From Bacillota bacterium (GTDB taxonomy: Bacteria; Bacillota; SHA-98; Ch115): 39,423 bases of DNA. The stretch is taken from assembly GCA_012842565.1 (NCBI GenBank), contig DUSO01000179.1, positions 1 to 39,423 on the forward strand, given 5' to 3'. The notes beneath the pieces were generated by a model that saw only the letters and a list, made by a program, of their open reading frames with translations, had not been told where the DNA came from and ran no database searches. The translations under genes and the position numbers were made by a program. This document shows, piece after piece, positions 1 through 39,423 of this stretch. Each line of letters starts with the position of its first letter. Positions within the stretch are counted from its first letter, which is position 1.

Positions 1-2
1 CG

Positions 3-419
3 CCGCCACCGACCACGCTCCCGGTACGCGGCAACTATTCGACCCGGCTGGAAGGTGGTATTCTTTACATGTTGTATACCAACCGCCGGGTATACCGTCG
101 CGACGAGAATGTCCGGATGATATTCTCAAAGACCAATGTCCAGGCTACGCCTATGACTTTGGAATACAGGACGGGGCAACAGTTCGACATCCTCATAACC
201 CGCGCCGGGGAAGAAGTCTGGCGGTGGTCTCACGGCAAGGTATTCGTCCTGGTAGTCACACAGACAACCCTGGCGCCAGGAGAGTCGCAGGTTTTCAGGG
301 AGTTGTGGACACAGGTGGATAACCAGGGACAGCCGGTGCCGACAGGTCGTTATGTCGTCACGGCATGGAACACATCCACCAATGTAGAGGTGACCGTCGA
401 CATCGAGATAACCGAATGA
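3..419 (+). CDS. BsuPI-domain protein, 5' end cut by window edge
   Basis: The C-terminal part of a protein with a BsuPI-like (intracellular proteinase inhibitor) beta-sandwich domain. The family pattern is clear: TLEYRTGQQFDILI, then EVWRWSHGKVF, then LAPGES and GRYVVTAW. An ATG occurs at 69, but the frame stays open to the window edge and reads a proline-rich stretch (PPPTTLPVRG) into the first strand of the domain. The gene therefore most likely starts outside the window and the domain follows a Pro-rich linker. Proteins of this build in Bacillota are often exported or wall-associated, and the domain does not by itself prove protease inhibition. No clear terminator follows; the next gene has its own promoter. 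Confidence 0.8.
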   Translation, partial: PPPTTLPVRGNYSTRLEGGILYMLYTNRRVYRRDENVRMIFSKTNVQATPMTLEYRTGQQFDILITRAGEEVWRWSHGKVFVLVVTQTTLAPGESQVFRELWTQVDNQGQPVPTGRYVVTAWNTSTNVEVTVDIEITE

Positions 420-489
420 CCAGGCCGGGGTAGCGCGAGGTGCACGACACCGCCACATGGCGCATGAGATTGCTACGGGAAATAGGATA

Positions 490-518
490 TAGACTTGGTC
501 CCCACAGCATTATATAAT
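490..518 (+). promoter_or_regulatory. sigma-A-type promoter of the NifU-like gene
   Basis: A -35 TAGACT (490-495), 17-bp spacer and perfect -10 TATAAT (513-518). Transcription would start near 525, giving a short leader before the TTG start at 569. Confidence 0.65.
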
Positions 519-528
519 CAAGCAAATG

Positions 529-547
529 GAGCCGCTTCGAGCGGCTC
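529..547 (+). other. stem-loop in the 5' leader of the NifU-like gene
   Basis: A perfect 8-bp stem, GAGCCGCT / AGCGGCTC, with a 3-nt loop (TCG), starting about 5 nt after the predicted transcription start and ending 8 nt before the GGAGGT ribosome site. No U-run follows, so it looks like an RNA-stabilising or regulatory leader hairpin rather than a terminator. Confidence 0.6.
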
Positions 548-568
548 AATTCTTGGAGGTGAATCCCG

Positions 569-790
569 TTGCGCGAGAAAGTCGAGGAGGTTCTCAATAA
601 GATCAAAGGCGCCCTCCAGGCCCACGGTGGAGACGTCGAGCTCGTGGATATCCAGGGAGGAGTGGTCAAGGTGAGGCTCACGGGTGCCTGTGTTGGGTGC
701 CCGATGTCACGGCTGACTTTGAAGAATGGTGTCGAGCGCGCCCTCAAGGCCGAGGTCCCGGAGGTAGAGAGCGTCGAGGCAGTCGACTGA
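569..790 (+). CDS. NifU C-terminal-domain protein (Fe-S scaffold/carrier)
   Basis: A 73-residue stand-alone NifU C-terminal (Nfu) domain. The Fe-S binding CxxC is at CVGCP (residues about 41-45), inside the typical TGACVGCPMS context, with the family's early KIKGALQAHGGDVELVDI segment. Nfu proteins carry a labile 4Fe-4S cluster between subunits and hand it to client apoproteins; here the many Fe-S proteins downstream would be plausible clients (inference). The start is TTG at 569, set by GGAGGT at 555-560 with 8-nt spacing. It is monocistronic, with its own promoter and a leader stem-loop. Confidence 0.93.
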   Translation: MREKVEEVLNKIKGALQAHGGDVELVDIQGGVVKVRLTGACVGCPMSRLTLKNGVERALKAEVPEVESVEAVD

Positions 791-1189
791 CCAGTGCAGG
801 CTAGCCCTTAAGGGGTTTGCCAGCTGATGTCCGTCGCAACCTCCGTGTATGGATTAGGTAAAGCTCGTCAAACAAAGAAGGATTTTGCGTTTTCTTGTCG
901 AATGTCAATATAAAGCGGGGGACCTGGAATAGGTCCCTTCCGCCCAAACGGCCGCAACGATGTAGCAACTCTTACCACCGTAGCCGAGACGTCGATCCTG
1001 GAAATACGGTTGTTCCAGGCAACATGTAGCCCTGACGCATAATCGCACCAGACGACGACCGGACTTAAAAATACATTTGATTTCGCTCAGATCAAGGCAG
1101 GACAAGCAGCCAAACCGGATCGGTGCTTTCACCGTCTATAGGTTCGTAGCATTTTTCCCAGTAATCTTCGCAGCATGAGAGGTAGCACT
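791..1189 (+). other. intergenic region, possible long leader of the hydrolase gene
   Basis: About 400 bases with no convincing gene. It holds a 10-bp palindrome CCCTTAAGGG (805-814), a weak promoter candidate TTGCGT-18-TATAAA (885-914) and a hairpin just after it (915-943). If that promoter is used, the hydrolase mRNA would carry a leader of about 260 nt. I could not match this leader to a known riboswitch class. The - strand reading frame at 905-1132 has no ribosome site or recognisable protein pattern. Confidence 0.4.
915..943 (+). other. hairpin GGGACCT / AGGTCCC in the hydrolase leader
   Basis: GGGACCT (919-925), 5-nt loop, AGGTCCC (931-937), extended by GCGG (915-918) pairing with CCGC (940-943) across a 2-nt bulge. 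It follows the TATAAA at 909-914 directly. Function unknown. Confidence 0.45.
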
Positions 1190-1783
1190 ATGGACGAAAA
1201 TACACTAACTATCGTACTACTATTTGCGCTCGTTGTGGCAGTAGCCATGGGACCAGGGGGCATTCCCCAGGGAGTGCCGGGTCCGGCAGGCCCATCTGAT
1301 GAGACCCACCCGGCAGATGGCACTCCCCCTCCTGGTTCCCCTGGTGTACCAGGTCACGATGGAGATGTCACTTCCCCCGAACCAACTCCCCCCTACCCTC
1401 ACCCTCAGATATCAGTCTCTCGGGAGGATAGACTATTGCTTGCGAGCCTCATAAGGGCCGAGGCCGAGGGGGAACCATTCGCCGGCCAGGTGGCCGTGGG
1501 TGCTACCGTCTTGAATAGGGTCAAGAGCCCCGCGTATCCCGATACTGTCCACGAGGTCATCTACCAGGTCGATGGCGGCTACTGGCAATATGAGGTCGTC
1601 CAAAACGGCCGCATCAGCATTCCTCCTGACGAGACATCCCTGGAGGCGGCGGATAGAGCAATAAATGGCGAAGACCCGTCCCTTGGCGCGATAGGCTTTT
1701 ATAACCCCGCCAAGACGACGAACTGGTGGGTGCTGAGCCGTCCGGTCACCATCAGGATAGGAAACCACGCCTTTTATAAGTAG
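1190..1783 (+). CDS. SleB/CwlJ-family cell wall hydrolase, membrane-anchored
   Basis: A 197-residue protein with an N-terminal hydrophobic anchor (residues 5-20), a Pro/Gly-rich collagen-like linker (21-72) and a C-terminal Hydrolase_2 domain (about 75-197) of the SleB/CwlJ spore cortex-lytic family. The domain shows IRAEAEGEP with the likely catalytic Glu91, then GQVAVGATVLNRV, and ends with IGFYNPAK and a NHAFYK tail. These enzymes cleave peptidoglycan (cortex muramic-lactam glycan in spore germination, or vegetative wall). An ATG also occurs at 1175, but the GAGAGGT at 1177-1183 lies between the two, so the ATG at 1190 is the better start. It lacks the N-terminal PG-binding domain of classical SleB, and the anchor suggests action on the outer face of the membrane. 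Confidence 0.88.
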   Translation: MDENTLTIVLLFALVVAVAMGPGGIPQGVPGPAGPSDETHPADGTPPPGSPGVPGHDGDVTSPEPTPPYPHPQISVSREDRLLLASLIRAEAEGEPFAGQVAVGATVLNRVKSPAYPDTVHEVIYQVDGGYWQYEVVQNGRISIPPDETSLEAADRAINGEDPSLGAIGFYNPAKTTNWWVLSRPVTIRIGNHAFYK

Positions 1784-1790
1784 ACGTCCA

Positions 1791-1806
1791 TGCCGCCGCG
1801 GCGGCA
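1791..1806. repeat. perfect 16-bp GC palindrome after the hydrolase gene
   Basis: TGCCGCCGCGGCGGCA is fully self-complementary and starts 7 bases after the hydrolase stop codon. There is no U-run, so it is at best a weak or factor-dependent terminator. Confidence 0.45.
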
Positions 1807-1875
1807 CCATCAGAGGGATGAAAATGGTGGCAGCCTATTTTCCGGGTAGATTCTTTGTTATCGTTAACTGCCCGC

Positions 1876-1914
1876 GACCTCCGCTCATAGGGTCAAGGAC
1901 CTCCGCTTATGGGG
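1876..1914 (+). repeat. 17-bp direct repeat upstream of the TrpR-family gene
   Basis: Two near-identical copies of GACCTCCGCTCATAGGG (1876-1892 and 1898-1914, 15 of 17 bases the same) with a 22-bp period, two helical turns. They lie between the hydrolase and the regulator gene and could be a protein binding site. Confidence 0.4.
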
Positions 1915-2042
1915 CGCGGCGACTGCAGGATGCAGGGTAATTGCCTCTTATGTCGAACAAATTATCAATTATCGATCCTTGCCGGGCCGCGGATCCTGCC
2001 TCCGGGCCATGGATACTGCTTGAAGGAGGAGGTTTAAGGCCA

Positions 2043-2366
2043 GTGCCGTCTACCGAGAAGCTCATGGATGACCGGACGACCCTCTTATTCAAGGCGATAA
2101 TATCCCTTCGCAGCGTTGAGGAATGTTACCGGTTCTTCGAAGACCTGTGCACTGTTGCAGAAATCAAGTCTCTGGCGGAGAGATTTGAAGTGGCCCGGAT
2201 GCTCGATGAGGGTCTTACCTACACCGAGATAGTTAAGAAGACCGGGGCGAGCACAGCCACGATAAGCCGAGTAAAGAGGTTCCTTCACTATGGAGCGGAC
2301 GGCTACAGGATGATACTGGACAGGATGAGGCAAGAAGGGATTCTGCCGCCGAAATCTGCTCCTTGA
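2043..2366 (+). CDS. YerC/YecD-type TrpR-family transcriptional regulator
   Basis: A 107-residue DNA-binding protein of the TrpR superfamily, YerC/YecD branch. The core reads LRSVEECYRFFEDLCT, then LAERFEVARMLDEGLTY, and a helix-turn-helix TEIVKKTGASTATISRVKRFL (about residues 67-87). The open frame extends back to 1941, but GGAGGAGGT at 2024-2032 sits 10 bases before GTG at 2043, which is the best start; an ATG at 2064 is the alternative. TrpR itself senses tryptophan. The YerC branch has been proposed from comparative genomics to control histidine genes in Gram-positive bacteria (HisR). The position directly before hisZ, on the same strand, fits that role. A palindrome in the hisZ promoter region is a candidate target. 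Confidence 0.88.
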   Translation: MPSTEKLMDDRTTLLFKAIISLRSVEECYRFFEDLCTVAEIKSLAERFEVARMLDEGLTYTEIVKKTGASTATISRVKRFLHYGADGYRMILDRMRQEGILPPKSAP

Positions 2367-2416
2367 CAGGCAGAGGCCGAAAGAGTAGTATTGCTGTAAA
2401 CCTTTTGTTTTATTAA

Positions 2417-2430
2417 TTTACCATGGTAAA
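2417..2430. promoter_or_regulatory. 14-bp perfect palindrome, candidate his operator
   Basis: TTTACCATGGTAAA is perfectly symmetric, lies in an AT-rich stretch (2400-2440) and ends 30 bases before the hisZ start codon. Possible -35/-10 boxes (TTGCTG at 2391, TTGTTT at 2405, TAAAGT at 2427) all flank or overlap it, so a bound protein would block RNA polymerase. A TrpR-family regulator gene ends 50 bases upstream. The link between regulator and site is inference. Confidence 0.6.
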
Positions 2431-2460
2431 GTGATAAATCTAAGGGATTGATGTAATATT

Positions 2461-3438
2461 ATGGAATACCTGGCAGAAGGAACATGCTATCTATTACCAC
2501 CTGAATCACAGCGAAAAAGAGAGCTGGAGGCAGCCCTGGCCGGCCTCTTGTCATCCGCCGGGTATCAAGAGGTGGTTTTACCAGTAGTGCAGGCTTATGA
2601 TCCGGACGCTCCCCGCCCCCTCAGGAAGATGATGGATATAGCATATAAGTTCATAGATTACCGCGGGCAAGTCATGGTCCTGAGGCCTGACATGACCGAG
2701 GTAGTGGCCAACCTCGCTTCGCGTGAGCTGAGAGACCTTCCGCGCCCGCTTCGCCTGTTCTACTCCGGCAGTATCTTCAGGGCCAGGCGCCCGGGCCGGG
2801 CAGGCGTGCTCGAATCCTACCAGATGGGTGCCGAGCTGGTCGGTATGCCGGAGCCCGAGGCGGACGTCGAAATACTCTCTATGACCGCTGAGTGCCTGAA
2901 AGCCGCGGGCATATCGGAATTCCAAATACGCCTGGGACATGCCGGCATAATGGAGGCAGTAATGGACTTTGCCGGGATGGAGGAGAAGAAAAAGGCCGAA
3001 CTCAGGGCAGCCCTGACCTCCAGGGACCTGGTCCGGTTAGGACACCTGATCGAATCCCTGGACATTCCAGCCGATTGCAGGAAATTCCTCGAGAAGATTC
3101 TCGAACTTCCCGACGGCCGGGATATCCTTGATACTACCGGGAAGCTGGCAGCTTACGACAGGTCGCAAAGGATGGGCCAGGCCTTGTCCGAGCTCGAAGA
3201 AGTCATCGCCGGCGCTACATCCGGGGGAATCGGGGGTTTCATACAGTTAGATCTTGGTCTCATGAGAGACCTCGAGTACTATACCGGGATAGTGTTCGAA
3301 GTATACACGCCAGGTTGCGGGAGGCCTATCTCGGGCGGCGGAAGATATGATGGACTGCTCAAGATATTGGGGCGTCCTGAGGGAGCAGTAGGTTTTGCCC
3401 TGGACATGGAAGAAGTGCTCAACGCCGGGCAACGATGA
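2461..3438 (+). CDS. hisZ: ATP phosphoribosyltransferase regulatory subunit HisZ
   Basis: A 325-residue protein related to the catalytic core of histidyl-tRNA synthetase, but without the anticodon-binding domain. Class II synthetase-like motifs are present: VMVLRPDMTEVVA (motif 2 area), ESYQMGAELVG, YYTGIVFEVY and GGGRYDGLL near the end. HisZ makes a complex with short-form HisG, giving the first enzyme of histidine synthesis its activity and feedback inhibition by histidine. Its partner hisG follows directly. The start is ATG 2461 with AAGGGA at 2442-2447, a rather long spacing of 13. This is the first gene of the his operon and should be the one most exposed to control at the palindrome at 2417. 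Confidence 0.95.
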   Translation: MEYLAEGTCYLLPPESQRKRELEAALAGLLSSAGYQEVVLPVVQAYDPDAPRPLRKMMDIAYKFIDYRGQVMVLRPDMTEVVANLASRELRDLPRPLRLFYSGSIFRARRPGRAGVLESYQMGAELVGMPEPEADVEILSMTAECLKAAGISEFQIRLGHAGIMEAVMDFAGMEEKKKAELRAALTSRDLVRLGHLIESLDIPADCRKFLEKILELPDGRDILDTTGKLAAYDRSQRMGQALSELEEVIAGATSGGIGGFIQLDLGLMRDLEYYTGIVFEVYTPGCGRPISGGGRYDGLLKILGRPEGAVGFALDMEEVLNAGQR

Positions 3439-3495
3439 CCGGCGCCCGGATGCAAAAGATGGTAACCACGCGAAAGATTGGAGAGCTGTCAATTT

Positions 3496-4221
3496 ATGGA
3501 CGGGTTGCTCACGATTGCCGTCCCCAAAGGACGGCTTTTGACTGACTCCTTGAGGATTTTGGAGCTCGCGGGTTTCCCCTGTTCGATAGATGACGACACC
3601 CGCAAACTCATGTTTGAGTCCGGTGACATCAGGTTCATCCTGACAAGGCCGGGGGATGTGCCGGTCTACGTCGATTATGGTGCTGCAGATGTGGGCATTG
3701 TCGGCAAGGATGTCCTGATGGAGGAAGGACGGGATGTATACGAGCTCTTGGACCTCGGCTTTGGGTTTTGTCGTTTTGTAGTCGCCGCCCCGAGGGCTGC
3801 CGCCAGAGAGGCCTCAATCGCGGTTTCCGGGCCGGGGCGCGCCAGGGGCAGGATCAGGGTCGCGACGAAATTCCCGCGGGTCGCTGAGGCCTTTTTCAAA
3901 GAACGGGGAATCCATGCGGAGATAATACCGCTCCGGGGTGCGACCGAGCTCGCCCCCCAGGCCGGCCTCGCCGAGATCGTAGTGGATATCGTCTCTACAG
4001 GGCGGACTCTCGCTGAGAATGACCTCGTCGTCATATCTGAAATTGGGACTGCAACGGCCCGCCTCATCGCCAACCGGGCGAGTTTCGGCCTCAAGGCAGC
4101 CAGGATCAGGGCGCTGGTAGAAGCTCTGAGAGGCGTCCTCGCAGGAGAGGCTGGTTCTGCAAGACAGGTAGATTCTAAAAGCTCGGCCGGTCCCGGTGGT
4201 GAAGGAGGGGTCCCCAGGTGA
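3496..4221 (+). CDS. hisG: ATP phosphoribosyltransferase catalytic subunit HisG (short form)
   Basis: Catalyses ATP + PRPP to phosphoribosyl-ATP, the committed step of histidine synthesis. The 241-residue short form (HisG-S) lacks the C-terminal histidine-binding domain and needs HisZ. Family motifs: LTIAVPKGRL at the N-terminus, FILTRPGDVPVYVDYGAADVGIVGKD, and the PRPP loop in EIVVDIVSTGRTL. A TTG at 3478 is also in frame, but GGAGAG (3480-3485) places the start at ATG 3496. The last 25-30 residues (SARQVDSKSSAGPGGEGG) are a low-complexity tail beyond the usual end. The stop overlaps the GTG start of the next gene (GTGA), indicating translational coupling. Confidence 0.95.
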   Translation: MDGLLTIAVPKGRLLTDSLRILELAGFPCSIDDDTRKLMFESGDIRFILTRPGDVPVYVDYGAADVGIVGKDVLMEEGRDVYELLDLGFGFCRFVVAAPRAAAREASIAVSGPGRARGRIRVATKFPRVAEAFFKERGIHAEIIPLRGATELAPQAGLAEIVVDIVSTGRTLAENDLVVISEIGTATARLIANRASFGLKAARIRALVEALRGVLAGEAGSARQVDSKSSAGPGGEGGVPR

Positions 4222-6572
4222 TCCCAGAATTGTCGGCAGAGGAATTTCTCGCAAGACGGCGCCATCTCCTCGGACTCCAGGAATCGGTAGCCCGGCGGGT
4301 CATCGAACAGGTCCGTGAACAGGGAGATGAGGCCCTGGCCCGGTTGACATGGGAGTTTGACCGGGTCAGGCTTGATGCTGCGAACCTCGGGGTTACACCC
4401 GGGGAAGTAAAGCAGGCCTACCAGGTGGTTGACCGGCAGTTTATTGAGGCGCTTGAGCACGCCAAGAGAAATGTGCAGGACTTCCACGAGAGGCAGCTTC
4501 AAGGTCCCTGGACATACACTTCCCCGGACGGCGCAAGGCTCGGGCAGGCGCTGGTGCCGGTTGACAGGGTCGGAATATATGTGCCCGGTGGTACGGCGGC
4601 CTACCCATCAACCGTTGTCATGACCGCTATTCCCGCCAAAGTAGCCGGGGTCGGCCAGGTGATCATGTGCACTCCGCCCGGTCCTGACGGCAAGGTAAAT
4701 CCATATACCCTGGTAGCTGCCGACCTGTGCGGCGTGGACAAGGTCTTCAGGCTCGGCGGGGCCCAGGCTATTGCGGCCATGGCATATGGTACCGGGACGA
4801 TCCCCGCGGTCGACAAGATAGTCGGTCCCGGGAACGCCTTTGTGACCGCCGCGAAAAAGCTTGTATTTGGGGATGTTGGAATCGACATGTTAGCAGGCCC
4901 CAGCGAGGTTCTGATCATAGCGGATGATTCTGCGATCCCCGAGTTTGTGGCCGCAGATCTCCTCTCACAGGCTGAACACGATGTTCTGGCGTCCGCCTTA
5001 CTGCTCACTACCTCTCGGGATCTGGCCGGCCGCGTCATAGAAGCGATCGAAGGGCAGATATCATCGCTTCCCAGAAGGGGAATCATCGAGCGCGCTCTTG
5101 GCGGCAACGGTGCCATCGTGCTCGTCCATTCCCTGGACCAGGCGGTCGAGATCGCCAATATGTATGCCCCTGAACATGTCGAGATCATGGTCCGGGATCC
5201 TCACGCCATAAGCGGGAGACTCCGAAGCGCTGGGACCGTCTTTTTGGGCCCTTACAGCCCTGAGCCGGTGGGCGACTATATCGCCGGCCCCAACCACGTG
5301 TTGCCTACCCTGGGGGCGGCAAGGTATCGCGGCGGCCTTGGCACCCAGGATTTCTTGAAGCCCATAAACATAGTGGAATACAGCAAATCCGCGCTCGAGG
5401 CCGTAGCCGAACATGCGATAAGACTGGCCAGGACCGAGGGACTTACGGCACATGCGAATTCGGTAGAAGTACGGCTCACTTTCGGCGCCCCCGACGCCGT
5501 GCCGATAAGCGTGGGGGCAGTGAGCACCGGGCCGACCGGCGCCTGGTCGGGAGACGACGCGACAGGGGGAGCCGTCGAAGCCATACAGAACAGAAAACGC
5601 CTGATCAAGTTAGACGCCAATGAGAGCCCGTATGACATGCCTGGGAACTTGAAGCAGGAGATAGTCGAGGCCCTGGCCCGGTTGCCATTCAACCGCTATC
5701 CCTCGGCGGATGCTGACGAGCTGCGAGAGAGCCTGGCGAGGTTACTGGGCGTCAGGGATGATATGATCGTGGTCGGGGTCGGCTCTGATGAGCTTATTCA
5801 GATCATCATGCTGGCCTTCAGAGAAAAGGTCAAAAAGGTTGTTACCGTCTACCCGAGCTTTTCCATGTATCGTTACATCGCCGGGGTGGTAGGAATTCCC
5901 ATAAAGGAGATTCCCCTTGGTGAGGGATTTTCTTTCGACATGGATACCATCGCAGGAGAACTTTCCCGAGAGGATACCCTGGCCTTTTTCTGTAACCCCA
6001 ACAATCCGACCGGCGGTGTTTATACAGGCGAACTAAAACACATAATCGAGTCCACCCGGGGATTGGTGGTGATCGACGAGGCGTATCATGAATTCTGCGG
6101 AGATACGCTCCTCGACAGGGTGTCGGATCGCGTGATCGTCCTCCGGACGCTATCCAAGGCGTTTGGTCTCGCTGGCCTTCGAATAGGCTATGGGATAATG
6201 CACCCCGACATCGCAAAGCAGGTAAACCGGGCCAAACTGCCCTACAACTGCAGCGCAATCTCGATACTGGTAGCGCAGAAAGTCCTGGAACACCCGGATG
6301 ATGTAAGGCGGGTCGTCAACATGATAACCAGGGAAAGGGAAAGGCTGTACAAAAGGCTGGCCGGCCTTGGAGTGGAGGCATATCCTTCATCCGCAAACTT
6401 CATCCTCTTCCGGCCGCCGGGGCCTGCCCAGGAATTCCATAAGTCACTGCTCGATATGGGCATCGCAGTGCGCAGGTTCGACAGGCCGGTGGAGTACCTG
6501 AGAGTCACCGTGGGACTCCCCGAGGAAAATGACGCATTTATAGAGGCTGTCAGCAAGTTGAGACAGGCATAG
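4218..6572 (+). CDS. hisDC: fused histidinol dehydrogenase - histidinol-phosphate aminotransferase
   Basis: One open frame of 784 residues. Residues 1-420 are a complete HisD: KIVGPGNAF, IDMLAGPSEV, LLSQAEHD (Gln251, His254), YAPEHVE (Glu319, His320), GDYIAGPNH (Asp353, His360) and AHANS (His412). These correspond to the zinc and catalytic residues of the family. Residues 421-455 are a low-complexity Gly/Ala/Thr linker. Residues 456-784 are a HisC of fold-type I: KLDANESP, NPNNPTGG (592-599), IDEAYHEF (Asp620, Tyr623) and RTLSKAFGLAGLRIGYG with PLP-binding Lys646. HisC makes histidinol phosphate and HisD oxidises histidinol to histidine; the phosphatase step lies between them. A start overlapping the hisG stop and no stop between domains support a real fusion. 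A GGGGGAG at 5564-5570 before the HisC part may be a relic of a former ribosome site. Confidence 0.93.
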   Translation: MIPELSAEEFLARRRHLLGLQESVARRVIEQVREQGDEALARLTWEFDRVRLDAANLGVTPGEVKQAYQVVDRQFIEALEHAKRNVQDFHERQLQGPWTYTSPDGARLGQALVPVDRVGIYVPGGTAAYPSTVVMTAIPAKVAGVGQVIMCTPPGPDGKVNPYTLVAADLCGVDKVFRLGGAQAIAAMAYGTGTIPAVDKIVGPGNAFVTAAKKLVFGDVGIDMLAGPSEVLIIADDSAIPEFVAADLLSQAEHDVLASALLLTTSRDLAGRVIEAIEGQISSLPRRGIIERALGGNGAIVLVHSLDQAVEIANMYAPEHVEIMVRDPHAISGRLRSAGTVFLGPYSPEPVGDYIAGPNHVLPTLGAARYRGGLGTQDFLKPINIVEYSKSALEAVAEHAIRLARTEGLTAHANSVEVRLTFGAPDAVPISVGAVSTGPTGAWSGDDATGGAVEAIQNRKRLIKLDANESPYDMPGNLKQEIVEALARLPFNRYPSADADELRESLARLLGVRDDMIVVGVGSDELIQIIMLAFREKVKKVVTVYPSFSMYRYIAGVVGIPIKEIPLGEGFSFDMDTIAGELSREDTLAFFCNPNNPTGGVYTGELKHIIESTRGLVVIDEAYHEFCGDTLLDRVSDRVIVLRTLSKAFGLAGLRIGYGIMHPDIAKQVNRAKLPYNCSAISILVAQKVLEHPDDVRRVVNMITRERERLYKRLAGLGVEAYPSSANFILFRPPGPAQEFHKSLLDMGIAVRRFDRPVEYLRVTVGLPEENDAFIEAVSKLRQA

Positions 6573-6593
6573 CCGGGACGGGAGGCGATACAG

Positions 6594-7223
6594 GTGAGCC
6601 CGAGCTCTCTCTCGAGTCAGGGTAAGGGAACTTCGACCCCCAGGATTGCGTCCATAAACCGCGAAACATCCGAGACACAGGTCAACCTGACGATAAACCT
6701 CGACGGCACAGGTCAGTCTTCTGTCGCTACGGGATCTGGGTTCTTGGACCACATGCTCACCCTGGCCAGCGCCCATGGCTTCTTCGACCTATCGCTGGCG
6801 GCCCAAGGAGATACCCACGTTGACCTTCATCACCTTGTTGAGGACGTAGGGATCTCCATGGGACAGGCTGTGGACCAAGCCCTGGGCGACCGGGCCGGGA
6901 TCAGGAGGTTTGCCAACGTAGCACTCCCTATGGACGAGGCTCTGGTGAGTGCTGCGCTGGACATAAGCGGCCGGAGTTGCCTTGTCTTCAATGTCCCGCT
7001 GGAAAGAGACAAGGTGGGTGAACTCGACACGGAAGTGATCGAGGAGTTTTTCGCAGCCTTTGCCAGGAATGCCCGGGTTACGTTGCACTTTAACCTCCTG
7101 TACGGCCGGAACACCCATCACATTCTGGAAGCGGTGTTCAAGGCATTCGGGAGAGTCCTGGGAGAGGCTGCATCTTTGGACCCGCGACGGGCCGGGGTCC
7201 CCTCGACCAAGGGCATTATCTAG
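6594..7223 (+). CDS. hisB: imidazoleglycerol-phosphate dehydratase
   Basis: A 209-residue HisB, the manganese enzyme that dehydrates imidazoleglycerol phosphate to imidazoleacetol phosphate. Both metal-binding repeats are present: GFLDHML and THVDLHHLVEDVG in the first half, and NTHHILEAVFKA in the second; PMDEAL and DISGRS are further family marks. The usual DDHH reads DLHH here, a change at a position next to the ligands. The start is GTG 6594 with GGGAGG at 6580-6585. The first 18 residues (SPSSLSSQGKGTSTP) are an extra Ser-rich leader. It is monofunctional: no fused histidinol-phosphate phosphatase as in E. coli HisB. Confidence 0.95.
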   Translation: MSPSSLSSQGKGTSTPRIASINRETSETQVNLTINLDGTGQSSVATGSGFLDHMLTLASAHGFFDLSLAAQGDTHVDLHHLVEDVGISMGQAVDQALGDRAGIRRFANVALPMDEALVSAALDISGRSCLVFNVPLERDKVGELDTEVIEEFFAAFARNARVTLHFNLLYGRNTHHILEAVFKAFGRVLGEAASLDPRRAGVPSTKGII

Positions 7224-7238
7224 TGGAGTGGATCGATC

Positions 7239-7877
7239 ATGATAGCGGTTCTTGACTATGGAATAGGGAATCTCATGAGCGTCCGCAAGGCTCTCATGAA
7301 GCTGGGCTGCCCCCCGGATGTCACCAGGGATCCGCGCTCTATTTCACGGGCCGACGCCCTCATACTGCCTGGCGTAGGAGCCTTCGGAGAGGCCATGGAT
7401 TTCCTCGAGGGGAGCGGGCTCATCGAGACTGTTACGGAATTCATACATAGCGGTCGTCCGGTGCTCGGCATCTGCCTTGGCATGCAGATCCTCTTTGAGA
7501 AGAGCGAGGAGTCTCCTTGGGCCACCGGCCTTTCGGCAATCCGCGGGGTCGTGAAAAGGTTTGACTTTACAACGGAATCCCCCCATGTGGCAGGTAGGGC
7601 TCCGAAAGTGCCCCACATGGGCTGGAACCGCGTGAAGATCAAGAAAAAGAATGAGCTCTTGGAGTCCATCCCGGATGGGTCCTATTTCTACTTTGCACAT
7701 TCCTTTTATGCGGTGCCTGAAAACCCCGAAGTGGAGGTCGGCGAGACCTTTTACGGCTACGGTACCATCCCCTCGGTGGTCGCAGAAGGCCTCACCTTTG
7801 GCGTGCAATTCCACCCGGAGAAGAGCGGGGACGTAGGACTCGCCCTTCTTAATAACTTTATCAGGATGTGCGGTTGA
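7239..7877 (+). CDS. hisH: imidazole glycerol phosphate synthase, glutaminase subunit
   Basis: A class I glutamine amidotransferase of 212 residues that makes ammonia from glutamine for HisF. The catalytic triad context is intact: GICLGMQ with the nucleophile Cys, and QFHPEKS with His and Glu near the C-terminus. The N-terminus, VLDYGIGNLMSV, is typical. It starts at ATG 7239, 15 bases after hisB, and ends 1 base before the hisA start. Ammonia is channelled through the HisF barrel, whose gene is two positions downstream. Confidence 0.95.
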   Translation: MIAVLDYGIGNLMSVRKALMKLGCPPDVTRDPRSISRADALILPGVGAFGEAMDFLEGSGLIETVTEFIHSGRPVLGICLGMQILFEKSEESPWATGLSAIRGVVKRFDFTTESPHVAGRAPKVPHMGWNRVKIKKKNELLESIPDGSYFYFAHSFYAVPENPEVEVGETFYGYGTIPSVVAEGLTFGVQFHPEKSGDVGLALLNNFIRMCG

Positions 7878-7878
7878 G

Positions 7879-8724
7879 ATGACAGAGAATTTGCGGCATG
7901 CGGGCAAAACGGCGAAAGGCCTGCGACAGTCGAAGGATGACCGGTGGACGTTTCCGCAGGCGATAGATATCCCAGATATCCCGGAGGTCATACCCGCGAT
8001 TGATATACGCGGGGGCAGGTGCGTTCGTCTCTTCCAGGGAGATTACAACAAGGAAACGGTGTTCTCAGACGACCCAGTCGCTGTGGCGTCTACCTGGGTT
8101 TCCCTGGGGGCGACAACGATCCATGTGGTAGACCTCGATGGCGCAGCCTGCGGGCAACCTGTAAACCTGTCCTTGGTAAAGAAGATGGCTTCAGTCAAGG
8201 GCGCCCGTGTGGAGCTCGGCGGGGGGCTAAGGACCTTTGACGACGTGAGTCATGCCTTTGATTGCGGTGTGTCAACAGCGATCATAGGCACCGCTGCTCT
8301 CCGTGATCCAGGCCTCGTCGGGCGGCTCGTGGAGAGGTTCGACGACAAGATAGCGGTGGCGATAGATGTAAGGGACGGCCAGGTAGCGGTAGCAGGCTGG
8401 AAGGAAGACACCGGCAGGAAAGTGGCAGACCTCGCGCGTGCGCTGAAGCTTCTTGGTGTCTCCCGCGCGATTGTCACCGACATAAAACGTGACGGCGCGA
8501 TGACCGGCCCCAACCTGGATCCGGCCCTGGAGGCGGTAGCCTCGGGCCTTGAAGTGACAGTCTCCGGGGGGATCGCGCGCCTGGAGCATGTCATGGAAAT
8601 CGCCCGTAGGGCAAAAGTCACATCTGGCATAGTCGGAATGATCATCGGGCGTGCCCTGTACACAGGAGACATTCTCCTTCCCGAGGCGATCCAGGCAGTC
8701 CGCGACGTCTGGCTCGAGACTTGA
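7879..8724 (+). CDS. hisA: ProFAR isomerase HisA with N-terminal extension
   Basis: A (beta/alpha)8-barrel enzyme that isomerises ProFAR to PRFAR. Family marks: [19 protein letters not shown] (catalytic Asp in AIDIRGG), VHVVDLDGA-like strand, [36 protein letters not shown] (second catalytic Asp) and VSGGIA. The protein is 281 residues, about 35 longer than usual, because a charged, unstructured-looking segment precedes the barrel. The ATG at 7879 directly follows the hisH stop, and no in-frame ATG, GTG or TTG occurs between it and the barrel, so the extension seems real. Confidence 0.94.
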
Positions 8725-8836
8725 TAATGAGTACCGTGTTGACCGGCAACGGACCTTTTGTAAATGCCGTGATCGGCGCGAGAGGGGACCCGGCAAGGAC
8801 CGGCATGCCTTCGGTTGTCGATTGGGGGTAAAGCCT

Positions 8837-9592
8837 GTGCTTGCAAAGAGAATCATAGCGTGCCTTGACGTCCAGGACGGGCGTGTGGTAAAGGGCGTGC
8901 ACTTCAAGGAATTGAAAGATGCCGGCTCACCTGTCGAGCTTGCGGAGTACTATAACAGGGAATCCGTGGATGAGCTGGTCTTTCTGGACATCTCTGCGTC
9001 ATGGAGGGGCAACCGCACCATGGTCGACGTTGCAGAAGCCGTTGCCTCGCGCGTCTTCATACCATTTACCGTCGGCGGGGGAATCCGGTGTATAGAGGAC
9101 ATCAGCGCCCTCTTAAACGCAGGTGCAGATAAGGTCTCTATCAATACCAGCGCCGTGGCGGATCCAAGCCTCATTTCCGAAGGCGCGCGCAAATTCGGAA
9201 GCCAATGCATCGTCGTCGCAATAGACGCAAGGCGGGTAGATGATCACTGGGAGGTTTACACCCACGGAGGGCGAAAGCCCACGGGCCTGGATGCACGAGA
9301 ATGGGCTATAAAGGCCGTAAGCCTCGGGGCGGGCGAGATACTTCTCACCAGCATGGACACGGATGGCGTAAAAGGAGGCTACGATATAGCCCTTACCCGC
9401 GAGATAGCGGAAGCCGTGGATGTCCCGGTGATTGCATCAGGCGGGGCCGGCAGGCTCGAGGATTTCTACGAGGTGCTTACGGAAGGGCTGGCAGATGCTG
9501 CCCTTGCCGCATCTGTCTTTCACTACGGCACCTTCAGCATAAGACAGGTAAAGGAGTATCTAAAGGGGAAAGGCGTGCAGGTGCGCCTGTAG
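8837..9592 (+). CDS. hisF: imidazole glycerol phosphate synthase, cyclase subunit
   Basis: A 251-residue barrel that joins HisH-derived ammonia with PRFAR to give imidazoleglycerol phosphate and AICAR. It starts [19 protein letters not shown] with the first catalytic Asp in CLDV; the second is in VAIDARRV. Further marks are [17 protein letters not shown] and [14 protein letters not shown]. The frame is open back to 8651, but GGGGGT at 8824-8829 points to GTG 8837, which gives the normal N-terminus. About 110 bases separate it from hisA, the largest gap inside the operon. Confidence 0.96.
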
Positions 9593-9617
9593 GACCCCCT
9601 GAGCGGGACGGAGGGAC

Positions 9618-10439
9618 ATGACATTGAATATGACATCGAACACGACGGTAACAGGTGCGGGCGACACGATGACGCCGGGAACCTTCGATACGACGGCAGG
9701 AAATGCCAGAGATACGGCACCGGCAAATACTGAGCAGAAGCCACGCAACCCTGTCACAGACAGAATTGACAAGCTAGGCCTCTCTTTTTCTCCAGACGGC
9801 CTGATCCCCGCGGTAATCCAGGACGAAGCAAGCGGGCGCGTGCTCATGGTGGCATATATGAACCGGGAGGCCCTCGAGAAAACCCTCGAGACCGGCAAGA
9901 CCTGGTTTTGGAGCCGCAAGCGCAAGGTCCTATGGCAAAAAGGCGAGGCATCGGGCCATTATCAAGTTGTAAGGGAGATCTATGTCGACTGCGACAAGGA
10001 TACCCTCCTCATCAAGGTAGATCAAAACGGGGTCGCATGCCACGAAGGATATTTCTCGTGCTTTTTCAGGAAAATAGGAAAGAGAGACGAGATCACCGAT
10101 GCAGGCTGCGAGACTTCTCCTCCCGCCACTTCCGCAATCCTTGACGAGGTCTATCGCGTTGTGAAGCAGAGAAAGGAAAACCCTTCAGAGGAGTCATATA
10201 CCTCGCGGCTGATGCGGTCTGGCCTCGACCGCATCCTGAGAAAGATAGGAGAGGAGGCCGGCGAATTCATCATAGCATCAAAGAACCAGGTGGAGCATGA
10301 TATAGTTGCCGAGGTGGCGGACCTGTGGTTTCATTCACTGGTGGCCCTGGCGTACCTGGGAATCCCAGTCTCCCGGGTCTACGAAGAATTACGCAGCAGA
10401 CGGAAGGGGCCCAGGGAGCTCCCGCAGAGCAGATCATGA
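9618..10439 (+). CDS. hisIE: bifunctional PR-AMP cyclohydrolase / PR-ATP pyrophosphatase HisIE
   Basis: A 273-residue fusion. HisI (about residues 52-160) shows [28 protein letters not shown] and [11 protein letters not shown], with the zinc cysteines and metal aspartates. HisE (about 175-260) shows [21 protein letters not shown] and [11 protein letters not shown]. Together they carry out steps 2 and 3 of histidine synthesis. The first ~50 residues are Thr/Asn-rich low complexity and not part of the enzyme fold. The start is uncertain: ATG 9618 is only 2 bases after GGAGGG (9610-9615), so TTG 9624 or ATG 9630 may be used. It is the last gene of the his operon; hairpins follow. Confidence 0.95.
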
Positions 10440-10467
10440 GGTTCTCTGATTGATGGGTACCGCCGCG

Positions 10468-10491
10468 CCGGGCCTCACCCCTTGAGCCCGG
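10468..10491 (+). other. hairpin downstream of hisIE
   Basis: CCGGGC(C)TCA pairs with TGAGCCCGG, a 9-bp stem with one bulged base and a 5-nt loop (CCCCT). No U-run follows, so termination here would be weak. Confidence 0.4.
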
Positions 10492-10514
10492 TATCCATAA
10501 AGCTCTGAATGAAT

Positions 10515-10553
10515 GCGCGCTGAAAGATAGTTGCGCGCTTGTCTTTAGTTTTG
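10515..10553 (+). terminator. possible intrinsic terminator of the his operon
   Basis: GCGCGC (10515-10520) pairs with GCGCGC (10533-10538) around a 12-nt loop, followed by T-rich TTGTCTTTAGTTTT. The stem is short and the T-run interrupted, so strength is uncertain. Confidence 0.4.
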
Positions 10554-10736
10554 AAGTTTTGGCTTTCAATTGTACATGCCACCCCTGTTGCGGACAAGCA
10601 CACATCTCCCCTTCCAGCCATAGATTAGCACTGTCTCTATCAGTCCCGGCAATCCCCAACAGGCGGCGGGGCATCCCTCTTTGACTAGTGGGCGAGGGAC
10701 GGCCGCCGACTGCTATCCCAGAGAAGGAGGAGGATT

Positions 10737-11852
10737 ATGAAGAAGGGATACATCAAACGGGTGTTCCCCGGCAATAACACCCCGCAGGGATTCTATTCAT
10801 TCTATGACCAGATCATCCCGCCCGATGCCAGACGGATTATGATAATCAAAGGAGGACCAGGCGTCGGGAAATCAACGTTTATGTTCAAGATAGGGGAGGA
10901 AATGGTAAACCGGGGGTTTGATGTGGAATTCCACCATTGTTCTTCCGATAACGGCTCTCTCGACGGTGTTGTGATTCCAGCGATCGGGGTGGCACTGATA
11001 GATGGCACTGCTCCGCATATACTGGACCCGCGTAATCCCGGCGCCGTCGACGAGATAATTCACCTGGGCGATTACTGGGATGAGGTAAAGCTGAGGAGCT
11101 ATAAGGACGAGATTATCCGGGCCAACGCAGAGATATCGTCCTTCTTCTCCCGGGCATACAGGTTTTTAAGGGCGGCCAAAGCCGTCTACGACGACTGGGA
11201 GGCTGCTAACCTGGAGGGCATGGATTTTGGCCTTGCCAATCAGAAAACTGACGCCATAATTAGAGCCTTATTCCATGACATTCCCTCATCGGCCAAGGTC
11301 GGCCGCGAGAGACACCTATTTGCAAGCGCCATCACCCCGGACGGGATGATGAACTACCTGGATACCATAGTCGGCCCCTGCAAGAAGAAATATATCATCG
11401 AAGGCGACCCGGGCACGGGTAAGTCTACTCTCTTGCAGAAGGTTGCCCGGGCAGCAGTAGAGCGAGGTTTTGATATAGAGGTCTATCACTGCCCATTGAA
11501 TCCAGAGAAGATTGAACACGTAGTTATCCCGCAGCACGAGGTCGCCCTTACAAAATCTATCGAGCCGCACACCTATACCCCTGCTCCGGAAGATACCATA
11601 ATTGACCTAAACGAGTGTCTGTCTCCCCGGGTCACAGCACGCAATGCGGAGATAATAGCAGAGGATAAGCGGATCTTTGAGCTTCTCTTTAATAAGGCCA
11701 TTCAGTTCATTGGGTTGGCGAAGGCCGTCCATGATAGAATGGAATCCTATTACACGCCAAGCATGAACTTTCAGGGCATAAGCGCCCTCCGTGAACGCAC
11801 CCTTGCTCGCATATTGGCATACGCCAGCGAAGCCGGGGCAAAGATAGCATAA
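10737..11852 (+). CDS. PRK06851-type ATPase with two tandem P-loop halves
   Basis: A 371-residue predicted cytosolic nucleotide-binding protein made of two homologous halves. Each has a Walker A: GGPGVGKST (39-47) and GDPGTGKST (223-231). The stretch after each also repeats: RGFDVEFHHCSSDN...VVIPAIGVAL in the first half and RGFDIEVYHCPLNP...VVIPQHEVAL in the second. This fits the uncharacterised Bacillota family annotated as PRK06851 (ATPase or nucleotide kinase). The substrate is unknown. The start ATG is set by GAGAAGGAGGAGG just upstream. It stands alone between two hairpin regions. Confidence 0.85.
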   Translation: MKKGYIKRVFPGNNTPQGFYSFYDQIIPPDARRIMIIKGGPGVGKSTFMFKIGEEMVNRGFDVEFHHCSSDNGSLDGVVIPAIGVALIDGTAPHILDPRNPGAVDEIIHLGDYWDEVKLRSYKDEIIRANAEISSFFSRAYRFLRAAKAVYDDWEAANLEGMDFGLANQKTDAIIRALFHDIPSSAKVGRERHLFASAITPDGMMNYLDTIVGPCKKKYIIEGDPGTGKSTLLQKVARAAVERGFDIEVYHCPLNPEKIEHVVIPQHEVALTKSIEPHTYTPAPEDTIIDLNECLSPRVTARNAEIIAEDKRIFELLFNKAIQFIGLAKAVHDRMESYYTPSMNFQGISALRERTLARILAYASEAGAKIA

Positions 11853-11869
11853 GCCGGCAGTTGGCAGTC

Positions 11870-11917
11870 CCGGCAGGTGAAAAGAAACGAGAAATCATCT
11901 CCGCGCTCACCTGCCGG
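11870..11917. terminator. inverted repeat between convergent genes
   Basis: CCGGCAGGTGA (11870-11880) and TCACCTGCCGG (11907-11917) form a perfect 11-bp stem around 26 nt, placed exactly between the converging ends of the ATPase and exported-protein genes. No strong U-run is seen on either side. A two-way terminator is likely but not proven. Confidence 0.5.
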
Positions 11918-11930
11918 CCTGCCGCCGGGT

Positions 11931-12575
11931 CTATTTCCATTTCTTGCCTTTATGCTTGCCCTTAGGTACCACGGGTTTGGATAGTTCGGACTCGGGTATC
12001 CGGTACCTTCGCGCTATAGCTTGCCAGCTTGCGCCTGACCTCCTGAGCCGTATGACCATACTCGGGCTTACCCGCGCCCTGGCTGCAATATTCAGGCACA
12101 TCGTAAGCTCGGGTGCGGGAATTCCCATGTTGAGCCACGCCCAGACCTGAGCCTCGGGTACACAATAGTATACCGATGCAAATTGAACGTAGGCCGTCGG
12201 GGCAAAAACCGGAGAAGGTGGCGGCACCGGATGCACCTGGATGCCGGAAGGATAGTAGCCATAATACTGTGCGATGACGTCTACGTCCATTCCCCAGAAG
12301 GCCGCCATGGCACTCAGGAATAGAAGGTCTTCCAGGCCCAATTCCCTTGCGGGGGCCGTAATTGAAATCTGGAAAGAGACATTGGATTTTGCCTCAGCGG
12401 CCCCAGTTATCTCCAGTGCCTGAAGTAGCCCCGGGGAATGAGCCCGCCCGGGGAGGCTACCCGGAAAGGTGTTGGAGAACGCGCTTGCCACCACCAAAAA
12501 ACCGGAGATCAGACTCCCTGCGATGATTTTCCTGCGGGTACGGGACCTTCCTTGATTTCCCCTCACTTGAGGCAT
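11931..12575 (-). CDS. exported protein of unknown function, Lys-rich tail
   Basis: A 214-residue protein I do not recognise. It has a basic N-terminus (RTRRK) and a hydrophobic stretch (about residues 17-34), consistent with a signal peptide or anchor. Residues 65-165 contain aromatic and Pro-rich segments (WGMDVDVIAQYYGYYPSG, PVPPPSPVF, PEAQVWAWLNMGIPAPEL). A helical end, SPSMVIRLRRSGASWQAIARRY, is followed by the basic tail KGKHKGKKWK, which could bind anionic polymers. The start is near 12575, with GGGGG about 11 bases upstream; a GTG three codons in is possible. Base use is like its neighbours. Confidence 0.65.
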   Translation of the reverse strand: MPQVRGNQGRSRTRRKIIAGSLISGFLVVASAFSNTFPGSLPGRAHSPGLLQALEITGAAEAKSNVSFQISITAPARELGLEDLLFLSAMAAFWGMDVDVIAQYYGYYPSGIQVHPVPPPSPVFAPTAYVQFASVYYCVPEAQVWAWLNMGIPAPELTMCLNIAARARVSPSMVIRLRRSGASWQAIARRYRIPESELSKPVVPKGKHKGKKWK

Positions 12576-12767
12576 TTTTCTCGATACCCCCTTATCAGTG
12601 CCCTCAAGAACACGTGAAGCTTAGAGCATTCACGACGCTGCGATCCTGCTCCTTATTAGTTCGCGCCCCCAACATAAAATATTCGCGGTCGTACATGGGA
12701 TTATGACTATCCCCCACCGAACTCCCCTGCAGTTTTTTAGATGGGATAAACATTTTTAATTACCATA

Positions 12768-12796
12768 TTGACTTTATTAATATTGAGCTTTACAAT
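12768..12796 (+). promoter_or_regulatory. strong sigma-A promoter of the 68-aa gene
   Basis: -35 TTGACT (12768-12773), exact 17-bp spacer, -10 TACAAT (12791-12796): ten of twelve consensus bases. Transcription would start near 12803, about 36 bases before the ATG. Confidence 0.75.
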
Positions 12797-12816
12797 CTTT
12801 ACTGGGGAAGCTCAAT
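12782..12816. promoter_or_regulatory. 9-bp inverted repeat framing the -10 box, candidate operator
   Basis: ATTGAGCTT (12782-12790) and AAGCTCAAT (12808-12816) are exact reverse complements, 17 bases apart. The left arm abuts the TACAAT -10 box and the right arm lies just past the expected start site. Because the start site falls between the arms, an RNA hairpin would not form; a DNA operator is the better reading. Confidence 0.6.
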
Positions 12817-12838
12817 CCACCCGTGGGAGGTAGCGGTT

Positions 12839-13045
12839 ATGATATTTACAATCGGGAATTACCGTGTGGAGATCGTCCGGTTGCCGCGGGAGGAATGGGG
12901 AGCCGCCGGAGCCCGTTTTCAGCCTACAGCCGGGACCAACTCCTCGGCTATGGGAAGCTTTGCAGAACGGGACAAGTACATGGATGAAATGCGTTCAAAG
13001 GCAATCAGGCTGATCACAGAGAGCGGGATGCCTCTGCCGAGATGA
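12839..13045 (+). CDS. small conserved-looking protein, 68 residues, unknown function
   Basis: Not recognised. It has a beta-like start (MIFTIGNYRVEIVRLP), a polar middle and a helical, charged end (AERDKYMDEMRSKAIRLITESG). There are no cysteines and no membrane segment, so it is likely cytosolic. Coding is supported by GTGGGAGGT at 12823-12831 with 7-nt spacing, by a near-consensus promoter at 12768-12796, and by a framing inverted repeat. These suggest a strongly expressed but regulated small protein. Confidence 0.65.
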   Translation: MIFTIGNYRVEIVRLPREEWGAAGARFQPTAGTNSSAMGSFAERDKYMDEMRSKAIRLITESGMPLPR

Positions 13046-13128
13046 GAATATAATGCGGCTCTACCGGGCCACGGGGGTTGAGGCCTAGGGTCCTGGGGCC
13101 GCGGGAGCCCATGGCGGGATCCATAGGG

Positions 13129-13157
13129 TTGCCATCCTCTTTGTATTCTGATAATAT
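13129..13157 (+). promoter_or_regulatory. promoter of the ABC exporter genes
   Basis: -35 TTGCCA (13129-13134), 17-bp spacer, -10 TAATAT (13152-13157). It gives a leader of about 90 nt before the TTG start. Confidence 0.55.
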
Positions 13158-13252
13158 CCGTATAGTGACATTCCGGCTGGCCAGGGTCCTGTTTTCCGGT
13201 CCTCCCGTTTTCCGGTCCGGCAAGCCGCGCTTACGGTGTTGGGGGTTTGCCT

Positions 13253-13984
13253 TTGGTAGAGGTTCTAAATCTGACGAAGCAATTCAACTCGATATTGGCT
13301 GTGGACCGTGTCACATTCAGCTGCTTCCCGGGGGAGATATTCGGCCTTTTAGGCCCCAATGGGGCGGGAAAGACCACGACCTTGAGGATGCTATCCACAG
13401 CCCTCCGTCCGACCAGTGGCACCGCTAAGGTCGCCGGGTATGACATAGTAAGAGAGCCCGAGATGGTAAGAAGGAATATTGGGGTACTGCCCGCCGACCC
13501 GGGGTTGTATGGGCGCCTTACGGCCGCCGAAAATCTTCGCTATTTTGGGCGGCTCTATGATATGGAGGGTGGTACCATCGACCGCAGGATTGCTGATGTC
13601 CTTGAAATGCTGAATCTGCTTGAAGACAAAGACCGCCGCACTGAAGGGTTTTCCAAGGGGATGAAGCAAAAGGTGGCCATAGCCCGGGCGATACTTCATG
13701 ACCCTCCTGTGCTATTCTTTGACGAACCGACAGCGGGCCTCGACGTCATGTCGGCCCGGGCTGTTCACGAGTTTATAGCACGTTGCAGGGATATGGGAAA
13801 GACGATTATACTATCGACTCATTCCATGGACGAAGCCCAGAAGCTGTGCGATCGTATCGCTATAATCGCTCGCGGCAGTATCCGTGCCATCGGGACCCTG
13901 GATGACCTGCGGTCTGTCTCCCGGGAAAGCAGCCTCGAGGAAGCCTTCGTGAAGTTGGCGGGGGATCACGGTCATGAGCTCTAA
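13253..13984 (+). CDS. ABC transporter ATP-binding protein, NatA-like
   Basis: A 243-residue ATPase subunit of an ABC-2 type exporter. Walker A is GLLGPNGAGKTTT, signature GFSKGMKQKVAIARA, Walker B PVLFFDEPTAGLD, and the H-loop is in ILSTHSMDE. It most resembles NatA of the NatAB Na+ extrusion system, judged together with the permease that follows. Two in-frame TTG codons exist: TTG 13247 is only 1 base from the GGGGGT at 13241, while TTG 13253 has good spacing and gives the usual MVEVLNLTKQF start. It overlaps the permease gene by 11 bases. The exported substrate (Na+, drug or peptide) cannot be fixed from sequence. Confidence 0.9.
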   Translation: MVEVLNLTKQFNSILAVDRVTFSCFPGEIFGLLGPNGAGKTTTLRMLSTALRPTSGTAKVAGYDIVREPEMVRRNIGVLPADPGLYGRLTAAENLRYFGRLYDMEGGTIDRRIADVLEMLNLLEDKDRRTEGFSKGMKQKVAIARAILHDPPVLFFDEPTAGLDVMSARAVHEFIARCRDMGKTIILSTHSMDEAQKLCDRIAIIARGSIRAIGTLDDLRSVSRESSLEEAFVKLAGDHGHEL

Positions 13985-15185
13985 GCACATTCTTACCGTT
14001 TGGCAAAAAGAAATGCTGGATACCATCCGTGACAGGCGCACCCTGCTCGCAATGGTCATCGTCCCCCTACTCCTGATGCCGGCCATCACCGTAGGGTTCC
14101 CGGTGCTTATGGAAAGGCAAGAAGAGGCCGCAAGAAGGCTGGTCTCAGGGATTGCCGTCATTGGCGGGACGAATTCCTCCATACTCATCGGAGAATTAAA
14201 GGACTCAAAGGGAATAAGGCTGATTGAATACGCTGACCTCAAGATTGCGCTCCAGGCGATGAAAGAAAACCACGTCCAGCTCGTCGTGGAAATCCCTGAA
14301 GGGTTCGACAGGGACATGGCTTCGGGTCTCCGGCCGAAGGTCAATGTCTACTATGAGGGAACCAGGCGTACCTCTGACATTGCGCGCGGGCGCTTTATGG
14401 ATGCATTTTCAAGGTTCTCTCAAAAGGTGGTGGCAAAGAGACTTGTGGGAATGCATGTTGATCCTGCCATTCTGGTGCCAGCTGAAGTTATATCCGAGAA
14501 CATCGCCTCAGAGGAGAAGATGGGAGGGCTGTTGCTCTCGATGATGCTGCCCGTCCTCATGGCGATATGGGCATCTATTGGGGGGATGTACACGGCGATT
14601 GACGTCGCGGCAGGTGAAAAGGAACGCGGCACTCTCGAATCCCTTATCATTACACCACCAAGCCGGGAGTCTATCGTCCTCGGCAAATTCCTTGCCGTGC
14701 TCACTATCTCGGGAGTAACCATGTTGCTGGTCGTGAGCAGCATCGTCCTGGCCTTGAGGCTTGTAAACCCCGCATCGCTCCTGGGCCAAAATGAGGCGCG
14801 GTTTGTCCTGCCCATCGGGAGGGCAGCCGTGATGTTCCTTATCGGGCTCCTCCTTGCGGGTCTGTTAGGGGCCATTGAGATTACGTTGAGTATATTCGCA
14901 AAGAGCTTTAAGGAAGCCCAGAACTATATCACGCCACTCTACATTGCGGTAATGATACCGGGCTTTTTGACGCAGATCACCTCCGCCGCCGGCGCTACAG
15001 CAGGCCCCTTCTATTTCGCCATCCCCGTCGCAAACGCCATAGAGATCTTCAGGGAACTCCTCATGGGCTCTGTCAATTGGATACATATAGGTGTTGCCGC
15101 TATATCATCATTTGTCTATGCCTTACTGGCCCTTAACATCGCGATACGAATATTTTGCAGGGAAGACGTGATATTCCGTAGTTAG
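13974..15185 (+). CDS. ABC-2 type permease, NatB-like
   Basis: A 403-residue membrane protein that pairs with the ATPase before it. One membrane helix is near the N-terminus (residues 24-45), a large external loop spans about 46-180, and five or six further helices lie between about 185 and 395. The coupling motif AAGEKERGTLESLIITP (about 209-225) is typical of NatB/YhaP-type permeases. The external loop begins EEAARRLVSGIAVIGG, as in this family. The 11-base overlap with natA supports a two-gene operon. The role as a sodium exporter is inferred from similarity to NatB only. Confidence 0.88.
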   Translation: MSSKHILTVWQKEMLDTIRDRRTLLAMVIVPLLLMPAITVGFPVLMERQEEAARRLVSGIAVIGGTNSSILIGELKDSKGIRLIEYADLKIALQAMKENHVQLVVEIPEGFDRDMASGLRPKVNVYYEGTRRTSDIARGRFMDAFSRFSQKVVAKRLVGMHVDPAILVPAEVISENIASEEKMGGLLLSMMLPVLMAIWASIGGMYTAIDVAAGEKERGTLESLIITPPSRESIVLGKFLAVLTISGVTMLLVVSSIVLALRLVNPASLLGQNEARFVLPIGRAAVMFLIGLLLAGLLGAIEITLSIFAKSFKEAQNYITPLYIAVMIPGFLTQITSAAGATAGPFYFAIPVANAIEIFRELLMGSVNWIHIGVAAISSFVYALLALNIAIRIFCREDVIFRS

Positions 15186-15298
15186 TCGCGGCCACCGGGC
15201 CCCGGCGGGTGTAGCCAGAGCCGTCGGACGGTGCCGCCGAAGTATGGAAATCTAGGCGCGCATGGCCCACGGGGGTTTCGTTTATCCGGTATCCGGAG

Positions 15299-16279
15299 CT
15301 AAAGGAGCTTGGAGAAGATCGCGATCAGGGTAGTACTGACCCCTACTATACTGGTAATGACACTTGCAATAACCCACCGGTGGATGCCCCGAAGCTCTTT
15401 TATGTCTTCCCTGAGCCTCTCGATGTCTGTCCGGGAGGCTTTCCTGAGCTCGTCGACGTCCGACCGGGATTCCTTGCTAAGGCCTTCAATGGCTACTCGC
15501 AAATCATTCCTGAGAACCTCTATATCCGCCTGGGATTCCTTCCTAAGACCCTCAATGGCTGCCTGAAAGTCATCCCTGAAACTCTCTATATCTGCCTCGG
15601 ATTCCTTCCTAAGACCCTCAATGGCTGCCTGAAAGTCATCCTTGAGGCTCCCTATGTCCGCCCGGGACTCCCTCCTAAGACCTTCGAGGCTTGCCTGGAA
15701 GTCATCCCTGAGACCCTCTATATCTGCCCGGGATTCCTTCTTAAGACCCTCAATGCCCGTCTGGAATTCTTTCCTGACACCTTCAATATCTACCCGGGAT
15801 TCCTTTCTGAGATCCTCAAGACCTGCGTGGAAATCCTCCCTAAACACCCCGATGTCCTTGCGAAGGCCTTCAATTCCCTTCTCAAGCCCACCGGTTATGC
15901 ATCTGAGAGCTCTTACTTCGATCTTAAGACCTTCGACATCGCCCTTGAGAGTCCTTACGTCATTTCTGAGTTCAACTATGCTGCCCCTTGGACCTTCGAA
16001 TTCATTTTTCAACCTGTCGGTATCAATCTGGAGGGCGCGTACATCCATGCGCAGGCTTGATATGTCATCCCTGACCTGGTCACGAAAGTCATTTAGAGCT
16101 ACACCTATGCTTTCGAGGCGCCCGTCGATCCGCCGGAAGTCTTCGCGTAGCCCCGAGATCTCATATTCAACCCGCCCTAAATACCTGGCCTGCCAGTCAG
16201 CTTGCTTGCCATCGGGATCCTCGCCCGCCGCCGCTATCTCCAGGCGAGTCTCTTGATCCTTTAGCTGAGCCATGACCAC
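15299..16279 (-). CDS. tail-anchored coiled-coil protein with 22-residue repeats
   Basis: A 326-residue protein without a recognisable enzyme domain. Residues about 35-300 are predicted coiled coil. From 149 to 280 there are six tandem 22-residue repeats of the form DFQAAIEGLRK + ESxADIESLRD, i.e. two 11-residue units each, as in hendecad (right-handed or straight) coiled coils. A single hydrophobic helix at 302-323 (WVIASVITSIVGVSTTLIAIF) ends the protein, so it is a C-terminal tail anchor with the long rod in the cytoplasm. The start is GTG 16279 (or ATG 16273) after GGAGGGG. A good promoter precedes it. The role is unknown; a spacer, scaffold or envelope-associated role is possible. Confidence 0.8.
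   Translation of the reverse strand: MVMAQLKDQETRLEIAAAGEDPDGKQADWQARYLGRVEYEISGLREDFRRIDGRLESIGVALNDFRDQVRDDISSLRMDVRALQIDTDRLKNEFEGPRGSIVELRNDVRTLKGDVEGLKIEVRALRCITGGLEKGIEGLRKDIGVFREDFHAGLEDLRKESRVDIEGVRKEFQTGIEGLKKESRADIEGLRDDFQASLEGLRRESRADIGSLKDDFQAAIEGLRKESEADIESFRDDFQAAIEGLRKESQADIEVLRNDLRVAIEGLSKESRSDVDELRKASRTDIERLREDIKELRGIHRWVIASVITSIVGVSTTLIAIFSKLL
15440..15835 (-). repeat. six tandem 66-bp coding repeats
   Basis: DNA counterpart of the 22-residue repeats in the coiled-coil gene. The central copies (15500-15700) are the most alike, with shared blocks such as CTTCCTAAGACCCTCAATGG on the + strand, which suggests recent expansion by slippage or recombination. The opposite strand is also open here, by chance of the repeats. 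Confidence 0.8.
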
Positions 16280-16338
16280 CCAAACCCCTCCGCCGGCGTA
16301 GCTTTACATTGCATTCAACCCCGAGTCCTGACGAGATA

Positions 16339-16367
16339 ATATTACCATATTTTTTCCATCATGTCAA
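16339..16367 (-). promoter_or_regulatory. promoter of the coiled-coil gene
   Basis: Read on the - strand: -35 TTGACA (16367-16362), 17-bp spacer, -10 TAATAT (16344-16339). The start would be near 16332, about 50 bases before the GTG. Confidence 0.65.
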
Positions 16368-16382
16368 CATCAACTGCCCCGG

Positions 16383-16420
16383 CGTCAGAAGTCAGGGCTC
16401 AAGACGGAATGCCTCTGACG
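16383..16420 (-). terminator. weak hairpin just past etfA
   Basis: CGTCAGA (16383-16389) and TCTGACG (16414-16420) form a 7-bp stem with a 24-nt loop right after the etfA stop. No U-run, so termination is uncertain. Confidence 0.3.
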
Positions 16421-16425
16421 GGACT

Positions 16426-17433
16426 CTACCTCCTTCCCTTCAGCTCCCGGATCAGCGCCGGGACGATCTGGCACACATCACCCACTATCCCGTACGTGGC
16501 GATGTCAAAAATAGGGGCGCCGGGGTCTTTGTTGATGGCCACGATTATATCCGATGAACTCATCCCCGCCGTATGCTGCACTGCGCCCGATATGCCACAG
16601 GCTATATAGAGCTTGGGGCTTACGATCTTGCCGCTCTGCCCGACTTGCCGGGACTCGGGAGCCCAGCCGGCGTCTACCACCGGGCGCGACACGGCCACAG
16701 CGCCTCCCAGGAGGTGGGCAAGCTCTTCCAGCATTTCTAGATTTTCCTTGCAGCCAATTCCTCTGCCGCCCGCGACGATGATCTTGGCATCCGTTATATC
16801 GACAGCCTGGTCCTGGTCTTCCTTGACCACTTCAACAACCCTCGCACCGGGGCTGGGGAGATCACAGACAACCGTCAATACTTCACCCAATCTCCCCGGG
16901 TCCGGGGTAAGCCGCTTCATGGCCCTGGGCCTGACTGTCGCCATTTGCGGACGTCGATCGGGACATGTCATGGTAGCCATGATGTTTTCTTCAAAGGCCG
17001 GGCGCGTCATCAATAGCAACCCTGACCCCTTATCAATGGAGAGGGTAGTGCAATTTGCGATAAGCCCGGTGCCCAGTTTCGCAGCAACCCGGGGCGCCAG
17101 AGAAAGCCCAAAGGTTGTGGCGCCGAAAAGAAGGACGTCAGGACGGTACTGGTTGGCCAATTCGTAGATGGCTTGAGCATGAGGTTCCTCCTGGCGGAGA
17201 ACTAGCTCACGGCTCTGGACTACGTATACCAGGTCCGCACCACTGGCAATCAGGTCGCGAACAACAGCCTCTTTGGTGGAGGCCTCCCCCGCCTGGTCAG
17301 CTCCCCACGGGAGGATAGCTGCTAGCTTGCCACCCAAATCGTCAGCGAGCGGGCGCCCACCCCCAAGTAATTCGTATACCACGTCCAGGGGACGGCCCTC
17401 GCTTACCTCTGCAAAAATCCATACATCACCCAT
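16426..17433 (-). CDS. etfA: electron transfer flavoprotein alpha subunit
   Basis: A 335-residue EtfA. The FAD-binding C-terminal domain is clear: GGRGIGCKENLEMLEELA, SRPVVDAGW, RQVGQSGKIVSPKLYIACGISGAVQH, then AINKDPGAPIFDIATYGIVGD. The N-terminal domain is less conserved and has no extra ferredoxin part. With EtfB it accepts electrons from the acyl-CoA dehydrogenase of the same cluster, or bifurcates electrons as in clostridial Bcd-Etf complexes; which of the two cannot be settled here. No good ribosome site precedes ATG 17433, which is unusual for this genome, and 234 bases separate it from etfB. Confidence 0.94.
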   Translation of the reverse strand: MGDVWIFAEVSEGRPLDVVYELLGGGRPLADDLGGKLAAILPWGADQAGEASTKEAVVRDLIASGADLVYVVQSRELVLRQEEPHAQAIYELANQYRPDVLLFGATTFGLSLAPRVAAKLGTGLIANCTTLSIDKGSGLLLMTRPAFEENIMATMTCPDRRPQMATVRPRAMKRLTPDPGRLGEVLTVVCDLPSPGARVVEVVKEDQDQAVDITDAKIIVAGGRGIGCKENLEMLEELAHLLGGAVAVSRPVVDAGWAPESRQVGQSGKIVSPKLYIACGISGAVQHTAGMSSSDIIVAINKDPGAPIFDIATYGIVGDVCQIVPALIRELKGRR

Positions 17434-17667
17434 GATGTCGCCGCGACGGCCGCTGTTCGATCCAAAGCCCTAAAAGCCCGGGAAGTCGCGGCTTCTCTCC
17501 TTATACGCATGCATCGTTGGCACCCTCATGGCCCCACCAAAATCGCGTCGTGCGTTTTTATCCTTCGATGGCGTCGCAGACGGAGGCGGGCATGCGGGAC
17601 TTGAAAATACATCATACGCTTTTGTGCTTCGATGATGCAAGGTACGTACCCCCGCATGAGAGGCTAC
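17434..17667 (-). other. unusual gap between etfB and etfA
   Basis: Usually etfB and etfA are adjacent. Here 234 bases intervene with no credible gene. Two imperfect copies of a ~21-bp element ending in CTTCGATG (+ strand, about 17549-17569 and 17615-17635) are present; the second is framed by CATCAT / ATGATG. An AAGGAGAG lies about 65 bases before etfA, too far to serve its start. Confidence 0.4.
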
Positions 17668-18480
17668 CTACATTGCCGTCATCAATCGATCGACCAGCAG
17701 CCTAGCGACCGCCTCTGGTGACCCTGTCAGCATCTCGGCCCGCCGCTGGCGCTCCGGGCTGAACACCCGGATCACCCTGGTGGGCGAGCCCGCAAGGCCT
17801 ACCTGTTGTGCCTCTACCCCGAGCTCTTGTGCCCCCCACACCGGGATACCTGCTTTCCGCGCACGCATCAGCCCTCGAAGTGAAGGGACGCGGGGCTGGT
17901 TTATGCCCTTCTCCACGGTCAGGAGCACGGGGAGACATGATTCTATAACATCATAGCCCCCATCGGCTATCCTTTCCACCCTTATAGACTCCCGGGTCAA
18001 AGACTCAACTTTGCGTACCCTCACCAGGTGTGGAATTCCAAGCATCTCAGCCAGTTCGGGCCCCACCTGCGCCGTATCGCCGTCAGTGGATTGCCTGCCG
18101 CAAATGACAATGTCTACCTTCGCCCCCGTCGAATCTTCAATTCGCCGGATGCCCCTGGAGAGGGTATATGCGGTGGCTAAAGTATCCGCCCCGGCAAATG
18201 CCCGGTCGCTCAATAGCACCGCATCGTCAGCTCCCATTGCGATCGCTTCCTCGAGTGCTGAACGCGCTTGAGGCGGCCCCATTGTGATTACAGATACCCT
18301 GCCCTTTTGCCCGGAAGACGACATCCGCTCACGCAACCTGAGAGCTTCTTCGATTGCGAACAGGTCGAAGGGGTTTACCACAACGGGAATGCCCTCGCGG
18401 ATGAGCGTGTTGGTCTTGCGGTCCACCTTGACGGCGGAGGGATCAGCCGGCACTTGCTTTATGCAGACTAGAACATGCAC
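17668..18480 (-). CDS. etfB: electron transfer flavoprotein beta subunit
   Basis: A 270-residue EtfB with VLVCIKQVPAD at the start, the VVNPFDLFAIEEALRL motif and the ETF-beta signature region CGRQSTDGDTAQVGPELAEMLGIPHL. It binds AMP, or a second FAD in bifurcating forms. The start is GTG 18480 with GGAGG 10 bases upstream. It lies 17 bases after the acyl-CoA dehydrogenase stop, so the two are co-transcribed, and dehydrogenase-to-ETF electron transfer is the natural reading. Confidence 0.94.
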   Translation of the reverse strand: MHVLVCIKQVPADPSAVKVDRKTNTLIREGIPVVVNPFDLFAIEEALRLRERMSSSGQKGRVSVITMGPPQARSALEEAIAMGADDAVLLSDRAFAGADTLATAYTLSRGIRRIEDSTGAKVDIVICGRQSTDGDTAQVGPELAEMLGIPHLVRVRKVESLTRESIRVERIADGGYDVIESCLPVLLTVEKGINQPRVPSLRGLMRARKAGIPVWGAQELGVEAQQVGLAGSPTRVIRVFSPERQRRAEMLTGSPEAVARLLVDRLMTAM

Positions 18481-18497
18481 CGATTCAGGGCCTCCAG

Positions 18498-19685
18498 TTA
18501 GCTATTTGTAATCCCCTTAGCCTGGCCCGCCTTTCGCCGCGCAGCCTCTCTCAAGACCTGGGGACCGATAATCGAACGTTGTATCTGGTTGGTGCCTTCA
18601 TATATCTGGGTTACCTTTGCATCCCGCATGAGCTTTTCAACGGGGTAATCACGCATGTAGCCGTAACCCCCGAAAATCTGCACTGCATCCACAGTGACCT
18701 TCATGGCCACATCTGAGGCAAATACCTTGGCCATGGCGGATTCCTTCGAAAAATCCCTGGCGCCCGCGTCTATCATCCTGGCGACAGAATACGTCAGGGC
18801 CCTTGCAGCCTCTATCTGAGTCGCCATGTCAGCGATCATGTGCTCTATGGCCTGGAATTCGCCTACGGGCTTGCCGAACTGGACCCGTTCCATGGCATAT
18901 GCCGCCGCAAGGTCCAGAGCGGCCTGGGCTATTCCGACAGCCTGAGCCGCAACCCCGGGCCGCGTCCGGTCCAGGGTGCGCATGGCGACTATGAACCCCT
19001 TCCCTTCCCGGTCGAGCAAGTTTTCCCGGGGTATCCGGCAGTCCCTGAAGGCCAGTTCGCGGGTAGAGGACGAGCGTATGCCGAGCTTCTTTTCCTTCTT
19101 GCCGAATTCAAAGCCGGGCGTACCCTTCTCTACTATGAATGCGGTTATGCCCCGAACCCCTTTATCCCGGTCAACCGTAGCAAATACCGTGTATACCTCG
19201 GCCTCGCCGCCGTTGGTTATCCATTGCTTGGTTCCGTTTAGTATGTAAGAATCGCCGTCCCTGACAGCCGTCGTCCTTATATTGCCGGCATCCGACCCGG
19301 CATCCGGCTCCGTCAGGGCAAATGCGGCAAGACGCTTCCCCGAAGCGATGTCGGGGAGGTACTTTTGCTTCTGCTCCTCTGTGCCGAAGAGCAATATCGG
19401 AAACGCCCCGAGGGCACTTGCAGCATACGATGTGGCGACACCGGCGCAAGCTCTGGAGAGCTCCTCCATGACCAGGCACTGCTCGAAGACGCCCCCACCC
19501 AGACCACCGTATTCCTCAGGAATCCACACCCCGAAAAGGTCGGACTCGCCCAGCACTCTCATGATTTCCCACGGAAATTCTTCGGCTTCATCAAGCCTGG
19601 CAGCCTCGGGCAGGATTCTCTCCCGCGCAATCCTGGATGCCAGGTCCTTGATCATCCTCTGTTCTTCAGTGAGGGAATAATCCAC
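18498..19685 (-). CDS. acyl-CoA dehydrogenase (short/medium-chain, Bcd-like)
   Basis: A 395-residue flavoprotein of the acyl-CoA dehydrogenase family that oxidises acyl-CoA to trans-2-enoyl-CoA, or reduces it in the bifurcating direction. Signatures: AFALTEPDAGSD (121-132), WITNGGEA, QFGKPVGEFQAIEHMIADM, QIFGGYGYMRDYPVEKLMRDAK and IYEGTNQIQR with catalytic base Glu363. The frame is open to 19739, but AAGGGGGA before GTG 19685 gives the normal VDYSLTEEQ start. The tail after QRSIIG is normal in length. A promoter and candidate operator lie at 19714-19759. It could be butyryl-CoA dehydrogenase or a branched-chain enzyme. Confidence 0.93.
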   Translation of the reverse strand: MDYSLTEEQRMIKDLASRIARERILPEAARLDEAEEFPWEIMRVLGESDLFGVWIPEEYGGLGGGVFEQCLVMEELSRACAGVATSYAASALGAFPILLFGTEEQKQKYLPDIASGKRLAAFALTEPDAGSDAGNIRTTAVRDGDSYILNGTKQWITNGGEAEVYTVFATVDRDKGVRGITAFIVEKGTPGFEFGKKEKKLGIRSSSTRELAFRDCRIPRENLLDREGKGFIVAMRTLDRTRPGVAAQAVGIAQAALDLAAAYAMERVQFGKPVGEFQAIEHMIADMATQIEAARALTYSVARMIDAGARDFSKESAMAKVFASDVAMKVTVDAVQIFGGYGYMRDYPVEKLMRDAKVTQIYEGTNQIQRSIIGPQVLREAARRKAGQAKGITNS

Positions 19686-19713
19686 CCGCGGTCCCCCTTT
19701 GTTATTGGATGCA

Positions 19714-19737
19714 GGTACAATGCAGTATGAGTGTACC
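19714..19737. promoter_or_regulatory. inverted repeat at the acyl-CoA dehydrogenase promoter
   Basis: GGTACA (19714-19719), 12 bases, TGTACC (19732-19737): a perfect 6-bp dyad covering the -10 box. A repressor of the TetR/FadR kind could bind here; none is encoded next to it. Confidence 0.5.
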
Positions 19738-19759
19738 ATCCGGGAGCCTTGTATGTCAA
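19730..19759 (-). promoter_or_regulatory. promoter of the acyl-CoA dehydrogenase-etfBA operon
   Basis: On the - strand: -35 TTGACA (19759-19754), 18-bp spacer, -10 TACACT (19735-19730), with the start about 38 bases before GTG 19685. Confidence 0.55.
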
Positions 19760-19979
19760 CATGGAGTGGCGCAGCATGAGCGTTTGTTCACAACACTCGA
19801 CCTTCCGTGGAATCTGTATTCACCAGCCGTGATGAACTCCCGTTTCCCCATGGTGATGCTCTCCCGCCCCCGGGTTTTCCCAGCCTACCTATACTTACCA
19901 TCCAAGCATTGACAGAAAATACAATCTACTAAGGGTTGAGGGATACTGCATCCATCTACTGTCTAGCTGGCATGGGTGA

Positions 19980-20870
19980 TTAGTATTTCTTCTTTTTCAC
20001 AGTCTCGCCGGTGCGCTCTATGAACTCCACCGCCTGGTCATATCGCCTGAGTGAGAGTCCCACGAACAGCGCATCTATCACGCAAAGCTGTGCCATCATG
20101 GACGGCATCCCGCCACTCCCGAAGGGGGTCTCTTCGGCCGCCGTGAGTAAGAGTATATCTGCAAGCTTCGCTACAGGAGATCGGCTGTGGTTGGTGATGC
20201 AGATGATTTTGGCACCCTGGGCCTTGGCCATCTCAAGGGTATCCACGATGTCCTTTGTGCTCCCCGAATGAGAAATTCCTACCACGACATCATCCTGGGT
20301 CAGCAGTGCCGTGGAGACAGCCTGCATGTGAGCCTCGGTATATACTTGTGAGGAAATGCCGATACGAAGCAGTTTGTAGTAGAGGTCCTGGGCAGTCAGC
20401 CCGGAGACGCCGATCCCGTAGATGTTAATCTGCCTGCTATTCAGGATTGCATCTATTGCCTTCGCCAGGGCTTCAATATCCAGAATCCCCAGGGTATCGC
20501 CGATGGCCTGCATGTTTGCCTGAAAAGCCTTTCTAACGGCCGTACCCAGATCATCCGCGGGGTTTATGTCCTCATGGATATGCTTGCTCGGTGCCACCAA
20601 TTCCCGTGCCAATGCTATTTTGAGTTCCTGATAGCCGCTATAGCCCAGGAGGCGGCAGAAACGAATAATCGTGGCGTCGCTCGTCTCAGTAACCGCCGCA
20701 AGATCAGTAATTGACTGGTAAATCACCCGCTGCCCATTTGCCATGACGTAGTCGGCGACCTTTTTCTCCGCGGGTCGGAGGGAAAGGTATATCTTTTTTA
20801 GCCTGGAAAGGCAGCTGGCTACAGAAAAACCCTCATCTATGAGGTATTCTTTAGTGCGAGTAGCGCTCAA
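19980..20870 (-). CDS. MurR/RpiR-family transcriptional regulator
   Basis: A 296-residue regulator with an N-terminal helix-turn-helix of the RpiR type (residues about 20-95; TETSDATIIRFCRLLGYSGYQELKIAL) and a C-terminal SIS sugar-phosphate-binding domain (about 135-265; NIYGIGVSGLTAQDLYYKL, VVGISHSGSTKDIVD, KIICITNHSRSP). RpiR proteins respond to sugar phosphates and usually control neighbouring sugar or amino-sugar genes. The start is TTG 20870 with AGGTGA upstream. It follows the UPF0309 SIS gene by 40 bases, so that gene is its probable partner and target. No sugar transporter is nearby. Confidence 0.92.
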   Translation of the reverse strand: MSATRTKEYLIDEGFSVASCLSRLKKIYLSLRPAEKKVADYVMANGQRVIYQSITDLAAVTETSDATIIRFCRLLGYSGYQELKIALARELVAPSKHIHEDINPADDLGTAVRKAFQANMQAIGDTLGILDIEALAKAIDAILNSRQINIYGIGVSGLTAQDLYYKLLRIGISSQVYTEAHMQAVSTALLTQDDVVVGISHSGSTKDIVDTLEMAKAQGAKIICITNHSRSPVAKLADILLLTAAEETPFGSGGMPSMMAQLCVIDALFVGLSLRRYDQAVEFIERTGETVKKKKY

Positions 20871-20910
20871 ATGATATCACCTGCCAGCAGAGGCCGCCCG
20901 GTCATGCTGG

Positions 20911-21645
20911 TCATACTGGACGAACCCTGGAGATATATCGAGCCAGCAATGCGCGATTGTATTCGTCCGAATCGTCCAGGTTGCTGCTTATCAGCACGGG
21001 CGGGTCAACACCCCGCTCAATGAGGTTCTCCGCCACCTGGCACATAATCGCGTCTATGATCGCTGCCCCTATTACGGTCGACGTAGGGCCTACACGACCG
21101 GGAAGGCCCGGCAATTCGATTGCGGCATCTCCCGAAACCCCGCAGTTGTCTATAACAAGGTCGACCACGTCGCATAGCTTCGTCCGGCCGTCAAGTCGTG
21201 AGGACACGCTCTTTGAATGGGCAAGGGAAGTAATCCCGATAACCTTAAGACCATGCTGCTTCGCCTCGATAGCCATCTCGATGGGAACAGCGTTACGCCC
21301 GGAATTCGATATAACAACCAGGATGTCTTTTGAAGATATGTTTATAGTTTGAAACAGCGCTTTGGCATAGCCAGGCAATCGCTCGAGTAGGGTTCCTTTT
21401 ATTGTGCTTTCGTGGATCATCAGTCCGGGGTCCAGAATCGCATTCACGCATGCCAGGGTTCCGGCCCTCATGTAGGGCTCCTCAGCCAAAATATGGGAAT
21501 GTCCCGAACCGAAGAAGTGCACTATTCCGCCTTCTACGATAGCATCGGAAATCCACCCGGCTGCTTGCTCTATTGCCGCCCCTTGAGTTTCCTCAACCTT
21601 CTTGAGCAGTTCATGAACCGTTGCAAGATAGCGCCTCCAGGACAC
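20911..21645 (-). CDS. UPF0309-family SIS-domain protein
   Basis: A 244-residue SIS protein of the UPF0309 (PRK02947-like) family. Marks: [14 protein letters not shown] at the start, [41 protein letters not shown] and [10 protein letters not shown]. Such proteins bind phosphosugars and are probable isomerases or amino-sugar deaminases; the substrate is unknown. The frame is open to 21789, but GGGGGA 6 bases before GTG 21645 gives the normal family start. The upstream 48 codons are basic and repetitive and look non-coding. It forms an operon with the RpiR regulator. Confidence 0.88.
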
Positions 21646-21891
21646 GAGGAATCCCCCTTGACGAAGTTCAGGTTCTTGCGCTAGCTGGCAGTTGGTTAGC
21701 TGATTCGTCGATCGGCCTGCCACGCAACGGCGGCCGGTGCGCCGATGGCGACTAGTACGCCGGTTCCGTGCCTTATAATTCTCCGCCAAAGTGTGAATTC
21801 CTTCAAAGGCGCATGTGTCTCTTGGAAGTTTTCCTTCATGCTAAAAGATTGTTCCCGGGGGAGTTATAGATGGCAAGTATGAAGTGAAATA

Positions 21892-22668
21892 TTAGTTTCT
21901 CCCTGCGTACAGGACCCCGTAGGGCCTGGTCGACGCCGGGCATAGCTTTACAAAGGGCGCCGAGAGAATCGCGCCCGCATCCATGTCGAAATATGCTGCA
22001 AACTCGGCGACCCGGGCCTTAACGGTCTCCCAATCCGGTTCGCTAAGCTCCTGGATGATGACGCCCTTCCCCAGTTTCGACGGGTCAATAGCTCCACGGA
22101 TGTATATCCTGCCTCCATGCATTCCAGTCCCCATGAAAGCGCAGGAATGGCGAACCCCGGGCGGGAGGGTGAGCCCGAGTAGAACAACCTCGCCTCCGGC
22201 CATGTACTCAGCAAAGAAATCGCGTGCTGTCCCGCCAATGACTACCGTTGGGCGCATGTCTCGGTATTCTTTCATATGGATCGCCGAGCGACACCCTGCG
22301 TCGCCCTTGACAAAGATCTTGCCGCCCCGCATCGCCATGCCTAGCAAGTCACCTGCATTGCCATGCACGACTATCTTTCCAGAATTCATGGTATTGCCCA
22401 ACCCGTCCTGCGCATTTCCGAAAACCTCAATGGACGGACCATCCATGAATGCCCCGAGATCATTCCCGGGAGTGCCGAAAATCTTTATACTTACCCTTTC
22501 CACGAGACCGGTCCCGATATACCGCTGGCCGGTTACCCCGCGCAGCACAAATTCCCGGGCGCCCTTTGCCACACCCTCCCTCAACATCTTATTGAGGTCA
22601 CGGTAATAAACGCCTGACGTATCAATAGAAAGTACCCTGTCGGAGAGCGCACTGTCCTCTCTCAACAT
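21892..22668 (-). CDS. glutamate synthase GXGXG-domain subunit
   Basis: A 258-residue stand-alone GXGXG (beta-helix) domain, matching the C-terminal part of the glutamate synthase large chain. Repeated Gly-rich coils are visible: DLGAFMDGPSIEVFGNAQDG, NTMNSGKIVVHGNAGD and MAMRGGKIFVKGDAGCRS. In GltB this domain is structural and helps place the ammonia channel. A single-gene form is known from archaeal-type split glutamate synthases and from N-methylglutamate synthase (MgsB) and GlxC. It starts at ATG 22668 after GGGGGAT. It is the last gene of the operon, 55 bases after the FMN subunit. Confidence 0.92.
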   Translation of the reverse strand: MLREDSALSDRVLSIDTSGVYYRDLNKMLREGVAKGAREFVLRGVTGQRYIGTGLVERVSIKIFGTPGNDLGAFMDGPSIEVFGNAQDGLGNTMNSGKIVVHGNAGDLLGMAMRGGKIFVKGDAGCRSAIHMKEYRDMRPTVVIGGTARDFFAEYMAGGEVVLLGLTLPPGVRHSCAFMGTGMHGGRIYIRGAIDPSKLGKGVIIQELSEPDWETVKARVAEFAAYFDMDAGAILSAPFVKLCPASTRPYGVLYAGRN

Positions 22669-22723
22669 AAATCATCCCCCACATTATGCCTCGTCATCCT
22701 GGCGGCCACTATACTGCCCTGGC

Positions 22724-24220
22724 TCATCCAGCACCTCTGACGCCGAGGGTCTCGAGCTCCCACTCTTCGAGACCAACCCCCCTGAGGTGAAGACGGTTTC
22801 CTCGAACGCTCTCAATGGCGTTTATGCCCATCCCGCCCAGCATCTCCTTGATCTCCAGGCTCCATGCCTTTACGAGGTTTACAAGACGCCGGGTCGCGAT
22901 GTCGGGGTTAAGCCTCTTTGCCAGCACAGGATCGGCCGAGGTGATGCCCCAAGCGCACTTTCCCGTGTAGCATTGCTGGCACAGGGTGCACCCCATGGCC
23001 ACAAGGGCGGCGGTGCCGATGTAAACCGCATCGGCGCCGAGAGCGATAGCCTTTATGACGTCCGCGCTGGATCGAAAGCCCCCGGCCGCAACCAGGGATA
23101 CCCGGTTTCTGATGCCCTCTCGCCTGAGCCTCCTATCGACCGCGGCAAGCGCAAGCTCAATGGGAATTCCCACATTATCGCGGATAACCTTGGGTGCGGC
23201 ACCAGTCCCTCCCCTGACACCGTCAATAGCTATGATGTCGGCACCGGCCCTGGCTATGCCTGAGGCAATCGCCGGAGCGTTGTGGACGGCGGCGATCTTC
23301 ACCGATACGGGTTTCTCGTAGTTTGTAGCCTCCTTCAAGGCATAGATCAAAGTCGAGAGGTCCTCGATGGAGTATATATCATGCTGCGGAGCCGGAGACA
23401 ACGCATCCGTGCCCACCGGGATCATCCGGGTCTCAGCCACAAGAGGGGTTACCTTTTCCCCGGGGAGGTGCCCGCCGATGCCGGGCTTTGCTCCCTGGCC
23501 AATCTTTATCTCCACGACTGCGGCCTGGTTGAGATAGTCAAAATCTACGCCAAACCTTCCGGATGCGCACTGGACAATCACGTTCTTGCCAAAGCGCCTG
23601 AAGTCCCTGGGCCATCCCCCCTCCCCTGTGTTGCAGAGGGTCCCGCATTCTTCCGCGGCCTGCATTAACGCGAGCTGCGCATTGTAGGTTATGGCCCCGT
23701 AAGACATGGCGCTGAAAAGGATGGGCATCTCGAGCCTGACCTGCGGCGCAAGCTCCGTCAGGAGCCGCCCGTCAGCAAAACGAAGCCTGTCAGGCTTCGC
23801 CCCGAGAAAGGTGCGAAGTTCCATCGGCTCGCGGAGGGGATCAATTGAGGGATTGGTCACCTGGCTCGCATTCAGGAGGAGGTGATCCCAGTAAATCCGG
23901 TAAGGCTTGTCATTTCCCATCCCGGTCAGGATCACACCCCCGGTCTCGGCCTGCCTTTTTATATCCATGAGGTGTTCAGGGCGCCAGTTGGCATTCAGGC
24001 GAAAATCCCTCTCGCTCAAACGTATAGTGATGGCCCCTGTCGGGCAGTATGTAGCACACCGCTGGCAGCCGACGCAGCGATCGTCTGCCGAGACTATGGC
24101 GTCATCTTCCTCATCGTAGGCATGCACATCAAAGCTACATTGCCGCACGCATACCTGACAGCGAATGCACTTCTCGTTGTCCCTTATGACCGTAAAATCG
24201 TTCAATACATGGCTCCTCAT
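22724..24220 (-). CDS. glutamate synthase FMN/Fe-S subunit with N-terminal ferredoxin domain
   Basis: A 498-residue protein. Residues 1-70 hold two 4Fe-4S motifs, CIRCQVCVRQC and CVGCQRCATYC. Residues about 90-480 are the FMN-binding glutamate synthase central domain: PILFSAMSYGAI, NTGEGGWPRDF, KIGQGAKPGIGGHLPGEKV, IDGVRGGTGAAPKVIRDNVGIP, VAAGGFRSSADVIKAIALGADAV, and the cluster cysteines in CTLCQQCYTGKC. It would reduce 2-iminoglutarate to glutamate with electrons through its ferredoxin part. AGGAGT 7 bases upstream sets the start at ATG 24220. This gives an 86-base overlap with the end of the amidotransferase gene, in another frame. Confidence 0.94.
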   Translation of the reverse strand: MRSHVLNDFTVIRDNEKCIRCQVCVRQCSFDVHAYDEEDDAIVSADDRCVGCQRCATYCPTGAITIRLSERDFRLNANWRPEHLMDIKRQAETGGVILTGMGNDKPYRIYWDHLLLNASQVTNPSIDPLREPMELRTFLGAKPDRLRFADGRLLTELAPQVRLEMPILFSAMSYGAITYNAQLALMQAAEECGTLCNTGEGGWPRDFRRFGKNVIVQCASGRFGVDFDYLNQAAVVEIKIGQGAKPGIGGHLPGEKVTPLVAETRMIPVGTDALSPAPQHDIYSIEDLSTLIYALKEATNYEKPVSVKIAAVHNAPAIASGIARAGADIIAIDGVRGGTGAAPKVIRDNVGIPIELALAAVDRRLRREGIRNRVSLVAAGGFRSSADVIKAIALGADAVYIGTAALVAMGCTLCQQCYTGKCAWGITSADPVLAKRLNPDIATRRLVNLVKAWSLEIKEMLGGMGINAIESVRGNRLHLRGVGLEEWELETLGVRGAG

Positions 24221-25376
24221 AGACGGCACTCCTATCTACTCCAGGCTCGACGATTCCTTCAAAAAGCCTCCCTATTACCGGCTCCCCCCCTTGTACAGCC
24301 CAGGTCCTCTCTACATCGGGACAGACGAGCCTGATCGGAGCTTCCTCCGATGCCAGGAAAAGCAGATCGCCTTTGGACCCGGCTACCAGTGGCCTCAAGT
24401 TTATCCGGTCGCGGAGTCCTATCATCTCCCCCTGGTGGGCGATTATCACCGCAAAGGGGCCGTTCATGAGAAGGCTCCCATAGACCTGCCGCAAGGCAGT
24501 GTAGGTTTCGCGGTCCGGGCTGGGCATCCGGTCTATATCCTGCCACAGCGGGGCTGCAAAGACCTTAGCCACAACAGAGATTGGGAGCCCATGTTTTCTC
24601 ACCAGGAGGTCTGTAGCATAAGCAATGACCTCGGTGTCGGTATGCATTGAACAATAGTATCCATACATCTCCAGGAATGCCCGGTTCGTTCCATAAGACG
24701 ATATCTCGCCGTTATGTACCACTGTCCAGTCCAGGATGGAGAAGGGATGAGCCCCTCCCCACCAGGCCTGGGTGTTAGTGGGGAAACGTGAGTGCCCCGT
24801 CCAGAGATAGGCCTGGTATTCGTCGAGACAGAAAAACGTCCCGATGTCCTCCGCATGGCCCACGCCCTTGAAGACCCCCATATTCTTGCCGCTAGAGAAT
24901 ACAAAAGCCCCGTCGATCGAGGTATTTATAACCATGACCCTGTCAACCACATAGTCATCCGGGGTGAGCGCAATAGCTCCGTCCGGGGTGGGCGGAATTG
25001 CTTCTTCCTGCAAAGGCTCCACGAAGTAGCGCCACAGGATCGGAGCGTTGGCAATGCCGCGTGTGTTACGCGTGGGTATAGGCTCCTGAGCCCCGATCCT
25101 GAACCACTCTTGCAGTGCGCGCTCGGTTTCCTCCCGGGCGCGCTGTGTCTCGAACATCACATGTAGCGCGTATTCTTCAGGATGCTCGGGATATATCCCG
25201 TAGGCCGCGAATCCCCCGCCGAGGCCGTTGCCCCTGTCGTGCATATTCGCCATGGCCTCGATTACGTCGCGGCCAGACATTTTCCCGCCGGCTGTATTCA
25301 TGACGCCGAATATCCCGCAATTTGCAATAACCTTGTCATCATTGAACGGATTTGTGATCCTGTCCAGGTTTCTCAC
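24135..25376 (-). CDS. glutamate synthase class II glutamine amidotransferase subunit
   Basis: A 413-residue class II (Ntn) amidotransferase, like the first domain of glutamate synthase or GlxB/MgsA. The nucleophile Cys is in IANCGIFGV; other marks are TGHSRFPTNTQAWWGGAHPF, WTVVHNGEISSYGTNR and HTDTEVIAYATD. The Cys is at residue 20, so a short propeptide would be removed to expose it. The frame is open to 25406, but GTG 25376 overlaps the stop of the FAD oxidoreductase gene (GTGA) and has GGAGG upstream. It supplies ammonia to the FMN subunit. Its 3' end overlaps that gene by 86 bases. Confidence 0.93.
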   Translation of the reverse strand: MRNLDRITNPFNDDKVIANCGIFGVMNTAGGKMSGRDVIEAMANMHDRGNGLGGGFAAYGIYPEHPEEYALHVMFETQRAREETERALQEWFRIGAQEPIPTRNTRGIANAPILWRYFVEPLQEEAIPPTPDGAIALTPDDYVVDRVMVINTSIDGAFVFSSGKNMGVFKGVGHAEDIGTFFCLDEYQAYLWTGHSRFPTNTQAWWGGAHPFSILDWTVVHNGEISSYGTNRAFLEMYGYYCSMHTDTEVIAYATDLLVRKHGLPISVVAKVFAAPLWQDIDRMPSPDRETYTALRQVYGSLLMNGPFAVIIAHQGEMIGLRDRINLRPLVAGSKGDLLFLASEEAPIRLVCPDVERTWAVQGGEPVIGRLFEGIVEPGVDRSAVYEEPCIERFYGHKGQREVHSLSGMRAAM

Positions 25377-26725
25377 ACCGCACCAGCCTCCTCGCTCCGC
25401 CACCACCCGGCTCCGACTTGGCCCAGAATCATGCCCCGGCGGATGGGGCCGGGGAATAGGCCAATCCCGGGGTCCCTCAACAAGCCAACCTTGAATGATT
25501 CGCAGTTAATCTGATTGGCCATGCACCCGACTATGACGCCCGCGCGCTCGACCCCAGCACCGATACCGATCATTCCTACCACCTTGTTGTCACGGAGCAC
25601 TAGCTTACGGTAGAACCTCATATCAGGTTTTAACTCATAGAGAATCTCCCATTTGGTGCCTGGTTCGCTCTCCTTTGGAGGGTCAAAGATCCCCGCTGAC
25701 ACCGCAGGCAAGCCGAAGAAATGAAAGGCATTCATCGCGAGCCCCCCTCGAAAGGCCGTCGGCTTGCCAGCCATGTTGAGCCCGGCGATCCGTCCTTGGA
25801 GGTAAGCGTTAGGCCATATGGGAATAGCCCTGGCCGCTCCGGTCAGGAGGTCCATTCCGATAGCGACATCCCCGGCCGCATACACGCCCGGCATTGTGGT
25901 TTCCATTCGTCCGTTCACAAAGATCCCGCGCCCTGTGGCCGGGTGGCTGCAGGAATCGCCGGCATCGGGTTTGGCCAGGTCTATCCGCGGGGAAACCCCG
26001 GTAGCAACTATTACCATATCGCAAGGTAAAGCCGTCCCGTCTTTCAGCACAACGGCTCCCGCCGATCCCGCGGGACCCGCGACAATCTCAGAAGCCGCCT
26101 TGCTGGTCAAGATATCCACCCCGTTCTGAGAGAATAGACTCGCGACGATATCTGAAGCAGCCTGGTCCAGAACCGGCGAAAGGATCCGGGGCATGAACTC
26201 CACAACGCTGACCTTGAGGTCGAGCCTCGCAAGGGCTTCCGCCGCCTGGAGGCCGATAAGGCCGCCGCCGACGATCACGACATCTCTCACCCGTGGAAGA
26301 TACTCCCTTATCTGAATCGCATCCGCCAGAGTTGTAAATGTGAATACGCCGGGCAGGTCAATCCCTGAGATAGGTGGGAGGGCCGGGCGCGCTCCGGTCG
26401 CCAGCAGAAGCTTCTTATAGTGGATCTCATCGCCGGACGCCGTCGAAACAACCCTGGCCGGGTAGTCCACTCCGGTTACTCTAACCCCTAGAATGGCGTT
26501 GACGTTCATTCGGCGATAAAAGTCGCGCGACCGGTAGAGAATCCCGTCCAGGTCCCTTTCGCCTGTGAGGTATTGAGATATCAACGGCCGGGAATAGACA
26601 GGAAAACCCTCGTCAGATATAAGGACGATTGAACCCCCGGAATCCAGCTCCCGGATTGCCTCAATTGCCCCTATGGCCGCCACTGAATTGCCAACGATCA
26701 GGTATTCTGTCGAAAGGCCCGGCAT
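25373..26725 (-). CDS. FAD-dependent NAD(P)H oxidoreductase of the glutamate synthase operon
   Basis: A 450-residue pyridine nucleotide-disulfide oxidoreductase family protein. There are two Rossmann motifs: YLIVGNSVAAIGAIEAIRE (FAD, note GNSVAA instead of GxGxxG) and VVIVGGGLIGLQAAEALARL (NAD(P)H), plus LLLATGARP, IVATGVSPR and GVYAAGDVA. The middle cysteines of a true disulfide reductase are missing. It most likely passes electrons from NAD(P)H to the ferredoxin proteins of the complex, replacing the GltD small subunit. It starts at ATG 26725, overlapping the ferredoxin stop by one base (TGATG), and is translationally coupled to the next gene. Confidence 0.88.
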   Translation of the reverse strand: MPGLSTEYLIVGNSVAAIGAIEAIRELDSGGSIVLISDEGFPVYSRPLISQYLTGERDLDGILYRSRDFYRRMNVNAILGVRVTGVDYPARVVSTASGDEIHYKKLLLATGARPALPPISGIDLPGVFTFTTLADAIQIREYLPRVRDVVIVGGGLIGLQAAEALARLDLKVSVVEFMPRILSPVLDQAASDIVASLFSQNGVDILTSKAASEIVAGPAGSAGAVVLKDGTALPCDMVIVATGVSPRIDLAKPDAGDSCSHPATGRGIFVNGRMETTMPGVYAAGDVAIGMDLLTGAARAIPIWPNAYLQGRIAGLNMAGKPTAFRGGLAMNAFHFFGLPAVSAGIFDPPKESEPGTKWEILYELKPDMRFYRKLVLRDNKVVGMIGIGAGVERAGVIVGCMANQINCESFKVGLLRDPGIGLFPGPIRRGMILGQVGAGWWRSEEAGAV

Positions 26726-27351
26726 CAGAAATCACCCCCGCCTGGCGCAGCCACAGACCCGTCCCGCGCGGTCCGAGTCTCATCCCGCCTCGCCCGAGAT
26801 TCATCCGGCCCGACACCAGGCCTGTCAAGGACGAGGGCGACCTCGGCCCCGTTTGACGCGACCTCGGCGACACCGGGGGTAGCCCCAGCCCCGGAGAACT
26901 CAGCAAACACAAGGGCTTCGTTGGGGCAATTCCTTACACATGCAGGTATCTCTTCGCCATCACACATGTCGCAACGAGCTACCAGGCCCCTCGCCTCGTC
27001 GCGTGCGATAGCCCCGTACGGGCATGCCAGCACACAGGTCAGGCAGCCGATGCACTTATTCTCATCAAAGGCCACCTTGCCATCTCCGTCAACGTAAGTA
27101 GCACCCGTAATGCAGGAATAGGCGCACAAGGGCTCTGTACAGCGCCGGCATTGAAACCCGAATGAAAGGGCCCCATAGCGTTCGACCCGGATCCTGGCAG
27201 TAGCGCGCGGCTTCTCACGGCGAAAAGCCTTTATGAGGTTTCGGGTTCTCGAGTGCTGCACGAGACAGTAGACTTCGCAAAGTCCGCATCCCATACAGAC
27301 ATCGGGATTGACATAGACCTTCTTCACACCTTCCACGCGCCTTTCTGGCAA
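26725..27351 (-). CDS. 4Fe-4S ferredoxin-type protein (HycB/DmsB-like) of the glutamate synthase operon
   Basis: A 208-residue electron carrier with four cysteine clusters: CMGCGLCEVYC, CRRCTEPLCAYSC, CIGCLTCVLAC and CDMCDGEEIPACVRNC, the layout of four-cluster ferredoxin subunits in oxidoreductase complexes. The last ~55 residues are Ala/Arg/Gly-rich low complexity outside the fold. It is the first gene of the operon. The predicted start is TTG 27351 with AGGTGGG (in the 3' arm of a leader hairpin) upstream; GTG 27336 or 27327 are alternatives with poorer spacing. It probably links the FAD oxidoreductase to the FMN subunit. Confidence 0.88.
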   Translation of the reverse strand: MPERRVEGVKKVYVNPDVCMGCGLCEVYCLVQHSRTRNLIKAFRREKPRATARIRVERYGALSFGFQCRRCTEPLCAYSCITGATYVDGDGKVAFDENKCIGCLTCVLACPYGAIARDEARGLVARCDMCDGEEIPACVRNCPNEALVFAEFSGAGATPGVAEVASNGAEVALVLDRPGVGPDESRARRDETRTARDGSVAAPGGGDF

Positions 27352-27358
27352 AACAAAA

Positions 27359-27406
27359 TCCCACCTGCGTGACGTCCTTGAAAACAGTCGTCATCGACAG
27401 GTGGGA
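27359..27406 (-). promoter_or_regulatory. leader hairpin: attenuator or ribosome-site sequestering stem
   Basis: On the - strand transcript TCCCACCTG (27406-27398) pairs with CAGGTGGGA (27367-27359). Inside, TGACG (27393-27389) pairs with CGTCA (27374-27370). TTTTGTT and the TTG start follow at once. The 3' arm is also the only good ribosome site for that TTG. The structure can act as an intrinsic terminator or hide the ribosome site. A smaller upstream stem, GCCAC / GTGGC, covers 27444-27429. Confidence 0.65.
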
Positions 27407-27455
27407 CCACATCGCCCCTTAAATGTCTGCCACGCCGTTGTGGCTGGTAAAATTA

Positions 27456-27484
27456 ATGATATAGCACGCCGGCCTCTATGTCAA
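27456..27484 (-). promoter_or_regulatory. promoter of the glutamate synthase operon
   Basis: On the - strand: perfect -35 TTGACA (27484-27479), 17-bp spacer, -10 TATCAT (27461-27456), 11 of 12 consensus bases. The start near 27449 gives a leader of about 100 nt. Confidence 0.8.
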
Positions 27485-27492
27485 GACGGAGT

Positions 27493-27521
27493 ATACAATT
27501 CCCTGTGGATAAAATTCCCTG
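27493..27521 (-). promoter_or_regulatory. two 13-bp direct repeats upstream of the -35 box
   Basis: ATACAATTCCCTG (27493-27505) and ATAAAATTCCCTG (27509-27521) on the + strand, 12 of 13 bases the same, 16-bp period. They sit at about -44 to -72 from the predicted start, where an activator would bind. Confidence 0.55.
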
Positions 27522-27547
27522 AGGCGTTGTCATTCCCGGCGGATGCC

Positions 27548-28624
27548 CTATGCTGCCCCGCACCTGACAAAAGTGGCGATCCCCGAGGCATCCATCCCGG
27601 CAAGCCCGAGAGACTCCGGCGTCCTGCCCGTCTTCCTGTAATCCGTCTCCCGTATGAATGACGCCGTGTCAATGAGGAAGTCTATAGTAGGCGTCGGGAC
27701 TCCAAACATCCTCCCAAAGCCTGCGATAGGCACAAGTCCCATGGGCACGTCCTCAGTTATGAACCTATCCGGAGCCTGGCTTGCTGATGCGGGGATATTC
27801 CGCGTTTGGGGCAATGGCTTGAACATGACTCCGCCGTATGCAAGCTGCTCAAACTCCTCGACTGAAAACGGCCTTAGGCCCATGGCCTGAATTACCGATA
27901 GCCTCTCCGTCTCGGCAAGGTGTTCTATCCGGTCTATCGTGGGCGACTTCCAGCTATGGAAGTCGGCTCCGATAACCTCGGGTGATTCTATGCGCCCCAA
28001 ATTGAAGATATATTTGACCACATGCAGCATTGGGTTCGGATTGTTCAGCCCTACCGTGAGGACGTCCTCCCATGCGATGACCTCCGGGAAGGCCTCATTC
28101 AGAGCATCCACGGCCTTCGGAGTATCGGTCGCGGGAAACGCGGCAACGGGCAGCGCCTTCTTACGAGCCTTTATCCCCGCATGGGCCGGCTCGATCAACC
28201 TGGTGGCATAAGGCATGCTGATGGCCTCGGCCAAAACTACCCCCCGTGTGTTTGGATAGCGATCAAGGATCTTGCGGAATACCAGGGTGCCCCCCACGTA
28301 CCCGGGGAAGAGAGTGACAACCTGTCCCGCCCTGAGATGCGGCGCAACCTGTTCCGCTACAGCTTCGTGAGCATTGGCGGGTACCGCAACCAACAATACA
28401 TCTGAAGAATCTACCACCTGCCTTACATCCGTCGTGGCACATCGGATCTCTGCAAAACCTGCCATCACAGGCCCGCTCATCTTGATCCCGCCCCGCTGCC
28501 TTATGGCCTCAATGGGGGCCGGGTTGCAATCATAAATACCGGAAAGGTTGACCCCCCTGAGAACCAGGTCACCGGCCATCGACTGTCCGCCGTTCCCTGC
28601 CCCGATAACGCCAAACCGCCTCAT
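27548..28624 (-). CDS. octopine/nopaline dehydrogenase-family NAD(P)-dependent enzyme
   Basis: A 358-residue protein with an N-terminal Rossmann fold (FGVIGAGNGGQSMAGDL) and a C-terminal opine dehydrogenase domain. NNPNPMLHV carries the conserved His of this family. FHSWKSPTIDRIEHL and YRKTGRTPESLGLAGM are near the end. Family members couple an amino acid and a 2-oxo acid by reductive amination, or run in reverse to break opines down. The start is ATG 28624 with GGAGGA 7 bases upstream. It is the last gene of the lyase-TRAP operon, 75 bases after the permease, which favours a catabolic role (inference). Other members of this fold act on other 2-hydroxy or 2-amino acids. Confidence 0.85.
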   Translation of the reverse strand: MRRFGVIGAGNGGQSMAGDLVLRGVNLSGIYDCNPAPIEAIRQRGGIKMSGPVMAGFAEIRCATTDVRQVVDSSDVLLVAVPANAHEAVAEQVAPHLRAGQVVTLFPGYVGGTLVFRKILDRYPNTRGVVLAEAISMPYATRLIEPAHAGIKARKKALPVAAFPATDTPKAVDALNEAFPEVIAWEDVLTVGLNNPNPMLHVVKYIFNLGRIESPEVIGADFHSWKSPTIDRIEHLAETERLSVIQAMGLRPFSVEEFEQLAYGGVMFKPLPQTRNIPASASQAPDRFITEDVPMGLVPIAGFGRMFGVPTPTIDFLIDTASFIRETDYRKTGRTPESLGLAGMDASGIATFVRCGAA

Positions 28625-28698
28625 TTCAAGTCCTCCTTTTATCTGCACTTCTTAAGACCCCATTAGATTGCGCATCGTACAACAGGTCTTGCACAGGA

Positions 28699-30606
28699 TC
28701 ATTCGGACGGGGGAATGTTAACCAGCGTCTGGCGTCGCCGCCGAAGTGCCCCTGAGACCCGGCTTACGACCAGGATAATTGCAAAGAGTCCCAAACCGAT
28801 GATATCCGTCGCAAGCCCCGGTTTGATGAGCGTTAGTGCCGCTACAATCAGTAGCGCCCTCGCTATGCTTCCAATAGCTCTATCTCCCATCCAGCCCTCA
28901 ATACCCATGGCGAGGGCCCAGACCCCAATGATCGCCGTTACCGCGGCCCACATGATGTTGCCTAAGCCCCCCTGTGCCAACAGCGGAGGACCATAGACGA
29001 ACATGAACGGCACTATGTATGCAACGAGGCCCAGCCTTACCGCCGTAACCCCCACCCTCATGGGATTAGCCTTGGCAAGCCCGGCACCGGCATAAGCCGC
29101 GAGGGCGACGGGTGGCGTGATCGCCGAGATACAGGCATAATAGAAGATAAACATATGAGCGGCCAGTGGAGAAACCCCGAGTTCTATAAGAGCCGGTGCG
29201 GCGACAGCGGCACATATCAGATAAGAGGCCGTCGTAGGTAATCCCATGCCGAGCACCAGGCTTGCGACGGCAGATAAGACCAGGGCCGGGAGCAGATTCC
29301 CATGGGATAGGGCAAGGACCACCTGAGCAAACTTAAGGCCCGCCCCCGTTAAGGAGAGTACACCGATGACTATCCCGGCACACGCACATGAGCTTATGAT
29401 CCCTACGGAACCTTTTGCCCCGTCATAGAGCGCAGATATTATCCTCGCAAGCCCCATTCGAGTCTCGCGCTTAAAGGCAGTCACAACTATAACCGAAGCT
29501 ATCGCCCAGAGAGCAGCCCGGATCACGCTGGCTCTGAGCACCACCAGGACGAAGATGAGGACCAGCACTGGCGTTACAAGGTACCCCTGGGTCCTCAACA
29601 CATGCCTGACGGACGGGAGTTCATCCTTGGGGACACCTTTGAGGCCGTATTTGCCAGCCTCAAGGTCCACCATGAAAATTACGGATAGGAAATAGAGCAC
29701 TGCCGGGATCAGCGCAGAAGTTGCTATCTTAAGGTAGCTCACCCCTATGAGTTGCGCCATGATGAAGGCTGCGGAGCCCATGATGGGGGGCATGATCTGA
29801 CCGCCGGTGGATGCCACAGCCTCTACCGCCCCTGCAAAGGCCGGTTTGTAGCCGATTCTCTTCATCATCGGGATCGTAAAGACGCCGGTTGAAACGACAT
29901 TGGCAACAGAATTGCCCGAGATGGTTCCAAAGAGCGCGCTTGCCAGGACCGCGATCTTCGCCGGGCCGCCGCGTTTGTCACCCGCAACTCCCGTGGCGAA
30001 ATCTATAAAGAATTTACCTGCCCCTGTCGCATGAAGAAATGCACTGAACAGGAGCAGAAGGAAGACAAATTGAGCGGAGGCACCTAAAGATACGCTGAAA
30101 ATCGCGTCAAGACCCGTGACATAGCTTACAATCCTTGACCAATCGTACCCCCGGTGGCCCAAGATCCCCGGCAGACACCCCCCATACCTGGCGTATAGAA
30201 GGAATAGCGCAGCAAAGGTGGGAAGGATAGGCCCAGATGTGCGCCGTGTAATCTCCAGGACCATGATGACAAGCGCCGCGCTGAAAAAGAGATCCCAGGC
30301 CGTTGGAGCCACTCCTATACGGTAGATCAATTCCTCCATTTCCACGCTGAAGTAAACCGCAGCCGCCACTGCAAGAAGCGCCATGGCGATATCAAGCACT
30401 GAAGGTCTTCCCATGGGCGACCGCTTGGTTGCGGGATAGAGGAGGAAGACCAGCACGATTCCAAACGCCAGGTGGATATTGTACAGGATCCATGGTGTAA
30501 TGGGATTGAATCCCAAGAGGTAGATATGTACGAGGGACATTGCGACGCCTATAGCGACTACCAACTTGCCGAAAATCCCCTCATTCTCGCGGTCCAACTT
30601 TCTCAC
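28699..30606 (-). CDS. TRAP transporter fused permease (4TM/12TM, TAXI type)
   Basis: A 635-residue membrane protein joining the small (DctQ-like, first ~4 helices) and large (DctM-like) permease parts, the form used by TAXI-type TRAP systems. The large-part motif is clear: LASALFGTISGNSVANVVSTGVFTIPMM, AVASTGGQIMPPIMGSAAFIMA, LVLGMGLPTTASYLI and ITPPVALAAYAGAGLA. It drives uptake of an organic acid or amino acid with Na+ or H+. The start is GTG 30606 or, with better ribosome spacing, TTG 30597. Its binding protein is upstream; the 137-base gap between them holds tandem repeats. Confidence 0.94.
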   Translation of the reverse strand: MRKLDRENEGIFGKLVVAIGVAMSLVHIYLLGFNPITPWILYNIHLAFGIVLVFLLYPATKRSPMGRPSVLDIAMALLAVAAAVYFSVEMEELIYRIGVAPTAWDLFFSAALVIMVLEITRRTSGPILPTFAALFLLYARYGGCLPGILGHRGYDWSRIVSYVTGLDAIFSVSLGASAQFVFLLLLFSAFLHATGAGKFFIDFATGVAGDKRGGPAKIAVLASALFGTISGNSVANVVSTGVFTIPMMKRIGYKPAFAGAVEAVASTGGQIMPPIMGSAAFIMAQLIGVSYLKIATSALIPAVLYFLSVIFMVDLEAGKYGLKGVPKDELPSVRHVLRTQGYLVTPVLVLIFVLVVLRASVIRAALWAIASVIVVTAFKRETRMGLARIISALYDGAKGSVGIISSCACAGIVIGVLSLTGAGLKFAQVVLALSHGNLLPALVLSAVASLVLGMGLPTTASYLICAAVAAPALIELGVSPLAAHMFIFYYACISAITPPVALAAYAGAGLAKANPMRVGVTAVRLGLVAYIVPFMFVYGPPLLAQGGLGNIMWAAVTAIIGVWALAMGIEGWMGDRAIGSIARALLIVAALTLIKPGLATDIIGLGLFAIILVVSRVSGALRRRRQTLVNIPPSE

Positions 30607-30668
30607 CTCACCAAGAAGGCATTCTCCGGGCTTCCTCGCGTTTATAGCTCTAAGTGGTCACCTGTGAC

Positions 30669-30742
30669 AGCTGTCCGGCCACGCAATTCGTCTGGCGACT
30701 ACAATAGCTGTCCGGCTGCGCCAATTTGTCCGGCAGTGCAAT
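30669..30742 (-). repeat. two tandem 37-bp repeats between TRAP genes
   Basis: Units 30669-30705 and 30706-30742 both begin AGCTGTCCGGC and end CAAT. Within them TGTCCGGC (or CGTCTGGC) recurs four times at 30672, 30689, 30709 and 30727, every 17-20 bases. The block starts one base past the binding-protein stop codon. Confidence 0.7.
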
Positions 30743-31741
30743 CTACTGCGGAGGCAGGAGCCTCTCAGGTATCTTGATGCCCTTCTCGCGATAGTACCTC
30801 AAGGCTCCGGGGTGCAAGGGTACCGTGCTGTATTTGATGCCCTCGGCGAACATTTGCGCGGCATTGGGATCCACCTTCGTCAGCGCTTCCTTGTTTTCAA
30901 AGGTTGCCTTTACCAGGTTGTACACCAGGTCATCAGGGAGATCCTTATCGGCTATCGCTACGTTCCAGAATGTGACGGTGGGCACGTCGCCCTCCTGGTA
31001 CTTATAGGTACCCTTGGGGATTACGCCTGCCGAATAGTAAGGGAATGCCTCGGTTATCTTGTCCAGGTCCTCTTTCGACAGCCCTATATGCCGCACCTTA
31101 TGGGTCGTCTCGAGGTCCAGCATAAATGGCCCGGGAAGCCCGGTAACCGCAAACCCTGCATCGGCGGTGCCGTCCCTCAGCGCATCAACTGCCGTGTTGG
31201 TGGGCAGGCTGCTGATCTTCTTGGGCGTGATTCCCAAGAGCTTTAGGACATCCCTACCGGCTACATCACTGGTGCTGCCAGGCGCTCCAGTCGTGATGCG
31301 TTTTCCCTCGAAGTCATAAATGGTCTTGATGGGACTACTCTCAAGGGTATAGATGTGCAGCACGCTGGCATACATTGGAAATATAGCCCTTATCCTATCA
31401 TGCTTCTTGCCCTTGGCCCAATCTAAACCATTCCACCCCTGATATGCCATGCTCACAGTTGTAAATCCTAAATCCATCTTTCTCTGCTGGATCAGCTGGA
31501 TGTTCGTTGCAGGCCCTCCGGTAACCTCGACCGAAATGTCTACTCCTTTCACATGTTCACCCATGATCTTGGCCCATCCGCCACCCCAGACGAAATATGT
31601 TCCCCCCACGCTGGAAGTACCCAATGTCAGCCTGGTCAGGGGGCTTGCGGAGACGGGGCCGAACACGAGGCCGATGAGCCCTATCATCAATAGCAAGCTC
31701 GCCATCAAGTGTCCTGAACGTACAGGGGACTGTCTAGTCAC
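30743..31741 (-). CDS. TAXI-family TRAP transporter substrate-binding protein
   Basis: A 332-residue periplasmic-type (here surface-held) binding protein. The signal peptide covers about residues 1-33 (LMASLLLMIGLIGLVFGPVSA-S). The TAXI signature follows: LTLGTSSVGGTYFVWGGGWAKIM, VTGGPATNIQLIQQRKMDLGF, RITTGAPGSTSDVAGRDVLKLLG and DALRDGTADAGFAVTGLP. There is no lipobox Cys at the cleavage point. TAXI proteins are known to bind glutamate, 2-oxoglutarate and similar acids. The start is GTG 31741 with GAGGAGGG. It lies 119 bases after the GntR gene. Confidence 0.94.
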   Translation of the reverse strand: MTRQSPVRSGHLMASLLLMIGLIGLVFGPVSASPLTRLTLGTSSVGGTYFVWGGGWAKIMGEHVKGVDISVEVTGGPATNIQLIQQRKMDLGFTTVSMAYQGWNGLDWAKGKKHDRIRAIFPMYASVLHIYTLESSPIKTIYDFEGKRITTGAPGSTSDVAGRDVLKLLGITPKKISSLPTNTAVDALRDGTADAGFAVTGLPGPFMLDLETTHKVRHIGLSKEDLDKITEAFPYYSAGVIPKGTYKYQEGDVPTVTFWNVAIADKDLPDDLVYNLVKATFENKEALTKVDPNAAQMFAEGIKYSTVPLHPGALRYYREKGIKIPERLLPPQ

Positions 31742-31860
31742 TTCTATCCCTCCTCGTATCGTTTTCGGTCAGGGAGATAAAACGCCGCCTTTTCATGTCC
31801 TGAGGAACTTGAGGAACGCCCGGAGAACCCAAGGATTTATCCTGTCGCCCGGTTCAACAA

Positions 31861-32568
31861 TTAGGTGCTCGTATGCACCATCAACTTACAACGATCCCCC
31901 CTTACTACCGACTTGGTCAGAACCACTGGCTTGCCATCTTTCTGGAAGTTTATCCTCGTAAGAAGCAAAGCAGGCATCCCCCGCCTTACCCCGAGGAGTT
32001 CAGCCTCAAATGAATCAAGCACCACCGGCTCGACATATGTCTCAGCCTCGTCCAGGGAGATCCCGTATCCCTGTTTGAGCAAATCGTAAAGTTTGCCCGG
32101 GAAGTCCCGCGCAACCAGGTCCGGACAAATCGATAAAGGAATGTAAGATTTTTCAATGACAACCGGTTCGCCATTTGCGAGTCGCACCCTTACGAGTTCA
32201 GTAACCTGATCTTGTGGAGAAAGCCCTAGAGGCTCTGCAACGCTGGGAGGGGGGGAAATTATCTTACGATCTACGGTCCTGTGTTCCTCGCCGACTTCCG
32301 CTGGCAGGAAGAAATGGACCACATCGCCGCGTATCTTGGGCTCGGCCACAAACGTGCCCTTGCCTTGCTTTCTATAAAAGAGGCCCTGTTGAACCAGGTC
32401 AAGTATGGCGCGGCGCACCGTCGACCTGCTGAGCCCCCATTCCCGGGCTATCTCCACCTCATTCGGCAGCTTATCACCAGGCTTGAGTTCCCCTGAGTCA
32501 ACCTTTGCCTTGAGGAGTTCTTTGAGCTGGTAATACAGGGGAATACCGCTGTTTTCATCCAGTCTCAA
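31861..32568 (-). CDS. GntR-family regulator with UTRA domain (HutC-like)
   Basis: A 235-residue repressor with an N-terminal winged helix (residues 8-75: IPLYYQLKELLKAKVDSGEL, KLPNEVEIAREWGLSRSTVRRAI, GLFYRKQGKGTFVAEP) and a UTRA ligand domain (about 90-230). It starts at TTG 32568 after AGGGAGGG, 36 bases after the lyase gene. As the only regulator inside the lyase-TRAP operon it probably senses the imported substrate or a product and controls the operon. The palindrome at 34173-34188 before the lyase gene is a candidate site. Confidence 0.93.
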   Translation of the reverse strand: MRLDENSGIPLYYQLKELLKAKVDSGELKPGDKLPNEVEIAREWGLSRSTVRRAILDLVQQGLFYRKQGKGTFVAEPKIRGDVVHFFLPAEVGEEHRTVDRKIISPPPSVAEPLGLSPQDQVTELVRVRLANGEPVVIEKSYIPLSICPDLVARDFPGKLYDLLKQGYGISLDEAETYVEPVVLDSFEAELLGVRRGMPALLLTRINFQKDGKPVVLTKSVVRGDRCKLMVHTST

Positions 32569-32603
32569 CTTAGGCCCTCCCTGTAAAACTCACCGGCGGC
32601 TTC

Positions 32604-34109
32604 CTATAAAGCGCCGGTAATCTGCCGCACACGTTCTGATAGCCGGGCCCTGGCTTGATCAAGACGATCTCGCCTCGCCTGCGCCCGGTCTCGGCACTCC
32701 TTCAACCTCTCCTCGGCATTGGACACCATCCGCCTCACCTCAGCCGTGGCGGGGCCCCCTAATGAGTCTCGTACCTCGACATTGCGCTCGGGTGCAAGGA
32801 CGGACTTAAGGGTGGATGGATTGATATTCAGTGCCCGGCCGGCAATATCCCTGGACACCTCATCGAGCATCTCGGCGGTAATATCGCTTGCCACAAGCCC
32901 GGCAGATACGGCCCTGCTTACGAGGCTGGCCACTATCATGTGCGCTACACGGAAGGGGAGGTCGCACTCTCTTACCAGGGTGTCTGCAAGCTCCGTTGCC
33001 GTGCTGAAGTTCCTCGCGGCCCTTTCTGCCATGATGTCGCTGCGGACCCTTAGGGACGAAAGCGTCGCGGACATCAACCTCAGGGTAATACTGGATTCGT
33101 CCAGGCCATTCCACAAGGAGGCTACACACTCCCCCGCCACGTCACGTGAATGGCCGAAGGGCACATTCTTAAGGCAGGCAAGAGAGGAGATGAGCGCGCC
33201 GTAAACGTGAGCAGCCTTAGACTTACAGTGCTCCAGGGTTATCGGGTTTTTCTTCTGGGGCATTATACTGCTCACCGCCGCGACGCTGCCGTCCAGGTCG
33301 ATATATGAGAATTCGTCAGTATACCACAGGTAGAGGTCCATGGACAGCCTGCTTATGTCGGTCATCATTATAGAAAGGGCCGCGAGGAGCTCCGGCACCC
33401 AGTCGCGCGATGCTACCGCGTCGAGGGAATTCTCGAGAATTCCGTCAAAGCCCAGGAGGTCCGCCGTAATCTCCCGGTCTATTGGGAACCCGGTCCCTGC
33501 GAGCGCTCCTGCGCCAAGGGGGCACTGGTTTATGGTCTCATAAGCGGCCTCCAGGCGCTTTGTGTCCCTCTCGAGAGCAGAAGCCAGGGCGCACATATAG
33601 TGGCCAAACGTAATCGGCTGAGCCGGCTGCAGGTGCGTATACCCGGTCATAACCGTGGTGAGGTCGCGAGAGGCTAGCGTCAGCAATTGCCCTCTAAGCT
33701 GGATTACAAGGTCCAGGAGATCGTTGAGTTTGTCTCTGGCAATCATGCGATCGAGAGTCGCATGTAGGTCATTTCTACTTCGCCCGGTATGCATCCGGCC
33801 GCCGACCTCCGGTCCGGTCCTTTCGATCAGCAATCGTTCAATGTTGAAGTGAAGGTCTTCCACAGAAGGATCCAGGTCGGCCTCACTCAGCCCCTCCGCC
33901 TCCAACGATTCGAGAACAATGAGTATTCTAGCCGCCACATCCTTCGGTATAATGCCGGTGTCCGCCAGCATAACCACATGGGCCTTGTTGATCTGCATCA
34001 TGTGACCAAAACCAAGACGAAAATCCCTCTCGATTGCAGGCCTGAATAACAACTCCGCTACTTCTTTCAATGGTTGCGAGTTGAGCCTTTCCCTCATGTC
34101 TATGTCCAT
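32604..34109 (-). CDS. argininosuccinate-lyase-like C-N lyase (fumarase/aspartase superfamily)
   Basis: A 501-residue protein of the superfamily that removes fumarate from N-succinyl compounds. Conserved regions: SVEDLHFNIE (82-91), GGRMHTGRSRNDLHATLD (103-120), GYTHLQPAQP (156-165, His159) and SSIMPQKKNP (280-289, catalytic Ser loop). It differs from true ArgH: there is no WGGRF start, and the stretch after the signature reads LKNVPFGHSRDVAG in place of LKGLPLAYNKDMQED. No other arginine genes are nearby, while a GntR regulator and TRAP transporter follow. A catabolic lyase acting on an N-succinyl-type amino acid is likelier than arginine synthesis. It starts at ATG 34109 with GGAGG 11 bases upstream. 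Confidence 0.85.
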   Translation of the reverse strand: MDIDMRERLNSQPLKEVAELLFRPAIERDFRLGFGHMMQINKAHVVMLADTGIIPKDVAARILIVLESLEAEGLSEADLDPSVEDLHFNIERLLIERTGPEVGGRMHTGRSRNDLHATLDRMIARDKLNDLLDLVIQLRGQLLTLASRDLTTVMTGYTHLQPAQPITFGHYMCALASALERDTKRLEAAYETINQCPLGAGALAGTGFPIDREITADLLGFDGILENSLDAVASRDWVPELLAALSIMMTDISRLSMDLYLWYTDEFSYIDLDGSVAAVSSIMPQKKNPITLEHCKSKAAHVYGALISSLACLKNVPFGHSRDVAGECVASLWNGLDESSITLRLMSATLSSLRVRSDIMAERAARNFSTATELADTLVRECDLPFRVAHMIVASLVSRAVSAGLVASDITAEMLDEVSRDIAGRALNINPSTLKSVLAPERNVEVRDSLGGPATAEVRRMVSNAEERLKECRDRAQARRDRLDQARARLSERVRQITGAL

Positions 34110-34172
34110 CTGTCGCTGGCCTCCACATTAGCTGTAGTTTTGAATACGGCGAAGGAATGTGTACTAATGTTT

Positions 34173-34188
34173 ATATGTACGTACATAT
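34173..34188. promoter_or_regulatory. 16-bp perfect palindrome in the divergent promoter region
   Basis: ATATGTACGTACATAT is fully symmetric and lies 64 bases before the lyase start and 182 before the ATPase start. Its GT-N-AC core resembles sites of HutC-type GntR regulators. A GntR/UTRA gene is the second gene of the lyase operon. The match to that regulator is inferred. Confidence 0.55.
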
Positions 34189-34235
34189 TCGCGACAGTGC
34201 CCTGGATTCCTCCTATCCATTGCCCAAAAAGCTAT

Positions 34236-34241
34236 TATAAT
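34236..34241 (+). promoter_or_regulatory. -10 box TATAAT before the ATPase gene
   Basis: A perfect TATAAT in an AT-rich stretch, with no matching -35 at 16-18 bases. The start would be near 34248, giving a leader of about 120 bases before ATG 34370. Confidence 0.4.
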
Positions 34242-34369
34242 TGCAGAAATGTGATCCAGTGGGAAGCCGCCAAGCATTTTCCTATCCCGCCCAGTGTGGT
34301 ATGATTTGTCTTGGGCGAAAGCCGATAGCCGCTGAGGTTTCAGACGGAGGCGAGGAGGTTCGCAGGGCC

Positions 34370-36151
34370 ATGGTTGAGCCGCGGGTGTTGCCAGTCGAAG
34401 AGATGGTCTCGGAGGAGGAGTTTACCGACCGGGTGGAGATATTGAGGGAGCTCGAGGACTGGTACCGCAACATAAAGCGCAGGATCTCCAGCAGCTTGGC
34501 GCTCATCTCCCCTCGCAGGATGGGCAAGACCGCCCTTCTCGACAGACTGGTCAATACAGTCTTCTTCAAGGACTATGACGTCGCCCCCTTCTATTTCAAG
34601 ATGAAACGTGAGGAAACCACGCTCCGGAAGTTCCTCCTGGAATACTACACCACGTTTTTCAGGCAATACATCGCATACATACTAAAAGACCCAGCGCTCT
34701 ATGGGGACCGGGGGATGAAGCTCAGGGACCTGTTGAAGCTGAAGACAAACAACGAAAAGGTCCAGTATGTTCAGAGAGAACACCTGGCCAGATTCATTGA
34801 AAGGTATGAAGGGTATGACTGGCAGGATGCCCGTAACCACTGGGAGGACATGATCGCTACCCCTGAGTTTCTCGGGGCAATGCTAGGAGTCCACGTGGCC
34901 GTTATCATTGACGAATTCCAGGACATGAAGTTCTACATCTACGATGCTGAGGATGAGAAGGAAGTCGATCCAGAGATCCACCGGCCCACGGACCTCACCG
35001 CCACATACGACCGCAAGTCCCAGAGCAGGCGTGCGCCGATGCTTGTCTCAGGCTCTGCTGTGACCATGATATTCCGCACTGTCATGGGAGGACCCCTCGG
35101 AGGACGCTTTGGTTTTAAGTACCTCAAGCCCATGGCAATCGAGGACGGCGCTACCCTGATAAAGAAGCTCCTCAGGATGCGAGGCTCCGACATCACTGAT
35201 GAGCTGGCCATATACCTGAGCTCCCAGGTGAACGGTCACCCATACTATGTCTATTGCTGCGCTGAATCCGATTGTCCGGATAAGGACTTTACCACAAAGG
35301 AAGGCATCGACAGGGTCGTCGAATATGAGGTTACAAGGGGCAAGATCTTCGGCTTCTGGGAGACCCACTTTCAAGAGAACCGAAAATACATAAACCAGGA
35401 CAATGACATAGAGCTCGGGAAGAAGATCATCTACTACTTCACCAAGTATAACAATGCCCCTGTAGACATAGAGGAGATTGCGGGTAAGCTCAAGGTGAGC
35501 AAGTATGCGGTGGAGGAGAAGATAGAGAAGCTCTACCAGGCAGACCTGGTATACAGGAGTGACTTCAAGTATTACACCTTCAACGACATCATGCTCATGC
35601 GGTATATCCAGCACCGGTATGAGAATGAGTTAAAGGATGTCGAGAAGGTGGACTTAGGGCAGCAGGGGCTATTCAACTATGTCAAGGGCAAGTTCCTGGA
35701 GATGGTGGTCCAGAACATAATGTCCAAGTTCAATAACGAGGATCTGGACGGGAGACTTTTCGGCCATCCGGGAGAGGTGATCAAAGCTCCTCTCTTCAGG
35801 GCACGTGGGGACATGGTTGTGAAGCTTCCTTCTTCCGCGGAGCACCAGGTTGACGCATATGGAGATTATGAGAAAGACGGGGTAAAGCACATATGGGTAG
35901 CAGAGTGCAAGTATCGTAAGGATGAGCCCATGACGAGCAAGGAGGTAGAGAAGGCCATTGAGGCTGCGGGTGTGGTGAAGGTGATTCGCAATGCCCGGGA
36001 TATGAAGGTGTGGCTTGTATCTACAGGCGGGTTCACCAAGGATGCGCTCGAGCTGATGAGGGAGAATGGGTGTCTTTTCTCAGGGCAGGATGAGATAAAC
36101 GAGATAGCGAGGCTATATGGCATAGGGGTAAAGATTGTAGAATTCCAGTGA
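34370..36151 (+). CDS. AAA-type ATPase with C-terminal PD-(D/E)XK-like nuclease domain
   Basis: A 593-residue STAND/AAA ATPase of the archaeal-ATPase (ATPase_2) kind. Walker A is SPRRMGKTALL (47-57, Lys53), Walker B VAVIIDEFQDM (Asp181, Glu182), with a sensor-like MLVSGSAVTM. A winged helix follows at about 360-405 (PVDIEEIAGKLKVSKYAVEEKIEKLY). The C-terminal part (about 435-560) has VDAYG (Asp495) and WVAECKYRK (Glu512, Lys514), the D...ExK pattern of restriction-like nucleases. GAGGAGG upstream supports ATG 34370; the frame is open to 34241. It is single, with a -10 box before it. Related ATPase-nucleases are often mobile or linked to defence; the function here is unknown. Confidence 0.87.
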   Translation: MVEPRVLPVEEMVSEEEFTDRVEILRELEDWYRNIKRRISSSLALISPRRMGKTALLDRLVNTVFFKDYDVAPFYFKMKREETTLRKFLLEYYTTFFRQYIAYILKDPALYGDRGMKLRDLLKLKTNNEKVQYVQREHLARFIERYEGYDWQDARNHWEDMIATPEFLGAMLGVHVAVIIDEFQDMKFYIYDAEDEKEVDPEIHRPTDLTATYDRKSQSRRAPMLVSGSAVTMIFRTVMGGPLGGRFGFKYLKPMAIEDGATLIKKLLRMRGSDITDELAIYLSSQVNGHPYYVYCCAESDCPDKDFTTKEGIDRVVEYEVTRGKIFGFWETHFQENRKYINQDNDIELGKKIIYYFTKYNNAPVDIEEIAGKLKVSKYAVEEKIEKLYQADLVYRSDFKYYTFNDIMLMRYIQHRYENELKDVEKVDLGQQGLFNYVKGKFLEMVVQNIMSKFNNEDLDGRLFGHPGEVIKAPLFRARGDMVVKLPSSAEHQVDAYGDYEKDGVKHIWVAECKYRKDEPMTSKEVEKAIEAAGVVKVIRNARDMKVWLVSTGGFTKDALELMRENGCLFSGQDEINEIARLYGIGVKIVEFQ

Positions 36152-36485
36152 TGGGCCCGCAGGGGCCGCCCGGGGGATAGACGCCCGGTGCCGAGATTCA
36201 GTTCCAGTAGCGGGCACAGGAGGCCGGTCTGCTATTGTCGCCTGCGTGTGGCCTGGTCTCTGCGGCCCAATTAACCCGATTAACACGGTGGCCAAGTTGA
36301 CATGGGCGGGACGGGATGCCTGCCGCCTTTAGGACCAGCTCCCCCCGCCCCTCACGTTAAACGTGGTTCGTCATGCGCTCAAGCCGGGCTACGCTCCGAC
36401 CGGACTATGGCTAGACTATAGCCGGGCCATATCCCGACGCCGACACATACCCGCTATACCCCGCTAGAACCACACCTCAGCCAGG
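36152..36485. other. intergenic region between convergent ATPase and malic enzyme genes
   Basis: 334 bases with no supported gene. GC-rich short inverted repeats (GGCCC / GGGCC type) follow the ATPase stop. CACGTT-A-AACGTG (36353-36365) is a 13-bp palindrome. GCTATACCCCG occurs twice (36453-36463 and 36485-36495, the second reaching into the malic enzyme stop). GGCTA / TAGCC gives a small hairpin near 36408. No clear T-run terminator was found for either gene. Confidence 0.4.
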
Positions 36486-37826
36486 CTATACCCCGGCCGG
36501 CGGCTGCGGGATCACTCCCTCCCTCATCAAAAGCTGGGTCATCCCCCTCGACCTCTTTATTATCCCGCTCGCCTTCTCATACAGCTCGTCCTTGCTCAGC
36601 TTTACCCTCGCCACTCCCTGCTCTATCGCCTTCAACCCTACCGCTACCGCCTCCCTCGGGTATACCTCCCACTCATCCATCGTAGGAAGCAAATACTCCT
36701 CATGTATGCCCTTGTCCTCTGCGCACTTCGCAAGCTCCATCGCCGCCGCTATGCACATCTCATCCGTTATCGTCTTCGCCCTCACATCAAGCGCTCCCCT
36801 GAATATCCCCGGAAACCCAAGAGAATTGTTCACCTGGTTCGGAAAATCTGACCTCCCCGTCGCCACTACCCTCGCCCCGGCCTCCTTTGCCTCCCACGGC
36901 CATATCTCAGGAATGGGATTGGCACACACAAACACTATCGCATCCTTTGCCATGCCACTTATCCATTCCTTCTTCAAAGTATCAGGCCCTGACTTGGATA
37001 GCGCTATCACCACGTCCGCCCCTTCCATCGCCTCCGGTATCCCGCCTTCTATACCATCCGCATTCGTCTTAACGCACATCTCCCACTTCTCCTTGTGGGT
37101 GTCCTTTAGCTCTGTCCTGCCACGGTGAAGCGTTCCCTTGCTATCGCACATGATGATATTCCCCGGTGTCGCACCTGCAGCAATTATCATCCGCGCCGTG
37201 CAGATGTTAGCAGCCCCAGCACCTATAAGCGCTATCCTTACATCCTCTAGCCCCTTCCCCACTACCTTCAGCGCATTTATCAATCCCGCAAGGGTCACCG
37301 CAGCTGTCCCCTGCTGGTCATCATGCCACACAGGTATCTCCATCTCTTCCCTCAGCCTCTCAAGCAAATAAAAACACTTGGGCTGCTCTATGTCCTCTAG
37401 GTTTATCCCCCCAAAGGACGGCTCAAGCCACTTGACTGCCTTGATTATCTCCTCCGGGTCCTTTGTGTCAAGGCATATGGGAAATGCATCTACTCCCCCG
37501 AGATACTTGAACAGCATGGACTTGCCTTCCATGACAGGCATCCCGGCCTCAGGCCCTATGTCCCCAAGCCCAAGCACCCTCGTCCCGTCTGTCACAACAG
37601 CTACCGTGTTCCACTTGTTCGTATACTCATACACAAGCTCCTTGTTGGCCTTTATTGCCTTGCATGGCTCTGCAACCCCCGGGGTATACCATATCGCAAA
37701 GTCCTGAAAATCCCTGATGATCCCCTTGGGGCTCACCTCGATCTTGCCCCTGTAAAACGGGTGCATCTTCATGGCATCCTCTGCAGGCTTCTTTGCCTTG
37801 GCCAATAGCTCCTCCTTGGTAATCAC
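36486..37826 (-). CDS. NAD(P)-dependent malic enzyme
   Basis: A 446-residue decarboxylating malate dehydrogenase (malate to pyruvate + CO2). Marks: FAIWYTPGVAEPCKAI (Tyr of the catalytic pair), VTDGTRVLGLGDIGPEAGMPVMEGKS, PVWHDDQQGTAAVTLAGLINAL (metal Asp residues), the Rossmann motif IALIGAGAANICTARM and FVCANPIPEI. It is the short bacterial type without a phosphotransacetylase tail. It starts at ATG 37826, 43 bases after the fumarase beta stop, as the last gene of a fumarate-to-pyruvate operon. Cofactor choice (NAD or NADP) cannot be read with confidence. Confidence 0.96.
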   Translation of the reverse strand: MITKEELLAKAKKPAEDAMKMHPFYRGKIEVSPKGIIRDFQDFAIWYTPGVAEPCKAIKANKELVYEYTNKWNTVAVVTDGTRVLGLGDIGPEAGMPVMEGKSMLFKYLGGVDAFPICLDTKDPEEIIKAVKWLEPSFGGINLEDIEQPKCFYLLERLREEMEIPVWHDDQQGTAAVTLAGLINALKVVGKGLEDVRIALIGAGAANICTARMIIAAGATPGNIIMCDSKGTLHRGRTELKDTHKEKWEMCVKTNADGIEGGIPEAMEGADVVIALSKSGPDTLKKEWISGMAKDAIVFVCANPIPEIWPWEAKEAGARVVATGRSDFPNQVNNSLGFPGIFRGALDVRAKTITDEMCIAAAMELAKCAEDKGIHEEYLLPTMDEWEVYPREAVAVGLKAIEQGVARVKLSKDELYEKASGIIKRSRGMTQLLMREGVIPQPPAGV

Positions 37827-37869
37827 CCAAAACCCTCCCAGAATCTAATTTCAGGCCCACAGGCCCCAT

Positions 37870-38421
37870 TCAGCCTATCCGGTACTTCCTCACGCCTTCC
37901 TCGTAGAGGTCGTTGCCGTATATGTCGTTCACCACAACACAGGGAAAATCCTCTACCGTAAGCTTCATGATCGCTTCCGGGCCCAGGTCCTCATACGCCA
38001 CAAGCTCTGAGGCTTTGACCGACTTTGCCAAGAGTGCCCCGGCCCCTCCTATGGCTGCAAAGTATACGGCCTTGTACTTGACCATGGCGTCTTTCACAAC
38101 CCTGGACCTCATGCCCTTGCCAATCATCCCTTTTAACCCATGCTCCATAAGCAGGGGCGCATATGAATCCATCCTGTAGCTCGTGGTCGGACCCGCTGAA
38201 CCAATGGCCTTCCCTGGCTTTGCCGGAGTGGGACCAACATAGTATATGACCTGGCCCCTTATGTCCAGCGGAAGCTCCTCCCCCTCCTTGATGAGGTTAA
38301 CAAGCCTCTTGTGGGCCGCATCCCTCGCCGTGTATATCACCCCTGATATCCTCACGTCATCCCCGGCCTTAAGCTGCGCTACTGTCTCATCTGTAAGCGG
38401 AGTTACGATCTTGACCGCCAC
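37870..38421 (-). CDS. class I fumarate hydratase, beta (C-terminal) subunit
   Basis: A 183-residue swivelling C-terminal domain of two-subunit class I (4Fe-4S) fumarase, also seen in L-tartrate dehydratase TtdB. Family marks: LKAGDDVRISGVIYTARDAAHKRL, YYVGPTPAKPG, GSAGPTTSYRMDSY, MIGKGMRS and YFAAIGGAGALLA. It works with the alpha subunit encoded just upstream. Fumarase is preferred over tartrate dehydratase because malic enzyme follows in the same operon. Confidence 0.92.
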   Translation of the reverse strand: MAVKIVTPLTDETVAQLKAGDDVRISGVIYTARDAAHKRLVNLIKEGEELPLDIRGQVIYYVGPTPAKPGKAIGSAGPTTSYRMDSYAPLLMEHGLKGMIGKGMRSRVVKDAMVKYKAVYFAAIGGAGALLAKSVKASELVAYEDLGPEAIMKLTVEDFPCVVVNDIYGNDLYEEGVRKYRIG

Positions 38422-38481
38422 CCGTCAACCACTCCCTCCATCTCCATACCTCACACAAAACCTGCCGCCCACTTAGAATAC

Positions 38482-38541
38482 ATCACGGCCCGGCCTCACA
38501 ATCCCTTGCCAGCCAGGGATGTATCACCGCCCGGCCTCACA
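38482..38541 (-). repeat. 19-bp direct repeat between fumarase genes
   Basis: ATCACGGCCCGGCCTCACA (38482-38500) and ATCACCGCCCGGCCTCACA (38523-38541), + strand, 18 of 19 bases the same, 41-bp period, just after the alpha-subunit stop. A small stem CCCTTGCC / AGCCAGGG lies between them. Confidence 0.6.
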
Positions 38542-38546
38542 GCCCC

Positions 38547-39407
38547 CTAGATTACCGCGCTCTCATGCGGGCCAACATGACAGTTCAAGTTGACAGCCAC
38601 CGGCATGCTTGCAATGTGACAGGGCGAATACTCGATGTTGACCGCAAGCGCCGTGATCCTCCCACCAAACCCCTGAGGCCCTATCCCAAGCTTGTTTATC
38701 TCCACAAGCAGCTCCCTCTCAAGCTCCGCATACATGGGGTCCGGGTTGTGCGAGCCCACAGGCCTTAAAAGTGCTCTCTTGGCAAGAAGGGCTACCCTAT
38801 CAAAGGTCCCCCCTATCCCAACCCCAACCACCACAGGAGGACATGCATTGGACCCCGCCTTCTCTACCCTCTCCACAACAAACTGCTTTACACCCTCCAC
38901 CCCGGCAGCAGGAGCAAGCATGGCAATTCCACTCATGTTCTCCGCTCCCCCGCCCTTGGGAGCTACCGTTATCTTCAGATTCGTGCCGGGAACTATGTCC
39001 ACGTAGATCATCGCAGGCGTGTTGTCCCCGGTGTTTATCCTCCTAAAGAGGGGGTCGTTGACCATGGACTTCCTCAGATACCCCTCTTTATATCCCTGCC
39101 TTACCCCCTCGTTGATCGCCTCATACAGGTCTCCTCCCACAAGGTGAACATCCTGCCCGAGCTCGACAAAGACCATGGCCACACCTGTGTCCTGGCATGC
39201 AGGCACTCCTTCTTCCCTCGCGATCCTGTGGTTTTCGAGGATCTGCTTCAGAACCTCCCTGCCTACCGGGGATTCCTCAATTTCTAGAGCCCTCTCGAGC
39301 GCAGCGATGGTCTCGCGGGGGACATTGGAGTTTGCGCTTATACACAGCCTCTTTACCGTAGATGTCACCTCTGCCACGGAAATCTCCCGTAAGCCGCAAA
39401 AACCCAC
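38547..39407 (-). CDS. class I fumarate hydratase, alpha (N-terminal) subunit
   Basis: A 286-residue 4Fe-4S subunit of the oxygen-sensitive fumarase, converting fumarate to malate. Cluster cysteines are likely Cys71 (VPACQDTGVA), Cys189 (GSNACPPVVVGVGIGGT) and Cys276 (NLNCHVG). Other marks are RRINTGDNTPAMIY, PKGGGAENMSG and ALAVNIEYSPCHIASMPVAVN. The start is GTG 39407 with GGAGG 7 bases upstream, right at the window end, so the operon promoter or a further gene lies outside. The gap to the beta gene is 125 bases. Confidence 0.93.
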   Translation of the reverse strand: MGFCGLREISVAEVTSTVKRLCISANSNVPRETIAALERALEIEESPVGREVLKQILENHRIAREEGVPACQDTGVAMVFVELGQDVHLVGGDLYEAINEGVRQGYKEGYLRKSMVNDPLFRRINTGDNTPAMIYVDIVPGTNLKITVAPKGGGAENMSGIAMLAPAAGVEGVKQFVVERVEKAGSNACPPVVVGVGIGGTFDRVALLAKRALLRPVGSHNPDPMYAELERELLVEINKLGIGPQGFGGRITALAVNIEYSPCHIASMPVAVNLNCHVGPHESAVI

Positions 39408-39423
39408 ATGACCGCCTCCTGTC

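Follow-up and report, generated by a model that had tools for sequence, protein, structure and literature searches.

The closest described systems concern opines and aminopolycarboxylates. The succinamopine region of Agrobacterium includes an asparaginase (PMC6733357), and the iminodisuccinate pathway of A. tumefaciens BY6, going by a title cited in PMC7347537, requires an epimerase and a C-N lyase. The aspergillomarasmine precursor toxin A is a product of EDDS lyase (PMC10792612), an enzyme whose residues D290 and Y320 are among those lying 4 to 6 Å from the substrate (PMC12363623). In metagenomic opine dehydrogenases (ODHs), positions 111 and 198 govern amino-acid preference, with Ala/Asn favoring apolar amino acids and Arg/Gly favoring Asp and Glu, and Arg35 is a sign of NADPH preference (PMC10787698). 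In the TAXI protein VcGluP, Tyr45 and Gln93 are the two critical residues, loss of Gln93 causing a 990-fold drop in affinity (PMC11574862).

The window, by which we mean the entire analyzed stretch of 39,423 nucleotides, contains a five-gene set on the minus strand at positions 27548 to 34109. Its positions, strand and gene families, as given in a preliminary description, were all borne out by Pfam and NCBIfam models, from which the families of the five genes were assigned. The set consists of an ArgH-superfamily C-N lyase of 501 amino acids (32604 to 34109; Lyase_1 8.5e-53, ASL_C2 7.7e-18), a GntR/UTRA (HutC-type) transcriptional regulator (31861 to 32568; UTRA 2.4e-37), a TAXI-family TRAP solute-binding protein with a signal peptide (30743 to 31741; TRAP_TAXI 9.1e-75), a fused (QM) TRAP permease (28699 to 30606; TRAP_fused 2.1e-205, TIGR02123 684 bits), and an NAD-type ODH of 366 amino acids (27548 to 28648; Octopine_DH 7.2e-24), for which Met9 is an alternative start. 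Successive genes in this order are separated by 35, 119, 136 and 50 bases, and the TAXI protein and adjoining permease exceed the cut-offs of TIGR02122 and TIGR02123, respectively. On the plus strand, a divergent gene at 34241 to 36151 encodes an archaeal-type ATPase whose C terminus weakly matches an Mrr-like nuclease.

From the gene set and its conservation, the placement of the lyase apart from ArgH, its residue changes, and a shared upstream motif, all of them read from sequence, we infer a substrate class, a direction of reaction, a mode of induction, and a division of labor between lyase and ODH. The operon probably serves the GntR-controlled import and cleavage of an N-substituted aspartate, likeliest an N-(1,2-dicarboxyethyl) amino acid or a similar opine. 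We assign this a probability of about 0.55, which refers to the substrate class; for any particular compound it would be clearly lower.

Conservation of the gene set was assessed by scanning 84,980 species genomes with the ODH as query, which yielded 80 loci. The lyase, TAXI protein, TRAP permease and ODH occur together in 12 of these loci, always with the GntR regulator, such that the five-gene set is present in 13 genomes when the window is counted. The carriers are scattered soil and sediment bacteria of the Clostridia (Petroclostridium and two Clostridia metagenome-assembled genomes) and Bacilli (Lysinibacillus, Neobacillus, Metabacillus, two Bacillus, Ammoniphilus, Alteribacillus, Halalkalibacter and Oceanobacillus). 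The genes take three orders (lyase-GntR-TAXI-TRAP-ODH, GntR-lyase-TAXI-TRAP-ODH, and ODH-lyase-GntR-TAXI-TRAP), and the TRAP permease always adjoins the TAXI gene. Because the set recurs in 13 genomes, its clustering is not due to chance, and the expected co-occurrence of lyase, TAXI-TRAP pair and ODH is supported across Clostridia and Bacilli. The expectation that the genes would stay together in relatives fared less evenly: distant Clostridia and Bacilli that have this ODH subfamily usually have the genes together, but a lyase of the window type was found neither in the three other genomes of the window's order nor among 299 genomes sampled from the Neobacillus order. The operon is rare. When 399 genomes of the phylum were sampled starting from the lyase, four had a close lyase (E ≤ 1e-105), and ODH, TAXI and TRAP genes lay beside two of these four, namely, in the window itself and in genome G369. 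The scan favors ODH-bearing cases, since the ODH was its query.

All 13 ODHs linked to a lyase, TAXI and TRAP fall within two groups (A, 9 rows; B, 10 rows) of an 83-row tree of 82 ODHs plus the Arthrobacter enzyme 1bg6, and none of the remaining 63 ODHs is so linked. Constraining groups A and B to one clade was not rejected (p-AU 0.60), and independent recruitment of two ODH subfamilies is thus not supported. The exceptions within group A are two rumen copies accompanied by TAXI and TRAP genes and no lyase (L062 and L066), a Hungatella ODH whose neighbors read as a mandelate-racemase-type enzyme and a GltS-type permease, and an alphaproteobacterial ODH with neither lyase nor TAXI-TRAP. Conversely, five loci have a relative of the lyase without an ODH (L019, L020, L052, L053 and L170). 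The occurrence of such lyases without an ODH, and of the rumen ODHs without a lyase, indicates that lyase and ODH do not necessarily share a substrate. On plasmids L191 and L192, neither a lyase nor an ODH adjoins the TAXI relatives.

The lyase scores 437 bits against the ArgH model, whose cut-off is 279.5. A canonical ArgH, 35% identical to the window lyase, is encoded elsewhere in the genome (contig C189) downstream of argF and argG. In a maximum likelihood tree of 49 lyases, the 15 argG-linked ArgHs form a single clade (100/100), and the window lyase, the other operon lyases, their plasmid relatives and EDDS lyase lie on the opposite side. This split was reproduced after dropping the long L168 and L169 rows and adding plasmid rows; the branch of EDDS lyase is long, and the non-ArgH side is not resolved at its deeper nodes.

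The active site of these lyases is assembled from several subunits. Like a C-N lyase of the fumarase/aspartase superfamily, the window lyase has the Ser281 loop SSIMPQKKN, Thr158 and His159, and in the alignment the catalytic and fumarate-site residues Arg112, Asn113, Thr158, His159, Ser281, Lys286 and Asn288 are kept in 14 of 14 operon lyases. The pocket for the amine half differs. Seven residues invariant in the 15 argG-linked rows (Q113, D290, Y320, N321, K322, Q325 and K328, numbered as in the T. thermophilus enzyme) are replaced in the window lyase, five of them aligning with L115, I290, H320, A325 and V329. Position 290 is I, L or V and position 320 is His in all 14 operon lyases, in place of the Asp and Tyr found in all 15 argG-linked enzymes, where we take these residues to hold the arginine half of the substrate. 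The positions near the substrate of EDDS lyase (Gln159, Asp290 and Tyr320) correspond to His159, Ile290 and His320. Since argH stands beside argG elsewhere in the genome, the tree separates the two groups at 100/100, and the amine pocket is altered, the lyase, judged by its sequence, is not ArgH, in keeping with what had been proposed. Its residue changes predict that it would not complement an argH mutant, and its predicted reaction is the cleavage of an N-substituted aspartate to fumarate and an amine.

The best solved match of the ODH is Arthrobacter 1C opine dehydrogenase (1bg6; E = 6.1e-55), which it matches over its full length, comprising a Rossmann domain and an Octopine_DH helical domain. 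Residues His202, Arg292, Glu296 and Asp297 of 1bg6 are all kept, as His209, Arg295, Glu299 and Asp300. The specificity pair (positions 111 and 198) is Tyr117/Asn205 in the window and likewise Tyr/Asn in the Clostridia relatives; the Bacilli ODHs keep Asn198 and have a Tyr after the same Pro-Gly, where their alignment is one residue shorter. The NADPH-type Arg35 is absent from all 13 operon-linked ODHs. These features predict NAD-linked enzymes with a distinct amino-acid preference, a prediction in line with catabolism by oxidation.

Nearly all of the mODH-type ODHs (Arg111/Gly198) lie directly beside a gene for a protein with an N-terminal B12-binding domain (L012:49-3915 [contig C141 of the window's genome], L072, L076, L079, L086, L103 and L120, among others). 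This partner has about 550 to 570 amino acids in L086 and L012, and that of L086 weakly resembles glutamate mutase subunits; such loci often also encode an ATP-grasp ligase of the D-Ala-D-Ala type. Among the scanned loci, it lies beside no TAXI-TRAP-linked ODH. A B12-dependent opine pathway is possible for this pairing.

The TAXI protein still has the Tyr that corresponds to VcGluP Tyr45. At the position of Gln93 all operon copies have Thr, and the operon set also has other residues in place of Ser75, Glu125, Tyr200 and Met201. With its glutamate-site residues replaced, the protein is unlikely to have plain glutamate as its ligand.

The neighbors of other lyase relatives bear on the substrate class. 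An asparaginase gene adjoins such relatives in Cupriavidus (L053), Cereibacter (L055), Agrobacterium (L194), Petroclostridium (L170) and Ammoniphilus (L090), and in L194 the lyase is directly preceded by the gene for an MmgE/PrpD protein, for which iminodisuccinate (IDS) epimerase is the best solved match (E = 1e-59). Further neighbors include kinases, SIS or NagB-like proteins, an isochorismatase-like amidase, and a mandelate-racemase-type enzyme. The asparaginase and IDS-epimerase-like neighbors point to N-substituted aspartates as the substrate class. Judged by this gene context, the shared reaction of the family would be removal of fumarate from an N-substituted aspartate, or from an asparagine form prepared by the asparaginase, and the amine released would differ between operons.

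The cluster on a plasmid of Agrobacterium sp. 33MFTa1.1 (L194:77-11393) contains a sugar-phosphate-type epimerase, asparaginase, GntR regulator, amino acid ABC importer, IDS-epimerase-like protein, ArgH-like lyase, SIS protein and PfkB kinase, a mixture of fructose-asparagine-like and iminodisuccinate-like genes. A single run in Ammoniphilus (L090:563-11059) encodes an asparaginase, a lyase, a TIM-barrel epimerase, a second lyase, GntR, TAXI, TRAP and ODH, uniting the Agrobacterium-type and window-type gene sets. In Petroclostridium (L176:7569-10684), two different ArgH-like lyases, one very divergent, stand in tandem before a branched-chain-type ABC importer.

A candidate operator for the GntR regulator is the perfect 16-bp palindrome ATATGTACGTACATAT (34173 to 34188), located upstream of the lyase. 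The palindrome, TATGTACGTACATA, is unique in this genome, its core having no second site in the 2.5-Mb assembly when up to one mismatch is allowed. An identical copy of the 14-mer lies upstream of the Oceanobacillus lyase, the second Ammoniphilus lyase (L090) has three copies of TTGTACGTACATACGTACAA ahead of it, and the motif occurs at up to two mismatches upstream of the operons of L112, L090 and seven other Bacilli. A site within two mismatches thus lies upstream of ten of the 13 operons and is missing at that threshold from the three of Clostridia; in each of the ten, about 1 to 4% of random stretches from the same locus, including stretches overlapping the site, match as well. The GntR/UTRA regulator is predicted to bind the palindrome and is presumed to respond to the imported compound.

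Two adjacent units could use the products of this system and in our view lie outside it. The preliminary description proposed an opine or N-succinyl amino acid catabolic operon whose nitrogen could be handled by the next operon. The importer, the regulator, the two secondary-amine enzymes, their conserved co-occurrence, and the distinction from ArgH sustain the first part, but the link to glutamate synthase did not hold up: the split glutamate synthase genes, with Fe-S and FAD partners, are real (21892 to 27351), but they have their own promoter-like site (27484 to 27456, 11 of 12 matches) and in the nearest relative (G001) are located apart, without the operon. A malic enzyme and two-subunit fumarase (36486 to 39422), upstream of the lyase across one gene, would be a chemically fitting fumarate sink but are a pair that G001 likewise keeps in the operon's absence. 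The genes that immediately follow those for glutamate synthase (19980 to 21789) encode a SIS-domain protein and an RpiR-type regulator, for which no link to the operon was seen. A malic-enzyme-like gene also occurs near the lyase-asparaginase operon of Petroclostridium (L170:14582-15754).

In the pathway that we propose, the TAXI-TRAP transporter would import an N-substituted aspartate, and the imported ligand would free GntR from its TGTACGTACA operator. The lyase, with Ser281 on a mobile loop and with Thr158/His159, would remove fumarate from the aspartyl half by beta-elimination and free the amine. The ODH would use NAD to oxidize a secondary amine to an imine, hydrolysis of which would give a 2-oxo acid and an amino acid; its substrate might be the opposite stereoisomer, the second half of the compound, or a related opine. 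The Tyr/Asn pair of the ODH, differing from the Arg/Gly pair that favors Asp and Glu, counts against this scheme, as does the lack of the palindrome before the three Clostridia operons.

A different view is that one importer serves two substrates, the lyase acting on N-substituted aspartates and the ODH on a separate opine, as part of broad-specificity scavenging. Each enzyme also being found without the other, and the presence of two lyases in Ammoniphilus, would suit such an arrangement, but we regard it as unlikely because in 13 genomes lyase and ODH remain together with one and the same regulator and TAXI-TRAP pair. We give appreciably less credence to an Amadori-type conjugate of a sugar with aspartate or asparagine, from which the lyase would produce an amino sugar and fumarate. 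The window operon encodes no kinase, asparaginase or SIS protein, and Amadori products would not be expected substrates for an opine dehydrogenase, even though the L194 plasmid unites an asparaginase, SIS protein, PfkB kinase, GntR regulator, importer and lyase, the L090 TAXI-TRAP-ODH operon includes an asparaginase, an L194-related epimerase and a fragment matching the L194 SIS protein, and kinases and NagB-like proteins lie beside other lyase relatives.

Slightly less probable again is that the operon degrades a chelator of the aminopolycarboxylate type, such as EDDS or aspergillomarasmine, with the lyase removing fumarate and the ODH splitting the remaining secondary amine. EDDS lyase does group with the window lyase and produces toxin A on the way to aspergillomarasmine (PMC10792612), but its branch is long and its substrate-near Asp290 is I, V or L in the operon lyases. 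Least probable is that the lyase is a second argininosuccinate lyase in an operon serving arginine or argininosuccinate metabolism, since against its above-cut-off ArgH score stand the full argF-argG-argH cluster at another place in the genome, the separate clade of all argG-linked ArgHs, and the replacement of seven residues invariant among them.

Import and cleavage of an N-substituted aspartate, the reading we prefer, might extend to an opine economy in the Firmicutes, in which an NAD-linked ODH and a fumarate-releasing lyase degrade a natural N-(1,2-dicarboxyethyl) amino acid supplied by TAXI-TRAP under a TGTACGTACA regulon, independently of the flavin enzymes of Agrobacterium; we advance this only tentatively. 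The operon may also bring to light a natural opine or chelator that is used outside crown galls, and it is a source of candidate enzymes for the synthesis of N-substituted amino acids. The ligands of TAXI proteins are known for few transporters, and lyases of the window group carry argininosuccinate lyase annotations on public plasmids; the conserved lyase, ODH and candidate operator open both problems to direct assay.

The literature searched contained no combination of opine dehydrogenase and TRAP transporter genes, and for argininosuccinate lyase, TRAP transporter and opine together it contained unrelated work only. On that basis the five-gene combination appears to be new; opine and aminopolycarboxylate catabolism are themselves already known. 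The catabolism of nopaline and succinamopine in Agrobacterium likewise places an importer and an opine-cleaving enzyme in one region, but employs flavin-type dehydrogenases and an ABC importer, with no lyase mentioned (PMC6733357). The iminodisuccinate pathway of BY6 has a parallel in the IDS-epimerase-like protein directly beside a relative of the window lyase in L194, whereas the window operon has an opine dehydrogenase in place of the epimerase.

At the level of single proteins, EDDS lyase (Chelativorans sp. BNC1; 6G3D) shares with the window lyase the ArgH superfamily, the catalytic loop and fumarate-site residues, the side of the tree relative to argG-linked ArgH and, if the predicted activity is correct, the removal of fumarate from N-substituted aspartates. 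It differs in its long branch and in Asp290/Tyr320 and Gln159, which are Ile/His and His in the window, and we know of no ODH or TAXI partner for it. The ODH resembles 1bg6 and the metagenomic mODHs in full-length homology and catalytic residues, and 1bg6 also in the NAD-type end of strand 2, but its Tyr/Asn pair is neither the Ala/Asn of 1bg6 (apolar amino acids) nor the Arg/Gly of mODH (Asp/Glu). The TAXI protein belongs to the same fold family as the glutamate-binding VcGluP and TtGluBP and keeps the Tyr45 equivalent, and it departs from VcGluP in having Thr for Gln93 and in the four further replaced positions.
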